Positions 1 to 64,000 of a DNA stretch of 64,000 nucleotides are shown here, one piece after another (position 1 is the first letter of the stretch; each line of letters begins with the position of its first letter). The DNA is from Armillaria gallica (lineage: Eukaryota > Basidiomycota > Agaricomycetes > Agaricales > Physalacriaceae), in assembly GCA_037576215.1 (NCBI GenBank), contig JBANDB010000008.1, forward strand, positions 4,154,001 through 4,218,000. The letters run 5' to 3'. The position numbers and the translations under genes were made by a program. The notes under the pieces are model-generated. The model saw only the letters and a program-made list of their open reading frames with translations, made no database searches and was not told the origin of the DNA.

Positions 1-2951
1 AAGGTCATGACAGATGTCTGGAGATTTGCCAACACTGAGTTAATTAATGGTTACAGATACAGCAACACCTACCAGGATGTCTCATCATGGAAGGAAAAGG
101 TCTACTTCATAAAGAAAAAGTCTGAATCATACTCACACTACCAGAAGTATGAGCCTTGGGAAAAAGTGCAATGTGGTGTAAAGAACATATAGATACTTGG
201 CTCAGACCAAGGGGGAGAGTTCATGAGCAAGGAATTCAAAGACCACCTTGATCACACTAGAACAGCATGTCATTTAACTGTCCATAACTCACCCCAATCC
301 AATGAAATGGCAGAGTATAGCAACCACTCACATCTTGAAGGTGCTTGAGCTATGCTTATCAAGGCAGGGCTACTACTGTATCTATGGGTTGAGGCTGTAT
401 CACACAAAGTATGGCTAAAGAACAGGACACCCCACAGTGCATTAGAGAGCAATATCACCTCACATGAGAAGACAACTCACCAGAAGCCTGACCTCTCTCA
501 GCTATGCAAATTTGGGTGCACTGTCTGGGTGAAGAAGCTCAAGTGATGCAAACTCCAACCCCAGGCAGATGCTGGCTGTTTCATTGGCTTTGACAAAGAA
601 TCCAAAGGCATTTGAGTGTACTGGCCTGAACAGAGAAGAGTCAGTGTTGAAAGAGATGTTTATTTTGACAATGAAAAGACACTCAAGTCTGAAGACATCA
701 AGATTGAGGGGGAGACAGTAACAAACCCCAATCCAGCCACTCCCAACTTGAGCCTGAAGCCCAAAAGTCAAGCAGATGAACCTGAAATCCCCAAAGCTGT
801 ACTGGATATGCCTTATGAACACTCACTATCACCACTCACACCACCTCTCAACAGTCCTAGTTCTGCTCCACACAAGCAATGTGTCCAAATCACAGATAAC
901 ACTGAAGATCAAGAGGATCCTGAACCTCTCAGCAGAGGACATCATTCCAGAAGAAAGCCAGACAGATTCTACAATGATAACCAACTGTCAAAGTAATCTG
1001 CAACAAAGCACACCCTTATCATCGAAGATGAAAGGAGCACTGAGTCAAAGACAGAGCTTGAAGCCAAAGAAGAAGAGTGGTTTGCTGGCCTATAGATGTT
1101 TGCATTTGCAATGAACTATGGAGAGCCTGAGAGCCTGCAGGAGGCACTGAAAGGAGACAAGGTGAGGGAATGGAAGCAAGCAATAGGAGATGAGCTGGAC
1201 AAAGTCAAAGCCCTGGAAACTTAGGAGATAATTCCCAGGCCACACAGTGCCAATGTGGCCAAATGCCAATACACCTTCTGAGCCAAAAAGGATGAGATGA
1301 ACAGAATTGTACACTGCAAAGCACACCTTGTTCTCAAAGGCTTCTTTCAAATATATGGCATCGACTTTCATAAAACCTTTACCTCAACTGTTTGACTCAT
1401 GACCCTCTGTATTCTGCTATCTGTTGCAGCCAGTAAGGGCTCAGCAATCCAACAAGCTGACATCAAAAATGCCTACCTACAAGCTGAGCTCAAAAAAACC
1501 ATCTACATGGAACTCCCTCCCATGTACAACTTGTTCTAAACCATTCCCAAACACCTGAAGAGCAAGCAACTAGTATTCAAGCTCCTCAAACCTCTCTGCA
1601 GCAGCCATCAGGGCACAAACAAGTGATACAACAAGCTAAAGGGTGTTTTCATGCAGCTAGGATATCAAGTATGCCTTTCAGATGAAACCATATTCTACAG
1701 ATTTGATGGCAACAGGTACACCATTGTCACTGCTGCTACCAATGACTTCATTATCATAGCTAACTAAGACAAATCTGTGACACTTGTCAAGAAGCAGCTT
1801 AGTGAGCACTTCAAAATGACTGATCTCAGCACCCTTCACTAGCTGCTTGGCATTGGCATAAAGCATGATCTTACCACAAGGACCATCACACTAGATCAGT
1901 ATGGCTACCTCAATGCAATAATCAAGGACATGGGTCTAGAAAATGCCAGAACAGTTACAACACCACTCAAGCCTAGAGTCAACCTCAGCTATGACTCACC
2001 TTTTGTCTCAAAAACTGTCCTGTCCCTACACAAGCAAACCCAATACAGAATGGCCATTGGCAAACTGATGTATGCAATGCTTGGGACATATCCTGACATT
2101 GTGTTTGCAGTCACTACTCTCTCCTGCTACATGAACGAGCCAAGAATGATTCACTGGCACACCATCCTCCATGTTTTTAAGTATCTGAAAGGCACAATCC
2201 ATCTTGCACTTGTACTAGGAGACAAGAACATATTCCTGACTGGGTACATAGATGCCAATTTAGGTTCACAGATGCACAGACATTCCATCTCTGGCTATGT
2301 CTTCTTTGTCAGAATCAGAGCTGTCTTGTGGAGCTCTAAAAAGCAGCCCATCATCACAGCATCTACCACCAAATCAGAATACATCATGATGACTTACTCA
2401 TCAAAAGAGCTGATCTGGGTCTGAAAGATCTTTGCAGAATTACTCTTGGCCAAGCTGACATCAAATACTGCTCCACAGAGGATATGATTGCCAATATCTT
2501 CATGAAGTCACTAGCCTGAGTCAAGCTGGCCAAGTTTCACACATTGTTGGGCCTTACAGAGGCCTAGCAGTCAAGCTCAAGGGGGAGTGTTGAGAGTACA
2601 AGCCATGACTGCAGAGACAGTCATACAGACTCTAAATTAGTTACCAATACTTACAATTTTTGCTATTTTCACAGCCACACATCTTAGTGACCTACTGCCC
2701 ACTAAGATGTGAGTACCTTATGTTTATTCATTCTGTACCTTGCTGATATACAGTAGATATATTCTATTTTATCCTCACAGGTACTGTACATATTTACTTA
2801 GCAATCTACCACCTGATAAGATGTATATTCTATTTTATCCTCATAGTCTGATCCTCCCCATATCTGTCTTGTCTTGCTCACTTGCCACTATGTCCTCTCA
2901 AGAATCCCTAGTCCACTGCTAAATAGGAGAATAGTATTTCTGGTCTAATCA
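1..2951 (+). mobile_element. Degenerate Ty1/copia retrotransposon, 3' part
   Basis: This is the 3' part of a copia-type LTR retrotransposon; the 5' end lies outside the window. In order it shows the integrase core (SDQGGEF near 200-235), the integrase tail (KNRTPHSAL near 420), reverse transcriptase (ADIKNAYLQAEL near 1460) and RNase H (GYIDANLGS to ITASTTKSEYI, about 2245-2385). It ends with a polypurine tract and an LTR. The integrase-RT-RNase H order is diagnostic of copia rather than gypsy. The reading frame is broken by many stops and shifts. The normal YVDD motif of RT is degraded to a sequence ending in TND. Only a few CpG dinucleotides remain in 2.6 kb, far fewer than in the genes after 10.3 kb, which suggests an old, methylated and mutated copy. 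The 3' limit is estimated. Confidence 0.9.
2588..2951 (+). repeat. 3' LTR of the first copia element
   Basis: The LTR starts with TGTTGAGAG directly after the purine-rich tract CAAGGGGGAG, the normal polypurine tract/LTR junction. The end near 2951 (TCTAATCA) is inferred from the TG...CA rule and from the point where the decayed host gene frame begins; the 5' LTR is not in the window to confirm it. Inside, a 20-bp motif (starting TATATTCTATTTTATCC) occurs at 2758 and again at 2824, 66 bp apart. Confidence 0.6.
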
Positions 2952-2953
2952 AA

Positions 2954-3523
2954 ATGTACAATCAGGACAATGCAGCGGCTGCAGATCTTGAAGCAGAAAC
3001 CACTGCTGCAATACATATAGAAAAGCATACACAGAGTAGGGCAATCAAGGTCTTTAGTCTTGTAGGTGCTGTATTTCATCACAAGGACTGAAAGTGTGGT
3101 CAGCAAAACACACTTCAATATTTTTGGGATCTCCAGATGGGTTTTACACACTGTTTCCCTGATACAAGCAATACCCACTTCCAATCTCATGCTGAGGCAT
3201 GCATAATAATTATCACATATCTTGATCTTATTCTTCAATTCTTGACCTATGTTGAACAAAACAAAGCAAGTCAAACATTGAATCATATGGAGCACAACAT
3301 TAAATGTGGATACAAGGATAACTCAACCCAATATAAATTTGCAGTCACTACAATCTACTACCAGGCTATTGGGGTTCCCTATACACACAAAATACATGGC
3401 CCTCTCCAGAGTAAGACAAATGTGCTTAAATTGAGCTCTCTGCATGAAAGAGTAAAATCCCACCTGCATAAAATCATTGCCAATCCTGATCTACTCCTGG
3501 GCCCTAACATGTCATATGAAACT
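2954..3523 (+). pseudogene. Decayed multi-copy basidiomycete gene, left half
   Basis: From the ATG at 2954 one frame runs to the start of the second copia element. It contains segments such as FSLVGAVFHHKD, FPDTSNTHFQSH and AVTTIYYQAIG. I associate these, from memory, with a large family of uncharacterised Agaricomycete proteins that is often found among repeats. One in-frame TGA follows HHKD, where a CGA arginine codon is expected. The frame stops at codon ACT (3521-3523), the last bases of the target duplication, and resumes in the same frame at 9371. Function unknown; it may itself belong to a mobile element. Confidence 0.6.
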
Positions 3524-3746
3524 TGTTGACCTGTATAAGTCTTGTTTATCATTGAGGTGTTTGGCTACAGCATCTTACATACTGTTTCATTTAGACTTTA
3601 TCTTCTTCCCTCTTTAGTCATCTCTCCCATCATCTTGACAATTAAGGAGGTAAGCCCTTATATATATTATCCCTATCTACATACTTACATACACTACTTA
3701 CAGTTCTGACAAGTGTCTTTGTGTCAATAGGTACCACCAGTCTATA
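3524..3746 (+). repeat. 5' LTR of the second copia element
   Basis: This 223-bp copy aligns without gaps to 9143-9365. It starts TGTTGAC and ends TCTATA. The 3' copy ends TCTACA, so the expected terminal CA has changed by a C-to-T transition here. The AAACT target duplication lies immediately upstream. Confidence 0.95.
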
Positions 3747-3758
3747 GGTTATGGGTTT
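3747..3758 (+). promoter_or_regulatory. Primer-binding site, half initiator-tRNA type
   Basis: GGTTATGGGTTT directly follows the 5' LTR. It resembles the GGTTATGGGCCC primer site of Drosophila copia, which pairs with the anticodon region of cleaved initiator methionine tRNA rather than with its 3' end. The position next to the LTR end is exact. The tRNA assignment rests on similarity to that known site. Confidence 0.7.
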
Positions 3759-4049
3759 AACTTGACCGACCCTTCGTACACTTGGACCTGTCAAGACTCT
3801 TTCAATGACTCAATTCTGTCCACACATCCTTCAACTGGTTGTTCTTTCCCTGCATGAATCTTTGCCATGTCACAAGCCAATCCTCGTCCAACATTTAGCA
3901 GGCTGTCCACCTGTCTCAATGGCTGTCCACTGTCACCATGCATATATCCACTCAACGTCACCCTCACTCCTTGGTATACCCTAGATGCATCGACATGTAT
4001 GTACATCATTTGTCACCGATCACTGACATAATACTTCCATGGAACCAAA

Positions 4050-7000
4050 ATGGCAAGCCAGCCTCAGATCTTCCATTATCTAGTTGATGGTCTCAACAAT
4101 ATCATCAGCATGTCTGACAGATCTGTCCAATCCAATGGCGATATCACTCCTAAAGTATGCTCTCAGGTAATGCCTAACATTCAATATAGCTCCCAGTCTA
4201 CCTCACACATCAATCCAACTGCATACCCTTCTAATTTTCCTTCTTACATATATTACCCTATGATTTCAGATGCATACATGAACCCTTATCCTGATCCAAC
4301 AAACCTGACAATGCAAATTCCACCTCCATATTACATACCAATATACCAAATACAACCGCAAAATTACTCACAATTTCCACATCCTCTTCCTTTTCCCTCT
4401 TTACAATCAACAGAATACAGAACAAACAGTGTGGAGGGCAACTTATATACAAACCCCTCCCCAAACCCCACTTCTATCCCTCCTCCTGTCCAGATACATG
4501 CACCAGTCCCTCTACACTCTCCAAACCATCCTCCCATCCCTTCTCAACTCCCACCTCATCCCCCCCCTCCACCATTACCTCCCTGTTCTCCTCCTCCCCC
4601 ACTAACTTGTCCATTACCTGTTCCTCCCATTGCTCCCCCTACTTATGCCACCCTCCCAAACCTTCATCTCCCTTATATACAGCCTGCTGCACCGTACCAA
4701 TAACAAAACAATAATTTCCAACAAATACCACAACTGTACATATATATACCTATACATAATTCCTCAGAACCTTCTTTCCCTACTACTACTCATATACCAG
4801 AACTAAAAAGCCAAGCAGACTGGGGTGCTTGGAACTTAGGTGGCCTGAACGTACTAACCTCTTGGCAGCTTAACACCCATATCTGTGATCCTCCATCACC
4901 ATTGGTACCACATGATCTGTTCAATACCCCATCATACCTGCCTGTCCTGAATCAATATTTGCCTCCCCAACACTACCAAGAATGGGTTAACTGGCACAAG
5001 AAGGACATGATTGTATACGGAGTACTCACAGCACGACTCTTGAGGACGATCATCGGCATGCTCCCACTCCAGAATGATCCTGTCACCAGCGCAAGATGCA
5101 CTGCCCAAGAGGCCTATCAATCACTACGATATCATTGTGGAGGTGGCAACATCCAATATGCATTACTTGAACACAAAAAACTTGCTATAACCAACTGCAC
5201 TTCTATTGCTGCCATACCAAATTTCATTCAGAACTGGCTAAACCTAGCACAAACCCTGAAGGAGACAACGGGTTATCCCCTCTCCTATGCTACATTGAGT
5301 ATCAACTTCGTAAACATGCTGCCAAACCAATACTCAGAACATGAGAACAAAATTGCATGTGAAATCAAATACCCCACCAACTTTACTGAACTCTCCTTCC
5401 ATGAACTCATTGACGAAGTCCTTGACCAAGCCAATGGCATCCTTCTAAACTGCAAACTCTCGCAAATGTATCCTATGATATGTTCAGACACTGCTCCCAA
5501 AGCTCCTTGCCCCCAATGTGGGAACCCCAAATGCCCATACCCCCTCAGCCACACAACTGCAACTTGCTGGCATGAGGGTGGAGATGACCCTGGGGGAAAA
5601 GAGAAATACAAGGAGAGACATAAAGCGAAACAGACACCGAGAGTGAACTATGCCTCCAGCAAAACACAGGGTGATGATCCACCAGGAGACATACAAAATA
5701 ACAAGACTAACAAGTTGAATACCTGTACTGAACCTACTGAAAGCAATGAAGACATCTTTTACTTGTACATCCCTGGCACATATGAAAGCATACAACCAAT
5801 GGCAAACACTTTACTCAACCTACGAGACTCTAATCCAAAGACTGTTTTCTCTGCAATGCAATCATACAACTCACTGCTTGACTCTGGTTGCACCCACCAT
5901 ATTATCAAAGATGGTTCCATATTCCATATGTACGACATCTCCCAAGCTATCCCAATCACTACAGTGAACTGCGGTATACTCCCCACCAAAGCCATGGGCG
6001 AAGTTTGATTCTCAGTAAACGTCGATGGTTGGACAGCCACCATTGTTCTATGAGATTGCCTTCATGCCTCAGACTCCCCAATAAACCTCATATCTGTTGG
6101 TGTGTTAACAGAAAATGGGATGTATATCGGCTTTGAGAAAAACAAAACAACATGTTACTTCCCTAAATACCATAAATCCCTTAGCAGCCTGTCATTCCAA
6201 GCAGACATCATTGGTCGCTTATCCTTCCTGAATTGCACTTACATTACCCCCAATGAGAATGCCTCTGCTAATGCTATACTTCCTTTCCAAAAACCAGAAC
6301 TCAATGCATACCTTTGGCACTGCCGGGCTGGACACCCAAGTCAGGAAACCACCAAAAGTATTGTTACTGGTAAAGCAAGAGTCAAAGGTGTTACTTGGAA
6401 TGGAAAGGCTCCTCATGAGTACTGCCCCTCCTGCATCATCGGGAAATGTCAGCAAGCACCATTTGACCACAACGTGAATCATACCACAACCCTGTTGGAA
6501 CTCCTCCACATGGACACATGCAGACCTATGCCCGTAAAAACACCACAAAAACAAGAGTATTTCTTTGCCATCTTGGATGACTGCACCTTGTATAACAACA
6601 CAGATTTGATGGCAAAGAAGAATGAAGCAACCTGCTCATTCAAAGATACTCAGGCAAAATGGGAGAACCAAACAGATGAAAAAGTCAAAAAAGTATGATG
6701 CGACAGCACAAAGGAACTCACAAAGGGTGAATTGGGTAGACATTTCAAGGAGTCTGACATTGAAGTTCAGGAAACTGCTCCCTATACACACCAGCAGAAC
6801 GGGAAAGCCAAGCACTTCATATGCACCATCGAAGACAACATTCAAACACTACTTGCTGACTCAGGTCTTCCTATGTTGTTCTGGGGTGACACTGTTCTCA
6901 CCGCAGCCTACACAAGGAGAAGACTACCCACCTCCACTCTTCCTGAAGGTAAAACACCACATGAAGCTATGCACAATGAAATCCCCGATCTATCGCACTT

Positions 7001-9123
7001 ACAAAGATGGGGATGCCAATGCTTTGTGACCATCCCACCAGAACTCCATACCAAAGCTGGCCCATGGTGATTTGAAGTGATCTTCATCAGTTACAAAGAA
7101 GGTCGCATAGGATGGCAAGTAAGAGACCTCACAGGGAAGTACTACTTTTCAAGGGATGTCAAATTCAATGAAAACACTCCTGGCCAATTGAGTTTGAAAA
7201 GATCACATAAATCAAATACCTCAGACCCCTCAAACCCTGACCTTTCAAATGCATGCCCAAAAGAAACCATTAAACCCACCGAAAAAATAGCTAATATTGT
7301 CCCAGGTAAAAAACAAGGTCATATTCTTCCTCATCTCCAATCTGCTGAAGCTTCTTCCACCTTTGCTGCCTATTTCTGTGTGGAAACAATAACTGATCCC
7401 CTTGAATCAAAAATTGACTCCACCATCGCTACATATCCCCAATCTATGCTTTCACACTCCGCACCCAACAAAAACAACAAATGCTTCTGGGATACTTCAA
7501 AACCTCCACTAACATACAAGGAGGCCATGGCCAGGCCAGACCACAATCTATAGCAAGTAGCAATAGACAAGGAGTATAAGAATCTTGTTGACCAAAAGGT
7601 GATCGTCGAATCCTTCCTACCCCAGAAAAAGAAGGCTATCGGATCCAGATGGACTTTCACAAAGAAGACCCACCCTGAGATCATTGAGAAGGCTAGACTC
7701 ATCGCCCAAGGCTTTGCCCAATGCTCTGGCGACTATGGTGATACTTATGCACCTGTGGCAAAAATCATAAGCATCCACATCATCTTCACACTTGCAGCCA
7801 AAGAGGACTTGGAACTCTTCACCTTCAACGTCAAAGCTGCCTTTCTGAATGCTCCCCTCTCACAAGAAGTCTACATCTGCCAGATTCCCAGTTTCCCCCT
7901 CTCTGACCTGAAGAAAGTCCTTCAACTATGCAAAGCGCTATACAGCCTCAAACAATCCTCCCATGAATGGTACAAAACTCTTTGTAGCGCCATGACATCC
8001 ATTGGGCTGGAAAGTTGCATAGTCAACCCCGCCGTCTTCTATGGTAGATGGAGCTCACCCCCTGACTCTAGCATCACAATGCCTGCAGACAGCTCAGATC
8101 TATTCATCATCATCCCAGTACATGTTAATGATGGACTCTCAGCAACAAACTCTAGACCACTGTACCAGTGGATCATCATTTAGCTCAACAAGATCTTCAA
8201 AGTCAATGATCTCGGAAACACGGAAGTATTCCTAGGTATCAGAATCGAGCGTGATCGTCCTAACAGAAAATTTTGGCTTTCACAAAAAGATTACATTGCC
8301 GACCTTCTTCACATGTATGATATGGACAATGTTAATCCTACCGCTGTCCCTCTATATAAAAAAACTACAATCCTATGAAGCTGGTGATCATACACTACAG
8401 GAAGTCGATAACAAAAACCTGACACTCTATTTTCAATGGCTGAATGGCCAACTCCTCTATTCCACAGTCTGCACATGTCCAGACCTATCATTCACTACTG
8501 CCGCTCTGGGTCAGTATAATGCTAACCCCACTCACGCTGTTGCTGCAGCTGCCAAAGGTGTCCTGCGCTACCTCACAGGTACTCATGATTATGCCCTCCT
8601 TTATGAGGGTGAGTGCACTAAGGATGTGATCAAGGGATTGAATGTCTGCCCTACAGACATTGCCTTTACAGATGCCGATTGGAGCACAGATGACACAGAC
8701 TGCAGGAGCTTTTTGAGATTCGCCATCTACCTTTACTCAGGCCTGGTTTCTTGGTCAAGCACCAAACAAAAATCCATGGCACTATCTTCTACAGAATCCA
8801 AGTATATGGCCTTAACCCATCTGATAAAGGAACTTTTATGGATCATTCTATTCACAAATGCCCTATCCCTTCCAATTTCCACTCCTTTCCCCATTCTCTC
8901 TGATAACGACAGCTCCTTGACAATCACTAACTCACAATCTAACACCTCACATTTAAAACACATCGACATCTATTATCACTTCATATGAGAACAGCTCAAG
9001 GAGAAGACCTTCACTACTCACTGGATCCCAACTTGATCTATGACCGCAGACATGTTGACCAAGCCTCTCTCCTCCATTCTCCACAAGATGCATGTCAAAG
9101 GAATGGGACTGGTCTCTCATTGA
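4050..9123 (+). pseudogene. Inactivated copia gag-pol polyprotein
   Basis: A Pro-rich N-terminus starts at the ATG at 4050. It is followed by a gag domain with a Cys-rich knuckle-like motif (CPQCGNPKCPY), the protease motif LLDSGCTHHI, a zinc-binding integrase N-terminus (LWHCRAGHPS...CPSC), the integrase core, RT (AFLNAPL) and RNase H (ADWSTDDTDCRS). Gag to mid-RT lies in one frame, interrupted by stops at about 4701, 6006, 6051, 6696, 7068, 7551 and 8181. Each of these is explainable as CAA, CAG, CGA or TGG changed by one transition. A one-base shift near 8360, in a run of A, moves RNase H to the next frame. RT aspartates are also altered (FNVKAAF, HVNDG). The element cannot make a working polyprotein. 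Confidence 0.9.
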
Positions 9124-9130
9124 CACCTCA

Positions 9131-9142
9131 ATGATGGGGGTG
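9131..9142 (+). other. Polypurine tract of the second copia element
   Basis: ATGATGGGGGTG lies immediately 5' of the TGTTGAC start of the 3' LTR, where plus-strand priming occurs in LTR elements. It follows the last pol codons (stop at 9121-9123) by only 7 bp. Confidence 0.8.
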
Positions 9143-9365
9143 TGTTGACTTGCATAGGTCTTGTTTATCATCAAGGTGTTTGGCTACGGTGTCTTATGTA
9201 CCATTTCATTCAGACTTTGTCTCCTTCTCTCCTTAGTCATCTCTCTCATCATCTTGACGATTAAGGAGGTAAGCCCTTACATATATCATACCTATCTACA
9301 TACTCATGTACACTACTTACAGTTCTGACAAGTGTCCTTGTGTCAATAGGCACCACCAGTCTACA
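9143..9365 (+). repeat. 3' LTR of the second copia element
   Basis: This is the 223-bp partner of 3524-3746, starting TGTTGACT and ending CTACA. It is followed at once by the target duplication AAACT (9366-9370). It keeps CpGs that are CA in the 5' copy (for example CGG at 9187) and carries TG or CA where the other copy carries CA or TG. Confidence 0.95.
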
Positions 9366-10241
9366 AAACTGGCTCATTGGATGGAAAACTATAGGAGATG
9401 CCAGAGGCTATATATGCCATTCTCCAGCATAAACCCCAGCTACCTCACCTGTCTCTGCTACTGGTTTCATTCTGTACTGGAGCACTAGAGACATGGGAAA
9501 GATTCATCTCTGAATTCTTGGCAGGGGGAGCAATCAACACTACAACTTTGGAGCAGATTGATCATGCCTAGATGGAATCAACAAATGACTTGAATGAAGA
9601 CACATTTGGTAACTGGAGACAGGCAGCTTGTGTGCAGCCAAATATGTCCTTATATTATTTCATTGCTCTGCAAATGTACTGGAAAAATGGAGCTTCCAGT
9701 TACTTCAAGTCCCTCACACCTGAGGAATGCAAAGCATTACAGAAACTCATCCATGAGCAGGACAGCTCTGGGCATAATCATGCTATCAAACATAAAATGG
9801 CTTATATGAAGGATGTTCCTGCCCAGAACACTAATGATGATCATACATATGCTGCTAGGATTGCAGAAGAAGCTGTTGATAGATGTGATCCTTATCAGAC
9901 TTCTCAGGCACTGGAGGAAGCATATCAAGTCTCATAGTGTGAAAGGATACCTCACAGTAGTGGCATTGGATTTGCAGTTGGATTGGCATATAAAGAATGG
10001 AAAAAGTAGTTCAGGATTGGACATTCAGAAAGCTAAATCAGGTGCCAAAGGCAGAGGTGATCAAGAATCTAGATACAGACATCTCCAGACAGCCATAGCT
10101 AAGTATAAAGTGGCAGGGAATTTGGCAGTGGAGGCTGATAATGAAAGAGCAGAGGCCAGAGTTGAAAGCAGCCAAGAAGAGGTCATAGATGTTGATGTTG
10201 ATGGGCAGTATGACAGTGAAGCGGAGTTCTATTCCAGGTAA
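9366..10241 (+). pseudogene. Decayed multi-copy basidiomycete gene, right half
   Basis: The frame that broke off at 3523 continues at 9371 with GSLDGK, then ALETWERFISEF and MESTNDLNED, the order I expect for the same uncharacterised family. TAG stops interrupt it after GKL and just before MESTND, where TGG is expected; both fit G-to-A transitions. Near 9930 the frame shifts, and a tail with LDLQLDWHIKNG and an acidic C-terminus runs to 10241. CpG is scarce, as in the flanking elements. It is a dead copy. Confidence 0.6.
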
Positions 10242-10462
10242 AATAGTGTAGCTATATTACTTAAACTTGTATGGAGCTTTACAATGTGATAGGAGAGTCC
10301 ATACAATTGAACTTACATAATTTGCCGTCGAAGTAGCCGAAAATGGGCTTAGTCAGCTCACGGTCCGGAACCGAGAGTTGCCGGTGCCCACTATACAACA
10401 CAGACATTTCTCCAGTCACTCTAAATAATATTGTAAATAAAGTTATTAATTACATACAACAC

Positions 10463-13314
10463 TCATCCTTGCGCAACAATAACCCCAGGGAACATCTGAG
10501 CCTGAGCCTGCACCTGCACCTGCGCAGCTTCCAGCAACTTCTTCTTGCGCCCATTCCCTGTACCCACACCCGTGGCTCCCTTCTTCTTCTTTGGCGCAGT
10601 AGCCTCTCCTCCTGGTGTAGCCGCCGCCGCCGTAGTCGCATTGCCTGACGGAGCCGCAGAGCCGGCAGGCTTTGACTTCTTCTTCGCAGATGTCCCACCT
10701 GCCTTGATGATCTGCCCCAGCGGTCCCATCTTCATCTGACTTGGTGCTGGTGCGTCGTCCGGTATAAGAGTGTCTGGCGGCGGTGAGCTGGGAGGGGGTG
10801 GTGGTGGCGCAGGTATTGGTATCGGAGCGCCTGAGGAATCTGTAAGAAGAGGGTACGAGTTGAGAGTCGGGGGTGGTGGAGGCGGCGGGGCCGACATCGC
10901 TGAGATGCGGTTTTGATAGAAGGGCTTGAGCAATCCGATCTGATCCTTGACTTTGCCCACGGTAAGGGGAACGAATGAAGGTGGCGGCGGATAGGGTGGG
11001 GGCGGTTCTGAGGGCTTGACACTAACGGACAAAATCAGCACATGAACGTCAAAGTGATAGAGGATGTACGCAGTAGACAGAGGTCCTTTTGACCGTTTCT
11101 TGCCTTTGAGAAGCCGCTTCGGGATAGTCAGACTCGACATTCCCAACTCTTCCGCAATACCAAGCTCGCGTAGTCCCAAATAATCCATTCCCAGAGATTC
11201 CGCAAAGTCGCCCCTAAAGGTTCATCAGCGAAGAACAAAAGGTAGAATGATAAAACAACGTACAAAGCCAGGACACCGGCCTCGTCCTCGTCTTCCTCTT
11301 CGAATAGCCCCTCGTCTTCCACAGCTTCGACGGCAGTCTAAAGAAATATTCAGTTTGAGAACCAAGCCGCAGGAAAATCGTATGCTGACTGCTTCTCGGT
11401 ACGCCCCAACAAGCTTCTTCTCTAAATCATTCAATCGTGATCCATAACGCTCAACGTCATCAGAAATGTATCGCTCGAGGTCTTGGACTCGCGTCACACC
11501 ACTCTCGAACAGAGTATGCAATATGATTTCCTGGAGATCCGTTCAGCGACATGAACTGCTTCATCACAAGTATGTGCTCACCTCTGCGGTCATCGTATTT
11601 GAATACTTGTCTGACAAAAATCTGATAGTTCGCCCAACATTCAACAGATAATCCGACGTGACTCCAGCAAGGACGTCCAAAGCAGACTGCGATGTCCCTA
11701 ATCGACAACACTTGAGCTGAGTACAAAACCAATCACAACGCAGGCGTACCTTGAAACCCAGAATGCTCCAAAACTTTCTTGCTCATCCACTGCAAACAAT
11801 CCGTACTGTTCTTCTCGCCAATATCCTCTATTCGCATCCCCATCCTCCCCAAACTCCACGGCCGTGTATCAACATCCACTACCGCTGCCTCTTCATCAGG
11901 CACGATCATCGGCTCGCCCAACGATGAATCGCTATCCTCAGTACCCGTTCCTCCCAGTGCTGAAAACTTGGCATGGGTATGCCTCACCCTTCTCATCGTC
12001 CGTATATTGTTGTTCATAAGCGTCAACAACGACTTGGGATTCGGCCTCGGAGGCTCAGGCTGTTTCCGTCGTTTCTTGCGCTTCAGAAGCAGAGATTTGG
12101 GCGGGCGGGGTTGTGGGACCCCAGGCAGACCATTAGGAAGTAGCAGATCAGATTGCGCCGCCGTCCACCACATCTGTGTGATATCGTCGCTTTCAGAGGG
12201 AAGGGGTATCGGATATTGAGGTGCCACTCGCGCCCGTTTGCGCGGACGAGCAATCTGCCCATTCAGCTTCCGCTTCTCGCCTGTTCCCACCTCTAGCCTC
12301 ACTTCAATCGAGTCTTCCTCACCGCTCTGGTAATCCAGTGCGAACACCCGAAGCGCGTCGCGTGGGGGAGAGTCATGGTTTAGTTTTGCAAACAGCGACA
12401 TACCGTGCTGTGTCCGGATCAGCGCAGGTGAGTCGGCAAAAGGGAGATCTCGGCGTTGTAGAGACGCAGCTGTAGGTTTGACAATAGCCTTTGCGAGGGG
12501 GCCTGAGCTGGACGACCGGTGATGCACCATGCCTGGCCTTGAGTATCCGTTCACCATGCCATTCAATTTAGGACCCTGTAGTGCAGCAGGAATTACAGGA
12601 TCTGCTCGTTCCTTGCGATCCGTGATATTTCTTAACAGCTTGTCCGCTTTGCCCTTGAGCCGATTGACGCAGTGCCGTAGTGGATGATTCTAACGCGCTG
12701 TCAGAACAAAACAACAAAGAAATTGCAGTAAACGCACATCTCCATTGTAAGTGTAGCAATTCGTCCATATCAAGTCCAAATCGTCCTGGAATTCGCGTTT
12801 CGACTTGTAACTCTTCGCCTTGACTTTTCTCGCCATCGTCTGGAAGTCCATGGGGTTTTGAATGACTGTACCAAGTCAGCAAACAATAAACGAAATGCAG
12901 GAGTACGCACTGGTATGATAATCCGGAGCCTCCGTCTTGGACACCGGTTTGAGGAAAGCGTCCGCGTCGTGATTGTCCTGTTGAACCGGCGGCTAAAGCT
13001 CAGCGCGTTACATCATCGAAAAACGTGACACACAATAGTAACTGTCCGCAAATCCGCAAGCAAACCATCCAGAGAATCATAAAACGGATCCGACAACTTG
13101 TCTCCGGTGTGCTAGAAGACGATTACTAAAGTGGGATTGGAGTAAAATAACCGCGACGTACTCTGCCTTCCTTGACCGTCGTCAACAGCAATTTGAGGTC
13201 GGTATTCGGGAACGCCTCTCTGACATGACTCTCCGTAAGTGTCCTCAGGAGATTCTACGCATACAGCGGTGAGAAACGCGATAGAAATACAGAAGAACAC
13301 GGACGCACATTCAT
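10463..13314 (-). CDS. SPT7: SPT7-like SAGA complex subunit (bromodomain, histone fold)
   Basis: This is a likely Spt7, a scaffold subunit of the SAGA histone acetyltransferase complex in the nucleus. The start ATG is at 13314; a short first exon (Met-Asn) is followed by an intron and NLLRTLTESHVREAFPN. The bromodomain spans about 12,960-12,600, with the ZA-loop part APDYHT and the acetyl-lysine-binding YN motif (NCYTYNGD). It is followed by HPLRHCVNRLKGKADKLLRN. Exons around 11,760-11,390 encode a histone-fold-like segment with HTLFESGVTRVQDLERYI. The C-terminus (10,463-11,190) contains IPKRLLKGKK and long Pro-, Ala- and Lys-rich stretches. The gene has at least six short introns. The assignment rests on the domain order and fold-specific motifs; exact splice sites are inferred. 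Confidence 0.8.
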
Positions 13315-13562
13315 GATGGTGGTCGGAAGACAAGCCGAGTCGATCAGGTCGGAGTTTGAAATTGAAGTATAAGTACCCAGACTGGGTTGTTTGACCAAAA
13401 AATGCCCCCCCAGATGTCTCCAGATGTAACAAGGCAATTAGATTACGGTAATTACTTAGGTATCCCGCCGACATACCAGCGGCGTCTGTACAAGTACAAG
13501 ATGTGCTGTAACTGGTTGTAAACATATAGTATCGATATCCATTCGGTCGTTCATTCATTATT

Positions 13563-15541
13563 TCATTGACTCGCCGCCTTCTCCATCGCTTTCCGAATAG
13601 GATTCTGGCTCTTTGGCAACGCGCCGCTCTTCTCCAGTCTGTCGAATAACACAAACAGCTTCTCCATCTCCTGCTCCTTTTCTTCTTCAGTCATGTCGGG
13701 CAGCTCTGGTTTCTCCATCGTGTTGCCCGTAATCGGGTTGATGATCTTGCCATCGGGCGCGGTGGGTTCAGCAGATGAAGAGGTATCCTCGGGTCCAGGC
13801 GCAGACATGATGCCCTTGTTAAACAAGAACCCAGCCACGTTGCCGTACCCGACAAGGCTTGATAATATCCGCGCGTCCGAGTCGGACATTGCAAACAACA
13901 TCTCCCCCACAGAGTCCTTCAGCCGTGGGTGATACACGCTGCCCATGAGCCGCAAACAGCGACCAAGCATATCTGACCGCCCCTCCAACGGAGCCGACCT
14001 ATCCAAATCTGGAGGCACAATCCATTCGCGGAGCCGTCCGCGCGTTGTCGCATCTGCGAGGCACAGGCGTGTAATAAGCACAATTAGCGGTGAAATAATA
14101 TCATCGAGGGACCCGTCCAGCTGCTCCTTCTTTGGGCGCTCGCGTACAGAGGAATCATCAGGGTCAATGGACCCGGGAAAATAGTGTGAGAAAGAGACTT
14201 CGAGGAGGTCGTGGGCACGCAGGAGAATGTCTTGCTGTATAGCCGTATTCGGTGATGGACTCCTCGACAAAGACCTGCGCCCCGCAACAGACAACACCGA
14301 CAGAGCCCGGTCCAATGTACTTGACTTTGGAGGAGTCTGAGAGAGTACCGGTGAATCGCCACCACTGCTGCTGGACGTTTTGGGGCTACTGCTCGAACTA
14401 CGACGCTCTGGGGTCGAGGGACCGAGCCATATGGGCCTGAGGGAGGACGAGATGGGTATCGTGATAAGGGCATGGATAACGTGAGTCAATGGTGACACCA
14501 AGGGGCTGGGGAACGTCGGTGGCAACGAGTAGAATGTTCGTAACAGAGACGGTAATAACCCGTCGAGATTGGAACTCCAAAAGTCACCCATAGCCTTCTG
14601 CCCATCGGTGGCTTGTGGAGTCTGTGGCTCAGCATCGACCATCTGCCAGCCATCAGCCTCTCCGGAGTCACGACAAGAGATCTCGCGGCGCACCTTTGGG
14701 TAATGCAGCAACAGATTGAACGTGAACTTTAGCAGATCCGCCGTGGCTTCACGTCCAAGCTTGGTACCAGCCTGTATGGCGACGAGCATGGCATCAAGCT
14801 TGCTGGCGATGATATCGACGATGCCTCTCCGCTTATGATTATGGTCTTCAACGAGCGAAACGATCCAAGACGGGCCCGACACCGTCGCCAAGAACAATAT
14901 GCGCGACAGAATGAAGACTTGATCCGGCGTCGTCGATTTCTACGTAAAAAATAAGCGGGAGCGAGGAAGAAAGCGAAGAAAGGCTCACATCAAGCATGCC
15001 CACACAAGTTTCGCCACCGCCAACATCCTTGCCAATAAAAATACCCCTGGCATGCTCAAACAAAAGCATAGTGTTCGCGATGCACCTTAACGCCTCACTC
15101 GACGCTTCCGGATCGTCCTTGAATGAAATTGATAGCCCCAAGAGCGCGCTCAGCGTCGATGCCGTCGCGAGCGTCTCGGATCCTGATGGGTTCTTGCCAA
15201 GGGTTTTCACAGCAAGCAAGGCTTGGGCGGCGTCTTGCGGGGGATAAGCTGGGAAGGACAGGCAGAGAACGGAGGCCGCACCCTTGGACGATAATCTCCC
15301 ATTGCTGGTTCCATGCTTAGCAGTGGCTTTGAGGTCGCGTAGAATGGTATCGATAAGAGTTTTACGGGTATCGTTGCTGAACGTGAAAGGCGGCGCTATC
15401 AAGAAGAGAACCGTAAGAACTGTAAATCTCGGAAAGAACGACCGACCGGAGCATACCGTTAATTATGCTCTGTAGCACCACGGATCGCGACGAGGAAGAA
15501 GGGAGCGCGGTATACGACTCGAGCAGGTCAACGCCCGACAT
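13563..15541 (-). CDS. RIC8: RIC8 / synembryn, G-alpha chaperone and GEF
   Basis: Ric8 proteins fold and activate G-alpha subunits independently of receptors. The predicted start (ATG 15541, MSGVDLLESY) precedes an intron with donor GTATGC at 15456 and acceptor at 15396. The second exon (TLIDTILRDLKATAKHG) is followed by a further intron (about 14,940-14,990) and a long last exon. Family hallmarks near the C-terminus are GNVAGFLFNKGI, NPITGN and MTEEEKEQEMEKLFVLFDRL. Low-complexity Ser/Pro stretches (about 14,340-14,410) look like an insertion in a loop. The stop at 13563 lies about 250 bp upstream of the SPT7 start on the same strand, so the interval must hold both the terminator of this gene and the SPT7 promoter. 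Confidence 0.85.
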
Positions 15542-15996
15542 CCACCGCAAGAAAGTGAAATAACAGTAGAATGCAAGCGAGCAGGACGCAGGCGACGGCG
15601 ACAAAGGCAAGCAAGCAAGGTGAAAGGAAAAGGAAGGATTCTTCTGTATCCGTTGCCGTTGCCATGCCTGTCACTTTTTCACTCCGCTCACCTAATTTCA
15701 ATATCAGTGCCTGACTCGGCGCATTGACTGTTCGCGGCTGACGTTGCTGACGTTGTGAGATACCTCAACGAGCCTCAACGACGATACCCTGGATGACGAC
15801 GACGGCGACGACGGCGACAGCGGCGATGACAAGATTCATTTTTTATATTCATTCACACTAATCTCACGGCCGCCTCTCACCGACAACTCCTGGCGCCCGC
15901 TCAACGTTTCAGCAGACAGCCGGCATGAAGTTTTTCAATATGTCTAGTAGTGTTATTGGCATTGCCTGGACCTTTCTCCTCCTGTGGGGCACTATC

Positions 15997-16954
15997 CTAC
16001 ACCATCTTCCCCCACTCACTAATCGCCAAGTCAATCGCCACCATCAGCTCAACAACAATCGCGTGGTGCTTCGGGACCACCTGGAACGAATCCTGCGAAT
16101 AGTCCGACGGCATAGAAAAGAACGACGCCGCGAGCGAGTGGGACTTGTACGCCTTGAGGGGCGCATCCTCATCGTCGACGAGCGTGGTGCCCTCGAGGCT
16201 GTCGGCCGAAACGGATGTCGACGGCGATACTTCTTCAACTGTAGCAGCAAGCTTCGGAATAAACAGTGTCTGGGTGTAGATGGCGCGTCGTTTCAGGCTG
16301 TAAGGAATCTGGCTTCGGCGCTGAATGTCCTCAGATCTCCCGAAAGAGTGTCGAGTTGGGCTGGCTGGGTGCAAGCTGGATAGACTGGCCGATTTCGCGT
16401 GCAAGGCAGTAGGCTGGGCGTGTACAAGTTGGATATTCTTTCCTCTGGGAATACGAGTCTGGCGATTTACTGGCGGCGGCGGCGGCGGCGGCTTCGAGTT
16501 TTCACGACCACGAGTGAGCTGCACCATCATCAGACAAAAAAACAAAACTCTCCGCAATGGCACTCACTCCTCCTCTCGCAGCCTTCGTATTCCTCACCGT
16601 CGCCTCAGCATTGACAGATCTCAGCTTTACTCGCGCATTGGCCAACGGCGTGATCTCTTTGAACATCGGAGACGGCGCTCTCCTGTGCACATCGCGCAAC
16701 GGAACCACCTCGAAACGATGCGGAGTCTTGTCTCGAACGGCGATTCGCGTCTTCATCGTCAAGGGCACCACCAGTTGAGGCCTCTTTGGTGGAGGCAACT
16801 CAACAATCGACGGAATTCGCGCAGACGGTCGTTCGCGCATCGCATAGAGCAGAGCATCGCCAAACTCGGGCGAGACAGTCCATTTACCATTGGCGTTTGA
16901 GCGAGGGAATACAAAGTTGGCATCGAGCGAAGGCGTAGGCATGGTGGAAGACAA
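15997..16954 (-). CDS. Uncharacterised basidiomycete protein, two exons
   Basis: I do not recognise a family. Exon 1 starts at ATG 16954 (MSSTMPTPSLDANF). A clean 49-bp intron (16519-16567, GTGAGT...CAG, phase 0) joins KAARGG to LTRGRENSKPPPPP. The product is about 302 residues, rich in Pro, Ser and Arg, with no signal peptide or membrane segment and a C-terminal part (VVELMVAIDLAISEWG) that may be helical. Its start lies only 40 bp from the AP-1 mu stop on the same strand, so its promoter must overlap the 3' end of that gene. The intact frame across a perfect intron supports a real gene. Confidence 0.6.
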
Positions 16955-16993
16955 ACAGAGAACCGATCATTAGAAAGTAATTACATTTCTATC

Positions 16994-18656
16994 CTACATA
17001 GGCGGTCTTATTGGAGCACTGCCCTTTTCTAACGCCGTCCGTAAACTGTGAAGAAAATCAGCAATCACCGCCAGTCGAATACCATTCTACGCACCTGTAA
17101 TCATCGCCATTCTGTGTTATATACCTCACCCAAGGCAACGCCTGGTACCCGCTCTTCTCAACAATCTTCAGATACCGCACCTGGATACCACTAACCGTAA
17201 AGTAGGGTATCTCAAATTTGACCGTGATAGGCGCGCGCTTCTCAGGCTCTTGCTCTACAACAATCTCAGCTGCCAAAGAAATACCCCAAACAAAGCGCAA
17301 CTCACCACTCTTCACACTGGGCAACCCGAAATGCGCCCTCATCAAAAACTCCCTTCCACCTCCAAGCTGTTTTATCTTCCACACAAACGCACTCTTATCA
17401 GGAGCATACTGCACCGAACCAGTCGACGCCTATCCAAACCATCAGCAACACGCCAACCAAAAAATCTAACAAACTCACTCTAAACTTGGGGCTGTCTGCA
17501 TCATCCGGTACCGGCACATAAATCTCGACATTGCTCGCCGTGCTCCGTCTCTTGAACTGTGCAAGCACTTTGACCACATACTCCACCCGACTACCCTTAT
17601 GACTCTCCACCGCCGCCTCGACCCAAACAAGCGGCTTAACCGGCGTGCTCAACCGATAGCTCATCAACTCAAACTCTCCATCCGGCGGGATAAACGAAAT
17701 CGTCCGGTCATTCTCGAACCGCGACAGCCGTACACACTGGTGGAACTTGACGTCTTCCATCTCTATAGCCTTTCCCCGGGCAGCTACGAACCGCAGTCAA
17801 CGAAACACTCGGAAGAACACAGTCGTGGACTCACTCCTCCCCGTACTCTCAAACATGACCTTGTCGTTCAGTCCCAGCCGCAGTTCAGGCATTCCACTGA
17901 GGTAGCATTTCATCTTGACTGCACCCAGAATCTCTGACCGTACGACATTTCCATTCGCATTGACCTGCTAGCCATGAGACAAACATAAAAAGAGTAGCAA
18001 TAGACACGCACCAGCAAATTGACACTCTCAATAACATCCAAAAACACCTCGTTCTTCCTGTACCTAATCCCCTCTGTACGCCATGACACCGCGTTCGTCA
18101 CCGCTATCGGTGGCCTCACCTGAACTTCCAGTTTATGCGATTCCTGCGTGATGTACCTAAAACAAAGCATATCAGCAAGCACCAAGCCAACGCCAAACGG
18201 AAAACTCACTCCTGCAGAATTTTGCTCTCCGTCGTCTGCGGATACCCAAAATCCATCATCTCATCCATCAACTCATATATAATCACAAAATTATCCCTAA
18301 TACTCTCCTCCTCCAGCTCCTTGAAGTACTCAACCAGGACCTGCGTCAGCCGATGCAGGAAAATAACCGTCTCAGCCGCATTGATATTCCTCTTCGACAG
18401 GGCCAACACTACCAACCAGTCAACATCCACCACTCCAATCCACACACAACCACTCACGATACAAATTGCTAAACCTTACATGCACGTAATTCACGCCCTC
18501 CTTTGAGAAACACGGCGTCACTTGCTGGCCCTCCTCCTCGATGTCCAGGATGTACGGCAGGAATTTCTCCACGTACGACGCCGGTACATCGTCCCTATAC
18601 GACCGCTGAATCAGTGGCTTGCCCTTGAGGTCGAGTATCGCAATGAGGGAGGTCAT
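16994..18656 (-). CDS. APM1: AP-1 complex subunit mu (medium adaptin)
   Basis: This is the medium chain of clathrin adaptor AP-1, which selects cargo at the trans-Golgi network and endosomes. The N-terminal longin domain starts at ATG 18656 (MTSLIAILDLKGKPLI). It is followed by FLHRLTQVLVEYFKEL, and then by the mu homology domain with LEVQVRPPIAVTNAVSWR, EDVKFHQCVRLSRFEN and PPDGEFELMSYRL. The last intron splits the C-terminus, giving ...NGDDYSLRTALEKGSAP and a stop at 16994. At least five other short introns are visible. The motifs match AP-1 mu rather than AP-2 mu. Confidence 0.95.
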
Positions 18657-19676
18657 TGGTGGTGGACGGAAAGAGAGAAATGGAGGTGTTGCCAAATGTG
18701 GAAATCACCGCCTTCCTGAACACGTCGGACCTGAAAAGCACGGCGATTGATGGGACCAACAGTGCGGGATTTTCTCTCTGTGTGTTCTTGGATAAATTCT
18801 CACCTCGTCCAGCTTGACCCTGTCGCAGCACCTCTTTAACGCGTCGGTTGCCTGTAGACATCAATATGTATGCGCCTCTCATGTAGACCACAGCCTTTCA
18901 TAGCTAATTGTTGCATACAGACTCGTGACGATTAGAACAGTACAACCGACATACTCCCATGGCATCCTTAGTAACGGATTCATCAACCTCCTGCGAGCAT
19001 TGTGCTAATGTGATACTTTCCTCTAAGCTACGGATTGCTGTGTATACATCGGCGGCGCTGCCGAACCTCTCGAAACCCACGGAGAGAGTGAGATGATTGT
19101 TTTATACTTCCTCGCCATTCCTTTACGCTGTTGAGTGCTGATTCCATTCTCTTTAGGCTCTGTGTACTAGCCCCCGGTCTGAGTTTTACGTCCCACGGCT
19201 TCAAATCTTGACTTGCGCTGGCATTTTAGACTACGTCTCATGCTCAAATTCGGTTCAACTGCCCGACGCCCTCTTTCAGACCCGACCTGTGTGTTGCATC
19301 TAGGTAAAAGCCGCCGTCTGAAGACAAGATTCATATACTGAATCAAAGAATGAGGGACTCGGCTTCTGCAGCTACTGGATTTTCACCGATTCTTGTCAAC
19401 GTCGGTACTCTGCGGAAGGATTGAGTGAGAGATTTTATTTTTCATGGCTTTTGTTACGAGCTTATATTATCTGCAGTGCCGACGCTTTTTAGACGCGGCC
19501 ACCATTCAAAACATGCTAATTCTGGACAATGTTTTTGCGGTTTTGGGGCCTAAAATATGCTAAAACCCGGACAAGTTTAGCGAGAGCTTCTGAGAGCCTA
19601 TGCTAGGATCTTCCTTCACAACAAATCCCTGGGGGGGGGAAAGCAGAGCCTAAATTCTTTTTATACAGAGCATCGC
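18657..19676. other. Intergenic region, possible small gene unresolved
   Basis: This contains the AP-1 mu promoter region. On the minus strand, 18,720-19,100 has splice-like signals and a short open stretch reading RFGSAADVYTAIRSLEES, but no in-frame ATG and no family I can name. The rest (19,110-19,670) is AT-rich with a G run at 19,632 and no supportable gene. Confidence 0.4.
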
Positions 19677-21072
19677 TTAATACTGTTCCAACGCTACGCC
19701 CAGGGAAAGATTAGTAACCCACGTATTGGCATACTTCCTCGTTTCAGGATCGAAAGGCCCGAAGTGATTCTCTTCCCCATCCAGGGTCCAAAACTCATAA
19801 TACACGAAACCGCGATCTTCATAACCATCATGCATCAATCCGCTCTTCTTGTTCTTCAGTTGAAGCTCCTTCATGAATTCCACCATCACCGGCTCCATTT
19901 TGCGCCAGGCTGATCAGACGTTCAGTGCTACATCACATATAAAGATTCGAACAACATACCTCGCTCAGTTAATGGCTTGGCTTGCGCTACAAGCTTATGC
20001 GCTGCAATTTTCCTCCAGGGTACCCTATAGATCAAGTCCTCCCATCCAAGTGCCTCGAGCTTCTCAATGACACTGACGCCGAAATGACCATCAGATTCAA
20101 CTTCGAAGCTTCAATACACAGACTTACGCCTCGAGTCTCTTTCGACGAATCACACTTAGCTCGTCTTTGCGTGCATTTACTCTCTTTGCCAACCATGTGT
20201 CGCACATATCCCCGTGCTTCAGCAAATCAATCAATAATGGAAGCACTGTACAACGGGACCACATGCACCGCTTCAATAGCAACCAAGTAAGCCTTTTTCT
20301 TTTCGCACCATTCGTTGAAGTTAGTTTCATCGTCAAGCATACCTTTCGCTTCCTCGTTGACTAACATCATGGAAGGAACATAAAGGTACGTCGTGCCATC
20401 TGATAAAGTAGTAATTAGAAGCAAGCGGCGCGCTAAAGATGGTAGGGTCGACCGTAAAGAAAAGACGGGAAGATGATCACGGGTATTATCCTCGTTGATC
20501 GTCGGACCAGTGTCGGACTGAAACTTGATTGTACATACCATGAGCATCCGACTTGTTAATGATACGAAGAAAAACATACATCTCTGTGTTTTGCAAGCAA
20601 TGCTTACAACAGCGTGTGCGAGTGGCCCACTGAACGAGGCTCGTTGCATGTAGACAGAACTAAAGATGTTGTATGAAGATTTGTTAATGATAAGTAATAT
20701 AACAAGTTACAACGAACCTGACAGTATTTGTCAAAAAGCAGACTAGCATAACGAGGTTCCGACAAGTCCTCAGGGAGATCAGGGAGGCCATTCAAGTTCT
20801 GGCGAGCACTCCTCCAGACACCAAGCGAGTTGCGGTCCAGGAGAATCGAACGAAGAAACTTGTTTGTGCGACACAAATGTAGGAGGTTGCGTGGTTCTAG
20901 ATGGCTGAAAATCTGAAGTTGATTGTCAACATCAATAACCGTACAGTGTTGTAGTACTCACCTCGAGAAGAACATCCAAGGGGGTCTCTGACACACGTTC
21001 TAGTAGCCCTTTGAGTCGACGTCGCCTTTTGGCCTCAATACCAGGGGTGCTATGTGGTCGTTTTGGTGCCAT
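19677..21072 (-). CDS. F-box protein, first of three tandem paralogues
   Basis: The protein starts at ATG 21072 (MAPKRPHSTPG), with a basic KRRRLKGLLERVSETPLDVLLE leader. An intron precedes the F-box itself: IFSHLEPRNLLHLCRTNKF, then LRSILLDRNSLGVWRSAR. The N-terminal organisation is that of a common Agaricomycete F-box family, whose members are thought to present substrates to SCF ubiquitin ligases through Skp1. The remainder is spread over several exons and ends with FGPFDPETRKYANTWV near 19,690. The C-terminal domain has no known fold that I can assign. Its closest relative is the next gene upstream (21,529-22,913). Confidence 0.75.
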
Positions 21073-21528
21073 GCTCGGCCAGGCGTGAGGATCGCTGTCA
21101 ATCACGTCAAAAAAAAACAGATCGCTAGAGTTTATATAGGATTCTAGACATGCACGATGACCGTTGATCGGCAGTCGGCAATCGCGGCGGTATACAAAAT
21201 TGCCCTATAGGATACGTATCCATAGTAAGACTGACGTAAAGCAGATACATTCGAACGCGATTTCAAGAATTTTCGGCGGAAAAAAAACCAAAGAAATCGG
21301 AATAAGTATTGCAGTGACTAAAAACGGCTTATCAGCTACACTTTCAGCTTCGCATTTTAAGAGCTTTCGCGTCTGCATATACACTGACCAAGGCTATTTA
21401 GACCAGCGGAAAATATAGCTCAAACGTGGTTTTCGCACACCAGCGTAGTACTGAGCTCCCTGACGGCACCACTGAACCAGAACAGACACCAAGAGAAAAG
21501 AACGGCAATTCCCCCTTTATAACATGAA
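21073..21528. other. Intergenic region between F-box paralogues
   Basis: This holds the promoter of the first F-box gene and the 3' flank of the second. It is AT-rich with short A runs (21,108 and 21,281). No ORF here has support. Confidence 0.6.
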
Positions 21529-22913
21529 CTACCATGAAGGTCCTTCATCGGAGAGCTTCTTCGTGACTGGGTCGAAAGGCCCGAATATGTTGTCTGCTCC
21601 ATCCAGCGTCCACGATTCATAGCTAAAAAACTTCCCAGAAGCACCGACGGATTTTCCCATTGAGAATGGGTCTCTTTTGTTCCTCTGCTGAAGCTCCTTC
21701 ATGAACTCAACCATCACCGGTTCCATTTTGCGCCAACCTGTGAGCAACGAACGATGAGCCAACGCATCGGATAATAGACTCAACATATACATACTTCGAT
21801 CAGTCAATGGCCTGGAGTACGCTACGAGTTTGTGCGATGCGATCTTCTTGCGAGGTATCCTGTCGATTAGAAATTCCCATCCTAGCTCTTTGAGCTTTCC
21901 AATGACGCTGGTACCAAAGAACTAAAAGTTAGAGAGACGAAACAGTAAGACATAGGATGTGAACGGACTCGTCTACTCTCTTTTGACGAATCCTGCCGAG
22001 TTCGACTTTATGTGCCCAGGATCTTGCGGCCAACCAGGCTTCACACTGTTCACCAAGCTGTGGTAACACAATCAGCCAAGCGTCTTCAACTGGAACAATG
22101 CCGCATGTACCTCCTCGATCGCGTTCAAATAAGCCTTTTTGTCTTCGTACCAGTCTTCGAATTTATTCCCTTCGTCCGGCAAGGCTTTGACTTCCTGCGT
22201 CAAGGCGATCATGGAGGGAACGTGATAGTATTCCCTAAGGTCAACACCTAACCAAACTGAGACGTCGTAGCCAAAAAAAAAAAAAGTCAGAGAAACAACT
22301 GACCAGAAAAATGCGATGGGATTATGCTTTTCACTTTGATCAATTCATCAGGTATTATTGGGGTGAAGCTAGATCTATCTGTTAGTTCGTGCCCAAATGA
22401 ACTGCAAAGACCTACATGGCAATATTCTTGAGGCAACCATCACAGCATCGAGTTCGCATCGACCATTGAACATAACTTGCCTTAGCAGACGCTAAGCATA
22501 ACTAGTAGGGTATACCAATGAACGGCATATTAACTGAAGAGTACACATCGACACACCTGGCAATATTTGTCGAACAGTAGGCTTGCGAAATGAAGTTCCG
22601 ACAAACCATCTGGAATATTAGGTAGATTCTCCAAGTTTCGACGAGCACTTTTCCAGACAGAAAGTGCAGAACGGTCAAGAAGGATAGCGCGAAGAGACTT
22701 GCTTGTGCGACAGAGATGAAGCAGATCGTGGGGATCCAAATGGCTGAAAATCTGTTCTCCTTTGTTACAAATGCACCTGACACCGACAGATACTCGACTC
22801 ACCTCAAGGAGGATATCCAAAGGTATATCAGACACGCGTTGCAGCGACCCTTTCAGTCGGCGACGCTTAGCAGCACATGGTTTCCCAGCATTGCGCTGTC
22901 CGTGCTTTGGCAT
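21529..22913 (-). CDS. F-box protein, second tandem paralogue
   Basis: The preferred start is ATG 22913 (MPKHGQRNAGKP), although the frame stays open 36 bp further. The leader KRRRLKGSLQRVSDIPLDILLE, the intron position and the F-box (IFSHLDPHDLLHLCRTSK, LRAILLDRSALSVWKSAR) mirror the first paralogue. So do LSELHFASLLFDKYCQ after the F-box and the C-terminal KMEPVMVEFMKELQ and FGPFDPVTKK. This shows a tandem duplication of the whole gene. Intron phases look conserved but were not mapped in full. Confidence 0.75.
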
Positions 22914-23672
22914 GTTCGCAGCTACACAAAAGGGAACAAAAAGGGCCAACTATTGCTACGTGTCCAGCTGCCAACGCGCTTTCACTTACGTGATTCTCTA
23001 AAAACGCGTTGATCGTGGATGTCAATCAGAAGCAGAAGCACGCAGGAGTGCACCTTCAATGTTCAAGTACGCATTTCCTATTTGGCCGTTTTAAAGTTTG
23101 CTTTGTTCTGAATCATTTTCTAGTCAGACAAGTCAGGGAAAATTCAGGCAATGACGAGTCCGTCTAGGGCAACACTTGGTCAGGTCATGATGGCATGTCC
23201 ATGAAAAACCAAGTAGAGAGCGCGAATAGATGCCTAAACATCCGGAACGAGACAATGATGTTATTTCTCTGTTGCATTTGTAAGCGTGTGTAACGGGGGA
23301 GGTACTACAGCGTTAACAACAGTTATTACTAATTGCTGTTGAACCTCAGGCTATTACCTACCGTGACTTCGATCCCTACTGTTCAATCAGAGATCTCGAT
23401 GAGTGTCCAACTTGTTCGAGACCTCTCATAGTGTCTCCTTCTGCAGAACGATAAATGTGCAGACCAATGTCTTGATAAGTATGTCCTCCTTGTCGGTTGG
23501 CGTTCTGAGGATAGTTTGTATGGTATTGAGGGGAGCAACCCATTGAGCGAGGTACGGGGAGAGAGCTTGCGGGTGAGGTAGATCTCATCTGAAGCTTATG
23601 CGGCGATAAACTTGGCAGTGTTTGTCAGGCAAAAATTCCGGTAGTGGGTCGGGATACTGAGGAGAACCTTTA
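22914..23672. other. Region between F-box copies, no supported gene
   Basis: This holds the upstream region of the second F-box gene and sequence where the C-terminal exons of the third copy would be expected. A minus-strand stretch near 23,376-23,588 is open but has no similarity to the other paralogues' C-termini. Confidence 0.5.
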
Positions 23673-23957
23673 TCACCGAACTATTCTCCAAGCGGGGAGT
23701 AAAGAACGGTCAAGAAGGATAGCATGAACGGCACAGCGCAGATGGATAAATCGAGGCAGCGGGAGACTTGGGCCGTCGTTAGAAAAAGATGAGCGGGGTG
23801 GCAATATAGCACTCACCTCAAACATCTCAAAGAAAATATCCAGCCGTCTCTCAGACACCACGCTCAGCAGCCCCTTCGGTCGGCGGCGGTTCTTGAGATG
23901 CGAATCTCCAGGCCTCTGGGAGCGTTCCGCTGTGGCCTTTGGGAGAGGACACGACAA
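23673..23957 (-). pseudogene. Truncated third F-box paralogue
   Basis: RRPKGLLSVVSERRLDIFFE matches the leader of the two intact copies and is followed by a donor site at the same place. After an intron, HLRCAVHAILLDRSLLPAWR matches the second half of the F-box. No ATG is present in the frame where the others start, the F-box core is shortened, and no exons equivalent to the C-terminal domain follow. I read this as a 5' fragment of a third tandem copy. Confidence 0.65.
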
Positions 23958-24405
23958 TCAGGACCCTAGGCGGCTTTACTGGTGGCCACGCTGAGAAGGG
24001 GGGCGGGGAGGTTGAAAATGGGTGTTGTTGAATGAAGTTAAACAGTGAGCCAATATGTTTATAATTTGCCGCAAGTCTGGTGGTTTACGCAGGTCGCATG
24101 GATTGGTCCTCATATACGCAATGAAAATGTAATGGGGAGTAAAGTCGAGGAATGCCGGACATACCGGTATCCCCATCTCTCTGGAGGGTGCCCGCCCTTT
24201 CCATCTAATCACCGCTAACCATATTGAGGAGGCGGATGCCGTCCTATAGCGATGTCCTCCGATTTTTACTAGGATGTCTGGGGCGTAGCCTTGCTGTCGC
24301 AGTTGCTTAACTGACGCCAAGAATGGGAATGGTTATGGCCGCCGTGGCACTGCGCTCGGACCACTATTTATTCAAAATACACCTAACAAGCAGCCGTAAA
24401 CAGTA

Positions 24406-24985
24406 TCAGAGCCATCCCTCAGCATCCACCGCATTTGTAGTCAGAAATCTAGGAAGGGGAATCGAGCGACGCATGTACTCGGCAGCCGTCGCCTTGGTCA
24501 CAAGGTCTCTCTCGAGCGCATCAACATCAGCGCACTTTACGAACATCTCTGCAGCGTGCAACGTGCGAATGGCTTCTTTAAACCAAACTCGGCAAGTAAA
24601 CTTGGGTTCCCTGGCACGGTCAGTATCCGGGGTACACATGGGTATGCTGTTCAAGAAATAATCGAGGTATGAGTGGTCCCAGTCCTCTGGGATCTGTCCG
24701 ATCTTGGTAAAAGTGACGGGCATGCTGTCCTCGGACTGGGGATTCACCCAGAGTACGCATTCGTACTGCCAAGGCGCGGTGCCAATCTTATTGGTGGCGT
24801 GGAATTTGTAGCCTTGTGAAGAGTCCTAGAGATTGGCTCATCAGCTAGCAGACGATATTAAATTACGGATACTCGCCACTACAAGATATAGGCTCCAATG
24901 AAATGCACCCGCGATATTGGTCGAAGTCAATACGGCATATATGTCGTTTTTTTCCCTATAGTCAAGCTCGTTCAGTGGGATCTGT
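24406..24985 (-). CDS. Small uncharacterised protein, DUF6914-like
   Basis: An exon at about 24,890-24,970 (LDYREKNDIYAVLT, GAFHWSLYLVV) joins across an intron to SQGYKFHATNKIG, WQYECVLW, the segment FTCRVWFKEAIRTLHAAEMF, and a C-terminus ending at 24406. The HWSL...YKFHATN...WQYE...CRVWFKEA pattern is, from memory, that of a widespread fungal family (DUF6914) of unknown function. An acceptor-like CACAG lies just 5' of the first recognised exon, so a further short start exon beyond 24,985 is likely; the start is not fixed. Confidence 0.55.
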
Positions 24986-25279
24986 GCAGCAGAATACGAA
25001 CGCCAGTTACATGGAGGCTGTCATGCTTGGTCTAATGGAGAAAGAGGTGATAAGAAACGTGTGCCTACAACCCAACGAATGTAACGCACAGGGCTCGTGA
25101 CTATAAAAGCTATTGATACGCGAGGAGTTTCTCAGTATGCGGTCATACCTCGAGACTAAGAAGCAAGGTAGGAAATTCTGGCCCTAGGTGGATTCGCCGG
25201 AAAAGGTGCATAAACAAATATCCGCAAGAGTGTCCAAGTTAATGATATATATCTTGATAAAATCACAAAGAGCTTCTTG

Positions 25280-26881
25280 TCAGATTAACCATGGGCCAAG
25301 GAGGTAAGCAAACAGAAAACCTATTAACATCACCCCGAAGAGTTCCCACCCTCGACTAATCCCTGACTCTCCCATCGAAATTGCTTTCTTCAGAGCTTCT
25401 TCTATCGATAGAGCCATCGCGTCCATGCTAAAAACACGCCTCGCTCGTTCCTTCGCCCTCTTCGATATAGCATGCCTATCTGCTTCGCCCAAGCTATCGA
25501 TCTCCTTTAGGACCTCGGCCCACAGGTCTGCTTGAGGAGTACGCAACCAACCTGTACGCTGATCTGCCGGTCCATCCACAACACTTTCAACGGGTCCTCC
25601 ACTATCGCATGCCAATACCGGCAAACCGCAAATCATAGCTTCGACAGGAACGATGCCAAAGTGCTCATTTGTCGGTGTATAGAGCAGAGCCTTCGTCGAT
25701 GAGCTCTTCAATAACCAGGAACGCTGGGCGGTAGTGAAGTTGAGCAGGAACAAAACATCAGGGTTATCGCGAGTGGTGTTCAGAGGGAAGATTTTAACAG
25801 CGTTGGGAGTGGAGGGGGTGATAACATCGTATCGCAAGGCATGTCTCTTGGCAAGGTCGATCAAGGAATACAGGGTGAGCATGTTGTCTTCAAGCCGAGG
25901 ATCATATCCTCCAGCGATAACCAGGCGCGTCCTGGGCGCAAGGCTGGGTAGGGCCTGAGCAAATGATTCAATAGCTAGGGCTGCGTTCTTCTTCTTCTCG
26001 AATCGATTCAAAGAGATAAAGGAAGGACGGTCACTGGAGGATAGTCAGAACAGGTCAGATAACACAAGACAGCGCCTTACGAAGCTATGGCGACAACGTC
26101 GGAATCCGAGGTATCAACCTCAGCCTCGTACGCAGCAATGTTAATACCTGGATACACTACTCTTGGGGTTGCTGAAATAGAGGTAAAATACGCCTTGAAT
26201 ACGCGCGCAGTAAACGAAGAGTTGGCCAGTATTATGTCCGCTTGTCCTGTGAACAGTAAGCAAGGGCGTTCAAAAGTGGTCGTGTACGCACGAGTTGTTA
26301 TTTCTTCCCACCAGTCCATCGGAAACCGGTAGATCCTCTTTAGCAGGCTTCCCTGTTTCTGCATCGCTGACCCTTCGATGAACGCGCCATTTGCAAGCAA
26401 CTTGTCCGGGAAATGGCAGTAGAATACCACTCTAGTCTTGCCCAGCATGCGAAGGAATGGTATACATGTTGATAGTTGGTCGACGAAGAATACATCATAT
26501 TTTTGAGATGAGGACCAGAGAATATGGGCAGTGAGGTGCAGTTGCCTAGCGTGTGCGAAGAGAATATGGAATTTTCCCTTTAGGGCACGAGGAACCGGGG
26601 TTTGACGTTGAACACAGAGAGACTTCCTGATGAATTGAGAGAAATTTCACGAGGAAAATGCATGGTTGCTCACCATCTTTGGTCTCCTCAAAGCAGTGGC
26701 TAGGATCGTGGTGAGAGGTGTAAATGTCGACGGAATGGCCCAACCCCTGCAATCCAAGCGCAGCATCCACGACGAGACGTTCTGCGCCACCTACAATAAA
26801 GCAATGAGTTGGAAGTAAAGGCCAATGAGTATTGGAAAGCATACCGATTCCGAGATCTGGGTGGAGAAAAGCTACTCTCAT
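25280..26881 (-). CDS. ALG2: ALG2, alpha-1,3/1,6-mannosyltransferase
   Basis: Alg2 adds the second and third mannoses to the lipid-linked oligosaccharide on the cytosolic face of the ER. The start is ATG 26881 (MRVAFLHPDLGIG). An intron precedes GGAERLVVDAALGLQGLGH. The centre has RVVFYCHFPDKLLA and NSSFTARVFKAYF. The GT-B C-terminal half has NRFEKKKNAALAIESFAQAL, the nucleotide-sugar-binding TPTNEHFGIVPVEAM, and a hydrophobic tail (FGVMLIGFLFAYLLGP) that fits a membrane anchor. There are three to four introns. The gene is divergent to RFC1, with 163 bp between start codons. Confidence 0.93.
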
Positions 26882-27044
26882 GGTCGTGGAGGGGTGCAGA
26901 TGGAGAATTGGCAATGGGACTGGACGGGCCTGAATGGAGTGAATGGACACGATTAATCGTGACTGTGACCTCACGCGCCGAACGTGACGCACAACGCGTC
27001 CGTTCTGCCGCTGCCGCTGACTACCATCTTCTTCACACGCAACG
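26882..27044. promoter_or_regulatory. Divergent ALG2-RFC1 promoter with MCB-like ACGCGT
   Basis: Only 163 bp separate the two start codons, so both genes must share this promoter. ACGCGT at 26994-26999, about 46 bp upstream of the RFC1 ATG, is the palindromic MluI cell-cycle box bound by MBF in yeasts and upstream of many DNA replication genes. Binding here is inferred. Confidence 0.5.
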
Positions 27045-30000
27045 ATGAGCTCGGCAAAGGCGTCCAAGGCGTCCAAGGCAACCAAGGCGCAAAAGCCGGC
27101 CGGGGTTGATATCAGGGCCTTCATGACCGGCTCGTCCAATAGCCAAGGCAAAACCGGTTCATCTGTAAGTGGCAGTCGTTTTATTCCAAGCCTGTGGGTT
27201 GAAAATACGCGTAGCAACCGGCAGCGTCAGGCTCGTCACAGACGAAGAAAAGCTTGAGTCAAATGGCGGGTACGAAATCTTACCTTGAGACACCAATCTG
27301 CAGCTTATCAGGTCGGCGTAGGTTCGTCGAGTCTCAAGCGCAAGACAGCGGTGCTCTCCAGCGACGACGACGAGGAACAAAAGAAGACTCCGCCAAAGAA
27401 AAAGCCAGCAACTGCGTCGACTAACGGCAAGCCTGCGAAGTCGTCAAAGGCCATTGAGATCAGTGAGTGTCCTGGTTTTACTCAATATCAACAGTCTGAC
27501 TTCTTTTTAGGCGATGATGACTCTCCGTCACCCCCTCGAAAGCCGGTAGTGAAGCGCAGGAAGCCTGCTGCTCTTATCTCGAGCGACGAAGACGAAGAAG
27601 ACTCGCCGCCCAAGAAGAAACCTGCCCCATCGATCTCGAAGCCCAAGGCCGTCACAACAAAACCGCGACCTTCAACAACCTCCAAGTCCAAAACTATTGG
27701 GAAGAAAGCAGAAGGTTTCGTGTCCATCAAAAATCACAAAGATGAGGATTACGCTTCGGCTTCCGACGAGGAAGAGGACTTGATCCCTAAGCCGAGCAAA
27801 CCACCTCCCAAGAAGAAAGCCAGCACCTCGAAGGATGCTGATGGCAAGGGCAAGGAGAAATCAAAAGAAGAACCTAAGAAGTCTAAGTGCGTTCCCTCTT
27901 CTACCGCATTTCCTTGTACTGAGATGACCCAAAGCTGGGCCGCTGTGAAAGCCGCAAGGTTGGCCGCACCTGTCGCCCATGGCTCCAAAGATATCCCAGA
28001 CGGCCAGCCTGACTGTCTCATGGGCCTTTCATTTGTTTTCACCGGCGAGCTAAGTAGTTTCTCCCGGGAAGAGGCAATTGATTTGGCGAAACGCTTCGGC
28101 GGGTACGTGTGTATATCGCCTCCCATTCAATATCTTATCTCTTCCCAGACGAGTGGTGGGACAACCCTCGTCACGGACTGATTTTGTCGTCCTAGGCTCC
28201 GATGCTGGGCCGTCTAAGCTGGCCGCCATTGCAAAGCACAAGATTAAGACCATGAACGAGGACGAGTTTTTGAATTTGATCGCTACCCGGAAGGGTCCTG
28301 GCAATGGCAAGGTTGATGAAAAGACGAAGAAGAAAATGGAAAAGGAGCAGGAGGCCATCAAGAATGCCGCCAAAGAGATGGAAAAACGAGAAAAGCAAGC
28401 GGCGAAGGAAAGCAGGGACGCGGCTGGCAGGTAATGTCTGTCTCGCCAGTTAAGGTCTGGCGCGACTAAACATCCTTGTAGTTCGAAGGTAATCGAACCA
28501 TCTTCCCAACTATGGACGACGCGATACTCTCCTCAATCTCTCAAAGAGATATGTGGAAACAAAAGTCAAGTAGATAGGCTGCTTCAATGGCTCAATGACT
28601 GGTATGTGGACCTCTATTCCTAAAATTTCATTCAATAAATATGGTCCCAGGCCTCAGAGTCTCAAGAGTGGGTTCAAGAAACCAGGGAAGAACGGAATGA
28701 ATATCTTCAGGGCTGTCCTTATCACGGGCTCCCCTGGTATCGGTAAAACGACCAGCGCGCACCTTTGTGCGAAACTTGCCGGATTGACACCCATCGAGTT
28801 GAACGCAAGTGATGCGAGAAGCAAGAAGCTCGTTGAAGTACGTCGCGCTTTCTCGTTTCTTGAGCAGGATACTAACTCTGTTGAACAGAACGGGATGAAC
28901 ATCAACAACATGTCATTGGATGGGTTTCTTGGTGGCGCCCACGTTCGTGCATACCTATGCTTATCATCTGTGGTCTCAGCTGGCGCTATTTTAGGCAACG
29001 AACTCCTCAGGCGTCACTATCACTGATCGAAGTTGTCTTATTATGGACGAAGTCGACGGTATGTCTGCTGGCGACCGAGGTGGCGTCGGTGCGCTCAATG
29101 CGTTGATCAAGAAATCCAAGGTTGGTAGAAGCCTAGTCGTCGTCTCCGCCAGCTAAGCTACATTCGATCTCCTAGATTCCCATTATTTGCATTGCCAACG
29201 ACCGTAACGCACAGAAATTGACTCCACTAAAGGGCACAACATTCAGTATGAACTTTTCGAAGTACATGGTGTTAGTAGAAGAGATGGAAACCTGCTCATA
29301 CTTTCCGTTATAGACCTCCCGCCGCGCAAGTCCGTTCCAGAATTTTGACGATTGCATTCAAGTAATGTCCCTCTCAGTATCTCTACAACCCTTATTCACG
29401 GTATTTGCAGGGAGAAGATGAAGGTTCCGGCGAATGTGATAGATCAGCTCATTGCTGGTTCACAATCGGATATTCGACAAGTTCTCAATATGCTATCGAC
29501 CTGGAAGTTGTCCAGTGACTCGATGTCATTTGATGAAGGCAAAGCATTGTAAGTGCCGTCAACTTGACTATTACCAGTAATTCATTATGGAACGAAGGAC
29601 GAAAATGAACGAGAAATATGCCATCATGAGTCCATTTGACATTACATCCAAGATGCTGGGGCCGTATTTGTTCTCGGCAACGGCTCGAGAAACACTGGGC
29701 GACAAGATGGAGTTATACTTCCAGGATCACTCCTTCATTCCGTTGTTCATTCAGGTGCGCTAGACCTGGTCTGTCCCTTATTTCTTGGTTCTCAACGTCG
29801 TACAGGAGAATTATCTGAAGACACAGCCTGCCAAGCTTCGGAATCTTGACGGACCGGACAAGGTCTTGAGAGAACTCCAGCTGATGGACAAAGCAGCTGC
29901 GTCAATCTCCGACGGTGATTTAGTTGACGGTCTTATACATGGGTTAGTCGTGAACCGTCATTCTGCGATCCCCTCTGATATGTGGGTGCTACAGACCGGA

Positions 30001-30867
30001 ACAACATTGGTCACTAATGCCACTTCACGCTGTGTGCTCAGCTGTGCGACCAGCATCTTTCCTCTACGGTCAAGGGGCTCACTATGGTGGCCCAAATCCC
30101 ATGTCTTTTCCACAGTATGTCTCTGTTCACTCTCTTGTTGGTTGCATGCATTGACTGGATGAAACCTAGATGGCTTGGGCAGAACTCAAAGCAGAGCAAG
30201 CTCAATCGTCAGTTGGGTGATGTCCAGATCCGAATGCGACTCAAGGTATCTGGAGACAAATCGGAGATCCGACAATCATATATCCCTGCGTTGTTTCCTC
30301 ACATCGTTAAGCCTCTGGCGGACGAAGGCTCGGTTTGTCGTACTGTTGTTCATTGTCCGCACGTGTCTGACCAAACTCCACACAGGGGGCTATTGACGAT
30401 GTTATCGAGCGAATGGATGAATATTATCTCTCAAAGGAAGACTGGGATACTATCGTCGAGCTCGGCGTCGACCAGAATAGGGATGAACTCACTCTCAAGA
30501 AGATATCTCCTTCTGTCAAGTCCTCATTCACGCGAAAGTATGTCTCTGCTATAGCCATATGTACCTGTTGCTAATCTCGTTCTTTCTAGGTACAATGGCC
30601 AAGAACATCCTATACCCTTCCACAAAGGCCAAGATGTTGGCAAGGCGCCCAAGAAACTCGCTGCTGGCCCAGCTCCTGACTTGGAAGACGCTTTCGAGGT
30701 GATTCGGTTTCCTGTACCCTCTGCCTTTCACTGATGCCCTTTTCTATTAGTTGGATGATATTGTTGACGATGCTTCTGATGACGAGAAGAAGCCAAAGAA
30801 GGACGATATCGATAACGACAAGCTCATCCACGTTGCCAAAGCGAAGAAGAAGGCGGCAAAATCGTAA
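27045..30867 (+). CDS. RFC1: RFC1, replication factor C large subunit
   Basis: This is the large subunit of the clamp loader that places PCNA on primed DNA. The start is ATG 27045 (MSSAKASKASKATK). A long Lys/Pro/Ser-rich tail with acidic patches is followed by a BRCT domain (CLMGLSFVFTGELSSFSREE, about 28,015-28,280, with one intron). The AAA+ module has Walker A GSPGIGKTT (28,730) with ELNASDARSKK, and Walker B IMDEVDGMSAGDRGG (29,040). KEKMKVPANVIDQLIAGSQSDIRQVLN continues the lid region, read in overlapping pieces. The C-terminal helical domain ends with a Lys-rich NLS-like tail (AKAKKKAAKS) and a stop at 30865-30867. There are many short introns. Confidence 0.95.
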
Positions 30868-31611
30868 TTTAGACGACGTAATACCTCGTTGTATCTTCCA
30901 ATCTATAGTTTTGGTTTTTCACCTCGACAATTCTTCACAGGGCGTATCAACATGGCGCTGTGATTAACCCATTTTGATTTTGGAACGAAGGAACGAACGA
31001 CTTGAGTTATAGATGAATGAAGGCTACCCTGGAACTGGGATCTGGAGACGTCGTTGGGTGATATATAAAAAAGTGACGATCGATACTATTTTCCAAGTAT
31101 GTCCTGTCATATGGCGGTCGGCTGTTCAGCATTTGTTCTCGGCTATGGGGCAGAGGACGCAGGAGTTGCTCCCGACGATGACCCTGTTGAACGATCAACT
31201 CACTGGAAAACAAAACAACACATATTTGGTCGTCACAACTTGTCTACACCGTACATTCCTTTTAATGTGGTAATGCCCGGGGGCGGTGGTGCTCACGCAT
31301 TTTCTGGTCATCTCCGATGAGGAGGTGAGCACTGTCCCCCCATTTTTATTGCCCTTCGACTACAGTGAACTAGGCGAGTTCTGTTCCCTTTGAAGTTCAT
31401 ATTCTGTATCGATTTTCCGCATATTGGCACAGGTAAATTTTTCCCCAGGTCTGGTGCATGGGACTATCAAATGGGCGCTTAATTTCGGGTCTTGAGCACT
31501 GAGGATAAGTATCCAGATAGACGCTGCGAATTCTTCGAACAACGTCATCATTTCACACTTGTGATATATACAGGCCCTTATCAGCCTCCATCTCCAACTG
31601 CGACGACCGAC
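30868..31611. other. Intergenic region, RFC1 3' flank and MYND gene promoter
   Basis: Several short ORFs occur on both strands, but none shows a domain or a spliceable continuation. I see no RNA gene or repeat here. Confidence 0.6.
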
Positions 31612-33777
31612 ATGCAGGATCTCATGCAGAACCTTACCACCTCTCTCTCCAAACTCTCCACAAATGCCGAAGGTTCGGGATATGGGCCGGCCATGCCACC
31701 ACCTCTACATCGCCTCGGCTGCGCTAATCAAAGCATCTCCTCATATCGATTATGCCCAAATGATGCGACACAGTCCTGTAGTGGTTGTTTTCTCGTTCGA
31801 TATTGTTCCAAGGAGTGTCAGACAGAACATTGGAAATCTCATAAACAAGGTACTTGTTCATTATATATTCGTATGCGTGCAGGATAACTAAGTAATCCTT
31901 TCGCAGATTGTAAAAACCCTTTGAAGTTGAAGTCGTGGTCGCCCATGTGGGTTAAAGAGAGCAGGAAGCCGGCCTTTGTGACTGGTCCCAATGAGAAACA
32001 TATACCGCAGAAAAAGTTTGGCATTCCAATGGGGTTGTAAGGGCGTCTCCTGTTCACCAGTGGTTCACAAAACTGATACCTAGGTCGTCAGGTGGGGGAA
32101 CATGATGTCCATTGATGTCATCAATGCAAAAAATAATGAAGGTGCAGATGGAATATGTGACAAAGATCTATCGCTTGCTTTCATAGGTATGTGTCGCACT
32201 TTAACCGTTTCCTAAGAAATTACTCATTCTGTGCATTACTAGCTTCCGGGGATCTGCGTAACGTCATCAGGACAGTCAACTCGCTGCCGGAAAACTACAC
32301 TGGAACACTTAAAATCGTACTCAATGACAAAAATTGTAGGATTGTATGTCGCAATCTTGTTATTTTGACCATTCTTGGTATCGTCGAGGATGTGGTAAGT
32401 ATTATTATCACTTTGTGTATTCCCTCGGCGTTATCTGACCTCATACTTTACTAAGGAGGAAGCCGCTGAGCAAGCGCTTCACTTCTGGTACTCGGTTTTC
32501 CAACCACTGTCTTATCGGTTCCTTGTCTTTCCACACTTTCCCGATGCCCCAACTCTTCAACACCTTGATGGTACCCCCGCTCGTCTGACGTCCTCCACCA
32601 CAGTGCACACGAAATGGGACCCTAACACAGCCATGTTCCTCCTTTCTCTGCTCTCAGGAGATGAGATCGATCTCCCCCAGGCTAAGGATACGTGGAGCAG
32701 AACGATGTACGCGCCGGAGAGAATCGATCATCGTGAGCGACATTATACGGATCTCCGGCCGTCCCATAGAGTGGCTTTCGACGCATGGCGTAGATCTGGA
32801 CTGCTTCTTCCCTTTGGTGCGATGAAAGATCATATGTGTGTTCCGAATGCATGGCTTTTCTCTGACCAGGGAGATCTCCTGCTCAATGATAGCTCTAATC
32901 CGCTTGAAGGATGGGAGTAAGCAGTATCTTCTTTTCTCTTCGTGACTCTGATTGGTTCCCAGTTACACTGAAGTGGTCGAAGCAGGAAAGGCGCACGGTA
33001 CTACTGCCGACGATCTGATGGGCGGCATGTTCTTCTATGTGAAAGACCAGCTCGTCGAATTTTCCAAGCGACTTCGGAGATTCAAGATTCACATTTATTC
33101 TTACGACAAAGATGCCAAAGACCTTCCAATAGTTCTAAGAAGCGACATATCTTCTCCCAAGACTTTCGATCGAATCGAAACTTCCAATATCACTGACAAG
33201 AACTATGTTGGCTTGTCTATTCTATCATACTGGGGCCCCCTGTTAAACGGAGCTAATCCTCATGCCGCTATCATTGGCCTGTTCATGAATTGGACAACTT
33301 GGAAAAAAGCAGGTGAGGCCACGTCGTCCATGGCAACGATGCATCGCGCGATGAAGGAGATGGCATCGTGCAAATTCACAGTAAATACTCTCCCTCAATC
33401 CGCCCATACAAACAGTCGTGACTCTGTGATAGGACTTACGCCGTGTGTCTGGTCATTCTTTGCACAATGCCATGAATGGCCTGGATGCCTTCCACGATAC
33501 CTCAATCGCATTCCAAGAATACCTGAATGAGGAGAAGGCTGATATGATTTCTAGAAAGGTAGGGCTCAAATGTCGAAGAATCAACAAGATTGTTCCACAT
33601 GTAGGCTTTGTTCATTCACTGTCGTGCCTATTATCTCTAATACCCTACTTTATTAAGCGGTGTTTCGCCGAACTCGGGACATCACCAAGTTCACTGCCGT
33701 GTATTGATACGCTCGATAAGTGGTATGCCATGGTGAGTCCACCTTACGTTCTTTATCACCTCCGAGTCGTTTGTTGA
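31612..33777 (+). CDS. MYND zinc finger protein with DUF4470
   Basis: From ATG 31612 the product has a MYND finger at about residues 45-80 (CSGCFLVRYCSKECQTEHWKSHK, read in parts), a Zn-binding protein-interaction module. After two introns comes a DUF4470-type segment (AFIASGDLRNVIRTVNSLPE, 32,185-32,300), known from DNAAF3-like and fungal MYND proteins. A large C-terminal domain follows (YSVFQPLSYRFL, KWDPNTAMFLLSLLSGDEI, FVAFDAWRRSGLLLP-like; GGMFFYVKDQLVEF; LSILSYWGPLLNGANPHA). The role in fungi, which mostly lack motile cilia, is unknown. There are at least six introns. The 3' end near 33,777 is approximate because a final intron is possible. It is convergent with the MFS gene. Confidence 0.75.
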
Positions 33778-33976
33778 GTGCGATTACATGTTCAGGCTTG
33801 CCTGGGTAATTCGAGCTGCCTTGAGCGCTATGTTGAGTGGGTCAAGGTCCCGAGGGGGTCAACAATATAGTGTCCTCAATTAGCAGATATACATTGGATG
33901 AGTTATGATCTTTGATTCCACTGAAGAATAACATATCGGGGATCAACGGAGTTGAAGGTAGTGGTATAAATTCTGT

Positions 33977-35924
33977 TCATCTACCTACTTGCGAAGTACT
34001 TCCCTGATCGACCTCATTCGCACCTTTCTCCCCATCCTTTTGCTCGATCATCTTTTCCCGAAACCCACCTTGGTACCCAAACCACGTCTTGCGCTCACAA
34101 TGTGGTCCACGCACGAGAAGAATCAAAAGCGCAAGGCCTGTCCATCTGAGCAATAATCCAGCCCCCGCCCTTCATTCATATTCCAGAAACACGCGCGAAC
34201 CGACGTCGGCGCCCATAACTTGTCCAAGGAAGACCTGGAGCAGATCAGATTATTAGAGTGAAAAGGCAGCACATAGTTCTTTTCTCACCGATATGACGAA
34301 TACAGCATTCAACCGAGCCGTAGCTTCTTTAGAAATACTGACAAAGCGAATCAGCGTCATAGCGACGAACCCAAGGCGGAAATCGTCTACCTGAATATCG
34401 ATATCTGAAGGGAGACTTGCAGCATCTGGCGGAATACGTCTATTCCCAGCACTGCCAGAATAATCTTTCAACAAATTAAGAAAACTGCTTGCCACAGGAA
34501 CTGTGATGATACTGACGGGAGCGATGTTGATACCTGCCGCGCCTACCAAGAGGCCTTGGAAGCAGGCAGTGAAAATCGTGGCAAGCACTGAGCTATGCCA
34601 CGGAAGTAGCTTGTCGAGGACTCGACCCGCTGGATAATACATTCATGAGACGCGTTATTCCAAGTCCAAGTCTTGTTGAATCTCACCAAGTGGTGTCATG
34701 CACACGCCAAAGATTCCAATTAGTCCAAAAAGCCCGATCACCAGCCTAAGGATGGATGATTAGGTAAATGAACATCCACCAAACCAGAAGCACATACGTA
34801 GAATAGTGATACGGTTCTCCGCCCAGTAAAAAAGTCAGCGTAACCCAAAAGTTCATCAGGCACGCAGATGAGAGGAAGTTTACCAAGTATGCCTGTTCTC
34901 AACCATAAATGCGAGATATATTTCCCATCAAAGAAACGCACCTGAATCAGCAGCGGTTCTGTTACCGCAAACACCACCATGGACCTTATGAGCTCCCAAT
35001 AGCCTAGATCCTGATTTTTCACGGGATAATCTGGGATCAGCGCATAGCATGCAACCAACACGACCCCCTGCATGCCTACTGCAAAGTAATACACCACCCG
35101 CCAGTCTGCAAACTGAGCTATCAATCCTGCAAAGACCCGCGCAATGAGGATTCCTAGGATCAGACCGGAGACGACGATAGATAGCGCAAAGGCTCGTTTG
35201 GAGGGCGGTGCCAAGTCTACTGCGAGGGATACAAGGACTTGAGGTATGACATTGATTAGGCCGGCGAAGAAGGAGAGAACAAGGAACGCGTTCCAGTTGG
35301 GTACGAGAGCAAGGCAGAGTGTGAGGGAGAAGGAACAGAGGATGAGGGTGAGGATTAGCTGGCGACGTCGGAGAAGGTCTCCCAGAGGTCCGAAGAAAAA
35401 GAGTCCTACGGCATATCTGGCATGGATGAGGGAGGTGCCTATAATATAAGGAATAACACTCGGACCCGGCTTGTATAATAGTGGCGGCTCTGAATGCAGA
35501 TGAGTAAGTAGCGTTCTGAAGTGGGAAAATGACCTACTTGGAGGATTCAAGATACGACACCTCGAAAAACTCGGAGATTTGAACTAGAAAAAACATCGTT
35601 GACTGCTCGAGACATTGTAGTTACTCTAACTCACTTAACAACGGCTGACAATAGTACAAATTTGCTACGGCTATAGACAGGTCACAGAAATGAGCCTGGA
35701 CTTGAACAGAGGTTGACGACGGACTTACTAAAAGTGCAGGCAAATGCGAGGAGGATATTGAGTCCTAAGCCAAATTGGAAAGGCCTTTCTGGATCGTAGC
35801 GGAGTTTTTGGGGGATAGGAATGAGGTAAAAATCCCGTGTGGGGCTCGGACAGCTCATCTTGACTTTGGGATGCGAAAGGACATCAGGCTGGTATTTATA
35901 CGGCCGAGGTCGCGAAGTCTGCAA
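33977..35924 (-). CDS. MFS transporter with late in-frame stop
   Basis: This is a major facilitator membrane transporter; the substrate is unknown. The N-terminus (DFYLIPIPQKLRYDP) leads into TM1 and VANLYYCQPLL, followed by an intron and QISEFFEV. The MFS signature loop is GLFFFGPLGDLLRRRQ (35,390-35,430). Later helices include YYFAVGMQGVVLVACYALIP and FLNLLKDYSG. The last exon reads VFLGQVMGADVGSRVFLEYE, then TGA (34172-34174), then in the same frame RAGAGLLLRWTGLALLILL and a natural-looking stop at 33977. Relatives have Trp at the TGA position, so TGG to TGA is likely; this would remove the last helix and tail. The start is either 35924 or the internal Met at 35858. Confidence 0.7.
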
Positions 35925-36543
35925 CTCAATTCTTTACGAATAGGTATCCGCGAACCATGCAGTACGTATTCACTAAACGTGTTTGATATCTTTCAACTGA
36001 GTATAATTGGCTGTTACAAGTCAAAACGTCGAGAGACCATACTATTAAGGGATAGAAATTAATATTCGAACTCCTCAATGGCACGACAGTCAGTCGCCGT
36101 CTGGGTTCTCGTAGCGATCTATTTGCGTGTTGCTTATTCCCGCGGGAATTTCGCAGTAATAAACTGGTATATTTCGTAGTTAGTCCCCATGTCGCGTTTG
36201 TCACAGATGTAGACCAATTTGCCACTCGCTTCGTTAAACAGGACTACTGGCGCTTCCAACTAGTACCGGGATGAACAGAAGAGGTGCCAGAGTAGTATTT
36301 ACTAGTACTTGCAAGATCAGTTTCAAGTTCAATGGCTTTCAGTGTTCCTGCTAAAAGTTGAGCTGAGGTTGAACTCGTCCCATATCAGCGCTTCAGCGGC
36401 CACAGACGCAACATAGGCGGGCAGTCAAATTTTAAAAAGAAGGGAGACAAGAGCCCTCATTGAATTTTGAAAGATCGTGGTGGTGTAGGAAGAGAGGAGA
36501 TCTCGGTCGACCGGACCGACACGCCTGTCTACTTTCGACTCCC
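35925..36543. other. Divergent intergenic region
   Basis: This lies between the MFS gene (minus) and the F-box-like pseudogene (plus). It is AT-rich, with no supported gene, repeat or RNA. Confidence 0.6.
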
Positions 36544-37281
36544 ATGTCTTCACTGGTTCCCATTTTACCCGTTGAAATCATCGAATTCATCTTAGCGACG
36601 CTGTGGAGCAGTTCCGATTTGAACGTCAAGGAACGCTTCTTGTTCATGAAATCATCCCTTTATGTGTGTCAGACATAGCGCCTCACGTTCCTGAGGATCT
36701 CGCTTACAGACGTTCACATCCTATCAATTCCATACTTGGATCACATCCTTCTCCTCTCATTCAGGGAGCCCACCACCGACCTTGCAGTTTATCTCATCAA
36801 CCACTGTCGGTCCATCACCATGCACCCGAGATATATTGGGGGAAACCTTTTCAAAAGCCTTCCTCACGTCAGGCGAGTAACACTTCTATATCACAGCGAG
36901 TACATGTGGGCCCCTTTCTACCCCACCTGGTGTTTTAACCTCGTCTTCCCCCAAAACGTCGAGCAGCTCGACATGCTCTTCTCATTCGATCAAGAACCGT
37001 GCCATCAATTCTACTCGAAGAATCATTATTACCGGCCAGAGTTTTACTCGCCAAACTCCCCCAATCGATTCAATGGTCATCGGGACTACGAGTCCAGGTT
37101 CAACATGCCCCACATTCGTCATCTGGCCATATACGGCGCCAACCCTGCAATGGTCATACTTACTATCGAGCTCTTTCCTGCCCTGAAGACTTTGCAAACA
37201 GATCTTGATTCGTCTGTAATTAAGGCAGGATTTGATGCTGCGAATGTCCGGCCAACGGAAGGCCACATATACGAAATTTGA
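36544..37281 (+). pseudogene. F-box-like gene interrupted by an in-frame TAG
   Basis: ATG 36544 begins MSSLVPILPVEIIEFILATL, a typical F-box-like start of Agaricomycete proteins (LPxEIIExI). The frame reads SLYVCQT, then TAG (36676-36678), then RLTFLRISLTDVHILSIPYL and on without a break to 37281, including FPQNVEQLDMLFSF and NMPHIRHLAIYG. Relatives usually have Trp between CQ(T/A) and R, so TGG to TAG fits. No intron of plausible size removes the stop. It is either a recent pseudogene or a readthrough candidate. The usual C-terminal leucine-rich part is also short. Confidence 0.65.
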
Positions 37282-37574
37282 GATTGGACGCTTAGCAACC
37301 TGTGATACCAAAGTTGATCATCGAACATCGTCGCTACTTACTGGGTTTGTTACATTATTTCCTGTCTTATCAATATGAAACTTGGACATCCTTACTTGCG
37401 TTTCTGTTCAGGAGCCATGACGATTAAAAACCAAATTTGTTCCTTCGATGTAGATACATTCACGCCGCTCGAGAACTGCATTGGATGCAATTATTATGAC
37501 CTTGAAAAAAGTGTTGAATCAAAGGCGGAGGGAATCAGATGACGAGAGCTAAAAGTACACCAGATATCGTTTGT

Positions 37575-37665
37575 ACTTCTTTAGCTTTGCCAACTCTCAT
37601 TTTTCCTAATGAAGTGGTCGAGTTTATCCTAACGACATTCAAGTGGAATAGCATTGGCATTTAGG
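37575..37665 (+). pseudogene. Fragment of a second F-box-like copy
   Basis: LPTLIFPNEVVEFILTTFKW matches the first 25 residues of the gene at 36,544 (LVPILPVEIIEFILATLW). It ends in stops within 30 codons. It is a short tandem fragment without any downstream homologous sequence that I can see. Confidence 0.5.
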
Positions 37666-37797
37666 AGTGACTCTTGTTTCTATCGTTCTGACATCAATCA
37701 GCGAGTGGCAAGCGAGTACAACAATATTCATACAAGCACTAAGCATAAAACTGTGAGTAAAACTAGGCGGTGGTAGATAGCAATGGAAAGTACTGCA

Positions 37798-39157
37798 TCA
37801 ATCTCCTCTTGCTGTAGCCTCGCCTGTGGCCGAAATAGTTGGATGATCTTCGAGATATCGTCGTTTCATTTCCTCAGTGCGGCTGATACCTGGATAATAG
37901 TCCATTCCATCATACATGTACTCTGGAAAGGGTTTGATTTCCTCTAGAAACAATCAGTCGTCGTAGGATGCATTCAAAGCCATTTACCTTCTGCATCACG
38001 AAAGATTTGCAGCTGACTGGGGGTCAGCCCGCGCTCCTGTTCCTTCAAGAGTTCAATGTCAACCTGCGACTGCCTGTCACTGTCAGAGGATCCATAATCG
38101 CTTGACTGTAGGCCATCGTCGTTGCGGTCAGCATTACTATCACGAAGGGACTCAGCATTCTCATCATAACTGTCTGCCTCGCCTCTACGTCTTTGTCTCG
38201 GTGGTGGTTGACCAGAGGGGCTTGTGGATCTATCACTCTCCTGCTTTCTCTTCGGCTCATGGGTTGGCCACATCGTCTTGGCAATAGATGTGATAGCCCA
38301 CGCGAATCGGGCAAACAACGCATACCCCTCAATGCGGGGAGGTAACGTCATAGTACGCAGGTGGTAAGGCTCTGCCAACCCAATTCCCCAGGGAGTGAAA
38401 AAGAACGCTACGAACTTGCCGCAGAACGGGACGATGACGAACGAAGGTCGATTCATGCAATCATGGAGGCCCGATTCCAGAGTAACTAGTTGGCGAACAT
38501 CATCAATGAGGCGAGCCTTGCCGAATGTGAAAGGTAAACGAAAGGTATAATATTTGTAGAATTGATGATCGTTGTACTATACACTGGATTAGAAAATGTA
38601 TAAGAGGAGGAAGAGGCGATAACGGACCCATGGTGCACATGCCTGCGGAATTAGGTGCACGGCTCGAAGCTCTCGATCGAAACCCGAGAGCGCACAAAAC
38701 TTATCGATGTATATAAGATGATTACCGATTTTGTTGAACGAAGACTCCATAATTGCGTCGTTTCGGCCTGTGTTGAGCGTCTTGACTTTATCTATCGCCA
38801 ACCATCGCTCTGGGACGTCTTCCCGGGGGAGCGGCTCCCAATCGGAGAAATCGGTACATATTGTGTAGTCGGTAGCATCGTCCAGGAAGAACCAGTATTC
38901 TATACCAGTAAGAAAATCATTTACGCTTGTGGAGATCTTCCCCGAGGGGACCGGAGTGGAAGACAAAAACCCCTTGCCACCAGCAAGGACAAGGCACGCG
39001 TCGAGGACGAACCAATGAGGGATGCCTAGGTGCTCTACGCCATCCTCGACGACTTTCTGGCGGCGGCCTAGCACCAAAAACGCACCAAGTCTTGAATGGA
39101 AGATGGCTATTGGTTGGACACGGTCATTTCGAGGGGGGAAAGGTGATCGTGGTCGGG
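37798..39157 (-). CDS. HNH-nuclease-like basidiomycete protein
   Basis: The order of motifs is QPIAIFHSRLGAFLVLGRRQ, HLGIPHWFVLDAC, then CALSGFDRELRAVHLIPQ (38,640-38,700). The last resembles the Cys and His core of HNH-like domains common in uncharacterised Agaricomycete proteins. After an intron ending TATAG, YNDHQFYKYYTF and RLIDDVRQLVTLESGLHDCM follow, then FVIVPFCGKFVAFFFTPW. A Ser/Asp/Arg-rich region follows, and the last exon (KPFPEYMYDGMDYYPG) ends at 37798. The first ATG is not resolved: an in-frame TAA lies upstream near 39,160, so a short start exon or a lost start must be assumed. Nuclease activity is not shown. Confidence 0.6.
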
Positions 39158-39409
39158 ATGAATTAGCCAGAATGGATGATTGGGTCGTATAGTTGGATGA
39201 GGGTCGATTTCAAAAGTGTCCACGACCTGGCCATATATCCCTTTAAGCGAATATCCTGAAACAGTATCGATATATCCAAAAAGGTATCTGATGAGTCAGC
39301 ATTTCTGCTCGTCGACCAACACGGTGACGGCCAGTGCATCTGAAAAATACTTGAATTGAGCTCAATAGGCTTGCCAGGACAATAGTCTCGTCAATTATTA
39401 TACGTGACG

Positions 39410-42400
39410 ATGAGCTACCGCGGACGCCGACGGTACAGAGGTGAGATTGCTGCAAGTTTGCCAAATTTCTAGCCAGACGAATCTTTCTTCCAGACGACTA
39501 TGACCGACGCGAGATCATCGAGTCTCCTCAGGACAAGCTCAAATCCGCAATTTTCAAGCTTGGAGAGGTGGTGAGTCGCTCTGCAAAAGCTTTACTGTTC
39601 GGCTGTAATCATTGGTGCGCTGTAGGATCCAGTCGAGGAGCTGCCCCACCTAGAAAAGCAGATTCGTGCTCTCGTTCCTCCTGCCATCTCCAGTCTATCG
39701 GAGGCCTTTCGGATAGGGTGCGTTTGACGCGTCGCCGTGCTCTTTTTCCGTCCAGCTCATCGTTATTCAGAGTGACGGAGCAGCCGTACAAAATCCCTTA
39801 CTACGCTGCCTTACTGCGACTCCTACACGAACAGCCAGACGGAGAACCCTCGTTGGGTCGCCAAATTCTCGAAGATATATGGAAAGGTTTCCAGACGTAT
39901 GTCGACCAACTGGCATGGAGAGAAACTCGGTTCTGCGTGCGTCACTGCCCTTGTATACCACACCTTTATGCTTACCGTCTGCTCAGATACACTTCTTCGC
40001 TCACCTTACATTAGCAAACTTGGTCTCCATAGATTCACTTGTTGGCCTACTTCAATCCCTTACTGCCGTTCTCGACGAATTCGGTGTTTCTCATGGACGA
40101 GCAAAGCGCGCCGCTCTCTGCGCTGCTGAGGGACTGATGATTGCCGGCTCTGTTATCAAGACGAACCATGCGTCCAATGCTACGGACATCGTTAATGCAA
40201 TCGTGGCATTCAACGAAACTACGACAAGCGCAAAATGGATTGTCCATCCAATGATGTCTTTGCCTTCGACGAGTGTCACTACCGACAATGCGGATGAGGT
40301 GAGTATGGGAGTCGTGTTCTTACTTCCTTTTTCTCATTCGGTATCAGCTCCTGGATATCCTATTAGCATCTCTCGGAGCTCTTGAAAAATCCGGATATGT
40401 AGAATCCTTGACCTCGTTTCCCCGTCCGTATGCTGATTTCTCAGCTCTGGATCTGGAATCCTTCACCCCCTTCTCTCTTCCCTCCGTCCTTGTCCCCCCA
40501 GAAGTTATCGAACTAGAAAATGAAATGGGAGACGACGCACCGATCAAGAAGGAAGAATGGCCGGAATACTTCATTCGTTTATTTGAAAATGACGTAAGTT
40601 TCCTTTGTTTTGCTTCTTCTCATCGTTTATCGTTAAACTCGAATCTAGGTGTCTCCTGATTTCAATACACCTGAAGGATATGCTGTTCGGACGGATCTCG
40701 TATCGATACTCGATATATTCGAGGTCAATCGGAAGGAGTGCGCACGTATCCTTCTCGAGTATCCCAAATGGATGCTTCCAGGAACCTTCAAGCCGAAACC
40801 TGGCGCTCCCGTTGTTGATATCGAGCCTGTACCAGGAAGAGGCTGGCAATTAGAGAGTACAATCATCGAGGTAAATGCCTCTTGTCTGCCATACCACTTG
40901 CGACTGACTATCTCTCTCTCCAGACGATCCTTGGAGCTTTCTTCATTCTGCCTGAATCATCACAGAAATCCATCTACTACATGAGCGTCATCACGGAACT
41001 CTGTAAACTGTCACCTTCCACCGTGGGCCCCGCGGTCGGAAAGTCGATCCGTAAGCTGTACGGATATCTGAGCGACGGATTGGATCTGGATATAGCTCGG
41101 CGGTTCTCTGAATGGTTTGCTGTGCATATGAGTAACTTTGGGTTCCAATGGGTGTGGAAGGAATGGTCTGTCGAGTTCTTGTCTGTTCACTGCATGTGGT
41201 TCTGATTGAGAACTTGTAGGCTTCCCGACCTTGCCTTGGTGATTCAAAATCCCCGGCGTGCGTTTATGCGACGTGCGTTGGAGTACGAGATCCGGTTAGC
41301 GTATTACGAACGCATCGCGAAGACCCTGCCGGAACCTATGCAAGATCCCGAGGTGTATGTTGTACCTAAGCAGGCGCCAGGGCCCAGTTTTGAGTTTGAC
41401 GATCCTAGTAAGATTTCTGCACTATGATTTGAATTATTCTAATGTACTTCCAGTCAATCCTCACCACGACAATGCACAATCAGTGCTGAATTTGTTTAGA
41501 GGGAGGGCGAACGCTGAAGACGTCATCTCCCACCTCGACGCGCTCAGATCTGCAGTTGAGACATCCGAAGACGGGCATGTCAATACCGACTCGATTGTTC
41601 GCACCATCGCCATTCAATCACTGTTACATATTGGTTCCCGCTCTTTCTCCCACCTTTTGAATGCCATAGAGCGTTACCTCCCCCTTCTCCGACACATCGT
41701 CAATAGCGGCGCTACCGGAAACGTAGAAGCCAAAACGGACGTTATGAATGCCGTAGCCCGTTTCTGGAAATACAACTCGCAGATGGTGGTCATAGTGTTT
41801 GACAAATTGATGCAGTACCAGATCGTGGACCCGACGGACGTGGTGGCGTGGACGTTTCAGCATGGGAGGACGGAGGATGATGTACTTGGTAGTCCGTCGG
41901 CGCTGGGCGTGCTGCAGTGGGACTTGTTGAAGGGTGCATTAGATAAGGGAAATGGGAGGGTGAGTATCGCGAGGAAGAAGTTGACTGTGCTGAGGAAGGA
42001 GGATGATGATACTCGGGCCAGGGCTATTGCTGAGGATGGCGCCAGCATGGAGGTCGATGCTGAAGCCAAGAAGAGTAATTTTGTCTTCTGGTTGTGTGTG
42101 ATCTCAGTTACTGACTTGATTATTTTTCAGATGAGATGCCCGAAAATCCTGCGCTCACCAGTGCTATTAAAGCATTTTCGACCTTGACAAAGGAGCAGAA
42201 ATCTGTCCTATCACGGACGTTGGAGGGTTTCATGTCTTACTTGGTCCCCTCGAGCCCCGACGTGATCACGGAGAAGGCATGGCACAATCGGGCGAACTGG
42301 GGCAAGGAAGAGTGGAATACCTGGGAGACGTGGGGATGGTATCGGCATTTCTGCAGAGTGGTATGTCTCTCTCCGTTCCCCTTGTCTGCGGATTGTGCTG

Positions 42401-42552
42401 ATCTAGGATTGCCTTTTTTTTAGTACTCGCCGTATTTGCGTACGTTCTCGACGACGCTGTCGACCGTGTCGTTCGCGAGGTTGGAAGGCTCGACGGACCC
42501 TGCGGCTGTGTTGGTACAGAAAGTGTTCAATGTGGCTGTTGGGCAAGAGTAG
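39410..42552 (+). CDS. CBC1: CBC1 / NCBP1, nuclear cap-binding complex large subunit
   Basis: This subunit stabilises the small cap-binding subunit on the m7G cap of nuclear RNA and couples capping to splicing and export. An 11-codon first exon (ATG 39410, MSYRGRRRYR) is spliced to YDRREIIESPQDKLKSAIFK. The MIF4G repeats follow: YYAALLRLLHEQPDGEPSLG, SHGRAKRAALCAAEGLMIAG, GYAVRTDLVSILDIFEVNRK. Later segments are PRRAFMRRALEYEIRLAYY, NAEDVISHLDALRSAV and FDKLMQYQIVDPTDVVAW. The last exons have TWGWYRHFCRVYSPYLRTF and VFNVAVGQE, with a stop at 42550-42552. About ten short introns are visible. Length and motif order match the family. Confidence 0.93.
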
Positions 42553-43136
42553 GTTTATGTATGCTGTCTTTGGAATCCGTCTGATCCTTTGAGATAATAT
42601 ATGAATATGATATCGCGTGCTAGTCGTTCAGATATCTGAAAGTCAGGTGGCCAAGTAATTATACTTCATTGCTCCTACCCTCCTCTCTGTCATGCTCAAC
42701 TGGTTGCCAAGGGGTCCTTTAGCGTCCCTAGTTGAAGTGCTTTGATGCGGTTCTTTTTATCCGGTATCGATGATAAACCTAAAAACTTGAGCGCTTGAGC
42801 GGTAGAATCTCGGGAAGATCCTTGGCAGAAAATTATTTAACGTTTTAAAGGTGGCCTTCGTTTTCTCACCATCGTGGAGCCGTCTGTGGAGGTGATTGTT
42901 GGTTGCACCGGAGAAATTAAGCCGCTCTTGGGCTTTTTTCAACTGCCGAGGCCAAGCTAGGCGATAAATGCGAGATGCGGCCTAGTCGATTATATAACCC
43001 GGCTACTACGATCAAATCATGCATATATTATCTTTTGTTGCCGATCCATGGTATCTTCTTTTCCTTTCCTTCCCTCGACATCAAGTCACCGTCCGTTACG
43101 CCGTCCTCTGGCAAGCCTTTCCTTTCTCTTTCAACC
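42553..43136 (+). promoter_or_regulatory. Promoter region of the Sel1-repeat gene
   Basis: TATATAA at 42991-42997 lies about 140 bp upstream of the ATG at 43137 and favours that start over the in-frame ATG at 42975, which would lie upstream of the TATA-like box. The first part (42,553-42,800) is the CBC1 3' flank. Nothing else is supported. Confidence 0.4.
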
Positions 43137-44860
43137 ATGATGGCCACGAGTAGACCGTACCAGCCCTCGTCACCGTATTCCTTGCAGCATTCATCACCGC
43201 TCGAGGCACTAGGCAGACGCCAGAATATACCACAGCCAGTCAGGCTTCCACCAGCTCATTCCTCGAGCAGCTCCAGACTGAATCCCCAGTTCACTTATCC
43301 TACTCAGAGTTCTTCAAGCTCGACGCCACCAAGACAGCAATCGCAGCATCCGGGCCATCATCTCACTCCTTCCTCGCCACTTCTTCACAGTCATTTCTCT
43401 CGCGGATCTACAGCGACAAGGTCGTCGAAAGATGACAATTCGTACCTAGACTTTTCAGGCGACTCGTCGCAGGCATATCACGACGATTATCACTACTACG
43501 ACGAGGAGAGCATCTACTCGTCTGTCCCAGCTATCCGCGACTCATGGGAATCTCATGGCACCTCGCCTCACAAGCACCTGGCAAACGACTATGTTATCGA
43601 CGACGATGACGAAGTATACGACGCCTATGCTGCGTGCCCAGACTCCCCTGTCCCGACCGTATTCGTCTCGCCAGTGCCAGACGAACCCATTCGCCCCGTA
43701 GGCAAAGCTCCCATCCTTCGCTCTGCAGTAACCAACAATTACTCAAGACCCGTCCGCCCTACCCTCCCCTCGGAAGAGTCTCCAGCTGAGCTGGAAGACC
43801 GGAAACGACGGGTTCTCGAACGCAACGGACGGAGCAATCATTCATCGCCTACTTCGAGCTATCGATGCCCTTCACCGTCTCACTTCCCTGCACCGCCAGA
43901 TAATTTCCAGAATTTACCCTTGTCTCAGCCAGGATCACGTTCGCCAAGCCCGACAGAGACAATACATAGCCCAGCAGCGAATCCCTATCCTAGCCCCAAC
44001 ATGCTCTCCGTACACCGTCCAGAAGCAATTTCGCTCCCCCGTAAGCCGCCATCTATGCGCGCAGACTCTCCAGCAAGTCTATATTCCACATACTCCTTCT
44101 ACCAGCTCGACAATGGAAGTTCAAGTCCCTCATCACCTCACTTCCCACCAGGAGCTCAATCGCAGCCCAATCCCGTGTCTCAGCCAACCAGCCAATCCCC
44201 CTCGCCAGCTTTGAACGCACCCACAAAGCAGGCCGATTACCTTCAACTGGGTATAACACACCACGAGGCAAACAGACTGACCGAATCCGCCTCATGCTTC
44301 GAGAAGAGCGCTACGCTCGACGGAGGCTGTGGAGTGGGCATGCTCATGTGGGGTCTCACACTGCGGCATGGGTGGGGGTGCCCGAAGAACGAGAAGACGG
44401 GGTTCAGCTGGCTAAGAAAGGCAGCTGAGCTTGCACTGGGTGAACTCGAGCAACAGCGAGGCATGAGCGGGAAAGAAGAAGTCAAGAGCGAGCTGGTCCT
44501 CGCTATATACGAAGTCGGGCAGTGTTTTTTCCATGGCTGGGGAGTCGTCAAGGATCAGAAAATGGCTGTGGTGAGTTATCTGTTGTCTTCGTTTATCATC
44601 GAGTGTTGATCGGAGCAATAGAGCTATTACACCACTGCTGCCCGGCTGGGGGACCCTGATGCGCAGAGCGATCTGGCGTTCTGCTTAGCGAACGGGAAAG
44701 GATGTAAGAAGGATAGGAAGGAGGCGGCGAGGTGGTATAGGAAAGCTGTGGGTTGTCTTTCACTTCCTTGTACTTTTCCCATCAGCTCATGTCCCGTCAG
44801 GTTGCCCAAGGTCAGAGTGATATCGGCTTGGCATGGATTTACAAGGAAAAGTTTCAGTAG
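43137..44860 (+). CDS. Sel1-repeat protein, DSF2/SKT5-like
   Basis: About 350 N-terminal residues are disordered and rich in Ser/Pro/Tyr. They are followed by Sel1/TPR-like repeats: ADYLQLGITHHEANRLTESA, GMLMWGLTLRHGWGCPKNEK, YEVGQCFFHGWGVVKDQKMA, AARLGDPDAQSDLAFCLANG and EAARWYRKAVAQGQSDIG. Two introns (after KMAV and after WYRKA) give a C-terminus ending IYKEKFQ and a stop at 44858-44860. The layout recalls the fungal DSF2 and chitin synthase regulator SKT5 groups, which scaffold signalling or cell-wall complexes; which one is not decided. Part of its second exon and preceding intron recurs at 54.4 kb. Confidence 0.75.
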
Positions 44861-45100
44861 CGCTGCTAGCTATATCATTATTACATGTATGTACCCTTGA
44901 ACATTCCCTTTCCTTTTTGTTTTCTTACTGCAATGTAACATTTCTGTGCATGGATACTACTCATAGACACCTTCCGCTTCAGTGTACAGACATCCACAAC
45001 TGTACTCGTATTGCCGCTCGCCGATCTCATAAGTCAGCACAGGGGTTCGTCGGCTCAACGTTCCCTAACCCTCTCACGCAACGTTATTTTGAACCTCAAC

Positions 45101-45787
45101 GTCCGGATGACGCCCAGTCCGCTTCATTCGACCTATCGGATATTGACTCTGAACAGCTTTTTGGACTTCCTCCATCGCCCATCACTTTGACAGACACGTG
45201 GATGGCTCTCACTCTCAAGAAAGTCACGGCTTTACCCTCCCTCACATCCACTATCTCTGAATCCCTTGATGGCTATGTTTCTATGCTCAAATCTAAGAAC
45301 GAATCGTTATGTTCTTCCCGTCTTTACCGATCAGAATGCTACCAACATCACGCAGCGATGTCATCACGGGCGCATCTGCTTTTTTACAGGCCGCTTCCCT
45401 TCTCCAGATCAGCCTGAACTCAAGGCAGTGTTTTGGATGGACAAAGAACCTCCCGACAAATTCCATTCACAAAAGTATTCCCTCAAGTATGCTATACAAT
45501 GCTTGAAAGACTGGAATTTTGGGATTTGGAAGACACGTCTTCTCTATGTGGGACTGTTTCCCTCAACTAGGAATTTTGGATACACGCTGTCCAGTTTGGC
45601 TGAGTTTCCGTGCAGCCGGTGTCGCTCATGGATGCATCAGATCGCACTGATGGGAAAGAAATATGTCTACAATATATATGTTGACTTCGATAGCACAAGA
45701 ATGAGGGCTGAGCATTGGTGGCCGGAAGATCTGTTGTGTGGTTCACATATCCGAGACGATAACGAGCTTTGCAGCAATGTCGCCTAG
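45101..45787 (+). pseudogene. A0: internally deleted copy of kinase-like gene A
   Basis: The N-terminal part (ALPSLTSTISESLDGYV, SSRLY) matches A1 and A2, but with a 6-base net loss at the ITFFDRHLDE site and a frameshift near 45,310. The next frame carries SPDQPELKAVFWMD and FHSQKYSLKYA as in A2. It then jumps to VDFDSTRMRAEHWWPEDLL, which matches the last 50 codons of A2 (IIDFDRAKF...MRAERQRLEDLL). About 1.3 kb encoding the middle domain and most of the kinase-like domain is missing. Upstream, CTCACGCAACGTTATTTTGA (from 45,073) is similar to the sequence just before the A2 start. Confidence 0.75.
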
Positions 45788-46026
45788 TGATGAAGCATCC
45801 TTCCGAAATTAGTGCCTAAGATAGTCTTCTGGTTGAATTTCGATTTGCAACATCCATTATACGAGTAAACGAATGTTGAATAAATTTATTCTCCATTTTC
45901 GTGCCTATAGGTGATGGGCAGATCGGGCCGAATGCCGACCAAGGTTCCCACATGAATGTTGGATTTTTCGCCATCAATCTTTGTCCTATTCCGCATTCTG
46001 CTTGGGGTTCGTCCAGGCTATGATCT

Positions 46027-48241
46027 ATGTTGGACTCACTTGAGTCTCGCGACGAATCCCCCGTCGATATCGAAGCTTTGGAGGAACTCCTCAACTTTGT
46101 GCCACCACTTCTACAGCATGATCCAGACTTGGACGTTCCCGCCCCGAATTCGTCGCCAGTCACATTCTACGACAAACACTTGGACGATTCACTCATTCTA
46201 AAACGAGTCAAAGCCCTTCCTTGTCTTATCTCCACCCTCACTGAAGCCCTTGATGACCATGTCTCGTCATTCATATCCCGAGGCAAACCGTTCTATTCTC
46301 CCTCCATGACCATGAGGCGGGACATTTATAGTAAACACATCGTTGCCACGGCATCCGATGTCTCTAAGCGTTACTGTGAAGGAGGACACCGTTATGTTCA
46401 AGCGGCATCTGTGCTTTCGTTTCACCCTGACCAGCCTGAACTAATGGCTGTCTTCTCGATGTCAGGAAGTTTGGTTGAAAGACCCCCTACTTTCCACTCA
46501 GAGCAATACTCTCTTCAACACGCGTTCAAGAGAGGGCCGACTTGGCTTGTCATGGTAAATGCTTTGGACGATGACCGAAGGGCCCTTCTTCTATCAATGC
46601 GGAAGAACCTTCTCCACATGGCTGTTTATGAGGCCTTTGCACTGTCGGGAAAGACAGTATTGGAAGACATGTCAGGATTGCCAAGTGTTGCCACCTTTCC
46701 GTGGAAGAGAGGAGGAGGATCAATTTACCGAGAGTCTCTTTCTCACCGAGTTGCACCCCCCGATGTCTCTAAATATCTATGGGCGACGAAGCCCGCTACC
46801 GGTTCTGTGCAGGTGATCGATCCTACCCGCTTTCGTCGTAGCGAGCGCCTTAAAAGCTTAGCTCCGACAACTTCATCTACTTTCAAGAGTTCCGACCGTA
46901 GCACACGTCCTGCTCGTAAAGTGGCAATTCCAACGCGCACTATCATCACGCCGAAGAATCCTACCAACCATAAATACCAGGCGAGCGCTGCAGATTTTGT
47001 ACAACGCGTAAGTCAGCAACTACGTTCTGCTCCGTTGTACTTTGCTCTGATTCGTATTGCCCTAGGCTTGGGTGCAGGCTGTCAATTTCGACTCGACAAT
47101 AATTGTGTTTGACTGTGGAAATTATTTCAGAGTTGGTGTCAGACACCGCAAAACGCAGACATTGTATATTTCCGATTTGGTGGACGCTAGCAGCCGTACC
47201 GACCCAGCATATGGAAAGGTCATGACGGCAATAAATCTAGCGATTATACGTGATGCCATGGACCGGACCCCCCTTTTAGATCCATCGCTTCATAAGAATA
47301 GGCCTTCATCCTGCTCAACTTCGCGTAAACGCCACCGCGACAGAGATGATACGGCGCCTGTCCGGAGGTCTCGTCGCAGACTTGGAGAGCCGAACAAGGA
47401 GGCCGAGCCAGAGGTGAGTCTCATTGAATGTGCTGAAGCTGGTTAAGCTGATGAGAGATATCCTAGGATGCCCTTGCTGAACTGAGCAGTCGCAACGTAG
47501 CGCTTCTGTATTTTCGAAATGGGAAATCTAATTCCCCGTATCCTTCTTTTTTCCGACGAGCTGGAAGCTCAAGTCGAAAACGCTCCTATCGTTATAATGA
47601 ATACTTAACTTTGGTACTCGGGAGGAAGTTGGGTCGAGGAGCAGTGGGGGAAGCTTACGAAGCATCTCTCGAAGTCGACTTTGGTGACGGGAACATAGCG
47701 CACTATCCCGACAAGGTGATAGTCAAGCTTGCCATTTCTGAGAGACAGACGGAAAGACTTCGACATGAATATAGCATATACCGTCATTTGACTGAAGGGC
47801 CCATCCGGGTAGGTAATATCCCTCGTGCTTTCGGGTTTTTTGAAGACGTCGAATCGGAAGCGGGCGCCCTCATCCTGAGTCACGCTGGCAAAGCACTGGC
47901 ATATCGCTCGAGTCCGCCAGGTACAGGTGTCACGGTCTCTGCTGAAGAACGGTATGTTAACTTAATGTGGCAAGATTCCGACATACTCATCAACATATAT
48001 CAGAGCTGCTTACATCAAAATACTCACTTCCATTCATGACGCGGGTGTCGCTCACGGCGATATCAGGTCTTGGAATCTCCTTGAAGATGATGAGGGAGGA
48101 TACTTCATAGCTGACTTCGACAGGGCAAAATTACATGGCTCACGATATCAGATGGCAGCTGAACAGGACCGGATAGGCCGTCTTTTAGATGGCCATGACA
48201 TTGACGATGACTCCGTCACTAGCTATCCTGCGTCATCCTAG
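46027..48241 (+). CDS. A1: N-terminal domain plus kinase-like domain
   Basis: The start is ATG 46027 (MLDSLESRDESPVDIEAL), with three short introns and about 690 residues. The N-terminal domain has FYDKHLDDSLILKRVKALPC and, further on, VATFPWKRGG and PDVSKYLW. Basic motifs RFRRSERLKSL and APVRRSRRRLGE look like nuclear signals. The middle domain is AVNFDSTIIVFDCGNYFRVG, RKTQTLYISDLVD. The kinase-like domain has the glycine loop LGRGAVGEAYEA, beta-3 Lys in VIVKLA, a helix-C-like RHEYSIYRHL, catalytic loop GVAHGDIRSWNLL and metal site FIADFDRAK. HGD for HRD and DFD for DFG recur in fungal FunK1-like kinases, so activity is plausible but not proven. It meets B1 tail to tail, 31 bp apart. Confidence 0.75.
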
Positions 48242-48272
48242 TGCAATTTCGCAATTTAGACTAATTCTATCT

Positions 48273-50931
48273 TTATTTAAACCATGCATTATCCTTAAGC
48301 TTCTTCAAGTCCGCCTCAACTGCCCTTTTGCGTTGTCGCCGACTTCGTTTCATCGGGGAATGGTATTTTCCTTTCGAAACGACTCCAAACTTGGACCTCT
48401 CAGATCTCTTTCTCCTCGCCGTCAAGGTAGCATCCATAACCTTCTTGTATAAAGCTTCGCTGGTATTTGCGCACCTCGCCTTTGGCTTCCTTATTATGCT
48501 GTCGTTATAAACCCTCTGTGTTGCCGTGGATCCCGTGGATTTTTGATGGACCTTGCCATTCTTCCACCTGACGAAGCGGATCCCCCACTTGCCTTTACTG
48601 TTCTTCCCATCTTTCGTGACCAGGATGTTCTCCGGAACAAGAGTACCATGTGTGATCCACGATGCGTGCATGATTTTCACTACTTCGCAGACTTGAAGAC
48701 TAATGCAAAGGTGGTCATTCGCTAAAGAATAGGTTCGAACGCAGAAAACTTACTAAATATTAGCTGGGGTGCGACCTGGACCAAATTTGTCAGAAATGGA
48801 GCAGCCACCATCTAGAAGGACGAGGGCGGTCTTATTGTCACGCGAATGCCGGTAGAGCCCGCACTGTTTGACAATCCCCAAGTGGTCGATGATTCCGTCG
48901 ATTATTGGGAATTTGGTGTACATGTCGTACTCGCGCCGGAGGCCTCTCTCTTGATCCGGGAACTGTGCTAGCTTGACGACGATGCCGCGCACTGCCGTCT
49001 CGCCATCGTTGACATAGCAGGCATATGAAAGCGTGGAACTAGGGTATCGGGCCAAAATGAACAGTTCCATCTCCTCGGTCCAGATACCCATGTGAGCAGG
49101 CCAGGCGGGTGTTCGCCTGATTAACATGCTACCAGGCGCTCCTAAGTCGCGTACATTTTGTTTCCATGTTATTTTCAAGGAATGCGCGTGTCTTAGTCGG
49201 TGAAAGAGGCGCTTTTCCTGGCGATAGGTGTCCACATCAGTCAATAAATAATGAATGTTATATTGTAATGAGACGTACTGCGGGAGTGCAATTCAGTTCA
49301 CCTTCTTCATCTTCATCAGCGCTAACATTGGTCTTCGCTTTTTCCCCTGCCCTTGAAGTGTTGACCGTTTTCGATAGCCGACGTGTCTTCGATGTGCTCG
49401 ATGACATCTTATCTTCAGACGGCTCACTCCGATCATACTCATAAGCATAAAGCTCGGGCTCTCGAGGCAATGCGTTTAATCTCTCTGCCCTGTCAATCGC
49501 ATCCAGGAGCGCAACAATTTCAAGACCAGTATGAATCTTGAAGTATCCTGGTCCGCCCGGCTTTGGATTTCGTAGGTCCAAAAGGGGGGAGAGATAGAGA
49601 CGCTGTAGTCTTCGGTCTCGTATGCCGATATATTCTAGATTCGCGCAATTCAAGACAATGAATGTCGCATCGATGTTGACTGCTTCAGCCCATATCTGAG
49701 TTCAAACGCGTTGTCAGACCGGAAGAACGAAGAAAAGCAAAAGTACCTGTTGCACGATGTTTAAGGCTTTATGGTAGTCCTTTTCTGTGAAGGACAGAGT
49801 ATCATCATCATCATTTGGCTCGTCGTCGTCGTCGCTGTCGTCGTCATCGTCACCATTATTATCATTGTCATCGTCATTATCTCTCTCGTCATAGTCAGCA
49901 TCAGTCGAATGTCGGTTATCTGATTCTGGCCTGGCCCGCTTTTTCGACCGCTTCGGATTCTTGAATTTCCAGCGCCTGGTATCCTGGACAGGTTGCACAG
50001 AGCAGTCAAGTTCTGACTGGTCAAGGACGAAGGAACAACCGATGTTCGAGTCATCTTCACCAAATCTGTTCTCCAGTATAGCACCATCAACGCCCGTCTT
50101 GTTTCCCGTGACAGCGAACCCGAATCGATTGTTCTTCTTCCCGCAAAACTGGCTACCACAGGGTTTGGACCCTGGACAGCGAAACCAAGGGAACTCTGAA
50201 CCGATCAGATGGGAAATGGCAAGCATGACTCCCTTCGTTCCAGCATTCATACTTTTGAACTCCCAGAACAATAAATCCTTTTCGATGACAAGCTGTAATT
50301 TATGTTTCAGGTCTTCAGGAAGTTTGGACGTTTCAATAGCAAGTGTGTCCAACGAAAGGTATCCATCTGCTTCCGCGCAGCTAGTGGCGACCCTGGGCTT
50401 TACACCGAAGTGGAAGATGGTGGACCATTCATCAAGACCGGCGAGAAGGGCAGAAGCGGCCAGAGAAGGATACTGCTGCAGGGTGGGGTAACTCATCTGA
50501 AGCGTAGCCTCGTGGCTTACCGTCCAGGTCTGTCTTTGGGCCAGTACTTCCGATATGAGCCCCGGGTGCAGGATGCCGGACGCATCAACGTGAGGAAGTT
50601 GCTTTGCGGCGTTTCTGGAACGATATGGCTTCATCTTGGAGTCGACCACCCCAGCAAGTTGGTTAAACATGTCAGGAAAGGAGACGATATTTTTCAGAGT
50701 AAGCTGCGAGTGAAGGTGCATGTCATAATGCGCAGGATTTCGGGTGTCGTGGCTGCCTTTGAAGCCCTTGAGTTTGATGAACTTTGGCTGGCACGTAAAG
50801 AGGGAGTCCAAAGCTGAAACGGCAGGTCAGTCACCATCGATGCAAAGTCTTCAAGCAAACTCACCGTCAACACCACCCATCCCGGAGGCGGGCCGAAAAT
50901 TTCCCTTCTTTGACTTAGTTTTGGGCGACAT
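48273..50931 (-). CDS. B1: paralogous protein with predicted pseudokinase domain
   Basis: The start is ATG 50931 (MSPKTKSKKGNFRPAS), with several short introns and about 780-800 residues. The N-terminal domain has HYDMHLHSQLTLKNIVSFPD, related to FYDKHLDDSLILK in A. It is followed by LLFWEFKSMNAGTKGVM and a Cys cluster (RCPGSKPCGSQFCGKKNNRF). An Asp-rich run lies at about 49,790-49,890. The middle domain (YIGIRDRRLQRLYLSPLLDL) matches that of A. The C-terminal domain keeps a VVK lysine and LRREYDMYTKF, but has HGTLVPENI where HGDxxxxN is expected, and FVRWKN where DFG/DFD is expected. Both key aspartates are missing, so I predict a pseudokinase. The tail is Lys/Arg-rich. Confidence 0.72.
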
Positions 50932-52436
50932 GGGAAGGAGTATCTGCTACAGCAGGCAGGTTGTGAAGTAGAGTTGGATGAGGATTGGATCTTGTACGAA
51001 ATACTCGTCAATCAAGCACGAGCAAGGGAGGTAGGGGCGGGATGAATCTGAGAATGTAGGAGAACTGCACAGGCTGTCGAAGGGGTTTCTGCTTTGTTCG
51101 AACACGCCCACACCTTTTGAATAGCATTGCTTCGTCCCCAGGTGGTCGTATTCATGGTTGTCACCTGCCGTTGTTTTTCTGTGCGTTCTTTGGATCTTGA
51201 GTCCAGTTCCTATTACGAGTAGATCAAAGCTCGATCTGAGAATCTGCAATACAGACTGGACAGCGATGAAAACAACAATGTTCTCGTTTGCGGCTAGGTA
51301 GCCAGGAGATCAAAACAGATCAGAGAAAAACAATAAAGCATGATGATGCTGGGCCTCCCCAGTGGGGAAGCCAGCGCCATGGGTCCACGATGGGGAAGTA
51401 GCATTGTGAGTGCGGTTGCTGTGATGGTCGCGTCTCCTGAATATATTAACGTGCGAAGCACTTTAGCATTACAATACCGGCGTCTCAGCACATCACCAAT
51501 CAGGAAGGAGTGTGAAACGGCGAGCCACTGGTAGGAATAGAATCGCTACGTAATGGACCGCCTTGCTATACGGCATCACCAGGGGCCCCGAGTATGAAAA
51601 TATATTCCTAAGTGAACAAAAAGCACTGAGATCATGGGTTTTAGAGAATGAATACGAGGTAGTTGATGTTACACGTACTGACGTCTATAGAATGTCGAGG
51701 GCTTCCTTCGATACCAATTCAATACTGCCCGTAGGCGAAGTTCTGAATACACGTTTAGACAATGAAGAGGCGCATATTCCAGGCTGACAAGACTTATAGC
51801 TGCATGCGCTTCAGGCAACAACAAACTGGAAGGGATAAAGAAAACATGTCGGCCAACGGTCAGGAACACCGGTATTAACAGGCACAGGACGGCGAGGGCG
51901 AGGGCAATGATATCCAGGCGATCTGTGACATGCACATGTGGAACAATGAATGTGTCGTTATGATAAAAACACATATTCGTCGTTCGCAGGCGCTGTGAAT
52001 ATTTGATGCCAAGTCTCAATAAAGCCAACTCGATGTGAACGGCCCAGGCACACTGTGAGATAATTGCATGAGTCACTTCCGAGGAAGGAAGGAGACTGGA
52101 GGAATGATCTAACGAACACTGATCGCTCAGAGTATTCGCAGGCACACAGCCCTAAGATCTCTTAGCTGCGCAAGCGAATCTCGCAAGTAATAAACCATCA
52201 TACCTTACTCTGAGGTTTAAGGTAGTACCTATCTCAAGACTCAAGAGTACTCGAGGAGTCACTGTGACGACGTGAGTTGGGCTCGAGTGATGCACGAGTT
52301 TCCCACGAAATACCCAAGGACAGCCATTACAGTGCTGCCACTTCATCTGGCAGAGATAAAGTCATAAGAGCCCCGAAAGGGAATGGGCTTGCCCTCAAAA
52401 CGCCATGATTGAAGGTACCGTTTGATCCAGGCCATG
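50932..52436. other. Region upstream of B1, no supported gene
   Basis: The first 200 bp should hold the B1 promoter. A minus-strand open stretch at 51,669-52,145 encodes one hydrophobic segment (IIALALAVLCLLIPVFLTVG) but has no recognisable family and no clear splice partners. The rest shows scattered short ORFs only. Confidence 0.5.
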
Positions 52437-54060
52437 TGTAGCTCAGCCAAGTCCACTGTGACTGGAGTGAGAAGTTAGTGAGAAGGACGATTGATTAAGG
52501 ACTGGCTGATAATGGCACACTGCCACAGGTAACATATGCGCCGTCCGTGTCCCAGTTTCCCATCTCGCAGAAGGCATCGTAGGAGCCCGTCGTATTAGCC
52601 ATCGGGAGTTCAGCGTACTGACTCTCTTGCACACCAAAAGTATTGACATACAAGTATCTGACTCTCAATGAAATGACTTGAGAATTGGATCGCCTGGACA
52701 ACGACGCGCTGCCACATCTAACAAATGCACCGTCCATGTCACAGCTATCTAGATTCCATCTGGCGGAACCGAATTCTTGGAATGTAGGAGCGCGTACCCA
52801 GACCTTGCCTTCCCTCCAGCGCAGCAGAGGGTATCGTCGGAGGCGACCGTATTATGAGCATCATCACTCGGGAGTTAGCTAAGAGATTTGTTCGTGCAGA
52901 AGAATTATGGAATCGGAGAGCGAGAGTATGCGTGTGCGTAGATCGAGAGAAGAAACACAGGGGAATGTCAAGGAGCAGTGCAAATAAATAATACGCATAT
53001 CACTGGCTGGCCGTGGCAAGAATTGGTTGATAATGTATGATAGCGCCCCCGCCGTCACAGCCATTTGTGTCCCAGCTTCCATCTCGCAAGGATGAACTCT
53101 TGGCGGGGCGAACGAGCCCATCCCAACGGCCATCAGGAGTTCGCTCTCAAGCACGCCCTTGAACACAAAGGATACTGGCTGGCACCTAGTCATGCATCTA
53201 GCCTTGGGTTTGAGGGGATAATGATCGATGAAGCCGCCGTCAGGTGTAGGAAGGCATGGAGATCGGCTAATGTCTAATGGGGTTGGCTTGCAATCGTGAA
53301 CGAATCGAGCGCTATCGTTGCTCTCAGTTGTCCCGGATCTGCAAGGGCTGTCAAATCGCAAAACAATGCCGTGTTCTCCTCGGAAGGCTCAACACCTCCA
53401 AAACGATAGTCCCGTTCACCTCGACACGAGGTTGCTGCTGGCTGTAAGGTGTGAAGTCGGTTCGATTCTCGTTACTGGGCTGATATTTTGACAGTTGGCT
53501 GGGAATTGACTGACAATGACGCGCTGCCACAGCCGACATACGTGCCGACCGTGCCCCAGCTTCCCGTTTTGCATAGATGAACTCTCGGCGCGTCGTACAA
53601 GCCCACCGAAACGGTTACCGGGAGCTTCGCGTACTACTCCAGCCTGCCGCAGAATAGCATCATAATCAAACAGCTGAGGGGGTTTTCTTCTGGGTCTTCT
53701 GTGAGTGCTCTCCATGAGTGTCATATGCAGCTTGAGAGGACACATGTCGGTGATGAAGTCTTCGTCACGGAAGATTTAGTTTATTTGGCTGAACAGAGTG
53801 TCGGGAGGCGGTGAAGGAGGTCAAGGGCAGTTGGAAGAGATTCAGGGGGGAGGTTCATGACGCCATGAGTGAGGTGCACGCGTTGAGGGCCTGTGAGAAG
53901 CGTTGAGTCTGGTGTAGAAAGGTTGAGGGCGGCATGGAGATCGGCAACCCTGGCGCGGAGAGTCGGGTGAGTCTGGCCAAGAGGCATCTATAGAACTGCA
54001 AAGGATGAGTCTGGGATTAGCTAGCAAGCGCATATACTCACAGTGCGTAGGTCGTGCCAT
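52437..54060 (-). pseudogene. C1: decayed gene with repeated exon-like segments
   Basis: On the minus strand, MPLGQTHPTLRARVADLHAA (53,930-53,990) and QLFDYDAIL (53,665) match the C2 segments at 63.8 and 63.6 kb. Between 52,440 and 53,640 a block of about 100 bp recurs in at least four diverged forms (near 52,540, 52,720, 53,060 and 53,545). Each contains a variant of TCCCAGYTTCC followed by a CATCGGGAGTTC-like element. Frames are broken throughout. A potential first exon (MARPTHC) lies at 54,035-54,060. I do not recognise the family; the pattern suggests a repeat protein that decayed. Confidence 0.45.
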
Positions 54061-54383
54061 CGTGGTTGGTGAAAAAGGCTCGGCTATCGGGCCGAGCACC
54101 CGGCGAATCCTGTTCTGGGAGTTTCAGCGATATCTTCGAATAAACCACGAAGGCGAGGATGTCGAGTAGTTATAGGTTGCCTACTTACCTAGATCTCATA
54201 CGAGCGCGGCCGGTTTTGATAGTGTTTCTTATCATCCTCTTTATTTATGTAACATATTGCGGAAATTCAAGCACACTGAGTCCCGTACAGACTGAAGGGA
54301 ACGGAAAATATTTAATGAAAGACGTACTCACAAAGGTTTTGATGGTTGGTGAGTAAATGTACGTCTCATTTTCATTTTTTAGG

Positions 54384-54440
54384 CATGCTGGTGGGAACAA
54401 TAGAGCTATTACGCAGCTGTCGCCCAGGGGAGGGCCGGGG
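54384..54440 (+). repeat. Duplicated fragment of the Sel1-repeat gene 3' end
   Basis: CAATAGAGCTATTAC at 54398-54412 is identical to 44616-44630, the acceptor site and first codons of exon 2 of the Sel1-repeat gene. The flanking bases (GCAGCTGTCGCCCAGGGG versus CCACTGCTGCCCGGCTGG) remain similar. A GGTGAGT donor-like site lies just upstream at about 54,349, as in the original. This places the left edge of the second cassette inside a copy of the Sel1 gene tail. Confidence 0.6.
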
Positions 54441-54666
54441 TGTCCGTATCCCGCAAGGACGAGGGTGTGACTTGAACGTCGTACTTCACTATTCCGTAGA
54501 GAGTGTAGAGCCGGTGGTGCCGGGTGGTGCTTTTCGGTTTTTGATGTGTTCGTTAAGTATGTACCTAAGTATTAGAGATCGATCATCAACGGACCGGATC
54601 CACTCGGACCGATGTTCAAAGCCAACAGTTTCTCACGCAATATTATGTTGAATTTCAACGTTCATC

Positions 54667-56892
54667 ATGGCGAGCTCACGCGCCGATTCCTTTCCACACT
54701 GGAATCCAGAGGCTGATCTTGAACATCTCTTTGGGTTCGCTCCATTTCCTCTGGAACATGATCCTAATGCCGACATTCCTAAGCCATACTCGTCGCCCAT
54801 CACTTTTTTTGACAGACACTTGGACGAATCTTTGATTCTCAAGAGAGTCACGATTCTGCCTTCACTCATATCTACCCTCACCGACGCCCTTGACGACTAC
54901 GTGTCCGCCTTCAATTCTAAGAACAATTCATATCATTCTTCCCGTCTTTACCTCAGCCCTGAACTCTATGACTGCTTGGAACCCCCAAAGAATGCTGCCG
55001 ATATCGGACGGCGATACTGTCAAGGCGCATCTCCTTTTTTGTACGCTGCCTCAGTTCTCGTTGTTCATCCGGAACAACCTGAACTCAGTACAGTGTTTAT
55101 GATGGACGACAGAGGCACAGGGTCGGAGGAATTTCATGCTGAACAATATTCCCTCAAGTACAAAGCTTATACGAGAGAGGATATGCTTGGAAGGTTGGAA
55201 TCTTGGGATACAGGTAACCAGGCACTTCTGCTGTCTATGTGGGGCTGTTTGCCTGACTTAGCGATCTGGGATACGTACGCGCTGTCCGGACGATCTATTT
55301 TAGAAGATATGGCGGGTTTGGCGACTCTCGATGTCTTTCCCTGGAAGCAGTGTGGTGTATCGGGAAACCGGCATTTCACGAGTACAGTCCATGTAGAGAG
55401 ACCCGACGTCTCAAAGTACCTGTGGGAAATAGCACCGAGACGGCCTGATGGTATGGCGCGAGATAGTGCTACCGGTCTTCGTCGCAGCGAGCGACTCAAG
55501 AGCCATCCTTCTTCTGCAAGGAAGCCACCTCATTTTTCCACGAGGAAACAGGCTGCCCGTTCATCGCTACCCAAGGAACCTACTACCCCCAAAATTGCTG
55601 TTCCTAAGTCTGGACGTGGAACGTCGAGATACAAGGCGAATACTGCGGACTTCATACAACGAGTATGTTTCTTTCTCTTTCATGTAAAGCTGTGTGATAA
55701 TCAAGTCTAGGCTTGGGCGCGAGCTGTTGACTCAGATTCGACCTTTATCATATTCGATTGCGGCAACTTTCTCAGAGTAGGTGTTCGACACCGGAAAACC
55801 CAAACGCTCTACATATCTGAGCTAGTCGATGTTCGAAATTGCTCCAGTCCACCCCATGGAAAGCTCATGGTAGCAATCAATGTGGCAATATTACGCGATG
55901 CCGTTGAACGTATTCCGCTCCTTGACCCGACTTTAATCAAAAGCAAATCTCGTAAACGGCGGAGAGAAACTACCGAAACAGCTGCCCCCGTCAGACGTTC
56001 CCGTCGTAGACTCGGAGAGACGCTTGATGAAACATCACCCGAGGTAGGTTATACTATTAACATGGCCTTTCCATACTCAACGATCAAACCACAGGAGATG
56101 GTACATGAACTGCTTACTCGAAACATAGCGCTGCTTTACTTGCAACATGGAAATCACCATTCTAGCTCGCCTTCGTTCTTTAGAAGACCGAACAGCCTCG
56201 GTCGACAGCGTTCGTATCGTTACGATGACTGTTTGACTTTTCTTATCGGGAAGAAGTTAGGTCAAGGTGCTATTGGGGAGGTATACGAAGCTCAAGTATT
56301 GGTGGATATGCCTTCTGGACGTACGGCTCGTTATCCAGAAAAGGTCATCATTAAACTCGCATTCTCAGAAGAGCAGAAAGAGAAGATGCGGCATGAGTAC
56401 TCGATATACCGACGTCTACTATATGGACCTGTGCCTGTTGCCGCAGGGGATATACCTACAGCTTTTGGATTTTTTGAAGACATCGAGTCCAATACGGGAG
56501 CTCTCATTTTGAGCTACAACGGTCAAACGCTAGCATATCGTTCAGACCCGCCCGCCTCCGGAATCTCCGTCTCTCCAGAAGAAAAGTGGGTTCAGATGAT
56601 GTCCCACAGCCAGGACTGACGCATGCATCACAGGGCTACGTTACTTCGCATACTAGACAGTATCCATGCAGCTGGCGTCGCTCATGGGGACATTCGAACG
56701 TGGAACATGGTTGCTGATGGGGAAGGAAATCTCTCTATCATCGATTTCGATAGGGCAAAATTCAGGGGCCATAGAGCACAAATGAGGGCTGAGCGTCAAC
56801 GTTTAGAGGATCTCTTGGATGGTGAGCCCATCGACGGGTTCTCTGTCACAAGCTACGAGGCATTGACAACAAGCGATGAGACATCTTATTAA
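54667..56892 (+). CDS. A2: N-terminal domain plus kinase-like domain
   Basis: This is the paralogue of A1 with the same three intron sites. The start is ATG 54667 (MASSRADSFPHWNPEADL). Shared blocks are FFDRHLDESLILKRVTILPS, LDVFPWKQCG, PDVSKYLW, LRRSERLKSH, the middle domain DSDSTFIIFDCGNFLRVG, and APVRRSRRRLGE. The kinase-like domain has LGQGAIGEVYEA, VIIKLA, RHEYSIYRRL, GVAHGDIRTWNMV and SIIDFDRAK. By eye it is about 65-75 percent identical to A1 in aligned blocks, so the duplication is not recent, yet every catalytic position is kept. The stop (56890-56892) is 5 bp from the B2 stop on the other strand. Confidence 0.77.
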
Positions 56893-56897
56893 TACAC

Positions 56898-59547
56898 TTA
56901 GTATCTATTCCATATTGCATGATCTAACCTCTTTCTGTCCTTCTCAACGGCAACATCCCACAGTTGTTTCAAGGTCGAGAAAAGAATTTTGCACCCATAA
57001 GGTGTGCAAGGGAGAGCCTTTCGCCTCGACATCCACACTCTCGAAGATGCGGCCTCGTAACTGTCCGTTCCACGCTGTTCTTTGCCATATACACCTAACT
57101 TGGATAACGACTTGCATCGACCCTTCTCCTTGCATGTACGCCTCGGTGACCTTTTTCGAATATTGCCGTTATTAGCCTTCTGTACCATCAATAAGCGTCG
57201 ATGATTTTGACCGTTTTTCCAGCTGATAATGTGTATGTCCCACTGGCGCTGCGTTTCTTGCTCGTTCCTTGTTACAAGAATATTTTCTGGTCCCAGGCTT
57301 CCGTGAGTAATCTTTTCGAAGTGCATTTTTTTAATTGCTGCTTCCACCTGGGAACTGGTATCCTTCAATGACTGCACTGGACACGATGATAGTGACACTC
57401 ACTAGATGTCTTTGGGAGTACGGTTTCCAAACTTTATGGAAGCCGAATCGCCACTATCCAGAAGAACGAGAACCGTATCGTCCTCGCGCTCATACAGTCC
57501 AAAATGTTCGGGTATTCCAAGGCTTTCGGCAATGGTTCCAATCCTCGACAATCTAGCATACATCTCGTATTCATCCCGAAGGCCCTTTATTTCGAGCGCA
57601 CCCTGATTAAATTTGATGACAATTCCCCGCACGGCAGTTTCACCGTTGTCGGCGTAACAATAATAGGATTGAGCGCTTTTCGGATAATGACCCATGACAT
57701 GCACCTCCATTTCTATGTCGTTCGGGGAACTTGCATTTGACCGTATGACTGTCATGCTGCCCGCTGGTCCTAAATGATCTATGTATGTATTCCATGAAAT
57801 CTTCAAGGATCTTGCTTCTCGCAGCTGCTGGAAGAGCTGTAATTCCTGATGAAATGTTGTCACTAAGGATTCAGAGGCATATGATTGTTTATGCTTACCT
57901 CTGAAGTCAGCTTGTTTCCTGAGCTGAAGTTCTTCGCATTCGATTCCGCGCGACCCTGCAATATCTTGGCTTGAGCTTCATTTGCAGTCGTTGTGGACTC
58001 GGAAAGCCTGGGTGTCTTCGTGGTCTTTGTTTCCTTGTCTTGGTAGGGTTCTGCGCGGTCATATTCGAATGTATGAAGCTTGGGAGCTTGTGAGAGCGCC
58101 TCCAACTGTTGCAACCGTTTCGCTCGCCGAATGACATCATGGAGTGCTGTAATTTGTAGGCCGGTGTGGATTTTGAAGTATCCTGCTGGGAGACTACGGG
58201 GATCGTCTAGGTCTATGAGCGGTGACAGATAGAGACGTTGCAATTTTCGATCCCGTATGCCAATGAATTCTCGACTCCCAGCATTCAGAACCATGAAAGT
58301 CGCATCAACGTTGACAGCTTCTGCCCACACCTGTTACACGTATCAGATATGATAACACAGAAAGCTAGCAGAATCACAGGTACCTGCTGGATAATTTTCA
58401 GCGCCTTTTTGAAGTCACCCTCGTTAAATGGCAGCCTGTTATTGGCACCTCCGTCGTCTTCGATATCATCTCCTTCGAATTCATCAGACCCATCGCCTGA
58501 TTTCCGTCTCTTCTTCGTTCCCTTTTGTGTTTTTCTTTCAGCACATTTGAATCTCCATCCGCTCGTGTCCAGAACCGAAGCCACGGAGGAATTGATTCTA
58601 GATTTATCAAATCTGATTCCGCCGGTGTCGGAAACGTCAGACTCGGCATCTGAGGGGTCGGCAAAGATATCTCCATCCTCGCCTGTTTTGTGCCCCGTAA
58701 CGGTGAACTGAAACCTGTTGTTCGGCTTCTTGCAAAACTGCGCGTTACAACTCTGGGATGTAGGGCAGCGAACCCAAGGAAACTTTGAGCCGGCCAAATG
58801 GCTAATAGCTCGCATAACTCCTTCACTCCCTGCATTCATACTCTTGAACTCCCAGAACAGGAAGTCCTCCAAGCCCTTCTCGATGACGAGTTGAATATCG
58901 CTGTCAAGGGCTTTGGGAAGCCCGGCCAACTTTATGGCAGCTTTAGCAGGCGACAGATATCCATCTGCGAGAGCACAAGGCATCATGGATGTAGGGCTGC
59001 TGTTGAACTCGAGGATGTTTGACCACTGATCAAGGTCAGCGAACAGAGTCGAGGCGACGAGAGATGAAAGATTCTGTAGGCTAGGGTAGTTTTTCTGGAG
59101 GTCCGTCTCAGCTCCTATTGTGAGGCCGGTGGACGTGCCCTTCAAGGTTGCATGAACACGTCCTGGATGCAACGCATGTCCACCGGGAACTCGAGGTAAG
59201 CGCTTCGTGTTTCCAATCAAATGGCGGAGCCTGGAGTCAACGACACCAGCCAGTTGTTCGAGCATGTCAGGAAAATGGACGACATCTTTAAGAATTAGTT
59301 GGGAATGTAGATGCATGTCATAGTGTGCCGGATCCCGAGTACCGACGCTACCCGTAAAACCTGCTTTCTTGGCGAATTTAGGCCGATAGTTAAAGAGAGA
59401 TTCCAAAGCTTGCGAGTCAATGTCAGAATTTGCATCAAATAAACCAGAAGCGTACGTACCGTCTTCCCCGGACGATGCTTTCCTGGAAGGCGTGGACGCA
59501 GCGGGAGGGCCTGCTTGACGCTGATCACGACGCTTTGAATTTGACAT
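56898..59547 (-). CDS. B2: paralogous protein with predicted pseudokinase domain
   Basis: This is the paralogue of B1. The start is ATG 59547 (MSNSKRRDQRQAGPPAAS). The N-terminal domain has HYDMHLHSQLILKDVVHFPD, then DFLFWEFKSMNAGSEGVM and the Cys cluster RCPTSQSCNAQFCKKPNNRF. The acidic run of B1 is replaced by a short SGDGSDEFEGDDIEDDGG. The middle domain is AVNVDATFMVLNAGSREFIG with RKLQRLYLSPLIDL. The kinase-like part keeps IVIKF and LRDEYEMYARL, but has KITHGSLGPENILV (HGS for HGD) and IISWKNG at the DFG place. The same two losses in B1 show that the pseudokinase state predates the duplication or was selected in both. Confidence 0.75.
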
Positions 59548-61231
59548 AGCGCGGCGAGGTCGCGAGCAAGAGTGATAGAGGGATTTGGAAGGTGGTGTAG
59601 AATGCAAGGATGGAGGCCTTCGGCTGGCGAGTTATGCTGTATTGGAGCCATTCCCGCAAGCTTTTAAGGCGCATAGAGAAAACGCTCGTGAAATGTTCGT
59701 ATCCACGTATACTCTGAGGAGGTCATTGTTCTTTGCGTAAACCTTATGCGACTCGTGTGATCAGCTGTCGTCAAAGCAAAGGGTTACTTACCTGTGGGAG
59801 CACCATCTCGATGCAACGAAGTCTAGAGACTTGCAGCGCCTTGAAGAAAACAATAGTATCCATACTGATCTTTCTGGAGAGTCATCAAAGCGGAAAACGG
59901 CGTATCAGAGAAAAGAACAACGGAATCAGCTGGAACAGAAGTCCACGATGACGAGAAGGGGTGTAAGACACGGGATGGCAGTGGCCGTGACGGCAGCCCA
60001 TTCATTCGCTTAGCGAACGAAGCCTTCGTCGTGATGATACCGGTGTCTACTCTTATCATGTCCCAAGTATATCGTACTAATAGAACAACAAGAATTTGCT
60101 TTGAAGTAATTTACGGCCCACGAATCGGGGCCGGTATATGCAGAATGGGACGAGGAAATTGCCGCGCGTTGAGTATTAAGGCACCTGAAATGTGGACATG
60201 AGAAATTGTCCCTACATCGTGGAAATAGCGCGCGGCACAACGCCGTTGAGGCAGACTAATACGGAGCAAGTTTGAATAGCCAAACAACGATAGTCAATGA
60301 TACTTCACGCGCCTTCCATGATACTGAATCATTACCGACGACCGCGATACCTCGGAATACCCTAGAAACAGACTACAGCGGCAGCCCCAGGTTGTACCAT
60401 CCCTGAAGCTCAGTCATCACAGAACAGCAGCCACATCTTACAGGACGTATAGAGACTGAGCTGAAATGAGCGAGCCAGTTCCACACAAAAATTCTTGACG
60501 TGACGAAAAGAGATCGGCGATCGATCCGATCAGCCTCGGATTCCAGTGCTTGAAGTTGATCCCCCTCCTATCACACTACCGGCGAGTAGCCGCTTTGCCC
60601 GAAAAAGAACAAAGCGCCTCGAGATGGCTACCACTAGATATGGACGATCATCGTCAGTGTTGATTAGATAGACCTCCATGAAATTCGTTCTCTCAGAGCC
60701 TTCAATTGAAATGTAGATGGGATCCGGCCCTCTGCATACTGACACTGACACGCTCTTCGTATTCTCTTCGGATACTGATGTACAGCATTAATTCTTATTC
60801 GACTCCCGATAACAAGTAGGTTTGTACCAGAATGGCGAAGTATATCACCCGCCGGAATCTCTGACTCCAGGACAGGAACTTAAGCTGCAGGTCCACGCGC
60901 TCATTTCGATCCAATAGGGCATTTATTATGCCAATACACGCATCTGCTCCTGGAAGCACTGCAATCTTCGGCACGAAAGAAGAAGATCGAGAGCGAGGAG
61001 TAGACTGTAGATCATGCTTCCGATGCCCGCAATATAATTTGATTCAAACTGATGCTTAGTACGCTCCACTAGATTGGTACTACAGGGATTATAGCCTGAG
61101 ATACATGTCACTTTTTACAATGCTGTGAAGACGATAAATATGATCAACATTTTTCTGAATCTAACGAAATGTCAGAAAAGGGGAAGGAGAAAAAAACGAA
61201 TACTAGTTCTCACAAGATGATTGCCCGCGTA
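59548..61231. other. Region between B2 and the APH-like gene
   Basis: This should hold the B2 promoter in its first part and the 3' flank of the APH-like gene at its end. Short ORFs occur (for example minus strand 60,530-60,751), but none has a motif, a partner exon or a paralogue in the window. I see no transposon or RNA gene. Confidence 0.5.
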
Positions 61232-62224
61232 CTATTCATTCCAATAGTGCTCCGGGTTTTCATCATAGCGCCCTTCCCCAAAGACACCGACGGCAGTCCA
61301 AAACTGGTTCAACACCCGGGCCTCAGCAAGCGACACCGGTCTGTCTATCAACGCATAGTCCCAATAATCCGGATACCACCCAGCTGCCTCCCAATCGATG
61401 ATGGCTGCAAGCCGGCCGTCACCAGTGACAAGGATATTCTCTCTGGTAAGATTTGAATGCGAGAAGCAGACTCTATGGTATCCAATGATTCGTTCCCGCA
61501 CGTTGTAGTGACTTTCCTTCGCCACTAATCCGAGTAACGTTTCATGGAAACTGCGGACAGTTATGAAGGGTGGCAGCACGTGCCGCTCATCATATCGTTT
61601 ATATATCAATGGCGAGCCATAAGCACCGGTCACCTTATAGTATGTAGGAGGGATGATAGATCGAAGTTCAGTGAGAGCCTTTCTCAGGTCCTCGATGAGC
61701 TGTGGGCTATCTGAGAGATCGAGGAAAGGTTTATCGAAGGATAGCGCGAGGTCAGAGAGTTCCGCACAGCTCCGCACACCGCGAGGATAACATGAAGGAG
61801 GACTAAAGACGAGTGACATGTAATGGTAATACTCGGGCGGGTACATAGTCCTAGCCCTGAGCCAATCATGAAGTGTTACGACTCCTTCAAGTTTGGGCTC
61901 CTTCATTAGGACCATCCCCAGCGACCAGGATGAAGCAGGAACGACGTCAAGAACGTCAGGGATGCCAGGAATGGAGGTGTTTTCACGAACAAACTTGAGG
62001 TTGTTCGCCTCGATTTCTGGGGGTTCGAGAAAGTATTTAAGACGCAGGCCGAAAGGGAGATGGAGATGGTATACTAAGCCTTTTCTTTCGAAGAGACCAA
62101 TACAAATCCACAATGTTGCAATAAAGTCGTATACGACCCATCGGGCAGGGAAACGTAGCCATAGCCACCAGAGGATCCTTGTACAGGCTTTCAGCGTGGA
62201 TGAGAGGAGACTGAGCAGCTGCAT
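61232..62224 (-). CDS. Aminoglycoside phosphotransferase-like (APH) protein
   Basis: A single long frame of 330 residues (ATG 62224, MQLLSLLSSTL) has the layout of fungal APH/choline-kinase-like proteins. The N-lobe ends near VVPASSWSLGMVLM. The catalytic stretch is VCFSHSNLTRENILV and the metal site is LAAIIDWEAAGWYPDYWDY. The usual HGDL is HSNL, so the catalytic base Asp is Asn (codon AAT, one G-to-A step from GAT), while the IIDWE aspartate is kept. A hydrophobic N-terminus (WLRFPARWVVYDFIATLWIC) may be a membrane segment or loop. Substrate unknown; the lost Asp raises the chance of an inactive enzyme. Confidence 0.75.
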   Translation of the reverse strand: MQLLSLLSSTLKACTRILWWLWLRFPARWVVYDFIATLWICIGLFERKGLVYHLHLPFGLRLKYFLEPPEIEANNLKFVRENTSIPGIPDVLDVVPASSWSLGMVLMKEPKLEGVVTLHDWLRARTMYPPEYYHYMSLVFSPPSCYPRGVRSCAELSDLALSFDKPFLDLSDSPQLIEDLRKALTELRSIIPPTYYKVTGAYGSPLIYKRYDERHVLPPFITVRSFHETLLGLVAKESHYNVRERIIGYHRVCFSHSNLTRENILVTGDGRLAAIIDWEAAGWYPDYWDYALIDRPVSLAEARVLNQFWTAVGVFGEGRYDENPEHYWNE

Positions 62225-63439
62225 GGCGTCAGAGGACTATGGGAGCAGTTCAGTGCTTATGGCCTAGTATACAAAAGAAGATATTCTCGCCTTTACTCTA
62301 GTGCTTGTGGTGGGTGGAGGTTGGTGTGTACGTCAGCACGCAGTTGTCCTCTCCGGTGTTTCGGCGGCCAAACTTGAATCTTCCCTTTCTTGGGCATCTA
62401 GTGATCCCTTCAACGGAGTCTATGTTTAGTTTATGTTCTGACATTGAATACTTGAGTTGGAACTTGCATCTGGGAACGGTAGTAGCATGGACAAATCCTT
62501 CAACGATAGCGTACTGTCACAGAACTGGCTGGAACTGGCTTCAGAGATGTGACTAAGTACTACATTAGTGAAGGAACCTAAACTACATGCTGACATGCTG
62601 TAATGAAACTGGGCTCAATATATAGCATGACTCGCTGCAAGACGTTGTGGACATACCGTTCCATTGTCGGTAGCAAGTCGTGATATATGCCGCATACCCA
62701 GCGGCGTCGTACTCCTGCCCTCGAGAGCGGGATAACTCACCCACCCACATCTCATGCAGGAACTCGGGATGCAGATGTATGAGCTCATCCTTGCACAGAC
62801 AGTAGACTCGGAACCGAAAAGGTACAGGATCCCTCGTGCCAGCCAACGCCTTTCCACCGCCAGGTCATGACAGAGGCCAACCGCACCTATACAATGAGCT
62901 GAATCCAGATATCATCCTGATGTGATTTGCAACTTCAGATCTAACGAGAAGAAGTTCCAGAACCTCGGTGAACCATTGTCCCCAGTCATGAGTTCAATTG
63001 TTGATAATTATCGCCGTTTTCATCAACACGTGCGATCGTTGCAAGTAAGTTAGTTAGTGAACGGAGGGAGCAGTATCATCGGTACGTGGTTTTGCATCAT
63101 CCTAAACGCTGAAGATTTAAGATGGAAGCGCTCGGTTTGATGGCGACGAGAAGCAGGGACCGGAACCGTCATGCCCGAACAAACAAAGACAAGGTTGAGA
63201 GAAAGGCGTATAGATTCCCTAGTAGGAAGTGACAAGTATAAAAAGGAAGCGCATCTTGGACATGTAAAGTGCGATAGAGAATGCAGCGAAACGATAGAGA
63301 TGGTGGACTGTGTATTGTAAAAGTCGCCGCGAGAGTTGAGATATCACGCTGCGGACGTAAATTCTTCCATTTAGAATGCCATCAAGTCTACGGCAGGGTA
63401 AAACGGCGCAGACGAGCGTATATCTCCCCTTGGAAGGAT
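62225..63439. other. Region between APH-like gene and C2
   Basis: A minus-strand open stretch at 62,583-62,850 (FRFRVYCLCKDELIHLHPEF) might be a gene fragment, but I cannot assign it. Nothing else is supported. Confidence 0.4.
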
Positions 63440-63962
63440 ATTCATATGCAGTTCAGCCAGGTATATTGTGACTGGAATGAGAAGGACGAACGATTAAGGA
63501 CCGACGTGACATATCCCAGCTCCTCTCGGCGCCCATCGGGAGCTCCGCGACCTCGCTCTCTTGTATCCCAACACACCAGCGATAGCATCGTATTCAAATG
63601 GCTGAGGGTGTCCTGCAGCCCGTTCCAGGGGAGTGCGTCGCTCGTCACGCTGATCTGAGGACGCAAGACATAGACGCGGCCGTGCTGAAGGTTGGGGTGC
63701 AGGAGAAGCGTCGAGCGCGGCGGGGGACATGCGCGCGCTGAGGGCAGAGACGTTGCGAATTCTGGTACGGAGAGTCGGCTTTATTTGGCCGAGGGGGATG
63801 CATATAATGAGTTGGTATTAGCGTGTAGCGCGGGTCATTGTGAGTCGTCCGGCATATCGGCGGCGACTTCCACTGGAAATCGCCAAAGGTCGACACCGTC
63901 GACTCTGATGGGATGAATACGTTGCAGGAAGTCTTGAATGCACCATGGCGTGGATTTGGCAT
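63440..63962 (-). pseudogene. C2: second decayed copy of family C
   Basis: On the minus strand, IPLGQIKPTLRTRIRNVSAL (about 63,740-63,800) matches MPLGQTHPTLRARV of C1, and HPQPFEYDAIAGVLGYKRA (63,560-63,625) matches QLFDYDAIL of C1. At the DNA level, TTGTGACTGGAATGAGAAGG (63,467 on) matches C1 near 52,457, followed in both by a GATTAAGGAC-like element. Several frames must be joined, so the copy is probably dead. It may continue past the window edge. Confidence 0.45.
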
Positions 63963-64000
63963 TGTAGTCTCGATTTACAACATGTACGCCCGCTTGCTGC

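Follow-up and report, generated by a model that had tools for sequence, protein, structure and literature searches.

A tail-to-tail pair of kinase and pseudokinase genes that diversified together in Armillaria hints at control of one protein by the other, perhaps as protector and killer

Why should a gene for a live-type kinase and a gene for a kinase-like protein stripped of its catalytic aspartates be kept together, tail to tail, through repeated copying? The question is raised by a stretch of 64,000 nucleotides from Armillaria gallica (contig JBANDB010000008.1, positions 4,154,001 to 4,218,000), here called the window; all coordinates below are positions within it. A sequence-only reading of this DNA had described two cassettes of the same plan. 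Both were recovered, with the A1 start codon at 46027 and the B2 start codon at 59547. Two tail-to-tail pairs, A1/B1 and A2/B2, are intact in the window, with stop-to-stop distances of 31 and 5 nt, respectively. All four reading frames are open and the introns are GT-AG; the first intron of B2 was picked by resemblance to B1, the unspliced alternative also being open. The features are as follows.

45094-45738, plus strand: broken fragment of a third A, upstream of A1, corresponding to A2 residues 10-212, with four frameshifts in the alignment
46027-48241, plus strand: A1, live-type kinase, 683 aa; exons 46027-47007, 47066-47413, 47467-47951, 48004-48241; HGD 48053-48061, ADFDRAK 48110-48130
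48273-50931, minus strand: B1, pseudokinase, 813 aa; exons 50931-50865, 50813-49747, 49695-49279, 49217-48754, 48699-48273; HGTLVPEN 48650-48627, FVRWKNG 48575-48555
54667-56892, plus strand: A2, live-type kinase, 692 aa; exons 54667-55662, 55711-56043, 56095-56585, 56634-56892; HGD 56683-56691, IDFDRAK 56740-56760
56898-59547, minus strand: B2, pseudokinase, 814 aa; exons 59547-59460, 59408-58384, 58330-57899, 57845-57403, 57354-56898; HGSLGPEN 57305-57282, IISWKNG 57230-57210

The catalytic state of the two proteins is as had been read from these genes. A retains the glycine loop, the VIVK/VIIK lysine, HGD and DFD, and so carries the full set by which a protein kinase is recognized (glycine loop, ATP lysine, HxD and DFG-type aspartate). 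The HGD aspartate is kept in 36/38 readable A rows and the first DFD aspartate in 36/37. B shows the degenerate motifs HGT and FVRW (B1) or HGS and IISW (B2), that is, the loss of HRD and/or DFG aspartates within a kinase fold that defines a pseudokinase. Intact motifs in B, which if common would have pointed to random decay in the window, are rare: the HGD aspartate was found in 2 of 21 readable B (P0017, P0021) and DFD in none of 20, and tryptophan occupies the DFG phenylalanine site in 19 of 20. The aspartate loss is therefore old and shared. The ATP-site lysine is kept in all B that could be scored (31/31), a new conserved motif, [S/R/N/G]-W, is present, and the pseudokinase-specific residues are invariant in 16 full-length B (from a residue comparison of 28/44 A rows and 16/42 B rows, with broken, short and partial models and two outgroups excluded). 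In eight gene pairs of this genome, dN/dS in B was 0.17-0.65 for the pseudokinase core and 0.17-0.52 for the N-terminal core, always below 1 (for B1/B5 the synonymous sites are close to saturated). B is a pseudokinase under maintenance; random decay is ruled out by the lineage-wide tryptophan together with these ratios. The corresponding values in A were 0.09-0.16 for the kinase core versus 0.26-0.31 for the N-terminal core; on the kinase core, constraint is tighter in A than it is in B. A swap of constraint between A and B was considered and dropped, since the N-terminal and pseudokinase cores of B are equally constrained once the fast C-terminal tail is excluded.

A and B are full-length paralogues (hhalign probability 99.7, E 1.7e-26). 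Two introns are common to both at identical alignment column and phase; a third has the same phase and is located in a poorly aligning linker. The sequence-only reading was silent on this whole-length paralogy and on an ExK motif present in B and absent from A. It had put the identity between copies at about 65-75% in protein blocks, and the figure is tenable for blocks only; overall identity is lower, 52% over 678 columns for A1/A2 and 46% over 753 columns for B1/B2. In trees with 11 of 36 Hymenopellis and Mucidula proteins plus P0100 (one chosen row, P0095, was dropped), Physalacriaceae A are all separate from a group of B and Mycena in each of five cuts (bootstrap 76-98), although attraction of B to Mycena is possible because B is on a long branch. 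A recent origin of B from Armillaria A is disfavoured by this grouping.

The tail-to-tail arrangement is more than a coincidence of the window: it occurs at eight loci in two clusters of the genome, although these derive from one another and cannot be counted as eight separate events. The five stop-to-stop gaps measured span 5-31 nt. Widespread unlinked homologues would have spoken against the pairing, and linkage was instead the rule: 8/8 B loci of this genome have A or an A remnant tail to tail, searches of this genome found no B away from these loci, and 13 of the 15 named contigs of other Armillaria and Desarmillaria with A or B carry both genes, contigs having been matched by their length. 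Both genes are present in 11/11 named Armillaria/Desarmillaria species found. Every cluster of this genome that holds an intact ExK-type B also holds an intact A; in pair 6 an intact B stands opposite a broken A, with an intact A about 2 kb off. A and B form a tightly linked pair inherited as a unit, as expected of two-gene toxin-antidote systems. The A tree is congruent with the B tree (Mantel r 0.96, p 0.0001) over 12 pairs, eight of which were assigned by locus tags, shared contigs and clade, a procedure that favours congruence. Three pair lineages were resolved in the trees, of which lineage III was not found in this genome. A partnership between A and B is likely, and it would presumably be a physical one.

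What B might do in such a partnership is suggested by its N-terminal part, where the following features were located.

50251-50370, minus strand: D...ExK motif of B1 (ADGYLS 50370-50353, WEFKS 50265-50251)
58840-58968, minus strand: D...ExK motif of B2 (ADGYLS 58968-58951, WEFKS 58854-58840)
50178-50143, minus strand: cysteine cluster C-x5-C-x4-C of B1
58732-58767, minus strand: cysteine cluster C-x5-C-x4-C of B2
46627-46650, plus strand: YEAFALSG of A1, aligning to WEFKS of B, lysine missing
55267-55290, plus strand: WDTYALSG of A2, counterpart of YEAFALSG in A1, aligning to WEFKS of B, lysine missing

A D...ExK motif resembling that of PD-(D/E)XK nucleases is present in 34/42 B (Asp in 39/42, Glu and Lys in 34/42); at sequence level B thus has the catalytic motif D ... 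(D/E)xK as defined in section 17 of PMC6660238. In B2 the motif residues are D178, E216 and K218, in an N-terminal domain of about residues 25-450. The D-to-E spacing, 38 residues, exceeds the 219-240 span of SPOK3. None of the three cysteines of C-x5-C-x4-C varies among the 16 full-length B that were compared; conservation of the ExK stretch is unremarkable among about 90 invariant columns overall. In A the ExK lysine is absent throughout (0/42), and an acidic residue stands at the Glu position in 39/41 readable rows. Three short deposited B models (P0027, P0028, P0030) have ExK without the pseudokinase, which leaves ExK loss and pseudokinase loss imperfectly tied. No nuclease family was matched in Pfam or in PDB sequence profiles. 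The AlphaFold2 model of B (mean pLDDT 42.6) is unusable except for the kinase, with the N-terminus below 50 and WEFKS assigned, at low confidence, to a helix rather than a strand. Fold searches gave no nuclease support and effectively covered the kinase part only; because the kinase fills the fold lists, the other parts were barely probed. A nuclease fold for B is unsupported by these profiles, by the model and, for the kinase part, by the fold searches.

Motifs of both kinds are combined in the SPOK proteins of Podospora and Fusarium. As the sections of PMC6660238 on these proteins describe them, they end in a kinase and contain disordered linkers and a domain predicted to be of nuclease type. 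They form a multi-copy clustered family, as A/B do, and have the opposing nuclease-like and kinase activities that we propose here. The nuclease lysine is needed for killing and the kinase aspartate for resistance, according to the parts of PMC6660238 and PMC9972908 that deal with them. In SPOK both activities are in a single protein, whereas A and B are two paralogues, each without one motif set; neither has nuclease and kinase catalytic residues together. SPOK was compared by description only, and it differs from B in motif and cysteine spacing: its cluster, given as C-x3-C-x13-C-x5-H-x7-H just before the kinase (PMC6660238, in part), was not found in B, where C-x5-C-x4-C follows ExK, far from the kinase. 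The SPOK kinase is described as closer to eukaryotic-like kinases (PMC6660238, in part).

Our preferred reading, to which we give a probability of roughly 0.38, is that the live kinase A controls an effector B in a co-inherited module resembling a split SPOK. The starting point would have been an old gene for a protein of three parts (N-terminal domain, middle domain and kinase), which was duplicated to give the tail-to-tail pair. A would have remained an active kinase; in B the kinase domain would have lost its catalytic aspartates, kept the fold and ATP-site lysine and gained [S/R/N/G]-W. B would be the effector, its putative REase-like N-terminal domain carrying the D...ExK and cysteine motifs. 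A would bind and phosphorylate B or a target of B, B would thereby be restrained, and B without A would be harmful. The pair may then have persisted and spread as a module for addiction, spore killing or self/non-self recognition, much as if killing and protection, joined in SPOK, had been given one gene each. Nuclease chemistry of B, toxicity, drive and the roles of killer and protector are what we infer from the motifs and from this parallel. Full-length homology, shared introns, linkage, congruent trees, opposite motifs and dN/dS below 1 count for the module, as do basic NLS-like stretches, present in 8/8 full copies scanned, the intact A in each cluster with an intact ExK-type B, and the SPOK and vaccinia (see below) precedents. 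Counting against it are the acidic residue at the Glu position in A, the constraint on the N-terminal core of B, which is not above that on its pseudokinase core, the broken A of pair 6, the absence of detected B in Hymenopellis and Mucidula, the lack of a nuclease match in Pfam and PDB profiles, the unremarkable conservation of ExK and the helix modelled for WEFKS.

More doubtful is a killer-protector (toxin-antidote or spore-killer) system of basidiomycetes that goes back to a single protein with both nuclease and kinase functions. Inverted duplication, with loss of a different catalytic activity in each copy, would have divided these functions between two convergent genes, which stayed paired and diversified into at least three co-evolving specificities. 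There, B would be an ExK effector with a dead kinase and A a live kinase with a dead effector domain.

The constraint on A bears on another reading, rather unlikely in our view, in which the pair is a non-toxic signalling heteromer and B serves as allosteric partner or scaffold of A in a routine pathway of development or stress response. STRAD, the pseudokinase partner of LKB1, is the model for such an arrangement. By dN/dS, the kinase and the middle domain are the most constrained regions of A. This fits a signalling role, as do the retained ATP-site lysine and own conserved motifs of B and the co-divergence of the two genes. Fast duplication, three lineages (one of them not found here), broken copies and a weakly constrained N-terminus would, however, be unusual for a core pathway, and A occurs without detected B in Hymenopellis and Mucidula, where A are many (36 proteins).

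Broken copies are found among the loci and the clusters are small and partly tandem, which would also suit the absence of any partnership: an orphan kinase family would be expanding, and an old tail-to-tail duplicate, turned pseudokinase, would be copied along by adjacency alone. Local duplication by itself can keep pairs together and produce congruent trees, and the dN/dS of B is moderate. We hold this unlikely, given that the linkage persists across the Armillaria/Desarmillaria radiation and through full-length divergence down to about 46-52% identity, that pseudokinase-specific residues are invariant and that B was not found apart from A in this genome. A death switch of opposite sign, with A activating B in heterokaryon incompatibility or parasite defence, is improbable: a clustered, varying family and a kinase beside a pseudokinase-bearing effector recall RIPK3, which activates the pseudokinase effector MLKL (PMC12881547, in part), but Pfam showed no membrane-active or HeLo-type domain in B, and the persistence of A without detected B is unexplained for an activator with no other use.

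Several known systems share parts of this architecture. FunK1 is, like A/B, a family of fungal kinases that possess an N-terminal part; some FunK1 copies here have KPDIVGVLR ... VLEVKEMK or HWQEFKTK, then a helix and the kinase, a likeness to B seen by eye only. The FunK1 profile (Pkinase_fungal, PF17667) matched 0/31 A and 0/26 B at E up to 1, and hhalign gave no match for a FunK1 N-terminal profile of poor quality, built from three sequences; membership of A/B in FunK1 is unsupported by either search. Plant tandem kinase-pseudokinases, of which wheat Yr15/WTK1 is reportedly one, also link a kinase to a pseudokinase, and the Hymenopellis protein P0100 can be compared with them: behind its A-type kinase lies another kinase-like domain, in which SWK stands at the DFG site. 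The Armillaria kinase and pseudokinase are encoded by separate genes and have an additional N-terminal domain. The vaccinia B1 kinase and B12 pseudokinase are paralogous with opposed effects, and were compared with toxin-antitoxin pairs by their authors (PMC6395007, in part). That pair is viral, not a fungal tail-to-tail module, and has no ExK domain, so the comparison is one of working only.

No description of the A/B pair was found in the open-licence PMC literature searched. If the SPOK-like reading is true, this would be the first such candidate in mushrooms, as far as that literature shows. How one SPOK protein both kills and protects is still unknown; if A and B are opposed, they would be a natural separation of two activities that sit in a single SPOK protein, and two genes make the question directly testable. 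As a signalling heteromer, the pair would be a rare instance of a kinase gene kept next to that of its pseudokinase paralogue through the history of a genus.

Sequence comparison identifies the live-type kinase gene A (HGD and DFD kept) and the pseudokinase gene B (catalytic aspartates lost) as paralogues. In a profile comparison the two proteins aligned over 586 columns (probability 99.7), and a common domain order was found: an N-terminal domain joined through a disordered linker to a conserved middle domain (from FIQRAW/IIQQVW on), then a kinase (A) or pseudokinase (B), with a poorly conserved C-terminal tail in B. Two introns occupy the same alignment column with the same phase, and a third shares its phase; B has one extra intron near its start. 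In the tree, A of Armillaria, Hymenopellis and Mucidula was separated from B and Mycena (support 76-98 in five alignment cuts). Based on this split, B is probably an old paralogue rather than one that branched recently from Armillaria A, and has probably been lost, or has gone unseen, in Hymenopellis and Mucidula. In a 943-aa protein of Hymenopellis radicata (P0100), an A-type kinase precedes another kinase-like domain, which carries HND and VVSWKAAKF; the latter stretch has SWK in place of DFG and resembles B ISWKNGK. With profiles the protein scored equally as A-like or B-like. It may have arisen by fusion of a pair or be a fused gene model, and may be a lead for an A-B partnership, not proof of one.

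In the window (bases 4154001-4218000 of contig C8), gene models of both pairs (A1/B1 and A2/B2) are open after splicing in all four genes, with stop-to-stop distances of 31 nt and 5 nt, respectively. Among the matches listed, the nearest relatives are A. gallica P0035 for A2 (76%) and A. luteobubalina P0001 for B2 (71% across the full length), which suggests an Armillaria-like host. A broken N-terminal A fragment (45094-45738) lies upstream of A1. The genome (86 Mb, 28 contigs) has the pair at eight loci, all tail-to-tail: five on contig C8 (4,316,861 bases) between 4.199 and 4.295 Mb, coming no closer than about 22 kb to the end of the contig, and three on contig C13 at 0.549-0.634 Mb.

Condition of A and B at the eight pair loci
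P1, P2, P5, P8: A and B both full and open
P7: A intact; B intact, short
P6: B intact; A broken, with another broken A upstream
P4: B short, open; A broken
P3: A and B both broken

Short B proteins, 439-445 aa where open, stop ahead of the pseudokinase; at these loci, what is left of the C-terminal tail of B still adjoins A. Scoring the best candidates from lineage II and III B queries, we found no B away from the pair loci in this genome. A queries returned the pair loci plus short pieces on several contigs; those matching only A residues ~253-360 (C15:64086-64394, also C14, C16, C4, C1 and C9) may represent a fragment that a mobile element has dispersed.

Motifs were tabulated for 44 A rows (two of them outgroups) and 42 B rows, from own and deposited proteins. 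The HGD/HRD aspartate of the A kinase is present in 36/38 readable rows and the first DFD aspartate in 36/37, the exceptions being one broken copy of this genome and the frame-broken P0054. In B, only P0017 and P0021 (2/21 readable rows) keep the HGD aspartate; the DFG aspartate is absent from all 20, with tryptophan at the adjoining next position in 19, and the ATP-site lysine is present in 31/31. The B N-terminus, likened to PD-(D/E)XK nucleases, has the glutamate and lysine of WEFKS (ExK) in 34/42 rows and the aspartate of ADGYLS in 39/42. In A, the ExK lysine is replaced by Tyr, Phe or His in 42/42 readable rows; the glutamate position is acidic in 39/41. Among Hymenopellis, Mucidula and Mycena homologues, no readable row has the ExK lysine and 31/31 have the kinase aspartate. 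The eight B rows without ExK have D-x-Q or D-x-R instead, and a pseudokinase was seen in none. This short class (P0029, P0031-P0034 and own pairs 3, 4 and 7) occurs in several species and may act as a dead decoy or confer resistance.

Selection was assessed as dN/dS between copies within this genome, by protein segment. Values for A were 0.09-0.16 in the kinase core, 0.26-0.31 in the N-terminal core and 0.10-0.21 in the middle; those for B were 0.17-0.65 in the pseudokinase core, 0.17-0.52 in the N-terminal core, 0.07-0.11 in the middle and 0.53-1.40 in the tail. The pseudokinase is thus maintained, under weaker constraint than the live kinase and under constraint similar to that on the B N-terminus. 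The difference between pseudokinase and N-terminus was overstated by a segment cut that included the B tail.

Word-based searches matched at least 34 B and 35 A deposited proteins, with both genes in 11/11 named Armillaria/Desarmillaria species. With contigs of equal length counted as one and the same, A is on 14 contigs of other species, B on 14 and both on 13; one A. mellea contig (partial A) and one D. ectypa contig (B) lack the partner. Since these word-based searches list a capped number of matches, absences outside this genome carry little weight. Positional tags of A. ostoyae A and B adjoin or almost adjoin (04572/04573, 04600/04602). Three lineages are seen in both trees (12 assigned pairs; Mantel r 0.96, p 0.0001), and the correlation within this genome alone is 0.95 (four physical pairs). 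Neither A nor B queries detected lineage III in this genome.

Most likely, A regulates B. A may restrain B, as in SPOK or vaccinia B1/B12. We favour this reading since A persists where B was not found, intact A is present in each cluster of this genome having intact ExK-type B, and two SPOK reports (PMC6660238, PMC9972908) give a precedent for a kinase acting against a nuclease. Activation of B by A, as in RIPK3/MLKL, would be the less favoured alternative to such restraint.

No description of the A/B pair was found in the literature searched. The parts belong to known kinds (fungal kinases, pseudokinases, ExK domains, killer modules); their pairing, with opposite losses in A and B, appears to be a new variation on these. 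FunK1 (PF17667) is plentiful in this genome (76 exon-level matches; loci L001-L008), and some copies have an ExK-like stretch ahead of the kinase. Ordinary genes, such as Ric8/synembryn, adjoin the pair cluster.

Neighbouring features of the window
1843-8985: pieces resembling a Copia-type retroelement; 7554-8180 matches RVT_2 (E 2e-29)
13566-14939, minus strand: Ric8/synembryn gene (PF10165, E 6.5e-97)
61235-62236, minus strand: APH-family phosphotransferase-like gene, close to B2 (PF01636, E 3.2e-07)
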